Shown piece after piece: positions 1-64,000 of a stretch of 64,000 bases of DNA (position 1 is its first letter; every line of letters starts with the position of its first letter). This stretch comes from Parapedobacter composti. GTDB lineage: Bacteria > Bacteroidota > Bacteroidia > Sphingobacteriales > Sphingobacteriaceae. Where the stretch lies: NCBI RefSeq assembly GCF_900112315.1, contig NZ_FOLL01000013.1:62001-126000 (forward strand), in the 5' to 3' direction. The position numbers and the translations under genes are program-made. The notes under the pieces are model-generated. The model was not told the origin of the DNA. It made no database searches and saw only the letters and a program-made list of their open reading frames with translations.

Positions 1-1983
1 CTGGGGAAACTGACCCATACGCTGACACGCGGCAAACCGGGCAACTTCCTTCGTCTGCTGGAGGGGATGACCGGTTTTTCGGCGCTGCACATGAACTTCA
101 GAAGCGATGCGTTCATGTTCAGTGGCAACAGCGACCTTACGGCAGACACATCTGCTTATCTGTCGCTGTATGCGCAGCAACGCCCCGTCGAACAGTCCCT
201 TAAAAACCTGCTCCCGGCCAACACAGCCATATACATTTCGTTTGGCATCTCCGATTTTGCTGCACTGCATGGAGGAATTGCCGACCTGCTTGCCCGCCGG
301 GATGAGATCAGCCAAATACGCGAACAGCACCGGCTGATCCGGCAGTCGCCCGGCATGTCCATTCAGGGAGAGCTGCTTCCTGAATGGGGCAACGAGTTTG
401 CCGTAGCCGAACTGTCCAACGGCGAGGAACTGGCAATCATTGAAGTGAGAGACTCGCTGTCGTTTGCCCGTACCATCCAGCGGATCAGCACACCTTATCC
501 GCAGAATATGCACCGCCTCAACCACTCCAACCTGCTCTATTATAGTTTTGGCGACCCTTTGAAATCATTCACCCGTCCTTATTTTACCGTATTGGGCAAT
601 TATATGATTTGCGCTAACCATACACGAACGCTGCAGCAGTTTGAAGCGGAGTATACGGCTGGAAAAACGTTAGCCACCACACCTGGCTACCGTAACTTTG
701 AAGCCATGCAGGCCAATAAAAGCAACTTTACCTTATTCGTGAGCAATGAAAATGCTGCCCGCACCATTGCGAGAGGCCTGAGGCCGAACTTCGAGGCAGC
801 CTATACGGACGAGGCACACTATGGTTATCATAACTTCTATGGCTGGTCCGTACAAATGTCGGGAACAGGCAACGGTTTTTTTACCCACGTCTATGGGCAA
901 TACATTGCCGAAACAACGCCGGGAGCCACGCCGGCGTGGACCTTTACCCTGAACGGCCGGTTAAGCAGCGTTCCGGCGGTATTGGCTTATGACGACACCA
1001 GCAGGTTCATCCTTGCCCAAGATGCCAGCCATATCCTGCATGCCATTGCGGCAGACGGACAGAAACTTTGGAACGCCCAATTGCCCGGCCCCCTATTGGG
1101 TGAGATACACCAGTTGGCAGATAGCAGTATCGTGGTCACTACGGCGACGCGTCTGTACCGCTTTGACGTCCACGGCGACCCATTGCCGGGGTTTTCGCTG
1201 CCGTTGCCGTACCAAGCGAGCCACGGCGCAACGGTTTCTGAAAATGCGAACGACGTCCGTTTCTTTATTCCAGCCAAAAACCGCATCATGGCCTACGATG
1301 CCAGAGGCAAGCCCCTGCAGGGCTGGGAAAACAAGACCCTAACGGGTGCCATCTTGTTCGATCTGAAAACCGCCGACGTAGGAAACGTCAGCTACATCAT
1401 CGCCGCAACAGATGCGGGGAGACGATACTTCTTCCAAGACAACGGCCGGCAGGTATCGGTGCAGGAAAATGGCGCGCCGGAGGCATGGCGCAATCCGGTA
1501 AGTGTCTATACGGCCGGAGGCCAGCCTGAACATGCTTGGACAGCCACTACCGACACTTCCGGCAGGCTCTTCGTTACGGCGTTTGACTTTGTTCAGTCTG
1601 ACAAATCTGTAGGGCAGTGGACCACGCAGCACACGTTCGATGCCGTGAACATTGAGGGCGCGTCAACGCCAGAACTGGTCTTTACCGACGAAGGGCAGCT
1701 ATCTGTATACCGTTATGAAGATGGCAGTCCTGTATATCACTATGATTTCAAGCGGCAACTTGCATCCCGCCCGCAATTTTTCAGGTTGGCCGATGGCACC
1801 CACCGCATCGGCATCGCCACCGGAGGAAACCAGTTGATCTATGTGTTCAACACCGATGGAACCGTGGTTAAGGGATTCCCTGTAAGCGGAAGCCCTTACT
1901 TTTATTACGGGTTGCTTAACGGCGGACAGCACGTATTGCTATGCAGTAAAAACGACCGAAACCTGTATTGTTACCGTTTTTGA
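1..1983 (+). CDS. Large beta-propeller protein, DUF3352-like (5' end outside window)
   Basis: The reading frame is open from the first base, so the gene begins upstream. The ATG at 67 is internal. The visible 660 residues have an N-terminal part that resembles DUF3352 proteins of Bacteroidota (for example LLPANTAIYISFGISDFAAL) and a C-terminal half of PQQ/WD-like repeats such as WTFTLNGRL and YVFNTDGTVVKGFPV, consistent with a beta-propeller. Any N-terminal membrane anchor would lie outside the window. The stop is 4 nt from the stop of the convergent gene on the other strand. The function is unknown. The family assignment rests on recall of pattern and is moderate. Confidence 0.6.
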   Translation: MGKLTHTLTRGKPGNFLRLLEGMTGFSALHMNFRSDAFMFSGNSDLTADTSAYLSLYAQQRPVEQSLKNLLPANTAIYISFGISDFAALHGGIADLLARRDEISQIREQHRLIRQSPGMSIQGELLPEWGNEFAVAELSNGEELAIIEVRDSLSFARTIQRISTPYPQNMHRLNHSNLLYYSFGDPLKSFTRPYFTVLGNYMICANHTRTLQQFEAEYTAGKTLATTPGYRNFEAMQANKSNFTLFVSNENAARTIARGLRPNFEAAYTDEAHYGYHNFYGWSVQMSGTGNGFFTHVYGQYIAETTPGATPAWTFTLNGRLSSVPAVLAYDDTSRFILAQDASHILHAIAADGQKLWNAQLPGPLLGEIHQLADSSIVVTTATRLYRFDVHGDPLPGFSLPLPYQASHGATVSENANDVRFFIPAKNRIMAYDARGKPLQGWENKTLTGAILFDLKTADVGNVSYIIAATDAGRRYFFQDNGRQVSVQENGAPEAWRNPVSVYTAGGQPEHAWTATTDTSGRLFVTAFDFVQSDKSVGQWTTQHTFDAVNIEGASTPELVFTDEGQLSVYRYEDGSPVYHYDFKRQLASRPQFFRLADGTHRIGIATGGNQLIYVFNTDGTVVKGFPVSGSPYFYYGLLNGGQHVLLCSKNDRNLYCYRF

Positions 1984-1987
1984 CACA

Positions 1988-4900
1988 TTAATTCTTCAAC
2001 CGTAGGTCCACCGTTTTTGATCCGGACAATGGACGCACGCCCATACCTGGACTATTGGTGTATTGCGCCGTAATGCGGAGCACGGTTTCCCCTTCATTCC
2101 CCTTCGCAGGTGGCCGGGCTACAATACTTCCCTTGGCGGGAGCCGATTTGCGCTTGTCCGACTCGTCATCGGCAAGCGACATAATCCACAGCGCGATTTG
2201 CCGCGCTTCAGCAGGCTTCATATCCGGGTGGGCGGGCATCGCTACCTCTCCCCACACGCCGGCACTGCCTTTAATGATTTTTTCCGCAAGGTAACCCGGT
2301 GCACTTGGCTGCGTTTTATATTTTTTGGCGACCTGCATATACGATGGGCCTACGCTCAGGTCATCCACTTTGTGGCATGACTGGCAGTCGGAGGCCATCA
2401 TAAGACTTCTCCCAAGCACGATTTCCGATACCTGCTGATGACCCAACGATGCACCAGCTAAGTCCGTGCCCTTGACATAGTTGATGGCCACTACCAAGTT
2501 GGACGTATCCACGGGACGGCCGTGGTCATCTACTTTGACTTCGTATCCGATCGTTTCACCCGGCGTATAAAAACCGGTGGTATTGGTCAATACAATATCC
2601 ACTGTCGGGTTATCATTTCCTGCGTAAACCGTCACCGGATTGCTTGTAACCCTGTTGCCCTTGGAATCTTCCACGGTTACGCTGATGGGATATTCGCCCA
2701 TGGTGTTCAATGTATACGTAAGCTGCGGTTCAGTGGTTTGCTGCGTTACATCACCGATTTTCCATCTATAGGTAAGCTTATCATTTTCGTAATCGCTGGC
2801 TTCCACCGTGGCCTTCACCGTAAAGGGCACCCGGCCATTGCTTTTTTCAACAGCAATCGTGCCCACCTGCGGCGGCAGGTTGCCAGCGAGATAATCAATA
2901 CGTGCAATTCCCGCATCGGGGTTCTTCGCAAACCATCCTTTGCCGTATTCCAGCACATAAAGCCTACCATCCCGCCCCACTTCCATGTCAATCGGGTTAG
3001 CAAACGGCTCTCCTTCCATAAACGGCTCCATCTTATCGAAATCACCGTTGGGCAGCATGGTCACTGCCTTGATCCATCCCCTAATCCAATCATAGATAAA
3101 CAGCTTTCCTCCATAATAATCCGGATAGCGGGTCTGTTTCGGAAACATATCGGTATAATATACCGGGCCTGCCATTGCATTCCGGCCTCCGGTGCCTACC
3201 TGGGGGAAATCCGGCGAAGCGGCATACGGATACCAGATAAACGCGGGAAGGGCGGGAGGCAGTTCCTGCAACCCGGTATTGTTCGGCGAATGGTTTACCG
3301 GCCGTTCAGGATTAAACGGCTCGCCGGACCGGCCTGTAGCATAGTCAAATTCGCGATACGCATAATTGTCGCCCACAAACAAGGGCCAACCGAAAAATCC
3401 AGCTTCCCGCGCCTGGTTGATTTCATCATATCCCCGGGGGCCGCGTGTAGCTAAACTGTCATTGGCAGCATCGGGGCCCACTTCACCCCAGTAAAGGAAC
3501 CCGGTTTTGGGATCTACGGAAATCCGGTAAGGATTGCGGTTTCCCATCACGTAAATCTCCGGACGGGTGCGCTCCTGCCCTTCGGCAAACAGGTTTCCCT
3601 CAGGGATTTCATAACGTCCATCCGGTAGTACTTTGATGCGCAACACTTTACCCCGTAAGTCATTGGTGTTGGCCGCAGACCGGCGGGCATCATACTGGGC
3701 ATAACCGCGCCGGCCATCCAAGGGGGCAAATCCATGGTTTTTAAACCTGGATGGATCCGGCTGATCGAAAGGAGTCGCATTGTCGCCAGTCGATAAATAC
3801 AGCAATCCATCGCCACCGAACGCAATGGACCCCCCGGTATGGCAACAGATCTGGCGCTGCGAATAAAACTGGAGAATGATCTGTTCCGTACTGGTATCCA
3901 GTGTATCATTTTTAAACACAAAGCGCGACAAACGGTTCACTGACGTATCAATTGGACTATAAAAGGCGTACAGGTAGTTATTTTTCTCAAAATCCGGATC
4001 CAGTGCCAGCCCCATGAAACCTTCCTCGGCGTTCACGTTCGGCACGCCCGATTGGTGGTAAACCTCCAGAAAACCGACCTGTTTCACCGATCGGCTTTGC
4101 CCGCTGTACAGCATCAGTTCACCACGTCGTTGAGCAACGAGAATATCAAAATTGGGCAATATGGCCATCTCCGTGGGTTCAAAAAGTTCGCCCTGAAGCA
4201 ACTGGGTTTTCACAAAGCGCTGCCGCTCCGGCACCAAGGGGCTTTTCGCTTTCGCATAATTGAGTTTTCGGTTCTCCCCGATGGCATACTTGATTCCCCC
4301 GAGCAACATCTTCAACTGCAGCGAATCGGTAAATGACTCATCCGAATGACCAAATGCCGTAAAGAAAGCCCGCCCCCCGTCATAGTCATGATACCACACC
4401 ATCGGGTGCTCATTGCCGTTTTCGCCTCCCTCGTAACTGTTTTCATCGACCGTGACAAGAACGTTGATATCCGGGTTGAGCTTCTTGAAGTTATACCATT
4501 CGTCATGGTATGAAAACACCGGGGGCATTCCTTGCGTAGCGGGGTGCATGGAATCCACCACATGGAACGTAGCTTCCTGCGGACGGGGATGGTTCTTGAA
4601 ATAGCCCCCCACCAGTCGGCCATACCACCCCCAATCATACTCCGTATCGGACGCTGCATGAATCCCCACAAAACCGCCGCCGGCCTGAATATACCGTTCA
4701 AATGCCACTTCCTGATAGTGGTTAAGTACATCACCGGTCGTATTCAGGAAAATCACCGCCGAGTAGTTCGCCAGACTGTCTTCGTTGAACCAGTCTGCGT
4801 TGGTCGTAGTATCGACATCAAAACCATGTTCGGCAGCGAGTTTAATCAGAGCGGCATTGCCCGCGGGGATGGACTCATGGTAAAAGGCCGCTGTTTTGCT

Positions 4901-5020
4901 GAATACCAAAAGCCTTGGCTTACCGCTGCGTTTATTGCAACTACTTACCCCCATAACAATAGCCGCTGCCAAAAACAAAAAAAACGATTTAGTAACGACT
5001 ATATTATAACTATTCTTCAT
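1988..5020 (-). CDS. ThuA / PQQ-sugar-dehydrogenase-like / PKD / cytochrome c fusion lipoprotein
   Basis: The 1010-residue product begins with a lipoprotein signal (lipobox Cys about residue 28). Then come a ThuA-like trehalose-utilisation domain (about 33-250), a glucose/sorbosone dehydrogenase-type beta-propeller (about 270-720, including CCHTGGSIAFG and GNRNPYRISVDP), a PKD domain (about 735-810) and a C-terminal c-type cytochrome with CQSCH at 879-883 and a possible distal Met at 928. Such fusions are common in Bacteroidota and Planctomycetes but their substrates are mostly unknown. The layout suggests periplasmic or outer-membrane oxidation of a sugar with electrons passed to the attached haem. 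It is transcribed alone, divergently from the gene at 5170. Confidence 0.85.
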   Translation of the reverse strand: MKNSYNIVVTKSFFLFLAAAIVMGVSSCNKRSGKPRLLVFSKTAAFYHESIPAGNAALIKLAAEHGFDVDTTTNADWFNEDSLANYSAVIFLNTTGDVLNHYQEVAFERYIQAGGGFVGIHAASDTEYDWGWYGRLVGGYFKNHPRPQEATFHVVDSMHPATQGMPPVFSYHDEWYNFKKLNPDINVLVTVDENSYEGGENGNEHPMVWYHDYDGGRAFFTAFGHSDESFTDSLQLKMLLGGIKYAIGENRKLNYAKAKSPLVPERQRFVKTQLLQGELFEPTEMAILPNFDILVAQRRGELMLYSGQSRSVKQVGFLEVYHQSGVPNVNAEEGFMGLALDPDFEKNNYLYAFYSPIDTSVNRLSRFVFKNDTLDTSTEQIILQFYSQRQICCHTGGSIAFGGDGLLYLSTGDNATPFDQPDPSRFKNHGFAPLDGRRGYAQYDARRSAANTNDLRGKVLRIKVLPDGRYEIPEGNLFAEGQERTRPEIYVMGNRNPYRISVDPKTGFLYWGEVGPDAANDSLATRGPRGYDEINQAREAGFFGWPLFVGDNYAYREFDYATGRSGEPFNPERPVNHSPNNTGLQELPPALPAFIWYPYAASPDFPQVGTGGRNAMAGPVYYTDMFPKQTRYPDYYGGKLFIYDWIRGWIKAVTMLPNGDFDKMEPFMEGEPFANPIDMEVGRDGRLYVLEYGKGWFAKNPDAGIARIDYLAGNLPPQVGTIAVEKSNGRVPFTVKATVEASDYENDKLTYRWKIGDVTQQTTEPQLTYTLNTMGEYPISVTVEDSKGNRVTSNPVTVYAGNDNPTVDIVLTNTTGFYTPGETIGYEVKVDDHGRPVDTSNLVVAINYVKGTDLAGASLGHQQVSEIVLGRSLMMASDCQSCHKVDDLSVGPSYMQVAKKYKTQPSAPGYLAEKIIKGSAGVWGEVAMPAHPDMKPAEARQIALWIMSLADDESDKRKSAPAKGSIVARPPAKGNEGETVLRITAQYTNSPGMGVRPLSGSKTVDLRLKN

Positions 5021-5169
5021 GATACGGTTTGTCCATTTTATCTAAAATACAAAAATGAAAAAATTTACCAGAACTGGAGGACGAAATGTAAAATACTCGC
5101 TATAGGATAGCCGATTCCCAATTGTTTACAGAATCCGGGGGTTATTTCACTGCCAACGAAACATTGTGC

Positions 5170-6231
5170 ATGGAAGAACGTGTGGAAGCAGCATATCATG
5201 ACTTGGCGTTGGTGCTGGCCTGGCCCGACCAGACTGCCCGCGGTGATGAACGGTGGATGGCCATGCTTAAACAGGCAGGTATCGTAAAAAACCTCAATTT
5301 CAAGGTTGGTCATGCAGCCATTGTTTTGGTGCACCGTTCAACCGGTGCATTGCAGTATTATGACTTCGGACGGTACATCACTCCCCGCGGTTACGGGCGG
5401 GCGCGATCTGCGGCATCCGACCCGCGGCTTGAGCTTACCACGCTGGCGACTTTTAACACGCAGGGACATATCAGCAACCTACATGTCATTCTGGATGAAC
5501 TTCACCAGAAAGAATACGCAACCCATGGAAAGGGCCGGCTCTTTTTTTCTGTTGCTGAGCGGATTTGCTACCGATCCGCTAACCGGTTCGCCCAACAGGT
5601 GGTAGAACGCGGCCCCATCAAGTACGGGGCTATCGCACCGGGCAACAACAGCTGTTCGCGTTTCGTGGCACAAATATTGTCTGCCGGTTTACCGGCAGGT
5701 ACTCCGGCACGGAGGCGGATAAGCCTCCCGGAAACCATTAAACCGAGTCCTATGAGCAACGTTGTGAATGCATCGTCCGACAAAACGGTTTATTGTTTCC
5801 AAAAGGGAACATTATCTCCACGCAAGATGGGCCGCTTGCAGTCGCTGCGCTTCCAATGGAACCTTCTCCAACAGAATTTATCAGCTACTAAGGCAAGGGC
5901 GTTGCCATGCGATGACAACCCGGGAAATGTCGGCGAACCAGATAGGCCTTTAACCGTACCGGAGTCGGCTCAATGGCTTGGCGGTATCGGCGAGGGCGCG
6001 TGGTACGCACTGGAACGCGCTGCGGGGGGGCTGATGGTGGTAAAATATGCTGTAAGTGGCAGCGAAGATTACCGTATCAGCTGCGTTGCCAGTTGTCCGG
6101 TAAACGTAGACAAGCCTTACCGGTTCACTTATCATTGCCATCATCAGCAGCATACAATTGTCCAGAACAACAAACATATTGTCCTGACAACCCTATTCGA
6201 TCACACTTGTAAACATACCCAGACCGCGTAA
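5170..6231 (+). CDS. DUF6695-like protein, possible permuted papain-fold hydrolase
   Basis: The frame is open from a TTG at 5122, but the ATG at 5170 (MEERVEAAYHDL) is the first ATG and is preferred, giving 353 residues. I recall similar Bacteroidota proteins under the DUF6695 name; this is uncertain. Two spots look like a permuted NlpC/P60 (papain-like) active site: a His in KVGHAAIVLVHR followed by YYDFGRY (His48), and a Cys in NNSCSRFVAQIL (Cys162). No signal peptide or membrane segment is seen, so it is probably cytoplasmic. The C-terminal 150 residues are unrecognised. panD follows after 27 nt on the same strand and may be cotranscribed. Peptidase or acyltransferase activity is inference only. 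Confidence 0.6.
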   Translation: MEERVEAAYHDLALVLAWPDQTARGDERWMAMLKQAGIVKNLNFKVGHAAIVLVHRSTGALQYYDFGRYITPRGYGRARSAASDPRLELTTLATFNTQGHISNLHVILDELHQKEYATHGKGRLFFSVAERICYRSANRFAQQVVERGPIKYGAIAPGNNSCSRFVAQILSAGLPAGTPARRRISLPETIKPSPMSNVVNASSDKTVYCFQKGTLSPRKMGRLQSLRFQWNLLQQNLSATKARALPCDDNPGNVGEPDRPLTVPESAQWLGGIGEGAWYALERAAGGLMVVKYAVSGSEDYRISCVASCPVNVDKPYRFTYHCHHQQHTIVQNNKHIVLTTLFDHTCKHTQTA

Positions 6232-6258
6232 GCGGTGAAAAAATAAGATGAATTCATT

Positions 6259-6627
6259 ATGGAATTAACCATTCTAAAATCAAAGATCCATACCGTAAAA
6301 GTGACAGAAGCGAATGTCGAGTATAATGGGTCTATCACGGTAGATGCCGATTTGTTAGATGCTGCGCAAATAAAGAAATACGAACAGGTATATATCAACA
6401 ACGCGGTTAATGGCAGCCGCATCATGACCTATGTGCTTCCCGGAAAACGTGGCAGCGGCGAAGTATGCATGAACGGCGGTGCGGCACTGCATGCCAAGGT
6501 GGGCGATACGGTGCATATCCTCAGTTTCTGCACGGTCAGTGAGGAAGAAGCTGATCGGTACCGCCCCGTACTGGTGTTTACCAAGGGCGACAATCAGATT
6601 GATAAAGTGGATCGGTATGATTATTAA
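6259..6627 (+). CDS. panD: Aspartate 1-decarboxylase
   Basis: PanD makes beta-alanine from aspartate for pantothenate and coenzyme A synthesis. The 122-residue product has the usual length of the proenzyme. Gly24-Ser25 (YNGSITVD) is the self-cleavage site that generates the pyruvoyl group, at the same residue numbers as in E. coli PanD. Other family marks are KIHTVKVTEAN at the N-terminus, NAVNGSRIMTY, RGSGEVCMNGGAA and DTVHILSF. No other pantothenate gene is nearby. It lies 27 nt after the papain-like gene and is convergent with the aldolase gene ending at 6703. Confidence 0.95.
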   Translation: MELTILKSKIHTVKVTEANVEYNGSITVDADLLDAAQIKKYEQVYINNAVNGSRIMTYVLPGKRGSGEVCMNGGAALHAKVGDTVHILSFCTVSEEEADRYRPVLVFTKGDNQIDKVDRYDY

Positions 6628-6702
6628 AAAACAACCGCCTCGAAATCGGGATTTTTTTCCGGCAGTTGGGCGGTATCCGGGCATATCCACTTATGAAAAC
6701 GC

Positions 6703-7641
6703 TTACCTAAAAAACCATCCGGGTAACAGCTTCTCTGCGCCCTTTCTTACACGCCCTGCCTCTTCTATAGGTATCCAGCGGTAAGGCCAGCGCAGGCGAG
6801 TTCCGATAGCTGCCCAATTTCCCGCGGCAGCCAATAGTTTATCCAATGCCGGATTACTATAGCCCTGTTCTGCAAACGGAACGATATACTGGGAAAAAAA
6901 TGTTTGTATGCGTTGTTCGATAGACAACGCTTCGTTTATATCTGTCTGCATCAACTGCCACCAATGCTGCGCCGCCCGTGGATTGATACACGCGACATTG
7001 GAATAAGCCCCGCTCGCAACTCCTTGATGCACGCCGGTAGCCAGATGGTGCCCCGGCACAAAAATAGCCACCTTATCCGATACAGGCCTCATCCGCCGGT
7101 ACCAATCGTCATCGCCGTCTAGCAGCTTGATACTGATCAGGCTGGGTATCTCCGCCGCTAACGCAGCGTATTCTTCGGGCTGCAATACTTTTTTCGCGTG
7201 AGGCGGATTATAGAGCACCAGGGGAACAGGATCGGCTATTGCCGCCACCCGTTTCAGAAAAACCAACGCTTCATCGCTGTTTACCTTTACCCAATCCGGA
7301 AGAATAACCTGATACGCATCAGGATCGAGGTGTTTGGTCCGCCCGATACGTTCAATGGTAGTTGCAGGAACGGGATGCGACGCCCCAATCTGGAACAACA
7401 CACCGCTTCGCCTGCACTTCTCCGCCAATAGCTGGCTCACCCGGTCAAACTCATCCTCGGTCTGTACATGGAACTCTCCCGCTGTGCCGTTGGAATAGAT
7501 CCCATCAACCCCCGCTGCGGCCAAGGCATCAAGTTCATCCGATAACCTGTCAAAATCAATGGATTCATTTTCATTGATAGGCAACAACAATGTCCCCCAG
7601 TTTCCCCGGCAACGCGGGGCCGTTAACCTTTCACGCTCCAT
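6703..7641 (-). CDS. DHDPS/NAL-family class I aldolase, second copy in the sialic acid operon
   Basis: A (beta/alpha)8 aldolase of the dihydrodipicolinate synthase / N-acetylneuraminate lyase superfamily, 312 residues. A GTAGE motif is at 52-56, the catalytic Tyr is Tyr144 in LVLYNPP and the Schiff-base Lys is Lys172 in SIKLLDGDDDW. The ATG at 7641 is chosen over a TTG at 7668 because it starts one base after the MFS stop codon, suggesting translational coupling. It differs clearly from the nanA product four genes upstream: it lacks the YxIPALTG and GSTY signatures of sialic acid lyases. It may act on another 2-keto-3-deoxy acid or an unusual nonulosonate. Last gene of the unit. Confidence 0.85.
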   Translation of the reverse strand: MERERLTAPRCRGNWGTLLLPINENESIDFDRLSDELDALAAAGVDGIYSNGTAGEFHVQTEDEFDRVSQLLAEKCRRSGVLFQIGASHPVPATTIERIGRTKHLDPDAYQVILPDWVKVNSDEALVFLKRVAAIADPVPLVLYNPPHAKKVLQPEEYAALAAEIPSLISIKLLDGDDDWYRRMRPVSDKVAIFVPGHHLATGVHQGVASGAYSNVACINPRAAQHWWQLMQTDINEALSIEQRIQTFFSQYIVPFAEQGYSNPALDKLLAAAGNWAAIGTRLRWPYRWIPIEEAGRVRKGAEKLLPGWFFR

Positions 7642-7642
7642 A

Positions 7643-8890
7643 TCAGGATTCCCGCTTAACTTTAACAAAGATCAAGGACCACGTAGCCAACAGCAACAGG
7701 CCTGCCGCTATCATGTAAATAATAGCCAAATCGATCTGGGCATCCTTAAGGGCACCCCCTACATAAACCATCAGTCCGCCCACAATGGTACTCAAGAAAT
7801 TTAACACCCCGTATGCCGTAGCGGCATAACGGCTGTCAGCCACCTGCCTGACCACCGGCATGAGGTTGGCGTCGCTGAATCCCCGTGCCATACCGAAGAA
7901 GAACAGTGCAACCACGGCTATCAGGAAAAGTGACGTCCACGACATCAGCATCAAAAACGGCGCTCCCACGGTAAACCCGATGAGGATAACCAAAATACGG
8001 CTCCGCGGATTGACCTTAGACCAACGGTCGGCCCAGATGCCGCCCAGCAATACGCCGATAAACGAACCTATCTGCGGATACAACGTGGCCGAGATTCCGG
8101 CCTCCCCCAGTCCCAGGGCAAAACGGTCTTTCAAGAACGTTGGCAGCCAAGCGTAAACCAGCCAGTTGGCTACCCCTAATACCACGAAGTAGAATAACAC
8201 TATCAAGTAAGAGCGTTCGTTGACCAGCGACCGGACAGACGCCGAAAAACTGACCTGTTGAGACGGCTTTTCCTCCCTGACTGTCTCCGAGTCGGGTTCG
8301 GCCTTTCTATCGCGGAGGATAAAGAGCAGTGCCACCGCGTATAAACAGCCAAAGAAACCGAATACATGGAAACCATAACGCCACCCCCAGAGTTCAGCGA
8401 TGTAACCGCCTACACCACCCAGCGCCAATCCGGTATATAATCCGCTGAAGTGTATACCCGTGGCTAATGAACGAGTCTTGCCGCGGTGATAGTCGGTGAT
8501 CAAAGCAAGTCCCGCGGGAATATAGAACGCCTCGCTTATCCCCATGACAATACGGGCGGCTATCATTTCTTCGAAAGATGAAACCCAGCCGGTCCAGACG
8601 GTAGCGGCCGACCACACCATTACACTGAGAATGATCACATTCCGCCGGCTGTACTTGTCGGCCAGAAACCCGCCGAACGGACTGAAAATCCCGTATGACC
8701 AAAGGAACACCGATGTCAGCAAACCAAACTGGGCGTCGTCCAGCGTAAACTCGGCGACAATCGGATCGCGCATCGAGGTGATAAGAATCCGATCCAGGTA
8801 ATTTAAAAATGCGATAAGCCAAAGCGCACCCACCAACAGCCATGGGTACCATGTTTTTGCAGTAATTCCTTTGCTAGCTAACGTATTCAT
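7643..8890 (-). CDS. MFS transporter, probable sialic acid (or related acid sugar) importer
   Basis: The 415-residue product has about twelve hydrophobic segments and the MFS loop 2-3 signature (GGFLADKYSRRNVI), with a repeat of it in the second half (GGIWADRWSK). It resembles anion:cation symporters of the hexuronate/NanT type. It overlaps the stop of the mutarotase gene by 4 nt (ATGA) and is followed directly by an aldolase gene. Bacteroides nan operons also carry an MFS NanT beside the lyase, so inner-membrane import of N-acetylneuraminate is the likely role. That specificity rests on context. Galacturonate or another acid sugar cannot be excluded. Confidence 0.85.
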   Translation of the reverse strand: MNTLASKGITAKTWYPWLLVGALWLIAFLNYLDRILITSMRDPIVAEFTLDDAQFGLLTSVFLWSYGIFSPFGGFLADKYSRRNVIILSVMVWSAATVWTGWVSSFEEMIAARIVMGISEAFYIPAGLALITDYHRGKTRSLATGIHFSGLYTGLALGGVGGYIAELWGWRYGFHVFGFFGCLYAVALLFILRDRKAEPDSETVREEKPSQQVSFSASVRSLVNERSYLIVLFYFVVLGVANWLVYAWLPTFLKDRFALGLGEAGISATLYPQIGSFIGVLLGGIWADRWSKVNPRSRILVILIGFTVGAPFLMLMSWTSLFLIAVVALFFFGMARGFSDANLMPVVRQVADSRYAATAYGVLNFLSTIVGGLMVYVGGALKDAQIDLAIIYMIAAGLLLLATWSLIFVKVKRES

Positions 8891-10005
8891 TTCGTAGATG
8901 GTTTTACAGCCAACACCCTGTTTGTCCGCACGCCTGGGCGTGCCTCACCCGTCGGCAAGATCACCTCACCGTCCCAAACTACCAGCGGCGTGGTGACCGG
9001 TGCCCAAGTGCTGGCATTCGGATTGTTTTCAGCATCAGGCTGCTTATCAGTCAACACCGATCCGGCTTTGCGCCATCCGGCAGTTTCTTGGTCGTAAACC
9101 ACTATCGCGGTATTGAACCCGGGATGCTCATCCTTCAGTATGCTGTTCTGATCGGCGAGACTTCCGTCGTCGCCGCCAAAAACAAGCAACTGTCCGCCTT
9201 CTGCATGGGCAGGTGATGGTGCGGCTGCCACCGCATGTGGCAGATCGCTGATTTTTTCCCATCCGCTATCCGGAAGGTAACGGAAGGCATCAGTCAGGTA
9301 CTTGCGGCGGGCCAGTGAATCGCCCGTAGGTACTTCCAATAATACACCGCTCAAGAGGTAGAAAGCACCATCCATGGCCCCTGCCACACTCAGCATACGG
9401 GGATCGCCAGGCCAGGGATCCAGCTTCTTCCATTGCCTTTCTGCAGCCGGTTTTGACAAATCCAACGACCAAAAGGAGTGCTTACACGACTGGGCCTGCG
9501 GAGCATCCAACCCGCCGGCAATATACACTACATCGCCAATAAGGGCACCCGAAGCATATGCATTCGGCTCGGGTAGGTCGGGTAGTGTATCCGTAACCAG
9601 CTGGTCATCCGCGTAACGCAGTAGATAAGCATCACGGTAATGCTCCTGCTGATCGGCCCCGCCCAGCATAACCAATTGGTCCCGCCAAGTGAGCGATACA
9701 CCATATCCCATCGGCTTAGGCAACCTTCCGATTTCCTTCCATTGTGCAGCGCCCTTTTCCAATGCGAAAATCCGGTCGCTCCAGTACTTTGTTCCGCCAG
9801 ACCAGGGCCGTGTATTTTCAGGGAAATTTGATCCGCCCGCTACCAGCAAGTGGCCGCCGCTGATTCCGGAAAAAGCACCAGCAAATCCCACGGGATCGGG
9901 CAATTGCGGCAGTTGCCGCCAAGCAAAGTCCAACTCACCTTCCTGGTGGCAGGCCTGCGTCATGATGGTTAATGTCATTAATAAAAAAGGATTTCTGCTC
10001 ATCAT
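8887..10005 (-). CDS. nanM: N-acetylneuraminate epimerase (sialate mutarotase), kelch propeller
   Basis: NanM converts alpha-sialic acid released by sialidases to the beta anomer in the periplasm, speeding uptake. The 372-residue length matches E. coli NanM (about 368). A signal peptide with a possible lipobox (MTQAC, Cys19) is followed by kelch blades marked by paired glycines: LLVAGGSNFPE, LVMLGGADQQ, VYIAGGLDAPQ, LLVFGGDDGS and VILPTGEARPGVRTN. The NFP after the first GG and the closing GEARPG are typical of this family. It overlaps nanA by 4 nt upstream and the MFS gene by 4 nt downstream, so the three are probably translated together. Confidence 0.9.
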   Translation of the reverse strand: MMSRNPFLLMTLTIMTQACHQEGELDFAWRQLPQLPDPVGFAGAFSGISGGHLLVAGGSNFPENTRPWSGGTKYWSDRIFALEKGAAQWKEIGRLPKPMGYGVSLTWRDQLVMLGGADQQEHYRDAYLLRYADDQLVTDTLPDLPEPNAYASGALIGDVVYIAGGLDAPQAQSCKHSFWSLDLSKPAAERQWKKLDPWPGDPRMLSVAGAMDGAFYLLSGVLLEVPTGDSLARRKYLTDAFRYLPDSGWEKISDLPHAVAAAPSPAHAEGGQLLVFGGDDGSLADQNSILKDEHPGFNTAIVVYDQETAGWRKAGSVLTDKQPDAENNPNASTWAPVTTPLVVWDGEVILPTGEARPGVRTNRVLAVKPSTK

Positions 10006-10937
10006 ACTCTCTTTTCAACGGAACCGCGGCTGTCTTCCAATAATTCAAAAAAAGAAATAGCGTCCAATTCATTTTTCAGTTTGTCGGTCTGCTCCACGCT
10101 CAATGGCTCCAACGGCAGGCGGCACCGGCCCAGCTCGTAACCCAGCATACCCATGATGGCCCGCTGCGCCGGTATCGGCGGATACTTTACAAAGGCCCTG
10201 ATCATGTCTACCAGTCTCAGCTGCAACCGCTGCGCCGTGGCCATATCACAAGCATTGTAAGCCTTAATCACCTCCTTATACAGGGGAGCAGCAAACGTAT
10301 ATGTACTCCCAATGGCACCTTTTGCACCCACGGCCAGTGCGCTGAGCAGTAATTCATCATAGCCGAACAACACGTCGAATTTACCATCGCCGTAGTTCAA
10401 GCACGCTTGGTATTCGTGAAGGGTGGATGCCGTGTACTTAATACCTGCCAAGTTCGGGATTTGACTTTCGCCAAGCCGCAGAAACTCCACCATATCCATG
10501 CCAACCCCTGTCAATGCAGGTATGTGATAGTAGTAAAACGGTGTATTAGGGGCCGCAGAAGCGATGGCCGCCATACACGCTACCAGGTTGCCCACCGATC
10601 CTGGTTTGAAATAAAACCCCGCAACGGCAGAAATTGCGTCAGCTCCAATCTGTTCCGCATGGAATGCCAGCCTACGGGCATCGGCAACCGATGTGTGGCC
10701 CACATGCACCAGCACCAACAGCCGTCCTTGGGCAGCCTTTATGTAAGCCTCGGCCACAGCCATCCGTTCCTCAACCGTCAGGTTCGGCCCCTCACCATTG
10801 GTACCACAGATAAATACCCCCTTTAATCCATCATCTACAAGTTTGTCGACCAATGTTGGTATTCCATTGAAGTCAACCGAACCATCTGCGTGAAAAGTTG
10901 AAAACGTGGCTGCTATAAGCCCATTAATTTTTGCCAT
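10002..10937 (-). CDS. nanA: N-acetylneuraminate lyase
   Basis: Class I aldolase that cleaves N-acetylneuraminate to ManNAc and pyruvate in the cytoplasm. The 311-residue product shows GTNGEG at 45-50, the catalytic Tyr137 in YYYHIPALTG (E. coli NanA also uses Tyr137, in a YNIPALSG context), the Schiff-base Lys167 in GIKYTAST and the AIGSTY motif of sialic acid lyases rather than dihydrodipicolinate synthases. It starts 32 nt after the sulfatase fragment and overlaps nanM by 4 nt. Surrounding sialidases, mutarotase and transporter support the assignment. No ManNAc 2-epimerase or kinase follows, so later steps must be encoded elsewhere. Confidence 0.93.
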   Translation of the reverse strand: MAKINGLIAATFSTFHADGSVDFNGIPTLVDKLVDDGLKGVFICGTNGEGPNLTVEERMAVAEAYIKAAQGRLLVLVHVGHTSVADARRLAFHAEQIGADAISAVAGFYFKPGSVGNLVACMAAIASAAPNTPFYYYHIPALTGVGMDMVEFLRLGESQIPNLAGIKYTASTLHEYQACLNYGDGKFDVLFGYDELLLSALAVGAKGAIGSTYTFAAPLYKEVIKAYNACDMATAQRLQLRLVDMIRAFVKYPPIPAQRAIMGMLGYELGRCRLPLEPLSVEQTDKLKNELDAISFFELLEDSRGSVEKRV

Positions 10938-10969
10938 GTTATTGTTTATAAATTATTTCAAAAAATGTT

Positions 10970-11602
10970 TTATCTTTCGGTAGCTGCTGCCTTATATTCT
11001 GTAGATTTTACCTGTGGGGGTTGTTCCATATCTGCAACATCGGCAGCATTCGTTGCAGGAATATGCGTTTTCAGTTCGGCTTTGACACCAGCGTAACGTT
11101 CATCCTCGGCCAGGTTTTCCCATTCATTTTCATCTACGGTATGATCATAAAGCTCTTCCGTGCCATCCACATATTGGATATAACGCCAGCGATCCGTACG
11201 TACCGCGTGGTTTCCAGCCATATACGTCATCAGTGCCAGCGGAAAATCTGTAGCCTCGGCATCGGGCAGTGCCCTACGCCAGTCCGATTTATTTCCGTAG
11301 ATTCCCGTGCTGTGTGGACGCGTTCCGGTTAGCAGCGATACCCGTGAGGGATTACAAGCGGGCGACGAGCAATAAGCGTGTGTAAAAAAGGCTCCCTTAG
11401 CCGCCAATCGTTCCAGATGCGGGGTACGTATGGGGTTATCGGCATTGAAAAGCGTTATCCAGTCGTTCAGGTCGTCTACCGCAATGAACAGCACATTCGG
11501 TTTGCCAGACTGGCGGTCACTGCAACCCATCACGGTCAAGACTATAAAGACTGCCCCAAAAAGGCAGCGTTGTATTTTCGCCATTCGAGTATGATGTGCC
11601 AT
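10970..11602 (-). pseudogene. Internally deleted S1-type sulfatase (iduronate-2-sulfatase-like), probably inactive
   Basis: The 210-residue ORF contains only the two ends of a sulfatase that should be about 480 residues. The N-terminal part has a lipobox (LTVMGC, Cys27), the Asp-Asp metal site (FIAVDDLNDW) and the formylglycine motif CNPSR with Cys83. At about residue 115 (near base 11257) it passes directly into a C-terminal segment (MAGNHAVRTDRWRYIQY, GTEELYDH) that normally lies some 270 residues later. The missing part carries the DHG metal ligands and most substrate contacts. The frame is intact. It sits 3 nt from the sialidase gene before it and 32 nt from nanA, so the deletion leaves the operon readable. 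It may be a relic or a small binding protein. Confidence 0.75.
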
Positions 11603-11605
11603 GTG

Positions 11606-12709
11606 TTATAATAGATCTTCCAAGATTACCCGCTTCAAGGCGAGCGACCACCCGTCTTTGAGATCGGTCTTAGTTTCGAACAAACAGTAAACTGTGCCGT
11701 CTGGCGCAACGGCAATATCGGAATAACCTGAAATGCCCTCGTGAATCACCTGCTTCACTCCCCAAGTCCTACCGCCGTCGTCGCTCAATTTCAACGTCAG
11801 ATTCTGCCGGGGATGCTTGGTAATATGTTCGCTATCTGGATTCAGGAAGAGCAAGTAATCTTTACCCCCGTATTTGGCCGAAATAATGCTCGACATACAA
11901 ATCGGCTCGAACAGTTCTTCATCATAGGCGGGTACAGTCCACCCTGAAATCCCATTTTTGCTGTAACTTACCCCCTTGCGCCTTTTGTCCGATTCATTTC
12001 GGATGCTCAACATTACCCGGCCGTCGGGCAGTTGCACGGCCATGGTTTCACTGGGGTTTTTAAAGCCCTCAGCATCGGGAACCATCGCCCCACGCCGCCA
12101 GGTCTTACCGTTATCATCACTGTAAATGGTGGCGATACGGGAAGGCCGATGACTGCGGTGCGGTTTGAGCTTGTCCGAGTCAGCCAGCCATACCGGCACC
12201 AGAAGCCGGCCGTTCTTCAACTGTATGCTATGTCCCGGTCCGGGGGCAAGCACCTTCCAATCGTATTCTTTTCTGAACGCCTCGAAAGCTGGGGTTATGT
12301 CCACCGGAGGCGCCCATGTAAGGCCATCGTCAGTCGACCGCGTGTAGTAGGCATAAGCATAATCGCGCTGGTATAAGAGGTGAATGGTGCCATCTTTCCC
12401 AACGATTGGCACCGGATTATCCGTCGGTTTACCGCCGGCCCGCGGTGCTACCACCTGAACAGCAGCCCATGTATTGCCGCCGTCCTCGCTCCTGCGGAGT
12501 AACAAATCCATGTCTGCCCAATCGCTTGCGCTCTCTATCCTGCCGGCGGCAAAAGCAAGGAGCGTCCCTTTCTGGGTTATCACCAAAGCCGGTATACGGG
12601 TAGACGAATATTCGCCCGGCACCGGATCAAAAACCCGGACAGCCTCCTGCCCTATTACTAATGTGCTAATCGTTGAAAACAGTAAATACGTCAAGAAAAA
12701 CCTCATCAT
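11606..12709 (-). CDS. GH33 exo-alpha-sialidase (secreted)
   Basis: Six-bladed BNR sialidase of 367 residues with a signal peptide ending near LVIGQ. By eye all catalytic positions are present: Arg38 in STRIPAL, Asp63, Glu221 in PSETMAVQL, Arg237, Arg301 and Tyr329 in GYSDI. Four Asp boxes are visible (SEDGGNTW, STDDGLTW, SDDNGKTW, SDDGGRTW). The ATG at 12709 is chosen because it overlaps the stop of the preceding sialidase gene (ATGA) and starts the signal peptide. The frame is open further upstream to 12736. Likely releases terminal sialic acid in the periplasm or outside the cell. Its role beside two other GH33 enzymes may be a different linkage. Confidence 0.92.
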   Translation of the reverse strand: MMRFFLTYLLFSTISTLVIGQEAVRVFDPVPGEYSSTRIPALVITQKGTLLAFAAGRIESASDWADMDLLLRRSEDGGNTWAAVQVVAPRAGGKPTDNPVPIVGKDGTIHLLYQRDYAYAYYTRSTDDGLTWAPPVDITPAFEAFRKEYDWKVLAPGPGHSIQLKNGRLLVPVWLADSDKLKPHRSHRPSRIATIYSDDNGKTWRRGAMVPDAEGFKNPSETMAVQLPDGRVMLSIRNESDKRRKGVSYSKNGISGWTVPAYDEELFEPICMSSIISAKYGGKDYLLFLNPDSEHITKHPRQNLTLKLSDDGGRTWGVKQVIHEGISGYSDIAVAPDGTVYCLFETKTDLKDGWSLALKRVILEDLL

Positions 12710-13992
12710 TCCTGCCCCCCATCTTCTTTTATCCATGCTAAGTTAAATTTATGAAAATCAATTGAATGCCGTCTGTTCATAGCCGTTCCGGCAGTGGGGC
12801 CACTATTATGTTCCACCAATGCCCCAATGTGGCCATCCGCTGTGGTAATCAGGCTTGAATATCCACCGAACCCTTGTTCACAGGTTTCAGAAGGAGCCAA
12901 ATCGGGATACAACTGCCGTGATGTAGACCACGTTTCGCCGTCGTCATCGCTGATCCTGACGGTCATCCGGCACCGGAAAGGCATCCCGTCTCCTTCATCA
13001 TTGGCCGCGTTCAGGAAAACAATACGGTTAGGCGACCAGGAATACCGAAGAATTGACGCCTGGCAGCGTGGATCAGGTAAATTCGCATCGGCCGTAAAGG
13101 CAGAGAAGCCGCCTGAAATGGTTCCTCTGGATACGTAACGGGCACGGTTGCTTGTCCACCTTGATAACACCGGACGGTCGTTACGCATCAGTAAACCACT
13201 GGCTAACTCGACTACGGTACCTTCAAACGTACCCTCGGGGATAACCTGGTATTTCCAGGTCAGCCCGTTATCATCACTGTAGATATTCCGTCCACCTGCC
13301 GGAATGATAAGGCGCCCGGCGTCAGGACCATGCTTAACCTGTATACCGATGCCTGGACCCATGGCGTCCCAGGTATAACCCGGCGGCAGTAGTACCTCCG
13401 TACGATCAACCGGCGTGCTCCAGGTCTCACCGTGGTCATCGCTGTGACTGGTAAACACCCGCCGCTGCCCCCAGCTGTCTATCGCCGCGTAATCCCTGCC
13501 CCCGAAACTGCCACCATGTTGACTGTGGCTATCGCTGTTCCATGAAAGAAAAAGCCATATCCTACCGGTATCCTCATCAGTCACTGCCGTAGGATTACCC
13601 CATGTGCCTTCTCCCTCATCCACCACTATACGCAGCGCTGACCAATGTTCTCCGTTGTCGTGGGATATTTTATAAACGAGGTCAATATCACCATAGTCCA
13701 GACTGGTATGCTTCCGCCCCTCCGCAAATGCAATAAGATTACCGTTGACGGCCCGTGCCAGACAAGGTATGCGGTAAGAATGGTAGCCTTCCTGTCCTTG
13801 GGTAAATAACCGTATTATTTCCAGCTCGGGGGCATCCTCCCCCTCTCCATCCGACACGTCGACTTGCGGGCGTTCAAACGGTGGTCCGCCAACCATACCG
13901 GTGTCCAATTCACTGCATCCAGACAAGCTGCCGGCACACCCGATACTTATCCATACACATGTTATCCAACTATTTATCATCATTTGTTTCAT
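12706..13992 (-). CDS. GH33 exo-alpha-sialidase, lipoprotein
   Basis: The 428-residue product has a lipobox (GSLSGC, Cys26), an acidic linker (about 42-58) and a sialidase propeller. Catalytic positions look complete: Arg74 in SYRIP, Asp99, Glu257 in TFEGTVVEL, Arg270, Arg340 and Tyr378 in GYSSL. Asp boxes include SHDNGEHW, SDDHGETW, SDDNGLTW and SDDDGETW. The linker and lipid anchor suggest display at the outer membrane. It overlaps the next sialidase gene by 4 nt and follows the sialidase-fold lipoprotein by 23 nt. Sequence divergence from its neighbour suggests separate specificities rather than a recent duplication. Confidence 0.92.
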   Translation of the reverse strand: MKQMMINSWITCVWISIGCAGSLSGCSELDTGMVGGPPFERPQVDVSDGEGEDAPELEIIRLFTQGQEGYHSYRIPCLARAVNGNLIAFAEGRKHTSLDYGDIDLVYKISHDNGEHWSALRIVVDEGEGTWGNPTAVTDEDTGRIWLFLSWNSDSHSQHGGSFGGRDYAAIDSWGQRRVFTSHSDDHGETWSTPVDRTEVLLPPGYTWDAMGPGIGIQVKHGPDAGRLIIPAGGRNIYSDDNGLTWKYQVIPEGTFEGTVVELASGLLMRNDRPVLSRWTSNRARYVSRGTISGGFSAFTADANLPDPRCQASILRYSWSPNRIVFLNAANDEGDGMPFRCRMTVRISDDDGETWSTSRQLYPDLAPSETCEQGFGGYSSLITTADGHIGALVEHNSGPTAGTAMNRRHSIDFHKFNLAWIKEDGGQE

Positions 13993-14015
13993 CGCTGCTT
14001 ACTAATCAAATCAAT

Positions 14016-15965
14016 TTATTTCCTATAAACCACAATACCTTCCCTGGGACTTTCAATGCCCCCTTCACCTACGATAATCACGGTTCCATCGGCCAAGGCG
14101 ACCGCATCCATCGCGCCAATCGGAGCGGCATAAGTGCGATAAGCCATCCGGTTGAAGAGCGGCGCTCCCTGTCCAAATGACTGCCCTCCGTCGGTGCTTG
14201 AAAATATCATTGGTGTTACGCCATAAGCCGGACCGTTATAGGTCTGACTGTCCGATTCGCGGTTCGTCGGGGTAATCAGGTGTACCGATCCATCTCCGGA
14301 TTTCACCGCAGCAGCGTGAAACATGTGCCCGAAATCGCCCGTCCCCACAACGGCGCTGATGTTGACCGGAGCAGTCCACGTTTCCCCGCCGTCGCTGCTA
14401 TAAGCGACCAACCGGTTCCTTGGGGTCGTATTGGTGTGGCCCAGCACCATCATCAATCGGGAATCGTCAAGCTCAATGACGGCGCCGGACAGCCGGTTAT
14501 TCCCGGCAATCGGCTGAGACAGACGCCATGACTGCCCTCCGTCGTCGGAAAGCGCGGCCCTGACCTGTGTACCACCATAAACAAGCGGCATTACCAGCCG
14601 ATTCCTGTAAGCCGCTGAACGCAGTTCGATACCATGTCCCGGTCCGCTTCTTACGTATCCAGTATTCGTCACCAATTGATCGGTAATCTCTACCGGAGCC
14701 GACCAGGTTTGCCCGTTATCGGCCGACACTACCTGGTAAACCCGTTGCTGGCTTGCATCAAATACGTAGCTGTTGTTCTGAACATGTCCCGGCAACGCAC
14801 TGTAGTGCAGTACAATGCGCCCTTCGCTCGTGGTCACCACCTGCGGAAAAGCATACGTCTGGTCGGACCCCTGCCCCGCAATCACAGCGATGGACTCATC
14901 CCAAGATGTTCCCTGCGATGACGACCGGCGCATGATGATATCGGTATCGCCGGCAGGCATGGTTTGCTGTGCAATACGTTCGGCAGCGGAACGGGGATTG
15001 GAGCGCCCTTCAGCAAAAAGAAGCAAATCACCATTCGCCGCCAGGGCCAGCGCCGGCGCCTGTATCCGGTTATACCCCTGTTCATATTCGTGCATGGCAT
15101 AGTCAACCGTAAACGCATCGGAGCTCTCGATGTAATAATCATGTACTGTAATAAAGTTACGCCACGGTCTGATCTGTGGCGTGAAGTAAAAGAGGTCGCC
15201 CGGAAGCTTGAACTGAAAACAAAGCGTCCCGTTCACCTTCACATAGAACAGCGCATCGTGGATGACTACCTCAATATCCGCCGGAATACCCGGCACAATG
15301 ACCTCATTGACTGTTGGCCATCCCTGATTAGGATCAACCGATGCCGTGGTGCCATACAGGTCGACGAAAAACATGGGCGCGATAGCCGACGCACCATCCA
15401 TTCCCAGCACAAAGTTCTGCCCGGTCTCCCAGTTCACTCCCAAAAAGAGCCCAAAGGCTGTACCCGCGAAGGTACCTACCGTCAGCCGAGTATACATGTA
15501 GAAACTCTTACCCGGACCTACCGGCACAAAATATTTACTATGCACCCAATTGAACTGAAAGCTATTGGGATTGCCGCCGAAATGGTCGGCATTCGTAATG
15601 GGATAATAGTTACGGTGGGGAATCAGCCGCATACCGTTCGGTTCTTTCACCCAAGACAGCGTGTCGCCCGCCGCAAAAAAGTCAGTATACCCCTTGAATA
15701 GTATCTTATCGTAGTTCGGCTCCCCGTTTCGCATCAGCCAAACCCCCGCCTCGCGGTTCTCGTCGAAGGGAAAAGGCAGGCTGTCCGGCATCCGCTGTTC
15801 TTCCTCAAACGGTCCGGGAAAACCGAAGTGCTGCTCTTTGTAGCACCCCGAAAACAGCGTAACCAGCGCCAAGAAAAAAGACCATACACCGAGGAGCGTA
15901 CGCCCATGGGCCGTATATTTATCTTTCCGGCCGCTTAATATTTCCATGTTCATTTGTTTGTTCAT
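14016..15965 (-). CDS. Sialidase-fold lipoprotein with N-terminal beta-sandwich and lost catalytic residues
   Basis: 649 residues: lipobox (LFSGC, Cys41), an N-terminal beta-rich, lectin-like domain (about 75-290) and a BNR propeller (about 295-649) with Asp boxes such as SADNGQTW, SDDGGQSW, SSDGGETW and STDGGQSF. Compared by eye with the three neighbouring GH33 proteins, the first Arg (Arg300, in RIQAP instead of RIP) and an Asp region remain. The catalytic Glu aligns with Ser493, the second Arg with Gly509, the third Arg with Gly582 and the nucleophile Tyr with Ala618. It is thus probably not a standard sialidase. The gene follows susD directly, the usual place for a surface glycan-binding protein. 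A GAAAGG ribosome site precedes the ATG at 15965. Confidence 0.8.
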   Translation of the reverse strand: MNKQMNMEILSGRKDKYTAHGRTLLGVWSFFLALVTLFSGCYKEQHFGFPGPFEEEQRMPDSLPFPFDENREAGVWLMRNGEPNYDKILFKGYTDFFAAGDTLSWVKEPNGMRLIPHRNYYPITNADHFGGNPNSFQFNWVHSKYFVPVGPGKSFYMYTRLTVGTFAGTAFGLFLGVNWETGQNFVLGMDGASAIAPMFFVDLYGTTASVDPNQGWPTVNEVIVPGIPADIEVVIHDALFYVKVNGTLCFQFKLPGDLFYFTPQIRPWRNFITVHDYYIESSDAFTVDYAMHEYEQGYNRIQAPALALAANGDLLLFAEGRSNPRSAAERIAQQTMPAGDTDIIMRRSSSQGTSWDESIAVIAGQGSDQTYAFPQVVTTSEGRIVLHYSALPGHVQNNSYVFDASQQRVYQVVSADNGQTWSAPVEITDQLVTNTGYVRSGPGHGIELRSAAYRNRLVMPLVYGGTQVRAALSDDGGQSWRLSQPIAGNNRLSGAVIELDDSRLMMVLGHTNTTPRNRLVAYSSDGGETWTAPVNISAVVGTGDFGHMFHAAAVKSGDGSVHLITPTNRESDSQTYNGPAYGVTPMIFSSTDGGQSFGQGAPLFNRMAYRTYAAPIGAMDAVALADGTVIIVGEGGIESPREGIVVYRK

Positions 15966-15991
15966 AGCAATTCACCTTTCTGACTACCCTA

Positions 15992-17509
15992 TTACTTCCA
16001 GAGGAGCGGATCTACAGGAATATACCAGTTTTGTTCAAACCTTAGCTTCTCTTCTACCTGTTCGCGCATTCCCGCAGGATACTTGGATGCTACCTTCGCC
16101 GCCAGTTTATTCTCACCCGTGAGTTTAGACCACAGCATCAGATCATACCACCGTTTGCCTTCAAAAGCAAATTCCCTTGCCCGTTCCCGAAACAGCTGTT
16201 CCATCATAAATTCGCGGTTGGTGTAGTCGGTCTCCTGTGGCAACAGCGGAAGCAATCCTCTCGCCTCCCGAATCCGGTTCAGGAAATTAAAGGCCGAAGA
16301 GTAGTCATTCAGCATCAAATCTGCCAGTGCTTTGTACAAGTACGCATCGGCACTCCGGTACAGATGCCAGCTGGCATCGCTCTGGTAGGGTCGGCGCATG
16401 GATTGCACGTTATCCGTGCCGATATATTTCCAGATGACGGTATCCTGTCCAAAAACCTTATAGCTGAAACTCGTGCGGATATCGCCCCCTTCATGGGAAA
16501 AGACCGTATTGATCACGTGTGACACCGGTTTCAAATGATAGCGTCCCCCATCAGCCGCAAACGGCGACGTAAACTCCTGAAGGCGGTTGGTCTCAAAACT
16601 CCTATCGTATTGGTATCCCAGGAGAAACAATGAATGTTGGCCGGCATATGAACCGGTAAACTGGTTTATCCAGTTACCTGACGTTCCCAAACCGTGGTTA
16701 TTGTTCAAAACAGGCGAATTGGCAAAGGCCGAAGCCGATTGGTATTCACCGAGCCATAGTGCAAGCTCCGTTGCAAACGTGGCTGCCATCGGTTGCGACA
16801 CCCGCCCGTACCGCTCTTGTGCAGGCAAACTATTCCGGTTCCATTGGTAGTTAAGCGGCAGGATGCCCAGCACCGTAAGTACATCATTGTAAATCATTAA
16901 CCACACCTCCTGCTTATTTTCCGGAAAACGGTATAAACCGCGAATCTCGTGGACAGACAGGGCCATGGTGGATCGGGATACAGTATCACCTTGTTCGTTC
17001 ACGAAACGGATTTCCTCGGCATAGTCCGACCGGATAATCGGGAAACGATCAAACGTTCTTACCAACAGGTAATAACAATAAGCCCGTAGCAGCAACGCTT
17101 CACCGTAATAAGCTCCCGCATCTCGGTCAAGTATTTTATCGTCTACCTCCATAACATCGTATACGCGCTCCAACTGACGGTTACACCGGGCAATGGTCTG
17201 GTATATCCCTGAATAGTCGGTATACGGGTTGTTCACGGTCACATTATTCAACACGAACTCGTTAATATACGGATCCGGCTCGGCTTGTCCCGTCGTTACC
17301 ATATCGGCCCGGGCGTCGCCCCAAAGCAAAAATTTGTGCACCTCTTTTGTCAGCGACTCGTACATTCCAATGGCGGCCGCATTCAGGTCTTCCCGGTTTT
17401 TATAGAATTCATCTTCCTTTACCGCATTATACGGATCAACGTCAAAGAAATCTGAACACCCTGACAGGGCAAAGGCAATCCACAATAATCGTTTCATAGC
17501 TGATTTCAT
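15992..17509 (-). CDS. SusD/RagB-family glycan-binding lipoprotein
   Basis: 505 residues with lipobox ALSGC near residue 18, then FFDVDPYNAVKEDEFYKN, the usual start of SusD proteins (D-x-D-P and an early helix), and a C-terminal SusD region ending in KRWYDLMLW and WYIPVDPLLW. SusD proteins cap the SusC channel on the cell surface and help deliver glycans. It follows its SusC partner by 16 nt. This is the second SusCD pair of the sialoglycan unit. An early ATG at residue 5 could be the start, which does not affect the reading. Confidence 0.93.
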   Translation of the reverse strand: MKSAMKRLLWIAFALSGCSDFFDVDPYNAVKEDEFYKNREDLNAAAIGMYESLTKEVHKFLLWGDARADMVTTGQAEPDPYINEFVLNNVTVNNPYTDYSGIYQTIARCNRQLERVYDVMEVDDKILDRDAGAYYGEALLLRAYCYYLLVRTFDRFPIIRSDYAEEIRFVNEQGDTVSRSTMALSVHEIRGLYRFPENKQEVWLMIYNDVLTVLGILPLNYQWNRNSLPAQERYGRVSQPMAATFATELALWLGEYQSASAFANSPVLNNNHGLGTSGNWINQFTGSYAGQHSLFLLGYQYDRSFETNRLQEFTSPFAADGGRYHLKPVSHVINTVFSHEGGDIRTSFSYKVFGQDTVIWKYIGTDNVQSMRRPYQSDASWHLYRSADAYLYKALADLMLNDYSSAFNFLNRIREARGLLPLLPQETDYTNREFMMEQLFRERAREFAFEGKRWYDLMLWSKLTGENKLAAKVASKYPAGMREQVEEKLRFEQNWYIPVDPLLWK

Positions 17510-17525
17510 GCTAACATAACTAAGG

Positions 17526-20336
17526 TTAAAGCGACAATTTAATCCCCATCACAAACGTTTTGGGCAGCGGCGAAGCGCCAAAATCTATTCCCCGCATCAA
17601 CGGATCGCTGAAGGAGACCACTTCCGGATCCATTCCGCTGTAGTTGGAAACCGTCAGCAGATTTTCACCGGTAACAAACAGTTTCATTCCTCTCAAGAAA
17701 CGCAGGTGCGAACGCGTATTGATATCATAGCTTACCGTTACGTACTTCAATCGCATATATCCGCCATCTTCTACCCATAGGTCAGACGCAGCGCCGTTTG
17801 CCGAAGGATCACCGTACGCAGCCCGGCTTAGCCCATTGCCTTGCTCGGTAGCCGATTTCCACCTACCGGCCACGTTTGGAGATTGGTTTGAATAATCGCT
17901 CATCATATGCATACGCTGCCTGAAACTGTTATAGATGTCCTGCCCGTATGCATAAGAAAACTGCGCGCTTACGGAGAGCCGCTGCCATCCCACAGTGGTG
18001 CCGAACCCGCCGAACACCTTGGGAAGGGCCGAACCGATGACCTGTTTATCCAGTTCATTGATTTTGGAGTCGCCGTTCAGGTCGTCCATGATGTAATCAC
18101 CGGGTCTATAGTTGGTGCCATCAGCTTTTTGCAGGTAAACATCTTCCGCAGTGCCGAACACCCCCAATACACGGTATCCATAGAAACTCGCCATGGGCTG
18201 TCCGGGTAAAGCAACCCCGCCTACACTTCCCAGTGTTTTGATAATATTGCCGTTGCCCAGTGATTCCACCCGGGTATTCAACGTTGACAGGTTGCCGAAC
18301 ACCGACCAAGTAAGCCGATCGGCATCGGACAGGATATTCACATTCAGCGCCAGTTCAAGACCATGGGAATACAGGACACCGCGGTTCTCGAACTGAGGCC
18401 CCAACCCAATCTCTATCGGAACGGCTTTGGACGTGATGAGGTCATGCGTACGCTTGAAATAGTATCCCGCATCCAAGGTGGCCCGGCTGCGGAACAAGTC
18501 TACAACGAGCCCCCCATCTACAGTATTGGTGATTTCAGGCCCGATACCGGGATTGGCGACATTGCCAAGGTAAGTACCGCCATAGCCGAAGTAACCAACG
18601 GGGTAATAGAGGTTATAATGATAGAACCCCCGGACATCATGATTGCCGCTAAGCCCCCAAGATGCACGCAACCGCGCTTGATGGGGAGTGTTCCGTTGCA
18701 ACAGATCCACAGCAGCACTTACTCCCGGATATACGTTCCACCGTCCGCGCGGCCCAAAGTTGGATGAACCTTCCAAGCTCACACTGGCGGAAAGGGTGGC
18801 TCTTTCCAAAATCCGGACGTCACCGTTTAGGTAAAACCGCATCAGGTTCGACTGGAACTTTGTGTTGGAGGCACTGTCCACCACGCCCTGCTCCAGCGTT
18901 TCGTAGTCATCCGTACCGGCATTGACCTTCCGGGCATAAACAGCTTTTTCCTCAAATAGCTCCACCCAAGCACCTGCACGGCCGGTATAGCGCGCCCAAT
19001 CGCCCAGCGTACCGTTCCGATCCAGATGCGTATTCCACAGCAACGTAAACTCGCTGGACGACCGTTGCACATTCTGGCGGATGCGGTGCCTATCGTTTAC
19101 GATACCCAGCGATGGCCGGTATTGCTTTTCTTTCAGGTTAAAATAGTTCACCGCCATGACCGACGTTAATGACGTGCGCTCACCTGCCTCCCATGTTGCA
19201 CTGATGGAACCGTCTACCCGGTTCTCCTCATTATCATTAGCCATGTTGTTTGCAAGCGCCCAGGGGTTACTTTTTCCAAGTACATCCACATCAGCGAGCA
19301 GGTTGGTCAACTGTTGCTCATCATTGTAAGCGTAGCGCCCCATAAACGGGGCTTTCGTGGCAGCAACGTAAATGGGATGCACATCCCAGTTACTTCCCTG
19401 TTCGAGATAACCCGCCATACTGTTCGCATACGAAAGGTTATTGGTAATTTTGAACTTCTGCGAGAGCTGGTAATCCAGGTTGAAGCGCATGCTGATGCGC
19501 TGCATATCAGTACCCACCAATGTCCCTTGCTTATCCGTATACCCAAGGCTGAACAGATAGTTTGCGTCGGCGTCGCCGCCTTTCAGTTTCAGGTGATAAT
19601 CATTGAACGAAGCCGTTCTGGTAATCATGTCTACCCAGTCTGTATGATAGGCGTATTGCGGCAATGCTGCATCGAATAAGGGGTTGGCAGCCAACTCGGT
19701 CTCAGGGACACCATTCTCGCGCATATAGTCCCAAAGGTAGCGTTTGAAGCCGTCTGCGCCCATGCGGTCTATGCGATATCCCGCACGGGACACCCCGTAA
19801 TTGGCGATGAAATCGATCTGTGTGCCGCCGAACTCCCCGCGTTCGGTAACCACGTAAACTGCGCCGTTGGCTCCTCTTCCCCCAATTGCAGCCAGCTCTT
19901 CCCCTCCAGCGGCCACGTGGATGGCAGCGATGTCATGCGGGTTGACAAAACCAAAGCGGGTGGGTTCAAACGTGGAAAGGAACGAAGGCAACGCCCGGTT
20001 ATACCGTACAGGCACGCCATCTACGAATATCTGCGGTGTAGCATTCAGATTGATGCTGTGTATACCCCTAATCATCAGCTGAGGCGCCGAACCGACCACC
20101 CCCGACTCCGTGACATGAACCCTTGCGTTGCCCGGAAGCAATTCCGCAAAAGAAACCGCATCGCTCTGAACGGGCATACGCACCTGCGTGGCAGCAGCCA
20201 TTGCGCTATCCCGGAGCACAGCCGCATCCCCGGTATCCACAATCTGTCCTGAAGCCGGATGCGCGGCATGGCCCAACACCGCCAATGCAACCAAACCGCT
20301 ATATAAATATTTCATTGAGATATCCATTTCATGCAT
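17526..20336 (-). CDS. SusC/RagA-family TonB-dependent transporter, short form without N-terminal extension domain
   Basis: 936 residues, shorter than its paralogues here (1076 and 1000). After the signal peptide (MKYLYSGLVALAVLGHAAHP) the carboxypeptidase-regulatory-like domain usual in SusC is absent, and the plug starts almost at once (LMIRGIHSINLNATPQIFVDGVPV, GGRGANGAVYVVT). The rest is the 22-strand barrel, ending in a typical aromatic-rich strand (FVMGIKLSL). ATG 20336 is reported. The in-frame ATG at 20315 gives a tighter signal peptide and may be the true start. The gene begins 5 nt after the FAS1 gene stop and is followed by susD. Likely imports sialosides or sialic acid. Confidence 0.92.
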   Translation of the reverse strand: MHEMDISMKYLYSGLVALAVLGHAAHPASGQIVDTGDAAVLRDSAMAAATQVRMPVQSDAVSFAELLPGNARVHVTESGVVGSAPQLMIRGIHSINLNATPQIFVDGVPVRYNRALPSFLSTFEPTRFGFVNPHDIAAIHVAAGGEELAAIGGRGANGAVYVVTERGEFGGTQIDFIANYGVSRAGYRIDRMGADGFKRYLWDYMRENGVPETELAANPLFDAALPQYAYHTDWVDMITRTASFNDYHLKLKGGDADANYLFSLGYTDKQGTLVGTDMQRISMRFNLDYQLSQKFKITNNLSYANSMAGYLEQGSNWDVHPIYVAATKAPFMGRYAYNDEQQLTNLLADVDVLGKSNPWALANNMANDNEENRVDGSISATWEAGERTSLTSVMAVNYFNLKEKQYRPSLGIVNDRHRIRQNVQRSSSEFTLLWNTHLDRNGTLGDWARYTGRAGAWVELFEEKAVYARKVNAGTDDYETLEQGVVDSASNTKFQSNLMRFYLNGDVRILERATLSASVSLEGSSNFGPRGRWNVYPGVSAAVDLLQRNTPHQARLRASWGLSGNHDVRGFYHYNLYYPVGYFGYGGTYLGNVANPGIGPEITNTVDGGLVVDLFRSRATLDAGYYFKRTHDLITSKAVPIEIGLGPQFENRGVLYSHGLELALNVNILSDADRLTWSVFGNLSTLNTRVESLGNGNIIKTLGSVGGVALPGQPMASFYGYRVLGVFGTAEDVYLQKADGTNYRPGDYIMDDLNGDSKINELDKQVIGSALPKVFGGFGTTVGWQRLSVSAQFSYAYGQDIYNSFRQRMHMMSDYSNQSPNVAGRWKSATEQGNGLSRAAYGDPSANGAASDLWVEDGGYMRLKYVTVSYDINTRSHLRFLRGMKLFVTGENLLTVSNYSGMDPEVVSFSDPLMRGIDFGASPLPKTFVMGIKLSL

Positions 20337-20341
20337 TCATT

Positions 20342-21775
20342 TTAGTTTATCGGAATCAGCTCCAAGATGTCCATCAGTAAATCACAGCAGTAGCTGGGGT
20401 TCGGATTGGAGCCAAACCCGGTAAAGGCAAAATACAAGGTCACATCACCCCGCTCCTCTACGTTAATATCGCCGCAGTAATTATACACGAGGTAATCCCA
20501 CTCCTCAAAAGTCCCATCCTGCCTGCTCATGACAATATCTTCCTTCACAATCTCGTCGTTGTAGATAGTGAGATACCTTCCCCGCGCTGCACCGGCGCGG
20601 TGCATGATGCGAATCCGGTAGTTCCCTGTAGGTACATCGGGCACCGTCATCCAGAAGTAGTCGCCCACCTGGGTGGCGTCGAACTGGGTGATCCGGAATT
20701 CCTGGTTCTGGTGATAACTGCGGGTGCCGGTATTGAGGAGGATACGTGCAGGAGGCTGGGTAAATACATTCTGCGCACCGTAAGGACTTCCCGGGGGATA
20801 CAGATTAAGGCGGATGGTGGTAGGCCGGGCCTCCACGATTTCCAGCAGCGTGTCCAGTGTATGATAAATGCCGTTGCTGCAAACTTTATCAATACCGAAA
20901 TCCCGCGACTGGTTGAAGCGATAGTCGAAATTCACGTAGTATTGTCCAAACTCATCGACCTGGAAACTCAGCGCCTCGTCCGGATACAGCGAGTAAAACC
21001 GCTGCGCCGTCAACAGGTTCAGAAAATAGCCCGAATCGGGAATGATGTGATACTTGAGCCAATCCTCAGTGTTTTCAATCGCGTCTATCGAAAAACCGCT
21101 GCGCTGCAACGCATCGTCACTTTCAATCAATAACGTCACCGTACTATCTTTGAGGTAATCGTCATATCCGTGCGCCTCCATCAGCCCCAGCATGATGCTG
21201 TATTTCCCCGACGCTTTCAGGGCATCATAAATACTCTTCGTCGGCGGCAACAGCACATCGTCCACGATATTCACATAGCCGTTCGTCAGTTCGATGTTAT
21301 ACTCCTTGATCGTTGCCCTGTTGTTCAGCCGGATAGCCGCGTAAGATTCGCTGATATCAGCCAAGATATACTTTTCACGGTAAACCGTGGGATAAGGTAA
21401 CGGCCCATGGGCAAACTCGTTCGTGTTAACCTTACGGTCCAATAGATGATACCGGAAATAGTCGAGCCAGAATTCAGGAGTTGCATCAGCGATGGATCGA
21501 ATAGCCTGCCCCTCTTCGCTCAACTCCGTAAACAGCCGCTGGAAGGCCTCATTGCTGGGGACGAACACCGTGTAAGCTCCCGCCGTTTTCAACAGATTAC
21601 GCTGCCCCACGGCGTCAACCAGTTGCCGGAAAACACTCAAGTCTTCGCGACTATCTATGTAGTCCATAATCTGCAACTGATCCGTGCTGTCGTATCGCGC
21701 GCCGGACAGTTCCTTTTCGCAACCCTGCATGCCTACCAAAAGGCATAATGCCGATAATATATATAAGCGTATCAT
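20342..21775 (-). CDS. FAS1 (fasciclin) domain lipoprotein, second copy
   Basis: 477 residues with lipobox GMQGC near residue 19. Two FAS1-like domains can be traced: the first (about 35-190) contains LLKTAGAYTVFVPSNEAF and GYVNIVDDVLLPP, the second (about 185-315) is weaker (YSIMLGLMEAHGYDDYL, CSNGIYHTLDTLL). A C-terminal beta-rich region (about 320-477) follows. FAS1 domains mediate adhesion or ligand binding in other organisms. In Bacteroidota many unstudied FAS1 lipoproteins sit beside SusCD. Here it lies between one SusD (12 nt upstream) and the next SusC (5 nt downstream), pointing to an accessory surface role in uptake. Confidence 0.85.
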   Translation of the reverse strand: MIRLYILSALCLLVGMQGCEKELSGARYDSTDQLQIMDYIDSREDLSVFRQLVDAVGQRNLLKTAGAYTVFVPSNEAFQRLFTELSEEGQAIRSIADATPEFWLDYFRYHLLDRKVNTNEFAHGPLPYPTVYREKYILADISESYAAIRLNNRATIKEYNIELTNGYVNIVDDVLLPPTKSIYDALKASGKYSIMLGLMEAHGYDDYLKDSTVTLLIESDDALQRSGFSIDAIENTEDWLKYHIIPDSGYFLNLLTAQRFYSLYPDEALSFQVDEFGQYYVNFDYRFNQSRDFGIDKVCSNGIYHTLDTLLEIVEARPTTIRLNLYPPGSPYGAQNVFTQPPARILLNTGTRSYHQNQEFRITQFDATQVGDYFWMTVPDVPTGNYRIRIMHRAGAARGRYLTIYNDEIVKEDIVMSRQDGTFEEWDYLVYNYCGDINVEERGDVTLYFAFTGFGSNPNPSYCCDLLMDILELIPIN

Positions 21776-21787
21776 GGTTAAATGCTT

Positions 21788-23329
21788 TTATTTGTTTCTA
21801 TAAAACGGCTTCTGGTCCAATTGTGGATTGTTCTCTACCTCCGTGAGGTGATACGGGAGGAACCAGCTTTCCTTGTCCAGCAGCCTGGCGCGAATAACCT
21901 GGTATGACCTTCCCATCGAGTTATTCGTGGCTGACTTTTCCAGCAGCACCCCTTCGTACCCCGGTCGGCGGCCGATGCGCACCGCAGCGAACCATTCTTT
22001 ACCCTCAAAACCGAGTTCAAACTCCCGCTCCATCAGCAACCTTGCCATAAACTCGGTTCCTTCGCCGCTCTCACCCGGCAATAACGGAGGAATGTTGCAA
22101 CGTTCGCGAACGATGTTAATGAGTTGCTCGGCCTCGGGATACCGGTTAAGCATGGCATAGGCTTCAGCTTTCATAAATAGCACTTCCCTATACCGGTAGA
22201 AGATGTAATTCGCCGTACGGGCATTACCCGGCCGGTAGGACACCTGGTAAGGAGCTGTCCCGATAAACTTATAAATTTCTGCTGCGGCTCCGTAACCGTT
22301 GCTGATACCGCTGGCACCCAGCATGGCAAACGACCTAAGCCGGATGGTATCGGAGGTCACATATCCCGGCAATACCGGAGGGTACAATATCTCCTGGGCA
22401 TTGACAGAAAGATTGGCCGAATTGGCAAGGTAACGCTCCCCGTTGGTATCGCCCCTGGAAGCATATGCAAACCAGTTGTACAATGGCGATACCGGCCCCA
22501 GCTGGCTATACTGATATTCAAAAATACTTTCGTTGGAATTACCCGGATTGAAGATCGTATACCACGCCAGGGGCCCCACCAGCGAACCGGCATATTGCGC
22601 CTCCAACTGCTCACACAGGGTTATGCAGCCCGCATAATCATTACGCCAGAGCTTCACGTCGGCCCATAATGCCCGTACCGCATTCTTGGTTATCCGGCCA
22701 AACCTGTTACTCACATTATCAAAGCCCTCCGGAGCGTCATCCAGTGCCCGCTGAAGATCGCTTTCAATGAAATCGAGCACAGCTTCTTCCGAAGACGGCG
22801 AAGTATCGAATTTCTGATTATCAGATTCATAAGGCTCATTAATGATAGGCACCTCTTTGAATGCCCGCACGAGGTAAAAGTAGTTCAACGCCCGCAATGC
22901 ATGGGCCTCCCCCATCATCGACCGGAGCTCGGCCGGGCTGAATGTATTATCGCGATCCAAAGCCGAAGGCGCGTTCTTGATGAACGAATTGATCCAGGTA
23001 ATCGAGCGGTATACCGAAGCCCAGGAAAGCAATCCGTTGGTTGGATAGATATCATGCGACATGAACTGTCCGTATGAATTGTTGAATGCGTCGCCGGTTC
23101 CCGGCGCATACGCGCTCGAACGGACGTCACCCCAAACATGATAGCTGTTCAGGTTACTGTGCAGGGACGTGTATAATCCGATGAGGGAAGAATACACCTG
23201 ATCCCGGTTCTGCCAGAATTCATCGTGCACCAGGTTGTCAGGCACATCAACGTCCAGGATACTGTCGCATGAGGTGATTAGCACCATGCACAGCCCGAGG
23301 ATACCGTATTTTATTTTCGCTGTCATCAT
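21788..23329 (-). CDS. SusD/RagB-family glycan-binding lipoprotein
   Basis: 513 residues with lipobox LITSC near residue 20, followed by DSILDVDVPDNLVHDEFWQN. The TPR-like helical core includes ALRALNYFYLVRAFKEVPI, and the C-terminal SusD signature region includes EREFELGFEGKEWFAAVRIGR. It follows the larger SusC by 15 nt and precedes the second FAS1 gene by 12 nt. With that SusC it should form a surface glycan import complex. Low similarity to the other SusD of this unit suggests that the two complexes take different parts of the glycan or different glycans. Confidence 0.93.
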   Translation of the reverse strand: MMTAKIKYGILGLCMVLITSCDSILDVDVPDNLVHDEFWQNRDQVYSSLIGLYTSLHSNLNSYHVWGDVRSSAYAPGTGDAFNNSYGQFMSHDIYPTNGLLSWASVYRSITWINSFIKNAPSALDRDNTFSPAELRSMMGEAHALRALNYFYLVRAFKEVPIINEPYESDNQKFDTSPSSEEAVLDFIESDLQRALDDAPEGFDNVSNRFGRITKNAVRALWADVKLWRNDYAGCITLCEQLEAQYAGSLVGPLAWYTIFNPGNSNESIFEYQYSQLGPVSPLYNWFAYASRGDTNGERYLANSANLSVNAQEILYPPVLPGYVTSDTIRLRSFAMLGASGISNGYGAAAEIYKFIGTAPYQVSYRPGNARTANYIFYRYREVLFMKAEAYAMLNRYPEAEQLINIVRERCNIPPLLPGESGEGTEFMARLLMEREFELGFEGKEWFAAVRIGRRPGYEGVLLEKSATNNSMGRSYQVIRARLLDKESWFLPYHLTEVENNPQLDQKPFYRNK

Positions 23330-23344
23330 CTTCGTATTGTCTTG

Positions 23345-26300
23345 TTAGAATGTAGCCCTCAATCCCAATGTATACTGCCTCGCCGGCGCTGTGGTGGCCC
23401 GGTCAACACCAAATAACAGCACGCTCCCAGTAATCGGCACCTCCGGATCCACACCGAGGTAATTCGTCCATGTATACAGGTTATATCCCGTCACGAACAC
23501 GCTCAGCTGACGTATTCCGAGCCCCAGGCGATCTGTAAATGTCCGGTCGGCATTGTAAGTCAACGACACCGTCTTCAGCCGCAGGTACGAAGCGTCTTCC
23601 ACCCAGCGCGACGAAGCCGCACGGTTCCAGGCATTGTCTGGCTGCGCCCTCGGAATATCGGTGATGTCGCCCTGCCGCCGCCAGCGGGCCAGTATCGACC
23701 GCGACTGGTTATGGGAAAAGGACATTTGTTCCATCTGTATCCGGGTACCGTTGATGACATCATTCCCGTATTGGTATTGGAAATTAGCGGTAAGCACCCA
23801 GTTCCGGTAGTTCAGTGTGTTGTTCCATCCGCCGAAAAATAAGGGGTTGGCATCGCCAATCTGCACACGGTCCAGCTCGTTGATGATGCCGTCGCCATTA
23901 ATATCCGCATAAATCATATCCCCCCCTTTGAACTGATGGCCCGTATTGGAACCAAACCGCATATACTTTGGCGTCACGCCATCGGCTTCGTAAATAATGC
24001 TGCCGTCCGGCGCACGGAGTATCGCATCGGCATCGGTGGCGTATACCCCCAGCGCTCGGTAAGCGTAAAAACCGCCGATGACATCGCCTGGATACAATCT
24101 CGAAGAAAAGCCGCCCACGGTGGCCGAAAACGCATCTTCGTTAAACTGGTCGGGCAAGCTCAGCAACCGGTTCTTGTTGGTCGCGATGTTGAAAAATGAC
24201 TTCCAGCGAACCCGTGTTTCGCTGCCTTTTAGAATGACCGCGGTTATCCCCAATTCCAGTCCCGAATTGCGCACCCGGCCAAAATTCGTATATTGGTTTT
24301 CGTATCCCAACGTGGAAGACAAACGTTCCTGCAACAGCAGGTCATTCGTTGTACGGGTATAGTAATCGAACTGGCCGGACAGGCGGTTGTCAAACAAACT
24401 CCAGTCTATACCGACGTTATACTCAGTGGTCCGCTCCTCCCGGATATTGTCATTGGCAAACTTTGAAGGATAGATGTACGTTTCGCCCATGTAACCGATA
24501 CCGGTGCTATAAGCAATATCATAAAGGTTCAACACATTCGGTAAATTGCCGGTGATGCCGAATGCGAAACGCGGCTTAATCGCGTTGACCCATTTCACGT
24601 CGGTTAGGAAAGATTCCCTCGCCATGTCCCACGCAGCGCCGATGGCGGGAAAAATGGAATAGGGGTTATCACTGCCGTAGCGTGAGTCGCCCTCGGTTTT
24701 CCCGGTTACGGTCAGGAAATACCGATCGTGCATGGCATAATGCCCCTGCAAAAACATTCCCAGGTACTTCCGTGTACCGAACTTGCCTCTGGCACCGGCT
24801 ATAATCGCCGAAGCATCAGCTGCCCTCAGCTGCGGCGAACTGCCATTGAAATACGTTACCTCCATGGAATTGTCCCGGTCAATATTCAGGTTGAACACGC
24901 CGGTGAAGGTAAGCCGGTGATTATCCTGCCGTAAAGCCGACCATATCAGGCGGTTGTTGTTGTTAATCATCAGTTGGTATCCTTCGGTTTGGTGCCCCGC
25001 ATTGTAAAGATCTTCGCCCGGCAAGGCATCTGTGGCATACCCCGGAAGGAAATACTCATCGGCCGATTCACGGAAGTCAGCCGAAAACTGCGAACGGAAC
25101 TCCAGGTTCTCCAGTATGGTGTAGTCGACCGACGTCGATGCCATAAACCGGTTGGCCCTACTCAAGTAAGTAGAATAATCGATGAGTGCCAAGGGATTAT
25201 AGCGGGAATGGCTCGACACACCGGCATTGCGATTCACAAAATAATTCAACCCGTTTTTGGAATAAATCGGAAAATAGGCCGGCGTTTCCCGCGAAAACAA
25301 TACCGGATTGATTTCCTGGTTGCCGTTCGTAACCGGATGCCGCTGCCCCCGCTTATCCGTCAGCGAGTTCGTATACGTCAGATCGGCCGAAACCCTCAGC
25401 TTGTCGGAAACCGTATAGTTCAAATTAAACCGGGTATTGAACCGGTCATACCCCGTTCCCTTAGTGGTACCGTATTGATTGGTATATCCCAGCCCCCAGT
25501 AGTAGTTAATCCGTTCGCCGCCACCGCTCAACGCCGTATTGTATTGCTGGTAAACACCCGTCCGTGTGATGGCATCCACCCAGTCCGTATTGTTATTGAA
25601 CATCCACGCGTCATCCCGTGTCAGATCGCCCCGTAGCTGGGGGTGTGCGGTCCCGTCGTCAGCCCCACCGGTCCACCGCTCAATATAATAGATGCGTTGC
25701 TCGTCGCCCGAGAGCATGGGGATGGTACGGGGCACTTCCGTCAGCGTAAACCGGGAGTTGAACGTCAGTTGCGGCCTCCCCCGCTTACCGCGTTTTGTCT
25801 TGATGACAATAACCCCATTAGCGCCACGGGAGCCGTACAGCGCCGTAGCGGACGCATCCTTCAGGATGTCAATAGATTCGATATCCGACGGATCGAGATC
25901 ACCTATCGGGCTGAATCCGAAATCCGAAATACTTTCCACTTGGTAATTGCTGCCAATGACTTCCGAACCGTCTACAATCCACAACGGATCGTTGATGCCC
26001 GAGATGCTGGAAATACCACGTATCCTGATGGATGCCGAAGCGCCCGGGTCGCCGCTGGCAGCCACCACCTGCAGTCCAGGCGCCATTCCCTGCAATAGCT
26101 GGTCGACCGATGCCACCGGCATATTCTCCACCCCCGTGAGGTCGACCGACGCGATGGAACTCGACAGCTCTCGCCTGTCAATGGTGAGAAAGCCCAAATC
26201 GGCCTTCTGTTGCTGCCGCTGTCCGGTAATTTCCACCACCTCCAATTGCTGCTGATCCGATACCAGAACCACTTCAAAAACCGGGTGCTGCCCGGATTGC

Positions 26301-26575
26301 AGCCGGAATTCCTGACTTTGGTAACCTACATTCGAAAACCGGATTTTGACGGCGTCCGGATGCCGGGAAAGCTCGAAAATCCCTTCTTTATTCGTCCGCC
26401 CCCCGCTTAATATCAGATTGTTGGCATTCACCAACGTCACCGACACATCCGAAAGCGGCACCCCCACTGCTTCCCCATAAACCCTGCCCCTGAGCACCTC
26501 CTGCGCGAAGGCACCGTTGAGCAAGCCTAAAAGCAGCATGACCGATACATTCAGTTTAATACATTTACGCTTCAT
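23345..26575 (-). CDS. SusC/RagA-family TonB-dependent transporter
   Basis: 1076 residues from the ATG at 26575 (MKRKCIKLNVSVMLLLGL), which begins a clean signal peptide and lies 16 nt after the FAS1 gene stop. The frame extends upstream without meaning. Order of domains: carboxypeptidase-regulatory-like beta-sandwich (about 25-105), plug (about 110-240, with ASIRIRGISSISGINDPLW and ALYGSRGANGVIVIKTKRG), then the long barrel ending in ARQYTLGLRATF. This is a full-length SusC, unlike the second copy at 17526. It is paired with the SusD that follows after 15 nt. Confidence 0.94.
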   Translation of the reverse strand: MKRKCIKLNVSVMLLLGLLNGAFAQEVLRGRVYGEAVGVPLSDVSVTLVNANNLILSGGRTNKEGIFELSRHPDAVKIRFSNVGYQSQEFRLQSGQHPVFEVVLVSDQQQLEVVEITGQRQQQKADLGFLTIDRRELSSSIASVDLTGVENMPVASVDQLLQGMAPGLQVVAASGDPGASASIRIRGISSISGINDPLWIVDGSEVIGSNYQVESISDFGFSPIGDLDPSDIESIDILKDASATALYGSRGANGVIVIKTKRGKRGRPQLTFNSRFTLTEVPRTIPMLSGDEQRIYYIERWTGGADDGTAHPQLRGDLTRDDAWMFNNNTDWVDAITRTGVYQQYNTALSGGGERINYYWGLGYTNQYGTTKGTGYDRFNTRFNLNYTVSDKLRVSADLTYTNSLTDKRGQRHPVTNGNQEINPVLFSRETPAYFPIYSKNGLNYFVNRNAGVSSHSRYNPLALIDYSTYLSRANRFMASTSVDYTILENLEFRSQFSADFRESADEYFLPGYATDALPGEDLYNAGHQTEGYQLMINNNNRLIWSALRQDNHRLTFTGVFNLNIDRDNSMEVTYFNGSSPQLRAADASAIIAGARGKFGTRKYLGMFLQGHYAMHDRYFLTVTGKTEGDSRYGSDNPYSIFPAIGAAWDMARESFLTDVKWVNAIKPRFAFGITGNLPNVLNLYDIAYSTGIGYMGETYIYPSKFANDNIREERTTEYNVGIDWSLFDNRLSGQFDYYTRTTNDLLLQERLSSTLGYENQYTNFGRVRNSGLELGITAVILKGSETRVRWKSFFNIATNKNRLLSLPDQFNEDAFSATVGGFSSRLYPGDVIGGFYAYRALGVYATDADAILRAPDGSIIYEADGVTPKYMRFGSNTGHQFKGGDMIYADINGDGIINELDRVQIGDANPLFFGGWNNTLNYRNWVLTANFQYQYGNDVINGTRIQMEQMSFSHNQSRSILARWRRQGDITDIPRAQPDNAWNRAASSRWVEDASYLRLKTVSLTYNADRTFTDRLGLGIRQLSVFVTGYNLYTWTNYLGVDPEVPITGSVLLFGVDRATTAPARQYTLGLRATF

Positions 26576-26591
26576 ATCGTGATCGAAAGGT

Positions 26592-28538
26592 TTAGAATAA
26601 TTGGTTAATCTGATGAACCACTCCGTTGTTCCCTTGCGCATTTGCGAGCACCACGGGAATCTCTTTACCGCTGGCATCGCTGATGCGGAACGTTTCCCAT
26701 GCCCCGTTGATTCCCATGGACTCACCGTTCTTGTTGGCAATACGACCATTAAATACCCCATCGGAAAATATGTAACGGTTCTGGATGATATACCTATTGA
26801 CAAACCGCGTCAGCTCACTTTCCGTCATAGCGTTCAGGTCAATCCCGGCCTGTTGGATTGCTGCATTGCTGGGCGCGAAAACGGTAAACGTAAAAAAGCC
26901 GGTCAGCTGCAACTGGGCGGCCATCCCCGTCCGATCCAACGCATCGGCAAAAAGTGAAAATTGTGGAACCGCCTTAATCAAGGAATAGACACTCCATTGC
27001 ATATCCTGCTTATCGATTGGCGTCAGGAAACCATCGATCTCGAAAATCGCGCCGTTGATACGCTCCCAAACAGGCGTACTGGTGAGCAATTGCACGGAAT
27101 GGCCGGTATAATCATAAAAGTGACCGTCATCATACAATACATGGCCATAGTCCGTTGCATAAAAGCGCTTCCGGAAACCGCCATCTTCCCGAATATCGAG
27201 GTTCAGTACCCCTGTCCGGCATTGCTGAAGCCGATACTCTCGTTCCTCAGGTAGCATATCCGCGGCCAAGGGGAATCCCCATACATCATCTGGCTGAACA
27301 AGTAGAGTTTTCTTCGGATGCTGGAAAGACAGCCCGTCCGTCAAACCCGTATTCAGGTTCGTCCGTTCAAACATCCAGTACCACTGACTATACACCTTAT
27401 GCTTCATATAAATGCCCCCCTCCAGGCTGTTCATCTCTGCCGACTCGATGAGCCGGTTGGTCTTGAAGATGACACTGTTGCTGGCGGGCACCGACCCGGT
27501 GATAACGCTGGAAATGTCGTCCACTAAATATACATACGCCCTGCTCTCCCGAAGCCCGCCATCCTCCTTGCTCACCAAATCGCTTTTAAAATACAGGTTT
27601 GGAATTTGCGATGCCCGTATCAAAGATGCCATCACCCGTTGAGGCACAGAATCAATGGTATTGTCCAGATCCGGTAGATAGGGCTCGAAATAGGCCATAA
27701 TGGCGTCATCCGTCGGCACCAGCAGCGTGCTTTGCACTTGCTCATCCGCCAGGTTGCGCCCCACGGAATAGGTTTTGTACAGCGTGGTATCCACCCAGCC
27801 AAACTCATCTTTTTCGCCGAGCACAAAAGATGCATGTTTCTCCTGCCAGCTACTGAACAGGGAAGTTTCCGGGTCACGTGCTAGCGCCTCGTCGGTTCGC
27901 GGCAATACCATGAGCGGCGTTTCCAGCACGTGGATAACCCCGTTGCTCGCCCCGATGTCCCGATCGGTATCCGAAATGCGGGCCCCTTCTACCATGAACC
28001 CTCCCGGTTCAACACTTTCTCCGAACAAGCCGGCGTAGTCTTGAGGTTGCATTTGAAAGAAGTAAGGCGTAAAGAACCGCACCGGTTTGCCGGGTGTCTT
28101 GCCTTCTGCCCTCGACCGGTACCAGGTAGCCCGGCTCCTGCCCACATTGGTTGTGGCCGCAAGGTAGCGCTGCTCAATATTATACTGGTAGTACATGCCG
28201 CTGATGAAGTGGTAGTTGATGAATTTACGTAACTCTTCTTCAGGCACCGCATCCAAAGAAGAGTAGCCCAGCTGCGAAAAATAGGCCTGCACATGTTCAT
28301 CCAACGGTGCCAAACAGGTATATATAGCCGCCTCCCCCAGCGTGCTCCTCAGCTTCAGCCGGTCGATAGCATCCACAAAGGCCGTAAACCGCCCGTCTTC
28401 CTCAAGAACCTGGATAATGTTCTTGTCCAAGGTACTCTTCGGATTATAATACTCCGTAATATTCTTAGCGCATCCTCCCAGAAAAAGGGAGATAGCCACG
28501 CTAATCAGAAGACCGAACAAACGTTGATATGTCATCAT
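26592..28538 (-). CDS. FAS1 (fasciclin) domain lipoprotein, first copy, three domains
   Basis: 648 residues with lipobox FLGGC near residue 23. Three FAS1-like domains are visible. The first (about 35-225) has GEAAIYTCLAPLDEHVQAYF and SNGVIHVLETPL. The second (about 230-400) has STLLVPTDDAIMAYFEPYL. The third (about 500-648) has TGFFTFTVFAPSNAAIQQAG and ends in NNGVVHQINQLF, the canonical last strand. Between the second and third is a region without a recognised domain. The gene opens the first FAS1-SusC-SusD triplet. It is larger than the copy at 20342 and shares only the general fold, so the triplets are not a recent tandem copy. Confidence 0.87.
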   Translation of the reverse strand: MMTYQRLFGLLISVAISLFLGGCAKNITEYYNPKSTLDKNIIQVLEEDGRFTAFVDAIDRLKLRSTLGEAAIYTCLAPLDEHVQAYFSQLGYSSLDAVPEEELRKFINYHFISGMYYQYNIEQRYLAATTNVGRSRATWYRSRAEGKTPGKPVRFFTPYFFQMQPQDYAGLFGESVEPGGFMVEGARISDTDRDIGASNGVIHVLETPLMVLPRTDEALARDPETSLFSSWQEKHASFVLGEKDEFGWVDTTLYKTYSVGRNLADEQVQSTLLVPTDDAIMAYFEPYLPDLDNTIDSVPQRVMASLIRASQIPNLYFKSDLVSKEDGGLRESRAYVYLVDDISSVITGSVPASNSVIFKTNRLIESAEMNSLEGGIYMKHKVYSQWYWMFERTNLNTGLTDGLSFQHPKKTLLVQPDDVWGFPLAADMLPEEREYRLQQCRTGVLNLDIREDGGFRKRFYATDYGHVLYDDGHFYDYTGHSVQLLTSTPVWERINGAIFEIDGFLTPIDKQDMQWSVYSLIKAVPQFSLFADALDRTGMAAQLQLTGFFTFTVFAPSNAAIQQAGIDLNAMTESELTRFVNRYIIQNRYIFSDGVFNGRIANKNGESMGINGAWETFRISDASGKEIPVVLANAQGNNGVVHQINQLF

Positions 28539-28575
28539 AATTCGTATGCTTATGGTATAATAACTTGGCCGTTGC

Positions 28576-30225
28576 TCAACGCTGGTATTCGCTGATGTCT
28601 ATCCGTTGGAAAACCAGGTCTGCCTGGCTGCTCTCATATAAGATGCCGATATGCCGCTCATCCACCGTAGTCAGACAGGAATATCCCCGGCCTCGCCCTT
28701 CGTCCAGCAATATCCAATCCGCCTGCGGCCAGCTATTGCCGTCGTCATGGCTGATTTTGACGGTTATGTGCTCCCTGAACTCTTTGGAATTGGGGTTGGA
28801 AAACAATAACATGGACCGAGGCTTACTCCTTTTTTTATAATCATGCCTGAATAGACTCGCCATGCACACCGGTTCCGGGAGTGCATTGAAAGATGACGGA
28901 TGTTCGCTCCACGACTTGCCCAAATCACGTGTTACGGCAACGGCGCGCCCGTTGTCATCGCCTAATTTACCCTTATTTGCGCTGCAGCGCATATTGAGCA
29001 TCAGCTGTCCGTCGCTGAGTTGTACTACAGCACATTCCGTCACCCCTTGGTAGGCGGCCTGGCTGGTCTTCCATGTATTGCCTCCATCGGTGCTGTAGGT
29101 AATGTTTGAAAACGACCTTCCCCTTGCATCCCTCCCCTGCGTCGGCAATACCAACGTACCGTCGGCCAGTGTGATACCATTACCCGGGGCAGGTGCCCAT
29201 AACCACCAGTCTTCCTTTTTGCACATCCGGGTCAGGTTTATCGGTTCGCTCCATGTTTTTCCGTCATCGGTGCTTTTCACTATCAGAAACTGCGACGTTT
29301 CACGCACTCCATATCCGGGCTGGGATCCTTTATTTCGCCATTGGTGGTTCCAGTCATCGCTTTGCTCGTTGAGCCCTTCCAGCCACCGGCCCTGTTCATT
29401 GATGACACCGTGCATCCATAATCCGGCTATGTAGATCGCGTCCGAATTTTTGTCTACCAGTACACAGGCATCAGACACCCCGTTGAATTTCTGGGGCAAG
29501 CCGCCCCATTCACCCATATCCATGGTGATCTGTAAAGGCTCCCAACTCTGTCCGTTATCTGTACTCCGGTGCAGCCCGATATCCATGTGTCCTTGCAGGT
29601 CACGCCCACTATCGTAACGGGCATCAAATATGGCCAGTAAGGTGCCCTTATTGGTCCGTGCCAGACCAGGAATGCGCGATGTATGCACGCCGTCCTGTCG
29701 GTGCTGCCGCACCGCCACACCAACACGCTGTGTTTCAACACCTTCCGCTGCATTAGCCGTTATCGTACGCCCATCGGCGGTTATCGATACGCAGGTCGCC
29801 GAAACGACATGGTCCAGATTCGTATCTCCGTTCAATCCATAAGCTACCCAGAAATAATGTTCGCCCCCCTCCAATGGCTGTGCTCCGGTGATACGGACTT
29901 CCTCTTGCCCACCAGCCGACTGCCCGAAAAGCTGTTTATCAGCCTTCTTCATCGCTGTTATCGATGAGTCCTTTCCGGTATAATAAATCCGTACCGCTTT
30001 GATATCACCCGTGGCCGTGGTTCCCCTCGTAGATAACGCAAAAGCATTGAGGTGCGTACGGTCGGCAACCGTCACCTTGATTTGCAATACGGGATTATCC
30101 GGTTTGTTGATTAACACCGGCAACTGATACCGGCGCTGAAACGCCGATAGCGGATCACCCGTACCGGCCATAACCTGGCCGATTGTCAATGAAAGCAAAA
30201 CAAAAAAACTGCAGATTCGATTCAT
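28576..30225 (-). CDS. GH33 exo-alpha-sialidase with N-terminal domain (NanH type)
   Basis: 549 residues with signal peptide cleaved near Ala20. An N-terminal beta-sandwich (about 25-165), like that of Bacteroides and Tannerella sialidases, precedes the propeller. Catalytic residues are complete by eye: Arg184 in TSRIPG, Asp209, Glu397 in GVTECAVVQL, Arg413, Arg484 in FREHITV and Tyr515 in GYSCL. Asp boxes: STDNGQSW, STDDGKTW, STDGGNTW and SHDDGNSW. It is the second gene of the unit, after the PKD-LamG lipoprotein, and the best candidate for the main sialidase. The gene name nanH is used for such enzymes in related bacteria. Confidence 0.94.
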   Translation of the reverse strand: MNRICSFFVLLSLTIGQVMAGTGDPLSAFQRRYQLPVLINKPDNPVLQIKVTVADRTHLNAFALSTRGTTATGDIKAVRIYYTGKDSSITAMKKADKQLFGQSAGGQEEVRITGAQPLEGGEHYFWVAYGLNGDTNLDHVVSATCVSITADGRTITANAAEGVETQRVGVAVRQHRQDGVHTSRIPGLARTNKGTLLAIFDARYDSGRDLQGHMDIGLHRSTDNGQSWEPLQITMDMGEWGGLPQKFNGVSDACVLVDKNSDAIYIAGLWMHGVINEQGRWLEGLNEQSDDWNHQWRNKGSQPGYGVRETSQFLIVKSTDDGKTWSEPINLTRMCKKEDWWLWAPAPGNGITLADGTLVLPTQGRDARGRSFSNITYSTDGGNTWKTSQAAYQGVTECAVVQLSDGQLMLNMRCSANKGKLGDDNGRAVAVTRDLGKSWSEHPSSFNALPEPVCMASLFRHDYKKRSKPRSMLLFSNPNSKEFREHITVKISHDDGNSWPQADWILLDEGRGRGYSCLTTVDERHIGILYESSQADLVFQRIDISEYQR

Positions 30226-30264
30226 ATCACTTTTTCGTTAAATATCTATGCATTAAGAGCGGCA

Positions 30265-31770
30265 CTACCGTAAATCAAACAACGCCTTAACTTCTTGCCC
30301 GCTCAACGCGCGACCATATACCAGGAAATCATCGAGCAAACCGTTGTAATGGTTCGTATACGACCCTCCGCCTCCCGTTTCTTGCGCGCCAATCTTGAAG
30401 GGCTGTTCACTCGATACATTTCTTGATGCAGGCGCGGTACCCTCACGCACCAACACTCCATCAACATATACCCGTGACACCCGTCCCTCTCGCACACACA
30501 CCACCTGGTGCCACTGGCCATCAGCCACGCCGTCTGCGATATTCAGGATGGTACTGCCACTCCCATCTTCCACACAGAATCTGATTTTCCGGTCCGTCAC
30601 ATTGTCCCCAAGCCGGAGCCATGCCTGATTATCCCCGCCAGCGTTCGCTCCGCTTTCGTTCCAAATGGTCATTCGGCCTGTATTGGAGGTATTCAACCAA
30701 CACGAAATCGTAAAATCGCCAGTGCCGAAATTGAACGCCGGATGGTCCGCTACCAGCAACAGGCCCGAACCGTTAAACTGTGCCGCGGTTCCGCCGCCAA
30801 CCCGGCCTTGGCCGTTAAAGGCCACGTTGCCGATTATAGATGGATGCAGTGCCGAAGGCCCAAGGTCGGTGCCCCCGCCATCCAATGGGTAATAGGCCAC
30901 CAAGCCATCAGAAGGCACAACCAGTATATAACCTTCCTTGGTTTTTGTGTCTGTGGTGATTTCATCGTAAGCTTCCAGCGTGACGGCATACCGTCCCGGT
31001 GCGGGGTATACCACAGTGGGATTCTCCTCGGTTGATGTGGCCGGGCTGCCCCCCTCGAAAGTCCATCGCCACCCACTGACATCTCCCTGGCTCCTATTTT
31101 GAAAAGTCACGGTCCCGCCCGCCACTATTCCTGCTATGCCAACGGTAAAATCAGCCTGCGGCGGGTTGGCACTTATCACAGTCAGGTATTCTTCCCGCAC
31201 AACGGTGTGGCTCCCCCCCGGATGGGATACCGTCAACCTCACCCCGTAGATTCCAGGCCGCGCAAACACAACTTCAGGATGCTGTTCGTCAGAGGTAGCC
31301 ACCGTCCCTGCTGCATTATAAAACTCCCATTGCCAGAATTCCGGCATCCCGGCAGAGGCATCGGTAAACCGCACGGGATCGCCAGCCGGCACGGTGACCG
31401 ATTCCGTGGTGAAATCCGCAACCAGGTCCTGATATCCAACCGTTATGAAATCAGGGATAGTAACGGTAGCCACCTTGTTCTCCCTGCGCACCTCTAACGT
31501 AACCGCATAGCTGCCCACCGTCTCATAAATAGCTATCGGACTGTGCGCAAAGGAGGTTTCCGGACTGCCACCCTCGAAAATCCAACTCCACTGCGAAGGA
31601 AGACCTTCAGAAACGTCGCGGAAAGTTACGGTATCGCCCACTTTGATTTGGCGGCGATCCGCCTCGAATGCCGCCTCCAAAGGCGGATCGAAACGGAGTT
31701 CATCCTCTATGGAACATGAAACAGCCACCAAGAAGCAACAACAGGTAATAATTGTGTATTTGTTTATCAT
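30265..31770 (-). CDS. PKD-repeat and LamG-like surface lipoprotein, first gene of the sialoglycan unit
   Basis: 501 residues with lipobox VAVSC near residue 19. Three PKD domains (about 32-115, 116-200, 203-285) carry the motifs WSWIFEGGSP, FWQWEFYN and WRWTFEGGSP. A LamG/concanavalin-like domain (about 290-500) follows, with GLVAYYPLDG, FTISCWLNTS, QWHQVVCV and LLDDFLVYGRALS. This build is typical of surface proteins that reach out from the outer membrane and bind glycans. It is the promoter-proximal gene: the GntR-type palindrome and a canonical promoter lie 91-139 nt upstream of the ATG. Binding of sialylated glycan is inferred from position only. Confidence 0.88.
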   Translation of the reverse strand: MINKYTIITCCCFLVAVSCSIEDELRFDPPLEAAFEADRRQIKVGDTVTFRDVSEGLPSQWSWIFEGGSPETSFAHSPIAIYETVGSYAVTLEVRRENKVATVTIPDFITVGYQDLVADFTTESVTVPAGDPVRFTDASAGMPEFWQWEFYNAAGTVATSDEQHPEVVFARPGIYGVRLTVSHPGGSHTVVREEYLTVISANPPQADFTVGIAGIVAGGTVTFQNRSQGDVSGWRWTFEGGSPATSTEENPTVVYPAPGRYAVTLEAYDEITTDTKTKEGYILVVPSDGLVAYYPLDGGGTDLGPSALHPSIIGNVAFNGQGRVGGGTAAQFNGSGLLLVADHPAFNFGTGDFTISCWLNTSNTGRMTIWNESGANAGGDNQAWLRLGDNVTDRKIRFCVEDGSGSTILNIADGVADGQWHQVVCVREGRVSRVYVDGVLVREGTAPASRNVSSEQPFKIGAQETGGGGSYTNHYNGLLDDFLVYGRALSGQEVKALFDLR

Positions 31771-31860
31771 ATTCAGGAAATTCAGTCGGTTCGCTCCAAC
31801 AAACGTTTATACCATCGCTATAACCGTATTGATTGTTTCATTATAATTGGTTTTAGTTCT

Positions 31861-31873
31861 TATGTAGAACATA
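31861..31873. promoter_or_regulatory. Putative GntR (FadR-type) operator O1 of the sialoglycan unit
   Basis: The sequence TATGTAGAACATA is a perfect 5-bp inverted repeat around 3 bp and fits the GT-N3-AC core of FadR-subfamily GntR operators. It lies 4 nt downstream of the -7 element of the 16-gene unit, so it should cover the transcription start and work by repression. The same 13 bp recur at 33500-33512 and, with three changes, at 34348-34360. The regulator gene at 33595-34299 is the obvious partner. Confidence 0.7.
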
Positions 31874-31877
31874 TTTA

Positions 31878-31909
31878 CAAATATATATACTTATTACATA
31901 CGATACAAA
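31878..31909 (-). promoter_or_regulatory. Bacteroidota-type promoter of the 16-gene sialoglycan unit
   Basis: On the minus strand a TTTG -33 element (31909-31906) is followed by 20 nt and TATATTTG (31885-31878), an exact match to the TAnnTTTG -7 consensus. The transcription start is predicted near 31872, inside operator O1, leaving a leader of about 100 nt before the ATG at 31770. The -33 element abuts the stop codon of the sulfatase gene. Confidence 0.7.
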
Positions 31910-33367
31910 TTAATTTTGCACTTTGCGGTATTGCCCGTTACGATATTGGTTAAGGAGATAAGATAGCCGTTTTTCAGCTTTTCTGGAACGGGCCGATTTC
32001 CCCACTATATTTTCCGTTTCCATGTCGCCACCGTTATCCAAACGGTACAATTCCTTTGCAGCCACGGTGTTTTTTTCCAAATCATACCAATATGTACAGC
32101 GCCAGCCTGGTATGCGTACCGAATATCCCATATGTGAGGCGCGCTTACTGTTATGGATTGCTGGGTAAGGCCGCACAAATTGGCTAAACGCTGGGTAATC
32201 CCAGGACATCGATGGTTGAGCCAGCAGGGGCCGCAGGCTGATGCCCGACAAGCCGGCCATCGGGATGCCGCACAACTCATTCAACGTGGGATAGATATCC
32301 ACGGACTCCACCATCGCATCGGTCGCGCTACCGTTCCCCGCCATTCCGGGCGCTGCGATGATCAGTGGCACCCTTACGTCCAGCTCGAAGTTGGTCGATT
32401 TGCACCACAGATCCTGCTCACCCAAGTGGTATCCGTGATCGCCCCATAGCACGATGATGGTACTGTCGCTCAGTCCGAGGGTCTCCAGCTCATCCATCAA
32501 CCGCCCAATCTGCGCATCTACATAGCTGATGCAGGCATAGTATCCATGTATCAATTCCTGCTCCTGTTCGGGCGGTATCGGCCCTGCGTCGGGCACATCA
32601 CTGTACCCCCTAAGCTCCTGCCATTGATGAAACGAAAGCTCCGGACTGCCGACGGGCCGCTCCCGGTGGACTACGCCGAATGCCGACCGTTCATATAAAT
32701 CCCAGTATCTCTTCGGCGCACAGAACGGCGCATGCGGTTTTTTGAAGCCTACTGCTATGAAAAAAGGATTATCCGTCCGGCCAGCCTCTGCCAGTAGGCG
32801 GATGGCATCTTCCGCGATCTTCCCATCGCTATACGCCGTATCCGGCACATCGGCCATTTCCGTGGCCCGCTGTTTACCTTTGCCGCTCCGGTTCTCCGGA
32901 AGCACATAGGTGTTTCCGTCAAACGGAGATATTTCCTCCGTCCACGACACTGAATCCAGCGTCCGCTTCGAGTTATGAAATATTTTCCCAACGCTGGCCG
33001 TGAAATAGCCGTTGCCTTTAAAATGCTGCGGAAGTGTCACCGCCCCGGGCAAGTTTTCCCTGAAATGAACCTGCAGGTCATGCACACCGGTCTCATCCGG
33101 CCGCAGCCCTGTCAACATGGACGTCCTCGATGGGCTGCATACCGCCTGCTGGCAATAGGCGTTACGAAATACCACACCCCGTTCTGCAAGCTTATCTATA
33201 TTAGGGGTATAAGCTCGCTGATCGCCATAACAGCCGATATCCGGACGCAAATCATCGACGACCAGAAAAAGGATATTTTTACGTTGCTGCCCTTTAGTAG
33301 ACATCTGAACAGCATTCACCAGCATAATGCCCAGCAACAGGCACAGTTTCCCTCGGAGTTTCATCAT
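31910..33367 (-). CDS. S1-type sulfatase, iduronate-2-sulfatase-like (complete)
   Basis: 485 residues with an N-terminal signal peptide. The Asp-Asp metal site is in FLVVDDLRPD (Asp38-Asp39) and the formylglycine motif is CSPSR with Cys77, so maturation needs an anSME or FGE enzyme from elsewhere. Later ligands are in FFIAVGFKKPHAPF and LWGDHGYHLGEQDLW. Family members desulfate iduronate or other glycan sulfates. Beside sialidases the substrate may be a sulfated sialoglycan, which is inference. It has its own promoter carrying operator O2 and so should respond to the same GntR regulator as the 16-gene unit. Its stop codon borders the -33 element of that unit. Confidence 0.92.
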   Translation of the reverse strand: MMKLRGKLCLLLGIMLVNAVQMSTKGQQRKNILFLVVDDLRPDIGCYGDQRAYTPNIDKLAERGVVFRNAYCQQAVCSPSRTSMLTGLRPDETGVHDLQVHFRENLPGAVTLPQHFKGNGYFTASVGKIFHNSKRTLDSVSWTEEISPFDGNTYVLPENRSGKGKQRATEMADVPDTAYSDGKIAEDAIRLLAEAGRTDNPFFIAVGFKKPHAPFCAPKRYWDLYERSAFGVVHRERPVGSPELSFHQWQELRGYSDVPDAGPIPPEQEQELIHGYYACISYVDAQIGRLMDELETLGLSDSTIIVLWGDHGYHLGEQDLWCKSTNFELDVRVPLIIAAPGMAGNGSATDAMVESVDIYPTLNELCGIPMAGLSGISLRPLLAQPSMSWDYPAFSQFVRPYPAIHNSKRASHMGYSVRIPGWRCTYWYDLEKNTVAAKELYRLDNGGDMETENIVGKSARSRKAEKRLSYLLNQYRNGQYRKVQN

Positions 33368-33499
33368 ACGTTTATATTAATTATTGGTCCGATAGGCTAT
33401 GAGCGACCCGCCATAGTACGTGGTATGCCCCCTTACCCTCGTAATACTGAACGGTTAACCACAGTAATTCGGTTACAATCGGTCCGATATATTCTTTAT

Positions 33500-33512
33500 T
33501 ATGTAGAACATA
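33500..33512. promoter_or_regulatory. Putative GntR operator O2 of the sulfatase gene
   Basis: A second exact copy of TATGTAGAACATA, again 4 nt downstream of the -7 element on the minus strand. Identity extends into the flanks (ACAAATAT on the right). The matching placement at two different promoters is strong evidence for a functional operator rather than chance. Confidence 0.7.
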
Positions 33513-33516
33513 TCGA

Positions 33517-33548
33517 CAAATATGAGAGTTTTCTCATAGATATGCAAA
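33517..33548 (-). promoter_or_regulatory. Promoter of the sulfatase gene
   Basis: On the minus strand TTTG (33548-33545), 20 nt, then CATATTTG (33524-33517), one base from the TAnnTTTG consensus. Spacing of -33, -7 and operator is the same as at the promoter at 31878-31909. The predicted start lies near 33511, about 144 nt before the ATG at 33367. The 227-nt gap holds nothing else that I recognise. Confidence 0.6.
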
Positions 33549-33594
33549 TAAAAATGTTGCTGTATATGACACAGGGGCTCGCGGTGTAACAATA

Positions 33595-34299
33595 TTACCG
33601 CTTCATCCGTTCGAAATGCGGACTCAGGTGTTCTTTCATTCCTTGCCGGAAGTCTTCCGGGCCACCGGTTTTAAGCAACTCCAGCAAATCGCGATGGGTT
33701 ACTTTCCCGACCTTGGCTTCCCCGTTGATTTTGGCTTCTTCGCTCACTACATATTCAAATACGGGTAGCAGCATATTCTGGAATCGCATAAACGTTTCAT
33801 TGCCGGTCATCTGGTAGAGTTTGCCATGAAACGCAATCTCATATTTTACCTTGAAGGGCTTCTGTACTTTATTGATTTCCTTACCGACTATCTGTTCCAG
33901 TTCTTTCAAATCTTTATCGGTCATCCGTGTATACAACACATCGGCCAACCCCATTTCCAGTACCAATCGCAGTTCAAACAGGTCTTGCAATGTGTTTTGA
34001 TCAAGTATCAATGGATCCATTACGCGTTCAAAACCGCCCAGGATATCCGGCTCCGCCAATACCATACCCCGTTTTTTCCGAGATTCAATCATCCCCAGCA
34101 TGCGCAGCCTACTTAATGCCTCACGAACTACGTTCCGGCTTACGTCTAATGCTTCGGCCAATTCCAATTCCTTAGGCAGGGCATCGCCAGGTTTAAAGGC
34201 TTTTCTCTTTAGGTATTCACGGAGTCGTGTTTCCACTACATCCGCCATGGTGGAGGGTGCTATCTTTTCTATATCCTTACTTAAATTTTTACTTGCCAT
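33595..34299 (-). CDS. FadR-subfamily GntR transcriptional regulator of the sialoglycan locus
   Basis: 234 residues: winged helix-turn-helix at about 18-83 (PKELELAEALDVSRNVVREA, then wing SRKKRGMVLAEP) and an all-helical FCD ligand domain at about 105-225, with the conserved Asp/His positions in LFELRLVLEMGLADVL, AFHGKLYQMTGN and THRDLLELL. FCD proteins bind small organic acids and some sense sialic acid (E. coli NanR is of this family). Candidate operators lie at the 16-gene promoter, the sulfatase promoter and just upstream of its own start (34348-34360). Release by N-acetylneuraminate or a breakdown product is expected but not shown by sequence. Confidence 0.9.
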   Translation of the reverse strand: MASKNLSKDIEKIAPSTMADVVETRLREYLKRKAFKPGDALPKELELAEALDVSRNVVREALSRLRMLGMIESRKKRGMVLAEPDILGGFERVMDPLILDQNTLQDLFELRLVLEMGLADVLYTRMTDKDLKELEQIVGKEINKVQKPFKVKYEIAFHGKLYQMTGNETFMRFQNMLLPVFEYVVSEEAKINGEAKVGKVTHRDLLELLKTGGPEDFRQGMKEHLSPHFERMKR

Positions 34300-34347
34300 T
34301 TCAAGATAAACGTGCGAAAAGACAAAAGTGCGTTATTTTTTCATCAT

Positions 34348-34360
34348 TATGTAGGACAAA
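34348..34360. promoter_or_regulatory. Diverged GntR operator O3 between the regulator and DUF763 genes
   Basis: TATGTAGGACAAA keeps the GT-N3-AC core and ten of thirteen positions of the palindrome at O1 and O2. It lies 49 nt upstream of the regulator start and 78 nt upstream of the DUF763 start, so it could serve autoregulation, control of DUF763, or both. Weaker symmetry suggests lower affinity. Confidence 0.5.
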
Positions 34361-34382
34361 ATAAAAATACTATTATTTTTAG

Positions 34383-34390
34383 TATATTTG
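34383..34390 (+). promoter_or_regulatory. -7 element upstream of the DUF763 gene
   Basis: TATATTTG matches TAnnTTTG exactly on the plus strand, 48 nt before the ATG at 34438. No clear TTTG is found about 20 nt upstream; instead operator O3 covers that area. Confidence 0.45.
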
Positions 34391-34437
34391 TTGCCGGTCC
34401 CGGCGCAGTCCGTGTGCTCCGTTTTTCAAGAAGTTAT

Positions 34438-35646
34438 ATGAAAAAATCAGGTACTGCCAACCTTCCGCTGCATCACGGACATGTGCCCCGCTGGCTATCC
34501 GAGAGGATGGCCCGGCTTGGATTGGCCATTACGGAATGTATTCTGCAGGATTTCGGAAAGCGGGATTATCTGAGAAGGATGGCTGACCCTTTCTGGTTCC
34601 AGAGTCTGGGTTGTGTCATGGGCATGGATTGGCATTCTTCAGGCATCACAACATCCGTGCTCGGTGCTTTAAAACGCTCCGTTTCTCCGCTTGCCAAGGA
34701 ATTGGGTATTCAAATCTGTGGAGGAAAAGGCAAGCACTCCAGAAATACCCCACAGGAATTGGAACAGTATTGTATGCGTGTTGGATTGAATGGTAACCAG
34801 TTCGCACGGGCTTCAAAGCTGGTAGCCAAAGTGGATAATACCGCTGTTCAGGATGGGTATCAGCTTTACCTGCATACTTTCATCGTGAGTGATGAAGGCG
34901 ATTGGACAGTTGTGCAACAGGGAATGAACGAAACCGATGCGACTGCTCGCAGATACCACTGGCATTCCAACGGGCTAACCTCGTTTACCGAACAGCCGCA
35001 TAGCGCTATCTGCGGCAAAAACCAGGGAAAAATCATTAATATGACAGCTGACGGGGCAGCAGCGGCAAAAGCAACGATCCTAAATCTATGCGCCGAACGG
35101 CCGTCCGCAGTTCTCACGGAAGCCTCCAAATTAGTCATGCCCAACCGTCACGAGATAACCGCCAGTGATATCGACCTTAAACGGCTGGGCGCCATGCTTT
35201 GGCTTACCCATGAAAAATGCCCGGCCGATTTCGAAGAACTTTTGCTCCTGAAAGGCATGGGGCCACGCACCTTGCAGTCTTTAGCACTGGTTAGTGAGAT
35301 TATTTACGGCACACCTGCCCGGTTCGAAGACCCCGCACGGTTTTCCTTTGCGCATGGGGGAAAAGACGGACACCCGTTCCCAGTGCTCACGAAAGTGTAT
35401 GACGAGACCATCGACGTGCTCAACCGCGCTGTCGGGCAGGCAAAACTCGGAGACAGCGACAAAAAGCAGGCGATTAAAGCACTGAGCGACCTGGCATACC
35501 GGGCAGAACGGCATTTTACGCCCCATAACGATATTGATATCCTCCTAAAAAGAGAACGTGACAATGCCTGGAAGCACGGAGGAAAAACGGTCTTCGGCGA
35601 CGCTCCCCCACCCTCAAACCAACTGAAGCTGTTCGATTGGCAGTAG
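34438..35646 (+). CDS. DUF763 family protein
   Basis: 402 residues from the ATG at 34438 (MKKSGTANLPLHHGHVPRWL), which matches the normal DUF763 N-terminus. The frame is open further upstream without homology. Conserved blocks include YQLYLHTFIVSDEGDWTVVQ, ARRYHWHSNG and LLLLKGMGPRTLQSLALVSE. The last reads like a helix-hairpin-helix and suggests nucleic-acid contact. DUF763 proteins occur in archaea and scattered bacteria, with no established function that I know. There is no signal peptide. The gene is divergent from the GntR regulator and shares its upstream region. Nothing in the protein suggests sugar metabolism. Confidence 0.88.
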   Translation: MKKSGTANLPLHHGHVPRWLSERMARLGLAITECILQDFGKRDYLRRMADPFWFQSLGCVMGMDWHSSGITTSVLGALKRSVSPLAKELGIQICGGKGKHSRNTPQELEQYCMRVGLNGNQFARASKLVAKVDNTAVQDGYQLYLHTFIVSDEGDWTVVQQGMNETDATARRYHWHSNGLTSFTEQPHSAICGKNQGKIINMTADGAAAAKATILNLCAERPSAVLTEASKLVMPNRHEITASDIDLKRLGAMLWLTHEKCPADFEELLLLKGMGPRTLQSLALVSEIIYGTPARFEDPARFSFAHGGKDGHPFPVLTKVYDETIDVLNRAVGQAKLGDSDKKQAIKALSDLAYRAERHFTPHNDIDILLKRERDNAWKHGGKTVFGDAPPPSNQLKLFDWQ

Positions 35647-35675
35647 CCACCTGCTTACCGCCCGTCCGGCATTTC

Positions 35676-36455
35676 CTATGGCGATGGACTAACCACCGTC
35701 CAGCCGCCGTCAACTATCAGTGTCTGGCCGGTGATATGCTTAGCACCGTCGCTTACCAAGAAGCATGCCGCTGCAGCGACGTCTTCCGGCGTACCCGGCC
35801 GCCCCAAGGGCGTAAGCCGCGCCCAAGTAGCTTCATATTCATTATCGGCAGCCGTCCGTTCCGTCAATGTGGCGCCCGGAGCCACGGTATTTACATTGAT
35901 ACCGAAGGGCGACAGTTCTACGACCAAGTGCTTAGCCAACATTTCCAGTGCCGCCTTTGACATGCCGTAAGCCGCCAGTTGCTTATGCGCTTGATGTCCG
36001 GTCGCCGACGACATGAACAATAATGAACCACCTGTACGCTGTTTAATAAATTGCTTCGCAGCCTCCTGAGCCAGAAAAAACGTCCCTCCAAGGTTTACTT
36101 CCATCACTTTAAAAAATGACTCGGGCTTATAATCCAGAAAATTACCGAACAGTGTGATGCCAGCATTGGCAATAGCAATGTCCAGTGAGCCTGTTTCAAC
36201 AACGGCCCTTTCAACCAACCGTTTAATAAACCCTAAATCACTGGAATCTCCCGGACAAGCCACACAGCGGCCCAACCGGCTTATCTTTCCGGCCGCGTGT
36301 TCTGCCAAGTCGGCATCGATATCATTAAGTAGCACGGTCGCTCCCTCACGGGCTAATCGTCGGCATATTTCGAATCCTATTCCTTGTCCAGCCCCGGTTA
36401 CGACAGCTGTTTTTCCGTTGAATGCGTTCGATAGTAAGTGATTATTATATTCCAT
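35676..36455 (-). CDS. SDR-family NAD(P)-dependent oxidoreductase
   Basis: Classical short-chain dehydrogenase of 259 residues. The Rossmann glycine motif is VVTGAGQGIGFEI, followed by NAGITLFG, the catalytic Ser (SSATGHQ), the Tyr-x-x-x-Lys pair in AAYGMSKAAL, and the family ending TGQTLIVDGGW. The substrate cannot be told; many close relatives are glucose dehydrogenase or 3-oxoacyl-ACP reductase-like. It is transcribed alone, convergent with the DUF763 gene and divergent from the QorB-like gene. A TATTTTTG -7-like element lies at 36476-36469. Confidence 0.9.
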   Translation of the reverse strand: MEYNNHLLSNAFNGKTAVVTGAGQGIGFEICRRLAREGATVLLNDIDADLAEHAAGKISRLGRCVACPGDSSDLGFIKRLVERAVVETGSLDIAIANAGITLFGNFLDYKPESFFKVMEVNLGGTFFLAQEAAKQFIKQRTGGSLLFMSSATGHQAHKQLAAYGMSKAALEMLAKHLVVELSPFGINVNTVAPGATLTERTAADNEYEATWARLTPLGRPGTPEDVAAAACFLVSDGAKHITGQTLIVDGGWTVVSPSP

Positions 36456-36602
36456 AACTCAGGCGCTTCAAAAATAACATTTAATCGGTAATTGCCCGTC
36501 CTGATGTATCTGTGCTTTCCCGACTACTTAAACGGTTCTCAGCCCCCGGGTCTTTTTAACATTTCCATGGCATTGGGATATTCCTATCTTCATCAAATCC
36601 GG

Positions 36603-36632
36603 TAACTTTGCGTAATAACTTATAATAAGGAG
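36603..36632 (+). promoter_or_regulatory. Promoter -7 element and ribosome binding site of the QorB-like gene
   Basis: TAACTTTG at 36603-36610 fits TAnnTTTG, and AAGGAG at 36627-36632 lies 8 nt before the ATG at 36641. Such a strong Shine-Dalgarno is unusual in this window, where most genes have none visible. Confidence 0.5.
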
Positions 36633-36640
36633 CAACGGAC

Positions 36641-37495
36641 ATGAATATCGCAATAACCGGCGCTACCGGGCAGCTCGGCCGCCTTGTACTAAACATGCTA
36701 ATCCAGCAATCAACGCCGTACCGCATCATCGCGCTGGCCCGATCACCGCAGAAGGCGGCCAACCTGGAGGTTGAGGTTCGCCATGCAGACTACGATAAAC
36801 CGGAAACGCTGGCCGGTGCGTTGCAAGGCGTAAACAGGCTGCTGCTGATTTCCGGGAACGAGGTGGGTAAACGGGCCGAGCAGCACCGCCGGGTCATCGA
36901 GTCGGCCCAAAAAGCCGGAATTGAGTGGATAGTGTATACCAGCCTTCTTCATGCCGACACTTCTTCGCTGAGCCTCGCGCCCGAACACCTTGCCACAGAA
37001 ACCCTGCTAAAGCAGTCGGGCCTTCCGTTCACCTTGCTGCGCAATGGCTGGTATACGGAAAATTATACCGGTTCTATCCCCGGCGCGTTAAAAAGCGGTG
37101 TCCTGTTAGGCAGCGCGGGTGACGGAAAAATTGCCGCTGCAACAAGGGCAGACTTCGCCGAGGCGGCTGCGGCGGTGCTTACTGGCGACGGCCATATTGG
37201 GAAAACCTATGAACTGGCCGGTGACGAAGCCTTCACGCTCAGCGAGCTGGCTGCAGAAATTTCCCACCAAACAGGTGGCAACATCCCCTATAAAAACCTA
37301 CCGGAGGCGGAATACGCCGCCACGCTCCAACGCTTCGGCCTTCATTCAGGTCTTGCACGGGCAATTGCCGGTTGGGATGCCGCCGCGGCAAAAGGAGATC
37401 TCTTTGACGACAGCGGCCAGCTTTCCAGCTTGATTGGCCGCCCCACAACGTCATGGCGCGATACCGTTACCGCTGCATTAAACGAAACATCGTAA
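36641..37495 (+). CDS. NmrA-like / QorB-type NAD(P)H quinone oxidoreductase
   Basis: 284-residue atypical short-chain dehydrogenase. The N-terminal dinucleotide motif is ITGATGQLGRLVL; later parts follow E. coli YtfG (QOR2), including YTSLLHADTS, LRNGWYTENY and YELAGDEAFTLSELA. Members reduce quinones with NADPH or act as NADPH sensors. It is preceded by a good ribosome binding site and its own promoter, and followed by a 105-nt gap before the NrnA-like gene. No sign of recent transfer. Confidence 0.88.
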   Translation: MNIAITGATGQLGRLVLNMLIQQSTPYRIIALARSPQKAANLEVEVRHADYDKPETLAGALQGVNRLLLISGNEVGKRAEQHRRVIESAQKAGIEWIVYTSLLHADTSSLSLAPEHLATETLLKQSGLPFTLLRNGWYTENYTGSIPGALKSGVLLGSAGDGKIAAATRADFAEAAAAVLTGDGHIGKTYELAGDEAFTLSELAAEISHQTGGNIPYKNLPEAEYAATLQRFGLHSGLARAIAGWDAAAAKGDLFDDSGQLSSLIGRPTTSWRDTVTAALNETS

Positions 37496-37574
37496 GCAGG
37501 CGGGCTGCGCTTCAGAAGTCTCGTAAAATTTTCGATTTAATTGTTCAAAAATTCCTTAATCGGATTTTTTATAG

Positions 37575-37582
37575 TAGGTTTG
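37575..37582 (+). promoter_or_regulatory. -7 promoter element of the NrnA-type gene
   Basis: TAGGTTTG fits TAnnTTTG and stands 18 nt before the ATG at 37601, giving a very short leader. No clear -33 element is seen. Confidence 0.4.
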
Positions 37583-37600
37583 CAGACTTTTAACAGTTGA

Positions 37601-38611
37601 ATGTTTACACCGGAAGCGCTTAAGGGGGAACTGACCGAACCGAAGCAGATTGTAGTCACCACGCACCATAAACCTGATGGGGACGCCTTGGGATCCTCAT
37701 TGGCGGTGTACCACTGGCTGAAAGCCAAAGGGCATACTGTACATGTTATCGTGCCATCGGACTTCCCGGCATTCCTTAACTGGTTGCCCGGACGATCGGA
37801 TATCCGGATATACACCGAGGATAAAGCGGCCAACGACGCACTGATTGCAAAAGCACAGTTTATTTTCTGTTTGGATTTCAACGGCTTGGGACGCATCCAC
37901 GCCATGGAAGAAGCACTCAGGAATGCTGAAGGGACCAAGGTGATGATAGACCATCACCTGGATCCGGAGGGGTTTGACAGCTACCGGCACTGGGATAGCG
38001 AAGCAGCAGCTACCGCTCAGTTGGTTTACGATTTCATTGCCAACATAATGGATGATCATCAGGCCATTACCCCTGAAATCGCCACGTGCCTCTATACCGG
38101 CATCATGACCGATACCGGTTCCTTCAGGTTCCAGACCACCACACCGCTGGTGCACCGGATCGCAGCCGACCTGATTACCTTAGGTGCAAAAAATTGGGAA
38201 ATACACGAACAGGTTTACAACAGTTTTTCAGAAAACCGGCTGAAGTTTCTTGGCTTCTGCCTGTTAAACAGACTGGAGGTACTCCATGAATACCGCACCG
38301 CGTTGTTCAGTATTTCACGACACGATCTCAGCCGGTTTCAAATCACTACCGGAGATACCGAAGGACTGGTCAACTATGCATTATCTATCAGTGGCATGAG
38401 GCTTGCCGCGTTAATCGTAGACCGTACCGAACAGGTGAAACTGTCGCTGCGTTCTGTCGGGAATTTTCCCTGCAACGAAGTCTGCAAAAAACACTTCAAT
38501 GGAGGAGGTCACCGCAATGCAGCCGGAGGCAATTCAAACGAGCCACTGCCCAAGGTGGTTGCGGCGTTTAAATCCATATTACCAGCATATAAAGTACTTT
38601 TAACACAATAA
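37601..38611 (+). CDS. nrnA: DHH/DHHA1 phosphoesterase, NrnA-type oligoribonuclease / pAp phosphatase
   Basis: 336 residues. The DHH domain shows THHKPDGDALGSS (DxD-type metal ligands), FCLDFNGL, the name-giving DHH in VMIDHHLDP, and TGIMTDTGSFRF. The C-terminal DHHA1 domain has the GGGHRNAAGG signature. Members degrade short RNA and remove the 3' phosphate from pAp in organisms without Orn. The gene is followed after 16 nt by the FKBP gene, the usual Bacteroidota neighbourhood. Cytoplasmic; no signal peptide. Confidence 0.92.
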   Translation: MFTPEALKGELTEPKQIVVTTHHKPDGDALGSSLAVYHWLKAKGHTVHVIVPSDFPAFLNWLPGRSDIRIYTEDKAANDALIAKAQFIFCLDFNGLGRIHAMEEALRNAEGTKVMIDHHLDPEGFDSYRHWDSEAAATAQLVYDFIANIMDDHQAITPEIATCLYTGIMTDTGSFRFQTTTPLVHRIAADLITLGAKNWEIHEQVYNSFSENRLKFLGFCLLNRLEVLHEYRTALFSISRHDLSRFQITTGDTEGLVNYALSISGMRLAALIVDRTEQVKLSLRSVGNFPCNEVCKKHFNGGGHRNAAGGNSNEPLPKVVAAFKSILPAYKVLLTQ

Positions 38612-38627
38612 TTAACTACACTCAAAA

Positions 38628-39602
38628 ATGAAGAAATCAATTTTCAGTTTAGGTCTTGCAGCGGCAGTATTGGCCGGAGCCTGCCAGCAGTTCAAAACAG
38701 GCGATGGAGGCTTACAATACAAAATCGTGAAAGACAACGGACAGCCGAAAGCGCAAACGGGCGACCTGCTTTCCGTGAACATGACCGTAACGACCGATAG
38801 GAATGATTCACTGCTCACCAGCACCTATAAGATAGGTCTTCCCCAAATCGTCAACATTACGCCCGACACATTGCCTGGAGCATATTCCGGTGATTACAGT
38901 TCAATGTTCCGCATGCTGGGCGAAGGTGACAGCGCGATATTCAAGCTCAATTTAGACACGATGGCTGCAAAAACCATGCAGCCGAAGCCCGAGTTTGCCG
39001 ATAAGTACGTAACCTTCACTGTCAAGGTAAACAAACACTTCAAGAAAGGCGATCTTACAGACAGCGCCCTTTACGCGGAGGTAAACACTTACTTTGATGG
39101 TGAAATCGAAAAGTTGAAGGCTTCGGAAGAAAGCAAAATCGACAATTACATCAAAAAGAACAACCTGCAGCCAATGAAAACGGCATCCGGACTGCAATAT
39201 GTGATTACCGAAGAGGGAACGGGTGAAAAGCCTGTAGCAGGCGATACCGTCGAAGTAAACTATACCGGCACGCTGATTGGCTCAGGCGACGTATTTGACA
39301 CCTCCATCAAGGAAGTAGCTGAAAAAAACAAAATCTACAATGCCATGCGTCCATATGAGCCCGCCAAATTTGCCATTGGCGTACGCCAGGTTATTCCGGG
39401 GTGGGACGAAGGCTTGCTACTGCTCCCTAAAGGAAGCAAGGCTAAACTCATCATTCCTTCCCAATTGGGTTATGGCGAACGCGGGGATATGCGCGGCACC
39501 ATCCCGCCGTTTGCACCCCTGGTCTTCGATATTGAGCTTATCGATATCCTGAAGCCAACAGCAGCGGCTGATAGCACCGCCCAAGGCACCACAGCGCAGT
39601 AA
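38628..39602 (+). CDS. FKBP-type peptidyl-prolyl isomerase lipoprotein
   Basis: 324 residues with lipobox LAGAC near residue 19. A first, degenerate FKBP-like region (about 25-130, starting GLQYKIVKDNG) precedes a helical linker and a complete C-terminal FKBP domain (about 180-310) with SGLQYVITEEGTGEKP, VNYTGTLIGSG, VFDTS, VIPGWDEGL and IPSQLGYGERG. It probably assists folding of outer-membrane or surface proteins in the periplasm. It is cotranscribed with the NrnA gene (16 nt) and ends in a strong terminator at 39611-39650. Confidence 0.92.
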   Translation: MKKSIFSLGLAAAVLAGACQQFKTGDGGLQYKIVKDNGQPKAQTGDLLSVNMTVTTDRNDSLLTSTYKIGLPQIVNITPDTLPGAYSGDYSSMFRMLGEGDSAIFKLNLDTMAAKTMQPKPEFADKYVTFTVKVNKHFKKGDLTDSALYAEVNTYFDGEIEKLKASEESKIDNYIKKNNLQPMKTASGLQYVITEEGTGEKPVAGDTVEVNYTGTLIGSGDVFDTSIKEVAEKNKIYNAMRPYEPAKFAIGVRQVIPGWDEGLLLLPKGSKAKLIIPSQLGYGERGDMRGTIPPFAPLVFDIELIDILKPTAAADSTAQGTTAQ

Positions 39603-39610
39603 CATGCAAA

Positions 39611-39650
39611 CAAAAACGCCTTCCCTTTCGCGGAAGGCGTTTTTGTTTTA
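39611..39650 (+). terminator. Rho-independent terminator after the FKBP gene
   Basis: A perfect 15-bp stem (39611-39625 with 39633-39647) around a 7-nt loop, with CGCCTTCC on the left arm and a T-rich right arm (TTTTTGTTTT). It begins 8 nt after the stop codon. The A/T symmetry could let it work in both directions. Confidence 0.9.
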
Positions 39651-39667
39651 TATGCTATATTTGCATC

Positions 39668-40444
39668 ATGGCAAATGTCCCGCTCACCGATACCCACACA
39701 CACATCTATTACCTCTACGGTACACCCGAACTCGAAACGCAAATGCAACGGTGTACCGATAACGGTATTGAATACCTGTTATTGCCAAACGTAGACAATG
39801 AATCCATTTCCAGTGTGTTGGGCACCGTAGCGGCTTATCCTGAGCGTTGCTTCGCCATGATGGGGCTCCACCCTTGTGAAGTGAAGGAGGACTACCTCGA
39901 TGCACTGGCCGCAATTGAACTTGCCATTCAAAACAACAACGTATATGGCATCGGCGAAATCGGCATAGACCTCTATTGGGATAAAACCACCCTGCCCTTG
40001 CAACAAGAAGCTTTCCGCATCCAGGCTGGATGGGCTAAAAGCAGCGGCCTGCCGGTCTCCATCCATTGCCGGAATGCCTTTGACGAACTGTTTGCACTGC
40101 TGAAGGAGGTGCAGGATGGCCGCCTGCACGGCGTGCTTCACTGCTTTACCGGAAACCGTGAACAAGCGCAGCAGGCTATCGATTTTGGCCTCCACCTCGG
40201 CATAGGGGGTGTGGTGACTTATAAAAATGCAGGACTGGACACCGTAGTAGCTAATCTTGATCTTCGCCACCTCGTCCTGGAAACTGATGCCCCGTACCTG
40301 GCGCCTGTGCCTTTTCGCGGAAAACGCAATGAAAGCAGTTACTTATGGTATATTGCACAAAAAATTGCAGATTTGCATGGGGTTGATTTAGATACCGTGG
40401 CATCTGCCACCACCGAAAATGCCAAGCGAATTTTTGGCATTTGA
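39668..40444 (+). CDS. TatD-family metal-dependent hydrolase / DNase
   Basis: 258 residues with all the usual metal ligands: DTHTHIY at the N-terminus, GEIGIDLYWDK, SIHCRNAFDE, LHCFTGN and ETDAPYLAPVP. TatD proteins are 3'-5' exonucleases or quality-control deacylases. The length is that of the family. The ATG lies 18 nt after the terminator of the FKBP gene, and the asparaginase gene follows after 27 nt on the same strand. Confidence 0.93.
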   Translation: MANVPLTDTHTHIYYLYGTPELETQMQRCTDNGIEYLLLPNVDNESISSVLGTVAAYPERCFAMMGLHPCEVKEDYLDALAAIELAIQNNNVYGIGEIGIDLYWDKTTLPLQQEAFRIQAGWAKSSGLPVSIHCRNAFDELFALLKEVQDGRLHGVLHCFTGNREQAQQAIDFGLHLGIGGVVTYKNAGLDTVVANLDLRHLVLETDAPYLAPVPFRGKRNESSYLWYIAQKIADLHGVDLDTVASATTENAKRIFGI

Positions 40445-40471
40445 TAGCCGGAAAAACCAAACGCTGACTAA

Positions 40472-41488
40472 ATGAATAATATTTTCGTAATCTATACCGG
40501 GGGAACCATCGGGATGGTCAAAGACGAACACAACGGTACATTTGTACCCTTTGACTTTGAGCTCATTGCCAAAAACATCCCTGAATTGGCCCGGCTTAAT
40601 TATAAGCTGAGCGTATATTCCTTTACCCCGATTATTGATTCATCCAATATGCAGCCGGCAATCTGGCTGGAAATGGCCACTATCATCAAGGACAATTACG
40701 ATGATTACGATGGTTTTGTCATTCTCCACGGTTCGGATACCATGGCATTTTCCGCTTCTGCATTGAGTTTCATGCTGGAAGGACTTCAAAAACCCGTTAT
40801 CCTTTCTGGCTCACAGCTGCCCATCGGCGAAATACGGACCGATGCCCGCGAAAATCTCATCACCGCCCTGGAACTTGCATCCGCAAAAAAGAAGGGAAAA
40901 TCGCTCATCCATGAAGTATGCATATTTTTTGACAACAAACTCTTCCGGGGCAATCGTTCATTCAAATATAATTCAGCCAAATTCGAAGCGTTCAGGTCGC
41001 CAAATTACCCTGTATTGGTCGAAGCAGGCGTACACCTTAAATATAATCAGGAGGCGCTGCTCGACAATAGTGACAAGGAATTCATTTTACATACCAAACT
41101 GGATAATGCCGTATCGGTGCTTAAACTGTATCCCGGCATCAGCCCGCAAGTGGTCAGGGCTGTCCTTGAGTCCGAAGCACGATCGGTCATTATGGAAACA
41201 TTCGGATCCGGCAATACAACTACTGATAGGTGGTTCCTGGATTTGCTGCGCGACGCCATCCGCAACGGCAAAAACATCCTCAATATCTCCCAATGCAAGG
41301 TCGGAAGCGTAGAATTAGGGCGCTACGAAACCAGCAAATATCTTAAGGAAATGGGCGTGCTCAGCGGTTACGATATGACGTTTGAAGCCGCCGTAACCAA
41401 ACTCATGTACCTACAGGGCGAGTTTGAAAGCCAAAGCGACGTAGCCTACTGGGCTGAACAGAATATCCGGGGAGAACTCACCGCATAA
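40472..41488 (+). CDS. ansA: Type I (cytoplasmic) L-asparaginase
   Basis: 338 residues. The first catalytic Thr is in IYTGGTIGM at the N-terminus, and the second Thr-Asp-Lys region is in FVILHGSDTMAFSASALSFM and SQLPIGEIRTDARENL. There is no signal peptide, so it is the cytoplasmic enzyme hydrolysing asparagine to aspartate and ammonia. The gene is probably cotranscribed with tatD. Its stop is 18 nt from that of the convergent NTF2-like gene. Confidence 0.93.
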   Translation: MNNIFVIYTGGTIGMVKDEHNGTFVPFDFELIAKNIPELARLNYKLSVYSFTPIIDSSNMQPAIWLEMATIIKDNYDDYDGFVILHGSDTMAFSASALSFMLEGLQKPVILSGSQLPIGEIRTDARENLITALELASAKKKGKSLIHEVCIFFDNKLFRGNRSFKYNSAKFEAFRSPNYPVLVEAGVHLKYNQEALLDNSDKEFILHTKLDNAVSVLKLYPGISPQVVRAVLESEARSVIMETFGSGNTTTDRWFLDLLRDAIRNGKNILNISQCKVGSVELGRYETSKYLKEMGVLSGYDMTFEAAVTKLMYLQGEFESQSDVAYWAEQNIRGELTA

Positions 41489-41506
41489 CATCAGCTACCG
41501 ATAAGC

Positions 41507-41932
41507 TCATCTCACTGCTTGCCTTGCCAGCAACTTCCATTGCCCATCGGCACGCTGCCATACCGTCATCACCTGCAGCCGGATAGTCGCTGGATCTTTC
41601 CCTGCGTCGGCTGTTTCGGCTTCCAATTGATGGCGGACGATGGCGACATCCCCTGACGTGGTGATCTGCTGATCGGACAGCCGGATACTCAAAAAATTGG
41701 ACGCCCCGGTAGCCAAGGTGCGTATAAATTCTTCCTTACTCTCTACAATACCGCTGGAGTGGCCATAACTGAGCGAAGCCGCGGTCAATCGTTCCAACGC
41801 AGCGGTATCGGCATCCACCAACGCCTGCCGAAAGGCTTCTACCGTACGTTCGATGGTAGATGCACCCTCTTGACCTTGAGGATTACAAGCAACCAGCCCC
41901 ACCAATGTAATAAGTGAATAAAATGTTTTCAT
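41507..41932 (-). CDS. NTF2-like (DUF4440-type) lipoprotein
   Basis: 141 residues with lipobox VGLVAC (Cys16) and a cone-shaped NTF2-like fold of about 110 residues: FRQALVDADTAALERLTAAS, GHSSGIVESKEEFIRTL, GDVAIVRHQL and VMTVWQRADGQWKLLARQAV. Related domains bind small hydrophobic ligands or act as isomerases; no catalytic residues can be assigned. It overlaps the aldolase gene by 4 nt (ATGA) and is the last gene of the four-gene unit, so its role is probably linked to that pathway. Confidence 0.85.
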   Translation of the reverse strand: MKTFYSLITLVGLVACNPQGQEGASTIERTVEAFRQALVDADTAALERLTAASLSYGHSSGIVESKEEFIRTLATGASNFLSIRLSDQQITTSGDVAIVRHQLEAETADAGKDPATIRLQVMTVWQRADGQWKLLARQAVR

Positions 41933-42705
41933 GCCTTCAGATTTAACTGTTCATACCAAGCCAGGATATCTTGATATCCCTTCCGCAGGATACCCAGATC
42001 TGAATCGATGGCCATACAGCGGTATCCCAACGAAGCCAAGTTAGTAAAATCATCCCGGTTACGCAACAGGATTCCCGCCTGCTTGCCATGTGCCTCGGCC
42101 GCGCCGGCCACCTGCCGTAACGCATCCTCAAAGCTGATAGCATCTGCATCGGGCTGATGGGCCAAGGCCAACTTCAGGTCACCTGGCCCTACAAATAAGA
42201 CGTCCACACCTTCCACAGCGGCTATATCATACGCGTGCCGCACGCCTTCCGCGTCTTCTATTTGCGCTAGGAAAAGCGGACGAACCGCCGTGGGATCTGC
42301 CGACGGTTCCATCCCATACCGGTAGGCACGCACTGTGGTCGAATAGCCACGGTGGCCGGCAGGCGGATACCGCATCGCCGCCACACAGTCGGCCGCCTGT
42401 TGCGCAGACGAAACATGAGGCAGCATGATGCCATCGGCACCCCAATCCAATACGCGGGCTATCGTCGCGGCGTGCAATTCCGGCACGCGTACGATTGCTG
42501 CGGCTTCCCCCCCGGCCGTAGCCCGAAGAAGTCCGGGAAGCGCTGCCTCCGGCGAACTGCCATGCTCAAGGTCCAATAATAACCAGCTAAAAGAAAATTG
42601 AGCTGCAAGCTCCGCCACCACCGGGGAACCGACACTCAGCCATGTCCCCAACTTAACCGACCCATCCAAAAATTGGTCGTATTTTCTAACGTCATGTTTG
42701 TTCAT
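41929..42705 (-). CDS. HpcH/HpaI-family class II aldolase
   Basis: 258-residue pyruvate-dependent aldolase of the HpcH/HpaI family (2-keto-3-deoxy acid type). Typical blocks: LGTWLSVGSPVVAEL, LLLDLEHGSS (metal-site Glu and catalytic His nearby), DWGADGIMLPHV, HRGYSTTVRAYRYG, LAQIEDAEGVRHA and VLFVGPGDL. The family splits 4-hydroxy-2-keto acids to pyruvate and an aldehyde. The gene overlaps the kinase gene by 4 nt and the NTF2-like gene by 4 nt. With a transporter and a kinase it suggests breakdown of an imported acid. Confidence 0.9.
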   Translation of the reverse strand: MNKHDVRKYDQFLDGSVKLGTWLSVGSPVVAELAAQFSFSWLLLDLEHGSSPEAALPGLLRATAGGEAAAIVRVPELHAATIARVLDWGADGIMLPHVSSAQQAADCVAAMRYPPAGHRGYSTTVRAYRYGMEPSADPTAVRPLFLAQIEDAEGVRHAYDIAAVEGVDVLFVGPGDLKLALAHQPDADAISFEDALRQVAGAAEAHGKQAGILLRNRDDFTNLASLGYRCMAIDSDLGILRKGYQDILAWYEQLNLKA

Positions 42706-43790
42706 AATGTCGCAATTGATTTATTCCCCCGCAGCCCTTCGCAAGCGCTTTCTATTCGTTCCAATGTAAATTGTCGCAAACTTTTATGCTTTGGATTATT
42801 CAAGAAAAACTTATCTGACTTTTCAAAATAATTTCCTTTCACCCGGATTACCGATTTGAAGACAATGTTGCGCAGCAGGTGCAACCAAAACCGCTGTTCA
42901 AAATCACTGGGCAACGACCTCAACTGCTGGTAACCGGCGATGGCTGACGCTAACACATCGCCTGAGTGAAAACAGCCCAGCAGCGACAGATCGTCCGTTG
43001 GATCGCCAGATACCGCATCATCCCAATCCACAATCGCCGTGATGCGGTTACCATCGCCCAGAATATTCCATAGCGCAAGATCTTTGTGTACGAGACAACC
43101 TGCCTCTAATTGCAGCAACGGACGGGCTCCATTGGCCAAATCCTTCAACTCTGCAATCTTGCGTTCGCCGATGAACCCTGCCGAGCCCAGGAAGTCCAAA
43201 TGCACATCCCAATTCAAGAAAAAATACTTTTCATACGTATCATGGTATCCCTCCAGCCGACCGTGGTTGTGCAGCACTTCCGGATTGAAAAGCCCATATT
43301 TACCGGGCGTGATGGACTGCCACATTGCGATATACTGCCCGATTTCTTCTGCTGTGGCCAGTACATCCAGTTCCCCCCTTTTTTCTATCACATTCAAGTC
43401 GTTATTATCAATGCATTCCATCACCTGGATGGCAAACGGCACCTTTGAGCGTGATGTATCCGTCAAGTATACCGTAGGTGCCGGCACGCCCAGCTGCTTC
43501 ACACTCTCCAGCACGTGAGATTCCACAGCCATATAGTCGTCCTTTTCCGGACCGTTCTCCAGCCGCACGAAATATTTCGTCGGACCCTGGTAAGCAAAAT
43601 AGGTGATGTGGTTGCCCTGTCCGCCAGCAGGCGTTAATTTAACAGAGCCATCATTAAAATATTGTGTCAGATAATCATTCAATTGATTCGCTATCCCCAG
43701 GTTTTCTTCGTCGGACGACGGAGGCTGTGTATTTGCGATGGTATGCGGACGATCGGATTTCCAATAATAAATCGCTTTTCTAATTGCCAT
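42702..43790 (-). CDS. APH-fold small-molecule kinase
   Basis: 362 residues with the aminoglycoside/choline-kinase fold. The catalytic loop is LVHKDLALWNIL (HxDxxxxN) and the metal site is IVDWDDAVSGDPTDDLS; the N-lobe has KYFVRLENGPEKDDYMAVE. Given the neighbours (SBF transporter 5 nt upstream, aldolase overlapping by 4 nt) it probably phosphorylates a metabolite, not an antibiotic. The substrate is unknown. Confidence 0.85.
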   Translation of the reverse strand: MAIRKAIYYWKSDRPHTIANTQPPSSDEENLGIANQLNDYLTQYFNDGSVKLTPAGGQGNHITYFAYQGPTKYFVRLENGPEKDDYMAVESHVLESVKQLGVPAPTVYLTDTSRSKVPFAIQVMECIDNNDLNVIEKRGELDVLATAEEIGQYIAMWQSITPGKYGLFNPEVLHNHGRLEGYHDTYEKYFFLNWDVHLDFLGSAGFIGERKIAELKDLANGARPLLQLEAGCLVHKDLALWNILGDGNRITAIVDWDDAVSGDPTDDLSLLGCFHSGDVLASAIAGYQQLRSLPSDFEQRFWLHLLRNIVFKSVIRVKGNYFEKSDKFFLNNPKHKSLRQFTLERIESACEGLRGNKSIATL

Positions 43791-43795
43791 ATAAA

Positions 43796-44803
43796 TTATT
43801 CGTTAACGCTAGTTGATTTGTCTTCTAAAGGATGGAATGTATTGCTTTCCGCAGTTGTTTCACCACCTGACCTACTCGGATCGGTTTTCCATCGCCAGTA
43901 AGCCGTCAGCAGCCCGCCAATCAGCGTTTGCATCACACTGCTGAATACCGCAGGCACAGCAGCCATCGGCTGCATGGGAAAATTCTGTTTGGCCAATACC
44001 GCGGCAAGGCCGCCGTTCTGCATGCCGACTTCAATGGATACCGTACGGGCAACGGCATGGTCATACCGGAAAATACGCGCAACAACATAACCTAACACAA
44101 AGCCGATGATGTGCAGCAGGCCAGCGGCCGCAAACAACACCAGCAGGTTGGCTGCCACCGTTTCTGCGCTCTGCGCCACGATGCTTCCCGCAATGAACAC
44201 GATAGCCCACACCGATACGACCGGCCCCGCTAATGACATTTTCTTTCCAATATGAGGGAATTTGTAGTTAATGAATACACCCAATGCCACGGGAATAAGC
44301 ACTACTTGCACAGTGGTGTAGAAAAGCCCCCAAGCATCTACCGGGACGTATGTACCGGCCAATGCTTCGGTAAGCAACGGGGTGGCCAAAATGGCCACCA
44401 AGGTAGATACCGTCGTCATGATGATAGATAGCGCTAGATGCCCGCGTGACAGATAGGTGATTACGTTGGAGGCTGTACCGCCCGGACAACACCCAACAAT
44501 AATCAGCCCCACGGCAAGCGCCGGATCCAGTTGCAGCAACTTGCTGATACCATAGGCAGACAGGGGCAGCGCGGTATATTGCATTATCGCGCCCAACAAT
44601 ACCGCTCCGGGCATTTTCGTGATGGCTTTGAAGTCATCCACATGCAACGTCAGCCCCATGCCCAGCATGACCAAGGCCAAGGCACCTACCATCCAATTGC
44701 CCGAAAACCACTGAAAAGCCGGTGGATAGATGTATCCCAAAAAAGAGCTGCCAATAATCCATACCGGATAAAGGTTAACGAACGTGTTTAAAATGTTTTT
44801 CAT
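43796..44803 (-). CDS. SBF/BASS-family sodium-coupled organic anion transporter
   Basis: 335 residues from the ATG at 44803 (the frame continues to a TTG at 44812). About ten hydrophobic segments; family marks are LALVMLGMGLTLHVDDF, VGCCPGGTASNVITYLSRG (sodium-binding region) and VSIEVGMQNGGLAAVLA. BASS proteins import bile acids, pyruvate, pantothenate or other carboxylates with sodium. First gene of the unit with the APH-fold kinase, aldolase and NTF2-like lipoprotein. The 181-nt gap upstream shows no clear promoter consensus and no GntR or AraC box. Confidence 0.9.
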   Translation of the reverse strand: MKNILNTFVNLYPVWIIGSSFLGYIYPPAFQWFSGNWMVGALALVMLGMGLTLHVDDFKAITKMPGAVLLGAIMQYTALPLSAYGISKLLQLDPALAVGLIIVGCCPGGTASNVITYLSRGHLALSIIMTTVSTLVAILATPLLTEALAGTYVPVDAWGLFYTTVQVVLIPVALGVFINYKFPHIGKKMSLAGPVVSVWAIVFIAGSIVAQSAETVAANLLVLFAAAGLLHIIGFVLGYVVARIFRYDHAVARTVSIEVGMQNGGLAAVLAKQNFPMQPMAAVPAVFSSVMQTLIGGLLTAYWRWKTDPSRSGGETTAESNTFHPLEDKSTSVNE

Positions 44804-44984
44804 AAAAATCAATAAGTGTTTATCCCTTTGTTATCCACCCAAGAGTTTGACCGTACAACAGGCAGACGGATACCACTATATAACACATTCGTATTGTATC
44901 GCCCCCTAAGTCAACCAAAAAACTACCTGCATCCCCTTGCTCCTGATCTGGCGATAATGTCAATCAGAAAACAACATAGATGTT

Positions 44985-45692
44985 TTATTCAGTTTTTGAA
45001 ACAACCAAATCATCCAAAAAAAAGCGTCCATCCATAGTTGGATCTGACACGAATCTAATACGTGTATTCGAAGTAGCATTTATGATTGAAAACTCTTTGC
45101 TTTCCCATGATGTAGAGCTGGTAACAGGCACCGATTGAACAGATGCCGCACCTCCCCCTGATACCTCAACATAAACCGTCTGCGAGGCATTTGCCCAAAT
45201 AGCCATCTTGAAAGTCACTTTCAAATTTACCCGATCCTCGGCTATCTCGGAAAAAACCGGTGTGGCGACGAATGCGTCCCTGCTCGCAGAGGTCCCAATC
45301 TTGATGTATCCGGGCCTTTCATAAACCTTATTACCATCCCACCCTTCAAATTCAGTTAAAGCAAAATAAGAGGGCGCCATATACTCAAAAAAATCCATGC
45401 TCCCGTCTGTGCCGGGCGTGCTGTCCTCTGGTTCTCTGCTTTCATCAACAACGCGAAGATTGTTTTGGTCCGGATCCGGTATAAAAAATGGCCTTGACCC
45501 GCGTTCATTAGCAACATAATCCCCACCCCATACCATTTTATCAAAATTCGCTTCAAAATAGACCGTACCAACCGGGTCGCCATCAGGCTCATCATCCGGG
45601 ATATTGTCGGGCCCATCCTTAGAACAACTGGTGAAACAAAATAAAATGGACGCCAAAAAGCTGAATACAAACAATGCGCTATTACGTTTCAT
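44985..45692 (-). CDS. Small surface lipoprotein, possible carbohydrate-binding beta-sandwich
   Basis: 235 residues with lipobox CFTSC near residue 23, an acidic linker (about 27-42, DGPDNIPDDEPDGDP) and a beta-rich domain. The last 100 residues (VYVEVSGGGAASVQ, SNTRIRFVSDPTMDGRFFLD, DDLVVS) resemble a jelly-roll such as those of carbohydrate-binding modules. It is the last gene of the second SusCD unit, 35 nt after the BNR gene. A surface glycan-binding role is suggested by position and build only. Confidence 0.7.
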   Translation of the reverse strand: MKRNSALFVFSFLASILFCFTSCSKDGPDNIPDDEPDGDPVGTVYFEANFDKMVWGGDYVANERGSRPFFIPDPDQNNLRVVDESREPEDSTPGTDGSMDFFEYMAPSYFALTEFEGWDGNKVYERPGYIKIGTSASRDAFVATPVFSEIAEDRVNLKVTFKMAIWANASQTVYVEVSGGGAASVQSVPVTSSTSWESKEFSIINATSNTRIRFVSDPTMDGRFFLDDLVVSKTE

Positions 45693-45727
45693 AATACGTT
45701 ATTTTTTAATATTTAACCATTTGCTTG

Positions 45728-47038
45728 CTATAATTCCAATGCTGACAACGGGACACGAGTAATCCCCATTTCTTCCTTGCCGATCGAATACAATGTATAA
45801 AGCCAACCATCCAACACGATTGAGCTAGAGTATGCATACCCAAGATTCCTTCCCCCCACTCCTGAGAAACGATAACCCGTAGGTGAATTTGTACGCAAGG
45901 TATACACCTTATCAAAGGTATAACCATCTTTACTTACCGATATAGTCATCGGATCGCGGTCCAAATACAATGCTTGGTCAAAACGGTTAGTGTTTTGGTT
46001 ACCTATCAGCAAAACAGTTCCATCATCAAGCGTAATGCCCTGTGCCCTGCTTGGTGAATCGGGGATATCTGTAGGATGTGGCGTTGCCCAACCTCCTGTG
46101 CCGTCATTAAAGCTTACGTACATCCGGTTGTTATGCACGGGATTACTGGGAGTACCCCAATCACGCAACATGAGCACCAAACCGCCATCTTTGGCTCGAT
46201 AAATAAAACTTTCTATCAGGCTCTGTCCATCGACCGCCCTACGTTGCACTCCCCATGCAGCACCTGCCCACCAACTAATATGATTATTTTCTCGGTACCA
46301 ATTATATAACCGGACACCGATAGGTGGCGCAGTAGTGGGTGCATCCGATCCTTGCATATAAATAGGCAATGCCCCGTTACTGGGTAGGTTTTCAACTAAG
46401 AAGGGTTCCCCTAGTTTGCCGTTTTCACCGACGGATCGAGCAATCGGATATACGCCCGCACCATGCACATATGTTATGGCATATAGCTCATCATCAATGA
46501 CCGCCCACCGATCGGGCTTTAAGTGAATGCCACTTTCGGTACGGGGCTGTACGGGGCCAGGGGCCGGGAACAGTTCTTCGGGTACCGTCCAACTACCCCA
46601 AGTGTCGGACCAAGCATACAGGACACGCTGCCCGGGCGCATCTTCGCCCAACTCATGGTTGCCCCACATTGCGTAAAACCTACCCTTGTGGTGAATCAAA
46701 CAAGCGTAATGATTGTAGGCTCCGTCTTCGCGCGCCGCAGGTTGCCAGACAACAGCATGCTCGGCCTCCGAAAGTATTGGAAACCCAGCCCCATTCCGAA
46801 GATCAACCGTAGCCATAGGTGCTTTCCACATCGGAACCACCGGTGTACCGCTACTAGTGACTCTGTTGGTTTGTACCGTACGTGTACCCACCTGGATTTC
46901 GATGGTCTTATCTTCTTCATCGTCATGGCGGGGTGATTCCTTTCCTTTTTCGTTACAAGCGAAAAACTGTAACATTATCATCAATAAACCCACACCGAAA
47001 GAGCGTTTTCCTTGTTTTCCTATCCGTTTCATATCCAT
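45728..47038 (-). CDS. BNR_4-type sialidase-superfamily propeller lipoprotein
   Basis: 436 residues with lipobox QFFAC near residue 28. The propeller resembles BNR_4 proteins (some are polysaccharide lyases or glycosidases). Residues that match sialidase positions by eye are Glu in LIESFIYRAKDG, Arg in VLMLRDW, Arg in DRDPMTISVS and Tyr in GYAYSSSIV, but the RIP motif is not evident and Asp boxes are degenerate (SVSKDGYTF). It could therefore be a glycosidase or a lyase. The gene lies 31 nt after susD in the second locus. Confidence 0.7.
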   Translation of the reverse strand: MDMKRIGKQGKRSFGVGLLMIMLQFFACNEKGKESPRHDDEEDKTIEIQVGTRTVQTNRVTSSGTPVVPMWKAPMATVDLRNGAGFPILSEAEHAVVWQPAAREDGAYNHYACLIHHKGRFYAMWGNHELGEDAPGQRVLYAWSDTWGSWTVPEELFPAPGPVQPRTESGIHLKPDRWAVIDDELYAITYVHGAGVYPIARSVGENGKLGEPFLVENLPSNGALPIYMQGSDAPTTAPPIGVRLYNWYRENNHISWWAGAAWGVQRRAVDGQSLIESFIYRAKDGGLVLMLRDWGTPSNPVHNNRMYVSFNDGTGGWATPHPTDIPDSPSRAQGITLDDGTVLLIGNQNTNRFDQALYLDRDPMTISVSKDGYTFDKVYTLRTNSPTGYRFSGVGGRNLGYAYSSSIVLDGWLYTLYSIGKEEMGITRVPLSALEL

Positions 47039-47069
47039 ATCCTAAACTTGTATTCTATCTATTCCCCAA

Positions 47070-48722
47070 TTATCGCACTACCTGATATCCCAGAGTTTGC
47101 TCCAGCCTCGCACCGATATTTGCATCGATGGCCGACTGTGGAATTGGCCACCATTGATGGTGATCCTGTATCGAATTTCTTGTGATTGCCCGGATATTGT
47201 ACTTTCTTACCCGATCAACCAATCTTCCCATCCGTACAAGCGTCCTTCTACGGGGTTCCTCTGTAATCAATTCCCTGGCACGTTCGTCAAGGATAAAGTC
47301 CTCCGTCACATCGGATGCCCCAATCAATGTCGCATTTGCACGATCCCTCACTTCATTAATATCATCCGCGGCTAGATCCAACTCCCCCATTCTGAAATAG
47401 GCCTCGGCACGCAACAAATACGTTTCGGCCAACCGGTACACGATAAAATCCTGATAAGTTCGCCCCGACCAAGAAGTTCCGGTGTGGGTGAGCGTACCTA
47501 CATCACCTTCAATCTTCCGAGGATACGGGTAAATGTTCTGCATGGTGTCTATTTCCGATGTTTTGCGTTCCACTACCTGTCCAAAATAGGCTGACGCCGG
47601 ATTGGTATAACGAAGCTCTCTTCGCATGTTATGCACCGAATTGCGCATATCATTATCCCAATCGCCCTCCCACACCTGATACAAGAAATATGGCGTGGGA
47701 CGGACTTGCCCGGTACCCCTACCCAAACTGTCTACCACGACCATACCCGAACGCCCATCAGGGTCGGTAAGCCGTTCATACCAAGGGCCCCAGTTTCTCA
47801 ACCGGTTATTTCCATTGCTTCCTCCCTGTCCACCCAAGGTCATGTCCTCAAACTGCCATACGTAAATAGACTCCATATTGCCAGAACTCCGGTTCTGGTT
47901 GCCATCCCTAAACATATCTGAAAATGGATCCCCCGGTTCACTCAATTTAGTTCCAAACCGTTGCCTTGTCAATTGATACAAACCCGAGTTGATAACCTTG
48001 TTAGCACTTTCCACAGCAAGTTCGTACTCCCCGAGGCTGATGTACACCTCGGTTAACAAATGATCGGCAGCTGCTTTAACAATCCTTCCTTGCTTTTCCA
48101 CGGTTGTCGGCAGCCATTCGGAAGCAAACTCCAAATCTTCACGCGCAAATTGCAACACATCTTCACGCCGATTGCGCACAAAATCCGTCTTCGGACTGGT
48201 ATAAATGGTATCGACAATCGGTACGTCTCCGTACAGATTAGCAAGCAAGTTATGCGTATATGCCCTAAAGAACTTGGCTTCTGCAATCATAGCGTTTTTA
48301 CGTTGCTCGCTGCTCCATATATCGGCAAGTTCTGGATTATCGGCGTATGCAATAATTGTATTGGCACGAGGAAACATATCTCGATATGCCCATTCCCAAA
48401 CCCACTCTACTTGGCCAACAAAAGGCGTCAACAGGTTATTATAGTCCGTGCTGTGGGTAGCACTGTTTCCGAAATCCGCGATATCGGTTCCCGCAGACAT
48501 GATATAGAAGTACCTTGCACCGTCACGGGCAGCCATCTCGTCCCGCGCAGCTTGATGCAATGCGGTCATGTGAGCTTCGAACCCGGTTTCTGAGGTCAAT
48601 ATACCTACCGTACTATAATCTGACATGGGTATCTCATTAAGAAAGTCCGCGCTACATGACTGACTTGCCACCAGTAAAGCAACGGCACTATATGTATTAA
48701 GTATTTTCTTTAGCACTTTCAT
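47070..48722 (-). CDS. SusD/RagB-family glycan-binding lipoprotein (second locus)
   Basis: 550 residues with lipobox VASQSC near residue 23 and the opening SADFLNEIPMSDYS. The helical core includes AKFFRAYTHNLLANLYGDVPI and AETYLLRAEAYFRMGELDLA; the C-terminal part includes ARELITEEPRRRTLVRMGRL and WPIPQSAIDAN. It follows SusC by 36 nt and should form its surface lid. It is longer than the SusD proteins of the sialoglycan unit and belongs to another subgroup. Confidence 0.93.
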   Translation of the reverse strand: MKVLKKILNTYSAVALLVASQSCSADFLNEIPMSDYSTVGILTSETGFEAHMTALHQAARDEMAARDGARYFYIMSAGTDIADFGNSATHSTDYNNLLTPFVGQVEWVWEWAYRDMFPRANTIIAYADNPELADIWSSEQRKNAMIAEAKFFRAYTHNLLANLYGDVPIVDTIYTSPKTDFVRNRREDVLQFAREDLEFASEWLPTTVEKQGRIVKAAADHLLTEVYISLGEYELAVESANKVINSGLYQLTRQRFGTKLSEPGDPFSDMFRDGNQNRSSGNMESIYVWQFEDMTLGGQGGSNGNNRLRNWGPWYERLTDPDGRSGMVVVDSLGRGTGQVRPTPYFLYQVWEGDWDNDMRNSVHNMRRELRYTNPASAYFGQVVERKTSEIDTMQNIYPYPRKIEGDVGTLTHTGTSWSGRTYQDFIVYRLAETYLLRAEAYFRMGELDLAADDINEVRDRANATLIGASDVTEDFILDERARELITEEPRRRTLVRMGRLVDRVRKYNIRAITRNSIQDHHQWWPIPQSAIDANIGARLEQTLGYQVVR

Positions 48723-48758
48723 TTTTTACGCTTTAATGTTATGCTCAATAATTATCCC

Positions 48759-51700
48759 TTAAAACCCTAACCGGAATCCCAGCGTATAAGACCTCGCTAT
48801 CGGATACCGATCCGTGGATATCGATTCCGGATTGGTACCCAACCAGTCTGTAAACGTTAGTAAGTTCTTGCCACTCACATATACATTCAAGTTAGCCAAA
48901 CGGTTCTTCGCCAGAAATGCCGAAGGAAAACGATAAGATAACGACACATCCTGCACACGGATGAAGTTCCGGCTCAAATACCAATTATGGCCGAGCGTAC
49001 TCCGTCGGTATTCCAGTGACGGCCGAGTATTGGAGCGGTTTTCTGGTGTCCACCATCCGCCGTCAAACATATTGCCGGGCCGGATTGGATCAATGCTGTT
49101 ACTATAAAAATCTAAATCATTGAAGGTTCCCAACCAACCTTGCATGGCATTGATAAAGATGGACAAATCGAAATTGTTATAACGGAAATTGTTGGTAATC
49201 CCCCAACGGTATCTAGGTTGACCACCTTGCCCGATGATGGTCCGGTCATTATCAGCGTCAATACTGCCGTCGCCATTGAGATCTCGGAACCTAGCAAATC
49301 CTGGTTGGGAGCCAGCTGGAAGCTCGTCTCCCTCTTGGTATATCCCATCGAACACAAAGTCGTAATATACGTTGATGGGCTGGCCGATAAACCATCGGTT
49401 ACCGATGTCATCGTCTTCACGGCCATCCCCATCGGCGTCCGACCCATACAAGCTTACAATTTTATTTTTATTGTGCGAAAACACAAAATTGGTATTCCAT
49501 TCGAACTTTTCTTTCTTGATATTGACAGTATTCAACGTCAGTTCAACGCCACGGTTATTTACACGCCCCAAATTGGTCCAGATAAATGGATAACCAGTCA
49601 TTATCGGAATCGACCGTTCAACCAAGAGATCCCGGGTATCCATGTTATACCATTCGACTGTACCGCCTATCCGGTTGTTGAAGAGCTCGAAATCAGCAGC
49701 CACATTGGCGGTATACGTTGTTTCCCATTTAAGATCCGCATTGGAAATATTAGAAGGGTAGATCCCCAAAGCCGACTCAGGCCCATAGACATAACGGGTA
49801 ATGCTCGATAAGCTTAGCGACTGGTAAGGAGAGATCGCTTGGTTACCGACAGCCCCGTATGATGTCCTGACCTTAAAGAAGTTCACGAAATCTGCCCGCT
49901 GCATAAACCCTTCATCCGAAACAATCCAAGCAAACGCGGCAGAAGGAAATGTAGCATACTTATTATTGGCGGCAAACACCGAACTACCGTCTCTTCTTGC
50001 CGTCAACGTAAACAGGTACCGCTCTTTAAAGCGGTAGTTCAATCTGGCCATTGACGAAATGCCCGTCACTTCCTGAGCATAAGAAGAAACGGTTTGCAAT
50101 TCGCCAACATTTAACCGGTCCCACCCGAAAGCATCGAATTCCAATTGGTCCGCACTTGCCGTTGTCGTTTCATGGCCATCACGGTTAGCGCCGTACATCA
50201 ACGTAATGTCAAACGCATGGTCATTATCCAGTTTGAATTGGTAGTCTAGGATATTTTCCAATACCCAGTCTTGTGCCATCCAGTTCCGCTTGGAAGCCGA
50301 TGAGGTATTGGCCTGTGGTAGATGTACATCGTTCCGGGTAGCCTGGTAGTCACGGATCCAACGATAATTTGTAGAGTAATTAACTCGGAATTTAAGGCCC
50401 TCAATTTGTGGCACGTTAATCAACGTATAAAAGTTAGCAAACAAATTATTCCGGAAATTCGCGTTCTCAGAAAGAAAATTGTTCCTTAAGGGATTAGCCG
50501 AAGCGCCTTGGTCTTCTGGCACCGTAAACTGGGTTGGTGAACCGTCTTCGCGGAACCACGTTCCATACGGGCTTTGTCTCGAAGCCAAAGAAATGGAGGC
50601 AGGTACACCGGACTGGTCGTTCTCAGAGAACATTGTATTGGTACCGATGGTCAACCAATCCGTTATCTTGTTTTCAAGGTTTACTCTGAAGGCCATCCTG
50701 CGCAGGTTATCGTCTTTTATCAATCCATGCTCACGTGCCATGGATGCCGAGATATAATAATTGGTACGCGCGGTGTTTCCGGAAAGACTCACGTCGGTAG
50801 AAAAAATTCTGCCCTGTTGCGCAATCATATCAAACGGATCGATGATGTGGCCGTTCTGATAGTTTTCGGCTTCGGTAAGCGTCAAGTAGGTGGAAACGTT
50901 GTCCGGATCGAACGGTATCCCCCTAAGTCGTCGGATTTCCATGGACTTTTCCAAATAGCGCTCGGGGGTCAGCAACTGCATCCTTGCGGCCCAGTCTGAC
51001 AAGCCATAGAACGTATTCAGGTTGATCTGGGGCTTTTCCGTCTTGCCCCGTTTCGATGTGATCAGGATAACGCCGTTCGCGGCACGTGAGCCGTAGATAG
51101 CCGCCGCACTGGCGTCCTTCAGGATTTCCATGGACTCAATATCATTGGGATTGATATCGATCATACTTCCATTAAAAAAAATACCGTCAAGGATGATCAA
51201 TGGATTGTTCCCGGCACTCAAGGACCTGGGACCACGTACTAGGATGGTTCCGTTCTGCCCCGGTCGGCCATTGTCTGTAAACTGCACGCCGGCTACCCGG
51301 CCCCGCAGTGCCTGCGTCACGTTGGTATTAGGCAGGTTCTCAGTTTCCGCCATATCCACCTTGCTCACCGACCCGGTAACGTTGCGGCGCGATTGGGTGC
51401 CATAGCCCACGACCACCACTTCGTCTAAGGATGAAGTGCTGGCCATAAGCAGCACATTAATTGTTTCATTCTGCCCTACAGCCACTTCTTGTGTGGTGTA
51501 ACCCACATTCCTGAATACCAAAGTGTCGCCGCTGTTGGCTTGGATGCGGTATTGGCCGGTTGCGTCGGTGACTGTACGCACAGCACCACGTTTCACCTCA
51601 ACGGACACTCCCTCCAAAGGTCCGTTATTGTCACTCACCACGCCTGACACCGTTAGCTGTCCCTGGGCAAAAGCGGTGGCCATTGGCAAGACCAAGGCCA

Positions 51701-51761
51701 AACAAAGGCAAAATACCCGTTGGCTTCTCAATAGCCATAAAAATTTGCTTATCGTCATCAT
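48759..51761 (-). CDS. SusC/RagA-family TonB-dependent transporter (second locus)
   Basis: 1000 residues. Signal peptide (LALVLPMATAFAQ), carboxypeptidase-regulatory-like domain (about 35-110), then the SusC signature VVVVGYGTQSRRNVTGSVS and the plug (ILVRGPRSLSAGNNPLIILDG, AIYGSRAANGVILITSKRG), followed by the barrel ending in ARSYTLGFRLGF. It is the first gene of the AraC-associated unit. A promoter with -33 GTTGAAC and -7 GATATTTG and an upstream box lie at 51816-51886. The transported glycan is unknown. Confidence 0.94.
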   Translation of the reverse strand: MMTISKFLWLLRSQRVFCLCLALVLPMATAFAQGQLTVSGVVSDNNGPLEGVSVEVKRGAVRTVTDATGQYRIQANSGDTLVFRNVGYTTQEVAVGQNETINVLLMASTSSLDEVVVVGYGTQSRRNVTGSVSKVDMAETENLPNTNVTQALRGRVAGVQFTDNGRPGQNGTILVRGPRSLSAGNNPLIILDGIFFNGSMIDINPNDIESMEILKDASAAAIYGSRAANGVILITSKRGKTEKPQINLNTFYGLSDWAARMQLLTPERYLEKSMEIRRLRGIPFDPDNVSTYLTLTEAENYQNGHIIDPFDMIAQQGRIFSTDVSLSGNTARTNYYISASMAREHGLIKDDNLRRMAFRVNLENKITDWLTIGTNTMFSENDQSGVPASISLASRQSPYGTWFREDGSPTQFTVPEDQGASANPLRNNFLSENANFRNNLFANFYTLINVPQIEGLKFRVNYSTNYRWIRDYQATRNDVHLPQANTSSASKRNWMAQDWVLENILDYQFKLDNDHAFDITLMYGANRDGHETTTASADQLEFDAFGWDRLNVGELQTVSSYAQEVTGISSMARLNYRFKERYLFTLTARRDGSSVFAANNKYATFPSAAFAWIVSDEGFMQRADFVNFFKVRTSYGAVGNQAISPYQSLSLSSITRYVYGPESALGIYPSNISNADLKWETTYTANVAADFELFNNRIGGTVEWYNMDTRDLLVERSIPIMTGYPFIWTNLGRVNNRGVELTLNTVNIKKEKFEWNTNFVFSHNKNKIVSLYGSDADGDGREDDDIGNRWFIGQPINVYYDFVFDGIYQEGDELPAGSQPGFARFRDLNGDGSIDADNDRTIIGQGGQPRYRWGITNNFRYNNFDLSIFINAMQGWLGTFNDLDFYSNSIDPIRPGNMFDGGWWTPENRSNTRPSLEYRRSTLGHNWYLSRNFIRVQDVSLSYRFPSAFLAKNRLANLNVYVSGKNLLTFTDWLGTNPESISTDRYPIARSYTLGFRLGF

Positions 51762-51815
51762 TACAAATGATTAGGTTTGAAAATTTGGTTAACGCGTTTC
51801 CCTTTATTAACATGA

Positions 51816-51851
51816 CAAATATCCCTCAAAGGCCGCTGAATGCCGTTCAAC
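51816..51851 (-). promoter_or_regulatory. Promoter of the second SusC gene
   Basis: On the minus strand GTTGAAC (51851-51845), 21 nt, then GATATTTG (51823-51816), one base off TAnnTTTG. The same two elements with the same spacing precede the sialidase-family gene at 53528. The leader would be about 50 nt. Confidence 0.6.
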
Positions 51852-51864
51852 TACTTAGCCAGTC

Positions 51865-51886
51865 TGTATACTCATTTACCATATCG
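51865..51886. promoter_or_regulatory. Putative AraC-type activator box A1 of the second SusC promoter
   Basis: TGTATACTCATTTACC continuing into ATATCG. The 22-bp block is repeated with one change at 53608-53629, each time 41 nt upstream of the -7 element and 13 nt upstream of the -33 element. That position suits an activator, and the AraC gene at 53789 is adjacent. Confidence 0.65.
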
Positions 51887-51918
51887 GCGAATTGCCCGCA
51901 AGCTACCTGGTTAATGGA

Positions 51919-51944
51919 AAGTGCCCGCCGGAAAGCGGGCACTT
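51919..51944 (-). terminator. Rho-independent terminator after the sialidase-family gene
   Basis: A 10-bp perfect stem (AAGTGCCCGC / GCGGGCACTT) with a 6-nt loop, followed on the minus strand by TTTCC-type sequence. It is placed 61 nt after the stop at 52005 and separates that gene from the promoter of the second SusC. Confidence 0.7.
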
Positions 51945-52004
51945 AGACTATAGGACTTCACGTGGGAATAATTCGTTACCCAACCACAGCAACGGGAGAG
52001 AAAG

Positions 52005-53528
52005 TCAATCATTCACTTTACTGATGATCTGCCGCTGCTTGGCCTGCTTGGTTACAAACCGCCCCTGCAGCAGATCTTCTTCCGTGAACGTGGCCATCAG
52101 GATTTCTTTTTCACCCCCACGCGACCGATCGTAGCACACGTAAATCAATCCGTCTTCGTCCTGAACCACATCCGGATACGAAACGCTGTTACGATCGTCC
52201 AGCAATAATTCATAAGGCCATGTTTTACCGTCATCCAGGGAAAGGCGCGCCGTCATATTTTTCCTTGCCTTGCGCTCAGGATCGTTGTTATAAACCAGAA
52301 GGAGGTTACCTGACTGCAACCGGCCGATATATAGGCGGGAATTAGCTGAGGTCAGTTCTTCAACCTCCTGCAGGGAAGTCCAGTTGGCCCCGCGGTCTTC
52401 TGAAAAGCTTTCCTGTACATTGCGTTGCAGCATCCAGATGTGTCCATTGGTTAATTGAACGCACATGTGTTCATAAAAATTGCTGACAGGCTTGTTCAGC
52501 GGCCCGCCCTGCAATGTCCAATGCTCTCCTTCGTCTTCGGAGATATAGACAGCGCTTTGATGGTTAATCCAATCATAGGACGGCAGCAGCCACTCTCCCG
52601 AAGCCAGCACAATGGGCTTGTTCCGGGTCAGGCCATTACATAAACGCCTTGGAGCCGTCCAGACCGGTTTGTCTGCTTCAGGATTGTCGATACGGACACC
52701 CCATGTTCCCCATAAACCGTCAAAACCCTTTGGCCCGGTATTCTGTACCCAGAAAATCCATAACCGCCCTTGCGGGTCTTTCCAAAGCTGCGGATCCATC
52801 ACCCGCACCTCACTGTTGGGATGAGTAATAACCAAGGCTGGGTCGATCCACTCCTTTCCGTCATCACTATACGATATGATGCCGTAATTGCCAGCGTCGG
52901 GTTCCCTGGCGCCGCCCGAAAACCATGCAGCCCACAACCGCTTTCCTGTTTTTGTGATAGATGGACATCCCTGCCATTTCCGTGTGTGTTTGGCATATTC
53001 CGTGCCGGGCAGCCAACTGATTTTGGCGGGCTGGGTAATGGACGGCAACGGTCGCGCATCAAAGAACGCCACTGCCCAGCCTTCATGGCTGACATCTCCC
53101 AAGCGAAAACTTTTATAGGTTATGTCCTTTTCGAATATACCAACCTTAACCCGCTGCCCCTTGAAAAGCGTAAACGACGGATGATCCAGCTTAGTAAAAC
53201 CTTGCTCTTCCAATACCCGTTCCTGTGAGCCATGTTCCCCCGCAAGCGGGGTAACAACGAAGAGGCTTCCGGTAGTAACCGGAACAATACGCCTGTCTCC
53301 TTTCATGGATCCGATAATATAGCCGGCCCCCCGCAGGAAACGAGGTAACTCCTTGAACACATAACGCTCATCGGAAAATATGGTGGCTCCCTTTCTTGCT
53401 ATCCCTACCTTATCTTCTTTTTCAGGGAATACGGTAGCAACAGTCTTGATACTGTCAGGAAATTGTGCATGCACGCACAATCCGACGCAAATTACCAACC
53501 CTACGGTAATAAATGACTTATAAAACAT
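52005..53528 (-). CDS. Sialidase-superfamily (BNR_2-like) secreted hydrolase
   Basis: 507 residues from the ATG at 53528 (MFYKSFITVGLVICVGLCVHAQ, a signal peptide); the frame continues upstream to a TTG only. An N-terminal region of about 150 residues precedes a propeller. Glu in YEHMCVQL, Arg in WMLQRN, Arg in RKNMTARLS and Tyr in SVSYPDVV match sialidase positions, and Asp boxes SYSDDGKEW, SEDEGEHW, SEDRGANW and SLDDGKTW are present. The RIP arginine is replaced (KWQGCPSI), so the substrate may not be sialic acid. Single-gene unit with its own AraC box, promoter and terminator. Confidence 0.8.
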   Translation of the reverse strand: MFYKSFITVGLVICVGLCVHAQFPDSIKTVATVFPEKEDKVGIARKGATIFSDERYVFKELPRFLRGAGYIIGSMKGDRRIVPVTTGSLFVVTPLAGEHGSQERVLEEQGFTKLDHPSFTLFKGQRVKVGIFEKDITYKSFRLGDVSHEGWAVAFFDARPLPSITQPAKISWLPGTEYAKHTRKWQGCPSITKTGKRLWAAWFSGGAREPDAGNYGIISYSDDGKEWIDPALVITHPNSEVRVMDPQLWKDPQGRLWIFWVQNTGPKGFDGLWGTWGVRIDNPEADKPVWTAPRRLCNGLTRNKPIVLASGEWLLPSYDWINHQSAVYISEDEGEHWTLQGGPLNKPVSNFYEHMCVQLTNGHIWMLQRNVQESFSEDRGANWTSLQEVEELTSANSRLYIGRLQSGNLLLVYNNDPERKARKNMTARLSLDDGKTWPYELLLDDRNSVSYPDVVQDEDGLIYVCYDRSRGGEKEILMATFTEEDLLQGRFVTKQAKQRQIISKVND

Positions 53529-53558
53529 AGGCTTATATATTTCTTGGCTTATATTTTC

Positions 53559-53594
53559 CAAATATCTTTCGTACAATCCTAAATCCTGTTCAAC
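53559..53594 (-). promoter_or_regulatory. Promoter of the sialidase-family gene
   Basis: On the minus strand GTTGAAC (53594-53588), 21 nt, then GATATTTG (53566-53559), identical in sequence and spacing to the promoter at 51816-51851. The leader would be about 25 nt. Confidence 0.6.
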
Positions 53595-53607
53595 AATTTA
53601 CCCTTTA

Positions 53608-53634
53608 TGTATACTCGTTTACCATATCGTAAAC
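53608..53634. promoter_or_regulatory. Putative AraC-type activator box A2
   Basis: TGTATACTCGTTTACC then ATATCGTAAAC. It repeats box A1 at the same 41-nt distance from the -7 element. Here GTTTAC and GTAAAC also form an inverted repeat with a 6-nt spacer. Confidence 0.65.
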
Positions 53635-53739
53635 CTTATTTTATCCGTTAAATCACTCAAATAAATAGTTAATAAATTAACAATCAATTACTTAACAAAA
53701 AACACACCGACTTCCTTTCGGAAACAGCGATTTGTAATT

Positions 53740-53759
53740 GTATACACTTTTCCGTAAAC
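53740..53759. promoter_or_regulatory. Weaker AraC-type box A3 before the regulator gene
   Basis: GTATACACTTTTCCGTAAAC keeps GTATAC, TTT-CC and GTAAAC of box A2 but lacks the central CATAT. It lies 30 nt before the araC-type start and may provide autoregulation. Confidence 0.4.
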
Positions 53760-53788
53760 TTGTCTCTGTAACCAATTATCGGCAAGTC

Positions 53789-54673
53789 ATGAAACCCCAT
53801 TTTCATTTGGTTCCACGGAGCACAGAATACCCTTACCTCTCACGGCAGCATACTTTGCCTAATTTCGGCACGGTGTGGCATTATCACCCCGAACTTGAAC
53901 TGCATTACGTTGTCCGGGGCGAAGGGGTTCGTTTCGTCGGCGACAATATCAGCAATTTTGACGCCGGGGAACTGCTGCTGCTGGGTGAAAACCTTCCCCA
54001 CATGTGGCGGTGCAACAAGCGGTATTTCCAGGGAAATCCCAATATTACGGCCGAAGCGGTCGTGGTGCAGTTCCTGGCCGACTTCATGGGAAGGGATTTT
54101 CTTCGGAAGCCGGAGGCTGCGGCCATCCACGCCTTGTATGAACGCGCCCGGTACGGGCTGGTCATCCACGGCAGTACCAAAAAGCAGGTGGTAACCCTAA
54201 TGCGAGAGTCCGTGCAGGCGGAAGGCTTGTCCCGACTAATGCTGATATTCAATATATTACACGTATTGGCCGACAGTAAAGAGATGACGCAAATCGCATC
54301 GGGGTGGACAACACACCGCGCGAATAAGGACGAGGCAGACCGGATCAATAAGGTATACCATTATATCTTATCAAACTATCGAAATGAAATCACACTGGAG
54401 GAGATCTCGGCAGTAGCTCATCTGAGTGTTACCTCGTTCTGCCGTTATTTCAAGATGATGACCAAAAAGACATTCCGCGATTTCCTTATCGAAGTGCGCA
54501 TCAGCCACGCCAAACGCATGCTCATCGAAGACAGCATCTCCACCACGGAAGCCATCTGCTTTGAATGCGGATTCAACAACCGTTCTAACTTTTTCCGGCA
54601 CTTCAAACGAATCACTGGTTGCACGCCTGTAGAATACCGCAGTAAGTATTTATATGAAAACGTATTCGTATAA
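53789..54673 (+). CDS. AraC-family transcriptional regulator with cupin sensor domain
   Basis: 294 residues from the ATG at 53789 (MKPHFHLVPRSTEY); an upstream TTG at 53738 lies over box A3 and is rejected. An N-terminal cupin (about 15-100, FGTVWHYHPELELHYVVRGEG, FDAGELLLLGENLPHMW) binds a small ligand, and the C-terminal double helix-turn-helix (about 190-292) shows ITLEEISAVAHLSVTSFCRY, RISHAKRMLIEDS and ECGFNNRSNFFRHFKRITG. The orphan position between a sialidase-family gene and matching boxes at two promoters supports local control of the second locus. The inducer is unknown. Confidence 0.9.
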   Translation: MKPHFHLVPRSTEYPYLSRQHTLPNFGTVWHYHPELELHYVVRGEGVRFVGDNISNFDAGELLLLGENLPHMWRCNKRYFQGNPNITAEAVVVQFLADFMGRDFLRKPEAAAIHALYERARYGLVIHGSTKKQVVTLMRESVQAEGLSRLMLIFNILHVLADSKEMTQIASGWTTHRANKDEADRINKVYHYILSNYRNEITLEEISAVAHLSVTSFCRYFKMMTKKTFRDFLIEVRISHAKRMLIEDSISTTEAICFECGFNNRSNFFRHFKRITGCTPVEYRSKYLYENVFV

Positions 54674-54680
54674 ACGCCAT

Positions 54681-56348
54681 TCAATAGGCATTAATTCCCT
54701 GATCGTCTATCACCCCATTGAATCCGGGACCGCCGGCACCCACGTATCCGTAACTTGCTCCGCTTTCATCCGGGCTTACCCAAAAGGCATACAGCTTGCC
54801 ATTTGTCAGGTGAAAACGGAATCGTATGGGCTTGCCGGCCAACGAGGATAGGTCAGCGCCGGACTCCCACGCTACGCTACACAACGTCCTGTCCATACGG
54901 ATTGGCCGGCATGTTTTTGCAGAAAATTGCTTCAGCACCTGCCCGGCTTGATCCAGAACCTCTACCCGCAATTCACCTTCAGGGCAATCGACATTGACAA
55001 ACAGGTGCTTGCCTGTAAACACTACCGGCCTGGTTAGCAATGTCCCCCCTCGGCCGTTTGCTTCCATGGAGGCGAAACCATCCCTGCGTAGCTTGGCCAT
55101 GCCGATACTCCCACCTCTGTACATGCCCCGCTTCCCGTCGGGATCCATACCGGAATAGGCACCATACGGAAACCATAGGCTATCACCGACCACTACGCAA
55201 ACACCTTGGGGGATATTAACAAACGCCTTGTCCCAATCGCCGTCCCGATAGGTGCCCCGGATGAAGGGTTCCCGTTCTGGCCTATGCCAATGGAAACCGT
55301 CGCGGCTATAGCCCAGCTTGTATTCCGTGTATTTCGGTTCTTTCGTTTCCTCGCAGATTTCATTGGCTGGTCCCAAGTGAACCTGAAAAGCTCCCAATAT
55401 GATACTTTCATAAGCGATACCGTGCAAACTGTACAGCTGGGCCGTGTCCCCTACCTCTGGGTGGGGCTTATCCAACCTGTCGGCGTTTACCCAGAAAACA
55501 GCGTCGTCAAACCCTCCAACTTTTGAAACATCTGCCCTTTCGGCATAATACCTGCTTCGGTACACCTCTTTACCCACACGGGGAACGTTGTGTTTGAGGC
55601 TGTAAACCCACACCCCCCGGAAAGGGTTATAGAAAAAGGAACTGTAGTCATTTGAGCGGCCAAGCGGGATCTCCTCCGACCAGGTTATGCCGTCGGCGGA
55701 ACTCCGCAACGTATTTTGCCAAATCGCATTGATATAGGGAACATCCGGATCGTTTTTCGGCCTCGGATCCATCCGGTTGGCCCGCATGGCATAGAACACC
55801 CGTTTCGCCGTCCCATCCGTGTGCAGCCAGAACGCATTGGCCCCGCCTTTCGGCAAAACCACATTTCCATTGGCTCCGGGTGTCCAACGCTTCAAGTCCT
55901 GGCTGTATGCCAATCCGATGCCGCGCCCCCCATCGTTGTAAAACATCCCGAATTGCCGTACAACCGGGTCATAAAATACACCGCCGTGCCGTAAAGACAC
56001 GTGGGGCAACACCGGATTTCCGGCGTATTTTTGCGCCTGGTGAAATACCCTGTCCAAATCAGTTTGCTCAATCAGGAAATCATCCACGAACAGCTGGCGG
56101 CCGATATCAATGGGAACGACTTCAGGCCGATGTTCCAGGTATGGAACCGGCATGGGTTCCGAGGTGTACGGATCGCCATTCTCGGGCGGCCATACTTCCG
56201 GCAACAAAATACCGTTGTATAACGGCCTACCGGATGTACCTGGCCGGCGCACTACACTTTCCTGCTGCGCATATACATCCAGGTTACCTAAAATCATGGC
56301 CAAGGCCATTGGGATTGCGGTGATAAACCGCGTTGTTCCGTAATTCAT
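54681..56348 (-). CDS. Glycosidase-like five-bladed propeller protein with LFVDDFLIE motif
   Basis: 555 residues from the ATG at 56348; a TTG 24 nt upstream is in frame but less likely. Signal peptide to about residue 28, then IGRQLFVDDFLIE. The propeller resembles the GH32/GH43/GH130 type: MFYNDGGRGIGLAYSQDLKRW, LRSSADGITWSEE and KLGYSRDGFHWHRPEREPFI. A C-terminal beta-sandwich starts at about 450. Such proteins are frequent in Bacteroidota and Planctomycetes and mostly uncharacterised. It follows folC by 26 nt but may belong functionally to the neighbouring sugar locus. Convergent with the AraC gene, 7 nt apart. Substrate unknown. Confidence 0.7.
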   Translation of the reverse strand: MNYGTTRFITAIPMALAMILGNLDVYAQQESVVRRPGTSGRPLYNGILLPEVWPPENGDPYTSEPMPVPYLEHRPEVVPIDIGRQLFVDDFLIEQTDLDRVFHQAQKYAGNPVLPHVSLRHGGVFYDPVVRQFGMFYNDGGRGIGLAYSQDLKRWTPGANGNVVLPKGGANAFWLHTDGTAKRVFYAMRANRMDPRPKNDPDVPYINAIWQNTLRSSADGITWSEEIPLGRSNDYSSFFYNPFRGVWVYSLKHNVPRVGKEVYRSRYYAERADVSKVGGFDDAVFWVNADRLDKPHPEVGDTAQLYSLHGIAYESIILGAFQVHLGPANEICEETKEPKYTEYKLGYSRDGFHWHRPEREPFIRGTYRDGDWDKAFVNIPQGVCVVVGDSLWFPYGAYSGMDPDGKRGMYRGGSIGMAKLRRDGFASMEANGRGGTLLTRPVVFTGKHLFVNVDCPEGELRVEVLDQAGQVLKQFSAKTCRPIRMDRTLCSVAWESGADLSSLAGKPIRFRFHLTNGKLYAFWVSPDESGASYGYVGAGGPGFNGVIDDQGINAY

Positions 56349-56374
56349 AATTGGTAGATATATAATGGTCAATG

Positions 56375-57682
56375 TTAATGCGTAAACCCCGCCAGCAATT
56401 CCCCTACAATAAACGTGCTTCCGCCGATGAAAATAAGGTCATCCACCCCCGCATGCTGCTTCGCCGCCCGCAAAGCTTCATCCACGTTGGTAAACGCTGT
56501 GCCCTCCAGCCCAAAGCTCGTAGCCGAGGCCTGCAGTTCCTGCGCGGGCAATGCCCTGGGCATCGCTACCTGACAAAAATAATAGCGAGCGTCCCGGGGC
56601 AATAAGGGCAGCATCATTGCCAAATCCTTATCGCGCATCACGCCGATAACCATATGCAGCGCATGATGGGGCGTGGCGCTAATATTCGCAAGTACCTCCC
56701 GCCAGCCATCGGCATTATGTCCGGTATCACAGATAACCAGTGGTTCTGACGAAAGCGTCTGCCAACGTCCCATCAGGCCCGTGAGCGGCAGTACCTGTGC
56801 CAGTGCTTGCCGGATATGCCCGTCTTTGATGGTAAAGCCCATAGTCCGCAGCTCCTCAACGGCACAAAGCACTGCCGGAAGGTTTTTTGCCTGATAGCTT
56901 CCCTTCAAATCCAACGCATAGCTATTTCCGCTAACCGCATTCCGGCGGGTTGCAGCCAAGTATTGGTAATCGGCGTCTTTTCCTGCCGACTCCACCTCCC
57001 ACCATTGCGATGCATAAACCAGCTTGCTTCTGTTTTCTGCCGCAATGCGTTCAAAAATACCCGATACTTCGAGCTGCCATTCGCCAATTACCACCGGAAT
57101 GCCGGGTTTGATAATGCCTGCCTTTTCCGTCGCAATTTCCTGCAACGTATTACCGAGCATATTAGTATGATCATAGCCGATATTGGTAATGACGGATAGC
57201 AATGGCATAATAATATTGGTAGAATCCAGCCGCCCCCCCAGCCCTGTTTCTACAATAGCGATATCCACTTCTTGTTTCTCGAAATAGCTATACGCCATAG
57301 CTACCGTTACTTCGAAAAACGAAGGTTGTATGCTTTCAATCAGCGGTTGGTTACTAGCCACGAAGTGCGAAACCGCACGCTTGGGAATCATCCGCCCATC
57401 TACGCGGATCCGTTCGCGGAAGTCAATCAGGTGCGGCGAAGTATACAGGCCGGTCCGGTATCCGGCCACCTGCAATATGGCGGCCAGCATATGCGAGGTA
57501 GAACCCTTTCCATTAGTGCCCGCAATGTGCACGGATTTAAAGTGGTTGTGGGGGTTCCCCAAAGCGCTGCAAAGCGCTAACGTATTGGTCAAATCCTTTT
57601 TGAATGCCGTTGCCCCGTCGCGCGTAAACATGGGCAACCGGGAATACAGATAATCGATTGCCTCGGGGTATTTCATGGTCAT
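56375..57682 (-). CDS. folC: Bifunctional folylpolyglutamate synthase / dihydrofolate synthase
   Basis: 435 residues. ATP loop in HIAGTNGKGSTSHMLAA, Mur-ligase-like motifs LIDFRERIRVDG, VETGLGGRLDSTN and SVITNIGYDHTNMLG, then the C-terminal domain with GRWQTL and VICDTGHNADGW. It adds glutamate to dihydropteroate and to folates. The gene lies 24 nt after the TonB-like gene, the common Bacteroidota order. Two ATGs (57682 and 57676) are both possible starts. Confidence 0.94.
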   Translation of the reverse strand: MTMKYPEAIDYLYSRLPMFTRDGATAFKKDLTNTLALCSALGNPHNHFKSVHIAGTNGKGSTSHMLAAILQVAGYRTGLYTSPHLIDFRERIRVDGRMIPKRAVSHFVASNQPLIESIQPSFFEVTVAMAYSYFEKQEVDIAIVETGLGGRLDSTNIIMPLLSVITNIGYDHTNMLGNTLQEIATEKAGIIKPGIPVVIGEWQLEVSGIFERIAAENRSKLVYASQWWEVESAGKDADYQYLAATRRNAVSGNSYALDLKGSYQAKNLPAVLCAVEELRTMGFTIKDGHIRQALAQVLPLTGLMGRWQTLSSEPLVICDTGHNADGWREVLANISATPHHALHMVIGVMRDKDLAMMLPLLPRDARYYFCQVAMPRALPAQELQASATSFGLEGTAFTNVDEALRAAKQHAGVDDLIFIGGSTFIVGELLAGFTH

Positions 57683-57706
57683 GGTGCCCGTAATCGAGAA
57701 CTATTG

Positions 57707-58528
57707 CTATTTAAGCCGGAACCGAACGTGTACCACCGCCTTCTGCACCGTCGGCGCGCGTTCCAGCTCGTTCAGTCGTGCCCCCCGCAACGCCTGTTCG
57801 CACTTCTCCCACAGCACCCGGTCGGGCAGCGTAGTACCCTTCACGCCTGCCCGCGCATATGTTACGGTACCATCGCGTGAAACGTGGACCTCCACCGCCA
57901 CAATGCCTGCCTGCTGGCCGTTGTCTTCAATCCGTGGCGGCACCACCCATCGCCGGTTGGCAATGGTAAGTCCCTCCGTACCGAATCCTGATCCCCCTTC
58001 TCCGTAGTTGGCGGCAAGGGGATCACCCTGGGCACTTCCCTGGTTGCCGGCCTCGTTGCCGGTACCATCACCGCTACCGGGTGCATTGTTGCGTTTTCCG
58101 GTATATAGCGCATTGGGATTGATAGCCGGCTTGCTTTCCTTCTTTTCTACAGTCGTTTCCTCGGCATTTGCTTTTTTCTTTTCATTGGCTACGACTGCCG
58201 GCGCGTCTTCCATGTCCTGCGTAGCCACGCTGCGCTCGGTCACCTGCTGCGAAGGGGTGGGCTGTGTCTCCTCCCGGGGGTCGATCCTATCAGGCCTTAC
58301 ATTATTGGCATTTGGATCCATCGAGGGTTCGTCCACGGTCATGTAGTCGTCCCCCATACCCACCTCAGAAGTACCGTAGTTAACTATGATGCCACCTGTC
58401 CCGATTTCGGGAAAAGCAGATCCAATCATAATAAAGAAACTCAGCAGCAACAAACCGCCCATCACCGCGCTCGATATCCAAAACGCCTTCGGGTAATTGT
58501 TGTCTTCCTGTGTATGATAATAACCCAT
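57707..58528 (-). CDS. TonB-family energy transducer
   Basis: 273 residues: short cytoplasmic N-terminus, one membrane helix (about 15-37, SSAVMGGLLLLSFFIMIG), a Pro/Glu/Lys and Gly-rich periplasmic linker (about 60-195) and a C-terminal TonB-like domain (about 200-273, IVAVEVHVSRDGTVTYARAG, VQKAVVHVRFRLK). With ExbB and ExbD it transmits proton-motive force to outer-membrane receptors. It could energise the three SusC proteins here, but it is also possible that it serves a Tol-like role. It follows exbD by 65 nt. Confidence 0.88.
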   Translation of the reverse strand: MGYYHTQEDNNYPKAFWISSAVMGGLLLLSFFIMIGSAFPEIGTGGIIVNYGTSEVGMGDDYMTVDEPSMDPNANNVRPDRIDPREETQPTPSQQVTERSVATQDMEDAPAVVANEKKKANAEETTVEKKESKPAINPNALYTGKRNNAPGSGDGTGNEAGNQGSAQGDPLAANYGEGGSGFGTEGLTIANRRWVVPPRIEDNGQQAGIVAVEVHVSRDGTVTYARAGVKGTTLPDRVLWEKCEQALRGARLNELERAPTVQKAVVHVRFRLK

Positions 58529-58593
58529 CGTATTCGAAATTATATCGCCCGTTCAGTAATGATGCAACGGGTGCCCACATTCCATAATATCAG

Positions 58594-59001
58594 TTATTCC
58601 TTCAGCGGTTCGGTGGCCAATACCAACCGTATTTTCAGCTTGTTGGCGATGTCCATCACCGAAATCACATTCTGGATAGGCACCGTGCTATCGGCATAGA
58701 GCATGATAGTAAGCTCCTCTCCCGGTTGTACATAAGCTTTGATAGCGTCCAACAAATTACCATAGGGCACTTCCTGCTTATCAAGATAATATTTCAGATC
58801 CTGGGTCACGGACACGGTGACGGTTTTCTTGGCGACCGATTGCTCACCGGCACTTGAACGGGGTAACAGCAGTTTTACGACCTGCGGATTAGCCACGGCC
58901 GAAGCCAGCAGGAAAAACAACATCAGGAAAAACATGATGTCGTTCAGGGAATCTGTAAATACCCTGACTTCCGATCGGTTCCGTTTCGCTCTTAAATTCA
59001 T
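58594..59001 (-). CDS. ExbD/TolR-family proton channel subunit
   Basis: 135 residues: MNLRAKRNRSEVRVFTDSLN followed by the single helix IMFFLMLFFLLASAV, with the conserved Asp in the DSLND segment just before it (the proton-carrying residue in this family), and a periplasmic domain (VSVTQDLKYYLDKQEVPYG). It works with ExbB and the TonB-like protein encoded next to it. The ExbB gene ends 14 nt upstream. Confidence 0.92.
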   Translation of the reverse strand: MNLRAKRNRSEVRVFTDSLNDIMFFLMLFFLLASAVANPQVVKLLLPRSSAGEQSVAKKTVTVSVTQDLKYYLDKQEVPYGNLLDAIKAYVQPGEELTIMLYADSTVPIQNVISVMDIANKLKIRLVLATEPLKE

Positions 59002-59015
59002 CGCAGCATTGTTTT

Positions 59016-59711
59016 TTAGGAGCCTGGTTCATCCAATAAGTCCACAAACTCAATCGCGTCGGTTTCTATCCGGAGAATGAGCCGCTCGAGCATGGTATTC
59101 AACACGTGATATCCCGCAAACGCCAGAATACCGATGGTCAATCCGGCCGCGGAGGCAATCATCTTAACATACAAGCCCCCCGACACGCTGGCAATATCAA
59201 TCCCCCCGGCAGCCTCCACGTCGCGGAAAATGATAATAACCCCGAAAATAGTGCCCACAAATCCCAGCATGGGCGCTACCGTGGAGATGATACTTAACAG
59301 GTTCAGGTTCTTTTCCAGCCGGGCCACTTCCAGCTTACCCACATTCTCGATGGCCCCCTCAATGTCCTTGATCGGACGCCCTATCCGCACCAATCCTTTT
59401 TCAAGCATCCTGCCGAGCGCACTGTTGCTCGCCCGGCATACCGAAAGGGCAGCCTCCAATCTGCCGGAAAGCACACTCTGCTTAACGTGCGACATCAAGC
59501 TCGGATCATATTTTGAAGCCTTCTTAATGGTTAAATAACGTTCAATAAAAATCACCAGCGTGGCAAACAGCAAGAGTCCCAACGGGATCATGATCCATCC
59601 CGCTTTGAACAACAAACCAATCAAACTGATTCTCTCCTCTGCCAGCGCTACGGTCTGCGTTGCTCCAGCCAACGAATCCAATGGATAAATGGTGTCTTGT
59701 AATAGTGACAT
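59016..59711 (-). CDS. MotA/TolQ/ExbB-family proton channel subunit
   Basis: 231 residues with three membrane helices: about 29-51 (GWIMIPLGLLLFATLVIFIE), and a pair at about 140-215 with the family signature NLLSIISTVAPMLGFVGTIF and ASAAGLTIGILAFAGY. The cytoplasmic part carries ALSVCRASNSALGRML. It forms the pentameric channel of the ExbBD motor. It is the first gene of the ExbB-ExbD-TonB group and follows the HU/SPOR gene by 61 nt. Confidence 0.92.
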   Translation of the reverse strand: MSLLQDTIYPLDSLAGATQTVALAEERISLIGLLFKAGWIMIPLGLLLFATLVIFIERYLTIKKASKYDPSLMSHVKQSVLSGRLEAALSVCRASNSALGRMLEKGLVRIGRPIKDIEGAIENVGKLEVARLEKNLNLLSIISTVAPMLGFVGTIFGVIIIFRDVEAAGGIDIASVSGGLYVKMIASAAGLTIGILAFAGYHVLNTMLERLILRIETDAIEFVDLLDEPGS

Positions 59712-59772
59712 AATTTCTAAATGGTATTTCCTATGCTATTGTTTATGATCTGCTAACTTATAATAATCTTTA

Positions 59773-60867
59773 TTAATCGTGTTCAATCTTCGCAATCCAC
59801 GCACCGGGCTCAAAGTTTTTTTGCACCCTCGCCAGTTCCCTGTAGGCCTCTTCCTCCGTGGCGTACGATCCCCAGCTGATTTTCTTCCGATTGCCCGGCA
59901 TACGGCTGTCAAGTGCTTTGAGGTCATACCCCTTAGCCTTCATCTCAGCCACATATTTCTTTGCTTGGGCCATGGTGGCAAACGAGCCGACAATAATTTC
60001 ATAGGTTATTGACGGTCCCTTGGGTGCTTCAGGTACAGTCATACTATCTGTTGCCGCGTTTTGGCCATCTGCAACCAAGCTGTCCGTTATGCTCGTACTG
60101 TCTGCCACAACCGGCGTGCCGCCGTCCGTTACCGGAGATTCCTGTGGCTCGCTAACCAAACCAGCATCCTTGCTTAACCTCTGGTTTTCCGGCTGCCCAT
60201 CAAACCATGCTGACGCAATCTCACCCACCCAAGCCGGCTTGGTATACCATACCCACCCCGCCGCCGCAAGCAATACCGGAACGATAACGGCCACAATTAT
60301 CCACGGCCTGCTACGTTTCCCGGCGGTATCCTCAACGGCCAACTCATCCCCTGATGCTTCAGTACCATCGTCGGCTACTTCCTGCTCAACTGTTGGTACC
60401 GCTACCTCATCAGCTGGCATTTCGTTCTCCACACGCGCCGGTTCCGGTTTCCGCAACTCCCTGTCCGGTTCCAAAGCCGTACGTTCCTTTATGGCTTTCA
60501 TGCCGAACCCATCGGTACCGAATGGCTGCAGCACCAGGGTAGCTCCGTCTGCCGCCAAGTATCCCAGCCCATCAAGCAATGCCCGGCCGTTGCGGCTGAT
60601 GGAGTCAAACACATCCTTTACTGCCTTATCCAACACATCCATGGCGGTCGCCTCATCCACCTTTCGCTGCGTCCGCACATAATCGGTTATGGGATATCCC
60701 ATAGCCTGCCCTTCGGCAAGTTCCACCCGGTTAGTCGGCGGCAAGAAAACCGATCGCTGCGGATCAAAAGACGCGGGTGTGCGGCTAACCTTGAACACCC
60801 CAATGCCCGGAACCCATACCGCAGGGTATCGCCTCAACAAATTCACTATGCACAGCCCCAAATTCAT
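59773..60867 (-). CDS. HU-like (CCDC81-type) and SPOR domain membrane protein
   Basis: 364 residues. An N-terminal region (about 1-125) resembles the prokaryotic HU-like domain found with SPOR in Bacteroidota (LLRRYPAVWVPGIGVFKVSR, GRALLDGLGYLAADG). A membrane helix follows (about 188-208, IIVAVIVPVLLAAAGWVWY), then a low-complexity periplasmic linker and a SPOR domain (about 285-362, TYEIIVGSFATMAQAKKYVA, ISWGSYATEEEAYRELARV) that binds denuded peptidoglycan. It probably links division-site septal wall to a cytoplasmic partner. The neighbouring barrel gene lies 37 nt upstream. Confidence 0.85.
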   Translation of the reverse strand: MNLGLCIVNLLRRYPAVWVPGIGVFKVSRTPASFDPQRSVFLPPTNRVELAEGQAMGYPITDYVRTQRKVDEATAMDVLDKAVKDVFDSISRNGRALLDGLGYLAADGATLVLQPFGTDGFGMKAIKERTALEPDRELRKPEPARVENEMPADEVAVPTVEQEVADDGTEASGDELAVEDTAGKRSRPWIIVAVIVPVLLAAAGWVWYTKPAWVGEIASAWFDGQPENQRLSKDAGLVSEPQESPVTDGGTPVVADSTSITDSLVADGQNAATDSMTVPEAPKGPSITYEIIVGSFATMAQAKKYVAEMKAKGYDLKALDSRMPGNRKKISWGSYATEEEAYRELARVQKNFEPGAWIAKIEHD

Positions 60868-60904
60868 GGTATAGTACTACCCCAAAAAAATTAATATCGT
60901 GTGA

Positions 60905-62644
60905 TCAAAATGAAAAATTGACCCCGCCGATGACGTTCAATCCCAGCCGCGGATAAAACAGGTAACGCTCATACGCGGCGCCCAACATGTTGTTCAACCT
61001 GACATAAACCCCTATACGATCAGTTGCCCGGTATTCTGCCCCGGCACTGAGGTCGGCGAACGCCGGAATGGTAACTTTTCGCAGCTCCGGCCCGCCCATT
61101 TCTACAATAGAATAGTCAGACAGGTTAATACGCTCGTCACTTACCAAGCCATAGGTCTGACCTTGGAACAGCAGTTCTCCATCAATATACAATTTATCGC
61201 TGATGTTAAACCGGGCGTTGGCCGCCAATCGCATCTTCGGCATAAACCAAGCCTCCTCCTCCTGCTGGAGGTCAAACTCATTCAAATTAAGTTTACCGCC
61301 AAGGCTGACCACTTCAGAAACCCTGACATTCAGCTCGCCTTCCAATCCCACAATGGTACTTGCCTCATCACCAGCCTCATATATCATCCGGAACGCATAA
61401 GGTGTTTCCGGCGAAACAGCATAAAACGGCAGGCTTTCCACCCGTCTGTAAAACGCCCTTACCTTGTAGCCGAATGTGGCCCCCGCATTCCCCTTGATTC
61501 CACCGAACACGTGCATCCGATCGACTGAGTTGCGGATGTCGTTCTCCGTTCCCAATGCAGCCAACCAAGGGTTCTCCTGAGTGAGGGCCTTTACTGAAGT
61601 CCTATTTACGTCGCCGCTGATCCCGCCGAACAGGTGGGCGTACTTCGGAATAAGGGCAAAGTCGATTTCCGCAGACGGGAAAATATTGGTCCGCGACGAG
61701 TCGCCGAATTCTGCCACAAAATTAGCACCCAAGGTGATGTTGTAATTGGCACCTTGGAAGCGGATATAGGGATTGACCTTCGCGATGTGATTAGCTAAGC
61801 TGTACCCTGCATCCTTCACCGTGGTGAAGTCGCCCGAAATATTGGCACCCACATTAAAAACGTTGACCTGTTTATTCAGGTAGCCCGCTAGCGCTATTGA
61901 GTTTTCCTTGGTTTCATAAATATTACTATACAGATAGGCATCGCCTTTCAGCGAATAGCTGAATGCATCTGTCGCTTGCTCGTCATGGTTACTGGTCAGT
62001 TCCCCGGTAAAGTAAATATCATTGAATGCCTGCCTCGCCGGGTCGAGATTCAGGCTATTCCCGTCAGTATCACTCACGGGGCCGTAAAACCGTGTGCCAT
62101 AGCGATTAAAACCCAACTCACCGTCCAATGTCACCGGGCCATATATCGTACGTCCGAAAACACCTATCTGCTGCGACGAGAATCGCTGTGCCTCTAATGT
62201 TCCTTGCTGGTTCAAATGCTTCACGAATCCGCCCAGCCGGGTATCTACGTAATAATCAGATGTGAGGTATACCTCGCCCAGCAACGTTCCTAAGTTTCCG
62301 GCTCCGATTTTCACGTAATTATTGGTCAGCTCATGCGTGCGCGAAAAGGGCATCTCCTGAATGGTAAGCCGCTTGGTTCCCGTATTGATATCCAGCTTCC
62401 TGTCGAGTATGTCGTAAGTCAATTTGGGTTGATATTGCCGCTTGCTGCTCATGTCGGGGCTCCGCCGTATTTTTACGGCGTCGGCCAATATGGGCCGGTA
62501 ATCGCGCACCACTTCGATGGAATCGATCGTAGCAGCAGGTCTTCCGTCCCTCTTTTCTTCTTCCTGCGCATATCCTGCCGTAAACATCACCGAAAGAACT
62601 CCAGTAAGCACATATCCGCGGCGCATTGATTTTCGCAATATCAT
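60905..62644 (-). CDS. Outer-membrane beta-barrel protein, TonB-receptor-like without plug
   Basis: 579 residues with signal peptide (VLSVMFTAGYAQ). After a short periplasmic region (DSIEVVRDYRPILADAVKIR) the rest is alternating beta strands ending in LGLNVIGGVNFSF, a typical outer-membrane C-terminal aromatic. Parts look like the barrel of TonB-dependent receptors (RATDRIGVYVRLNNMLGAAYERY), but no plug domain is present. It lies 6 nt after the TPR gene and 37 nt before the HU/SPOR gene. The conserved setting suggests an envelope function rather than sugar uptake. Confidence 0.8.
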   Translation of the reverse strand: MILRKSMRRGYVLTGVLSVMFTAGYAQEEEKRDGRPAATIDSIEVVRDYRPILADAVKIRRSPDMSSKRQYQPKLTYDILDRKLDINTGTKRLTIQEMPFSRTHELTNNYVKIGAGNLGTLLGEVYLTSDYYVDTRLGGFVKHLNQQGTLEAQRFSSQQIGVFGRTIYGPVTLDGELGFNRYGTRFYGPVSDTDGNSLNLDPARQAFNDIYFTGELTSNHDEQATDAFSYSLKGDAYLYSNIYETKENSIALAGYLNKQVNVFNVGANISGDFTTVKDAGYSLANHIAKVNPYIRFQGANYNITLGANFVAEFGDSSRTNIFPSAEIDFALIPKYAHLFGGISGDVNRTSVKALTQENPWLAALGTENDIRNSVDRMHVFGGIKGNAGATFGYKVRAFYRRVESLPFYAVSPETPYAFRMIYEAGDEASTIVGLEGELNVRVSEVVSLGGKLNLNEFDLQQEEEAWFMPKMRLAANARFNISDKLYIDGELLFQGQTYGLVSDERINLSDYSIVEMGGPELRKVTIPAFADLSAGAEYRATDRIGVYVRLNNMLGAAYERYLFYPRLGLNVIGGVNFSF

Positions 62645-62650
62645 AAACTG

Positions 62651-64000
62651 TTACTTCTTGTTATTCAACTTTTGCAAACGCTCCTTGGCGGAAATGATGA
62701 TATCGTCATCTCCTTCGTAATTCGCTATGATACTCTCCAATGTACTCTTAGCTTGGAAATCATCACCCTTCCCCGCGTAAGCATCGGCAAGCAGGATGAA
62801 ACATTTGGCCACCCAATAATCATGCGAGCCCATGTTATTAATCACGTCAAACGCCGATTCGATGGCCTTATCATACTCCTTGGCTTCGTATTGCAGCTGC
62901 CCCACTAAGTAGCGGGCTTCGGCGCCCACCACCGTCTGGCTTTTCGCGGCCGGGCGCAGTTCCTTCATCGCCGACTCCACATCACCCTGTCTCAACATCG
63001 CCCTCGCCGTGTACAGGTGAGCTTTGGCAATATCCTCTTCCGAAGCGCGGTCGTACTCTTTAATCAACTTGGCATATTTAATGACCTGCTCCATATCGCC
63101 AATCTCGAAATAACATACCATCAGGTTGTTTACCGCAAAACCATAATTGGCTTTGTATTCGGAAGTCAGCTCCAGCTTTTTAAGATGCACGATAGCCTCA
63201 TTGTATTGCTTAAGCCCCAGGTGCAGTTCGGCCGCAGTGAGCAACGAGCTTTCCGTGTAAGGACTTGTCCAGTCGTTGAGAATAATGTTCAGGTCGTGCA
63301 ACGCTTCCTTCGGATGTCCGGTTCTGAAAAGACTTACGCCGCGGATATACCGTGCATGCTTCTCTTGCAACGGCTTGGGGAATTTATCGAAATATGCATT
63401 AATAGCCTCTACCGCTGCCTGATATTCCCCCCGGGTAAACAGGGTATGTGCAGCCTGAAAAGCCAGGTTATCTTGTTCCTGTTTAGATAAGTCACCGATA
63501 TTGGTCGACGTGGCATAGTTGATATAACCGGTCGCATCGCCCCTGTCCAGGTAGATGTTTTCGATAGAACGCATGGCCTGCCTGGCTTCATCCGTGGTGG
63601 CATGTTCCTCCACCACTCTCCGGAAAGTCTTCATCGCGGCTTCGGTGTCGTCCTTATTGTACTGCACCAGGCCTATGGTCATCAGTGCCCGCGGTGCATA
63701 GCTGCTGCGCGGATACCGCTCAATCATCTGCTGCAGACCGTCGATAGCCGTATCATAATCGCCCATCGTGAAATACGTGTAGGGTACCTCGAAAGCCACG
63801 TCATCGGCATAATTCGAATTCGGGAATTTCTCAATAACCGACCGCAACGTAGCGAGCTTTGCCTCATTATTACCTTGCAGCCCTTGGATGATGCCCCGCT
63901 GGAACAGCGCGTAATCCTCACTCGGCGCCTTGCCACTAATCAACTTATCGTAATACTGCATGGCACGGCCATAGTTGCGCATGGAAAAGTAAGAGTCTCC
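62651..64000 (-). CDS. TPR-repeat protein (5' end outside window)
   Basis: The frame is open to the right edge: the residues before the ATG at 63980-63982 (GDSYFS) continue the repeat pattern, so this ATG is internal. The 450 visible residues are TPR or Sel1-like helical repeats, for example NYGRAMQYYDKL, GDYDTAIDGLQQMIERYP, LGLKQYNEAIVHLKKLEL and AKEYDKAIESAFDVI. Likely periplasmic or outer-membrane associated and a scaffold for other proteins, as for similar genes beside this barrel in Bacteroidota. Confidence 0.85.
   Translation of the reverse strand, partial: GDSYFSMRNYGRAMQYYDKLISGKAPSEDYALFQRGIIQGLQGNNEAKLATLRSVIEKFPNSNYADDVAFEVPYTYFTMGDYDTAIDGLQQMIERYPRSSYAPRALMTIGLVQYNKDDTEAAMKTFRRVVEEHATTDEARQAMRSIENIYLDRGDATGYINYATSTNIGDLSKQEQDNLAFQAAHTLFTRGEYQAAVEAINAYFDKFPKPLQEKHARYIRGVSLFRTGHPKEALHDLNIILNDWTSPYTESSLLTAAELHLGLKQYNEAIVHLKKLELTSEYKANYGFAVNNLMVCYFEIGDMEQVIKYAKLIKEYDRASEEDIAKAHLYTARAMLRQGDVESAMKELRPAAKSQTVVGAEARYLVGQLQYEAKEYDKAIESAFDVINNMGSHDYWVAKCFILLADAYAGKGDDFQAKSTLESIIANYEGDDDIIISAKERLQKLNNKK

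Follow-up and report, generated by a model that had tools for sequence, protein, structure and literature searches.

Why does a sialic acid locus keep, directly behind a susD gene, a sialidase-like protein whose active site appears to be gone? The question is raised by one gene in the window, the whole 64,000-nucleotide stretch of Parapedobacter composti DNA analysed here. A preliminary description had reported this gene as a sialidase-fold lipoprotein, and its ORF, strand, coordinates, lipobox (Cys41) and start 26 bp past susD (SusD2) all proved correct; a GH33 gene follows 23 bp past its end. We refer to the protein as SIA, for pseudo-sialidase. Its parts are as follows.

14016-15965, minus strand: SIA, pseudo-sialidase lipoprotein; ORF of 649 aa, BNR_2 match at E=1.5e-22, best Foldseek matches to GH33 structures
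15843-15965, minus strand: SIA signal peptide and lipobox, residues 1-41, with Cys41; mature start C-Y-K-E-Q-H
15102-15833, minus strand: SIA N-terminal domain, residues 45-288; 75% mean column identity in 8 orthologues
14019-15101, minus strand: SIA sialidase-type propeller, residues 289-649, from Pfam, alignment and Foldseek; Asp boxes kept

Pfam, alignment and Foldseek agreed on a propeller with Asp boxes, the latter retained as originally described. The AlphaFold2 model was good in the propeller core only (mean pLDDT 54.8), and GH33 structures were its top Foldseek matches through the propeller. Among the best matches by both sequence and fold were PG0352 of P. gingivalis and the M. viridifaciens sialidase 1eur. 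Pfam and Foldseek thus led to sialidase propellers and not to the TIM-barrel fold of GH18.

Like surface glycan-binding proteins of polysaccharide utilization loci (PULs), SIA is a lipoprotein, judged by its conserved lipobox Cys41. Cys41, Glu44 and His46 were invariant in an 8-sequence alignment, and the mature N-terminus read C-Y-x-E-(Q/E)-H in 18/18 orthologues. This predicted mature start is similar to the signal for surface export, C-X-K-(D/E)2-X (PMC5080379), which three orthologues match exactly with C-Y-K-E-E-H; the SIA of the window, C-Y-K-E-Q-H, has one acidic residue there.

The N-terminal domain said to have been added to the propeller is present (about residues 45-288) and is the most conserved part of the protein. 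Its assignment as a beta-sandwich is less secure: modelled alone, the domain was mostly strand, but the model was unreliable (pLDDT 30.5). Pfam gave no convincing match to it (best E 0.11, for one member), sequence comparison with the PDB gave none, and no relatives were found in viral contigs. All ORFs in which the domain turned up were about 633-706 aa long, the size of SIA.

The active site was examined by aligning 18 SIA orthologues with 14 GH33 enzymes encoded in the same loci, the motifs being largely ungapped. The acid/base Asp position was assigned by alignment to PG0352, in which Asp219 has this role and of which the D219A mutant is PDB 8t26 (PMC10553830).

15060-15062, minus strand: Gln302 at GH33 Arg1 (RIP motif); Q in 18/18 SIA, R in 14/14 GH33
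14958-14960, minus strand: Met336 at the acid/base Asp position (PG0352 Asp219); M/Y/F/Q/K/R/L/I and never D in 18 orthologues
14487-14489, minus strand: Ser493 at the catalytic Glu position; S/Y/N/K/Q/T/A in SIA, E in 14/14 GH33
14439-14441, minus strand: Gly509 at the Arg2 position; G/S in SIA, R in 14/14 GH33
14220-14222, minus strand: Gly582 at the Arg3 position; G/S/P/A in SIA, R in 14/14 GH33
14112-14114, minus strand: Ala618 at the nucleophile Tyr position; A/F/H/N/L/K in SIA, Y in 14/14 GH33

Arg1, Glu, Arg2, Arg3 and Tyr were restored in 0/18 SIA orthologues and kept in 14/14 GH33s of the same loci. SIA therefore has neither the arginine triad (Q302, G509 and G582; Arg at none of them, 0/18) nor the Tyr/Glu nucleophile pair (A618 and S493; 0/18), and an acid/base Asp is absent in 18/18, with M336 standing against PG0352 D219. 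The loop that carries this Asp is replaced by one about 10 residues longer. In the nearest GH33s from outside these loci, the residues were retained wherever the alignment spans the sites.

These alignments bore out the four substitutions noticed at the outset (Ser493, Gly509, Gly582 and Ala618), and the family alignment proposed as their check found none of the catalytic residues restored in 18 orthologues. One detail was wrong: the first Arg had been thought to remain in RIQAP, but ungapped alignment of the RIP motif puts Gln302 at Arg1, and RIQAP Arg300, two residues off the RIP Arg, is R/K/F/L in orthologues. The original observation is nonetheless confirmed by sequence comparison, and in a stronger form than first described, as the acid/base Asp and Arg1 are lost too.

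Positions that are invariant in GH33 and mostly kept in SIA are the Asp-box Ser, Asp, Gly and Trp, together with Arg321 and Glu634. The latter two lie near the site and are invariant, and Arg321 aligns with the O4-contacting Arg213 of PG0352. Since most other GH33-invariant positions are kept, the loss singles out the active site. A protein that is still a sialidase, its active site misaligned here or its residues supplied from elsewhere, would fit the kept fold, Asp boxes, Arg321 and Glu634, but every catalytic position is lost in 18/18 orthologues across largely ungapped motifs, making this highly improbable. Loss of sialidase catalysis is a well-supported prediction. The Pfam BNR match is strong though the active site is gone, which warns against annotating such proteins as sialidases.

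Loss of active-site residues could also mark a gene in decay. Full-length SIA orthologues were found in 8 of about 301 genomes of the family, in 15/400 genomes of the order, and in three genomes of one genus from another family of the class; P. tibetensis carries the only relative found in named genomes (77% identical). SIA sequences formed one group with 100 SH-aLRT support. Compared with the P. tibetensis orthologue, SIA gave pN 0.153 and pS 0.739, with comparable values for neighbour genes; we give no dN/dS because pS is near saturation. By this comparison the gene is under purifying selection. A decaying pseudogene, to which we assign next to no probability, is ruled out by the intact ORF in 18 genomes and by conservation, and new invariant residues, low pN relative to pS and fixed synteny also speak against it.

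The synteny extends over seven genes, of which SIA is the last.

26592-28538, minus strand: FAS1a, fasciclin-domain lipoprotein, first gene of the cassette; PF02469 at E=1.7e-31, and synteny
23345-26575, minus strand: SusC1, TonB-dependent transporter; TIGR04056 at full length
21788-23329, minus strand: SusD1, lipoprotein; NanU is the closest NCBIfam model, with 67 bits, far short of its cut-off
20342-21775, minus strand: FAS1b, fasciclin-domain lipoprotein; PF02469; in the same 8 genomes as SIA
17526-20336, minus strand: SusC2, TonB-dependent transporter; TIGR04056 positions 111-981, without the N-terminal ~110 model positions
15992-17509, minus strand: SusD2, lipoprotein; PF07980 and PF14322; NanU is the closest NCBIfam model, with 65 bits, far short of its cut-off

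The order FAS1a-SusC1-SusD1-FAS1b-SusC2-SusD2-SIA was complete in 16/18 loci, and in the other two (L093 and L094) every gene retrieved fits it; for part of the loci, SusC1 was identified from its position and size. SIA directly followed SusD2 in 18/18 loci, the slot of a PUL surface glycan-binding protein. FAS1b orthologues (58-100%) occurred in exactly the 8 SIA-bearing genomes of the family, the next match being partial and at 34%. This co-occurrence, together with the fixed synteny, upholds the placement of SIA in the surface glycan-binding protein slot. Literature searches found no papers on FAS1/fasciclin proteins as SusCD partners, and a promoter and terminator scan gave sites no more numerous than in shuffles. 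SusC2 (17526-20336) is also without the TIGR04057 signature present in SusC1, and its orthologues are likewise short (912-939 aa).

The genes around the cassette indicate its likely substrate.

33595-34299, minus strand: GntR regulator; best model NanR
28576-30225, minus strand: GH33c sialidase, probably periplasmic; active-site residues intact; has a signal peptide but no lipobox
12706-13992, minus strand: GH33a sialidase, a likely lipoprotein that retains the Arg triad, Glu and Tyr
11606-12736, minus strand: GH33b sialidase; active-site residues intact
10002-10937, minus strand: NanA, N-acetylneuraminate lyase-like, from model matches
8887-10005, minus strand: NanM, N-acetylneuraminate epimerase-like, from model matches
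7643-8890, minus strand: MFS transporter, present in most SIA loci

With three GH33s, NanA-like and NanM-like proteins, an MFS carrier and a NanR-like regulator nearby, this is a sialic acid locus, and a GH33 gene lay near SIA in every locus examined. Orthologues of GH33c had a signal peptide without lipobox (13/13) and several GH33a proteins have a lipobox, suggesting surface capture followed by partly periplasmic desialylation. Three further genes of the window deserve mention. A second, divergent aldolase of the DHDPS/NanA superfamily (6703-7668) stands at the end of the catabolic genes. Between NanA and GH33b, a 210-aa sulfatase ORF (10970-11602) joins an N-terminal sulfatase piece to a C-terminal SGSH_C piece; it is without most of the middle found in sulfatases of 481-501 aa and looks like an in-frame internal deletion or a remnant. 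Upstream of GH33c lies a lipoprotein in which three PKD domains accompany a ConA-like Laminin_G_3 domain (30265-31770), of which another genome (G008) has a 68% identical copy.

What, then, does SIA do? Because a dead-looking protein is locked to a seven-gene uptake cassette in relatives, it most likely captures or docks sugar rather than cutting it. Our preferred reading, held with moderate confidence, is that SIA is an accessory lipoprotein of the outer membrane or surface that does not hydrolyse and serves a tandem SusCD importer of sialoglycans. Hydrolysis would have been lost from a GH33-type propeller in an ancestor of the present orthologues, with the protein then retained as a non-catalytic accessory. 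Lipidated at Cys41 and probably facing outward, SIA may join SusC2/SusD2 and the FAS1 lipoproteins in a complex akin to the levan and dextran utilisomes, in which PUL surface lipoproteins form a stable complex with SusCD (PMC7618045). Its conserved N-terminal domain, the rebuilt propeller face, or both would capture or position sialylated glycans, or dock partners. SusCD would import the sugar. Neu5Ac would be released by the sialidases with intact sites, GH33a probably on the cell surface and GH33c probably in the periplasm, and would presumably pass to NanM, NanA and the MFS carrier. The preliminary description had suggested a sialidase turned into a sialoglycan receptor. Loss of catalysis stood the comparison of 18 orthologues; that SIA is specifically a sialoglycan receptor is a conjecture, and one made harder by the loss of all three arginines. 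Binding of sialic acid in the old pocket is doubtful and not expected, as the carboxylate-holding arginine triad is gone, and any glycan contact would therefore use the N-terminal domain or the rebuilt face.

The same arginine loss is compatible with a pure scaffold, in which SIA touches no glycan and its propeller and N-terminal domain join the two SusCD units, the FAS1 lipoproteins and GH33a. The perfect co-occurrence with FAS1b, the strong conservation of the N-terminal domain and the loss of all ligand-holding arginines are in line with this arrangement, and there is a precedent in BT1284, a dead-glycosidase PUL protein for which glycan binding was not measurable (PMC11180146). Against it stands the number of polar and aromatic residues that never vary, which points to retention of a site for a ligand or a partner, two options that sequence alone does not separate. 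We consider a scaffold rather unlikely.

Catalytically impaired GH18-like proteins of this kind are the closest precedent for an accessory SIA. They come from N-glycan PULs of Bacteroidales, examples being BT1284 and a B. faecium GH18-like protein (PMC11180146). Both they and SIA pair an N-terminal domain without a catalytic role (a beta-sandwich in the BT1284 type) with a glycosidase fold whose catalysis is impaired, and sit in a PUL beside an active enzyme; the BT1284 type differs in its TIM barrel and its glycan, and the text available describes no tandem SusCD-FAS1 cassette (PMC11180146). SGBP-lev of utilisomes is, like SIA, a lipoprotein encoded with SusCD in a PUL, but in place of a GH propeller it has Ig-like domains along with a binding domain of its own (PMC7618045). 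GH33 exo-alpha-sialidases such as PG0352 and 1eur share the propeller and Asp boxes; SIA differs from them in being without the Arg triad, Asp, Glu and Tyr and in its N-terminal domain, which has no known sequence relatives. Inactive trans-sialidases of Trypanosoma cruzi, sialidase-superfamily proteins without activity, are described as lectin-like (PMC5504189). They and SIA, whose inactivity is predicted, belong to the same superfamily. The T. cruzi proteins are inactive mainly through a single Tyr342His change, with the rest of the pocket kept. SIA is unlike them in having lost the whole pocket, with all positions changed. NanO/NanU is a SusCD-type sialic acid importer whose NanU binds free Neu5Ac and not sialyllactose (PMC3969230). 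Both SusDs of the cassette match the NanU model best, far below cut-off. The NanO/NanU system is not known to include a tandem SusCD, a FAS1 protein or a pseudo-sialidase.

There are precedents for dead glycosidases retained in glycan-uptake loci. We came across no account of a sialidase-family member among them without a single catalytic residue left, or of a cassette fixed as two SusCD pairs, two FAS1 lipoproteins and one pseudo-enzyme, and literature searches on pseudo-sialidases in PULs found nothing on point. In SIA, the recruitment of an enzyme fold to serve as part of a transporter can be put to the test.

The propeller itself has acquired residues of its own. Q302, H510, H547, R569, D572, Y609 and Y612 were invariant in 18/18 orthologues. 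New invariant residues relative to GH33 are H510 (adjoining Arg2), H547, R569, D572 and D620 (two after Tyr), as well as R330 and Q333 inside the ~10-residue insert at the Asp loop. The central face may have been remodelled to form a new site, catalytic or binding, giving new chemistry or new sialoglycan recognition within a two-transporter FAS1-SusCD machine; we put this forward tentatively, as unlikely. Candidate residues for such a site are Q302, R330, Q333, H510, H547, R569, D572, Y612 and D620, with R321 and E634 kept. The enzyme of different mechanism envisaged at the outset would be a pocket rebuilt for another sialoglycan reaction, with a sialate ester, for instance, or a non-sialic sugar as its target. 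The new invariant polar residues agree with it, but nothing positive supports it: SIA matches no known alternative active site, and the residues invariant in SIA specifically show no enrichment, along the sequence, around the old catalytic positions (4/23 against 3.5 expected, P=0.48). Sialate acetylesterase and alpha-galactosidase-type functions are, moreover, separately encoded in other loci, and we judge such an enzyme decidedly unlikely.

Beyond the window, SIA loci additionally encode these sialate acetylesterases, the alpha-galactosidase-type enzyme and a NAGPA-domain protein. In locus L082 (2978-4444), a lipoprotein that combines IPT/TIG domains with a NAGPA (phosphodiester glycosidase) domain at its C-terminus adjoins a sialate acetylesterase-type gene, and locus L084 (2316-3839) has a similar ORF.
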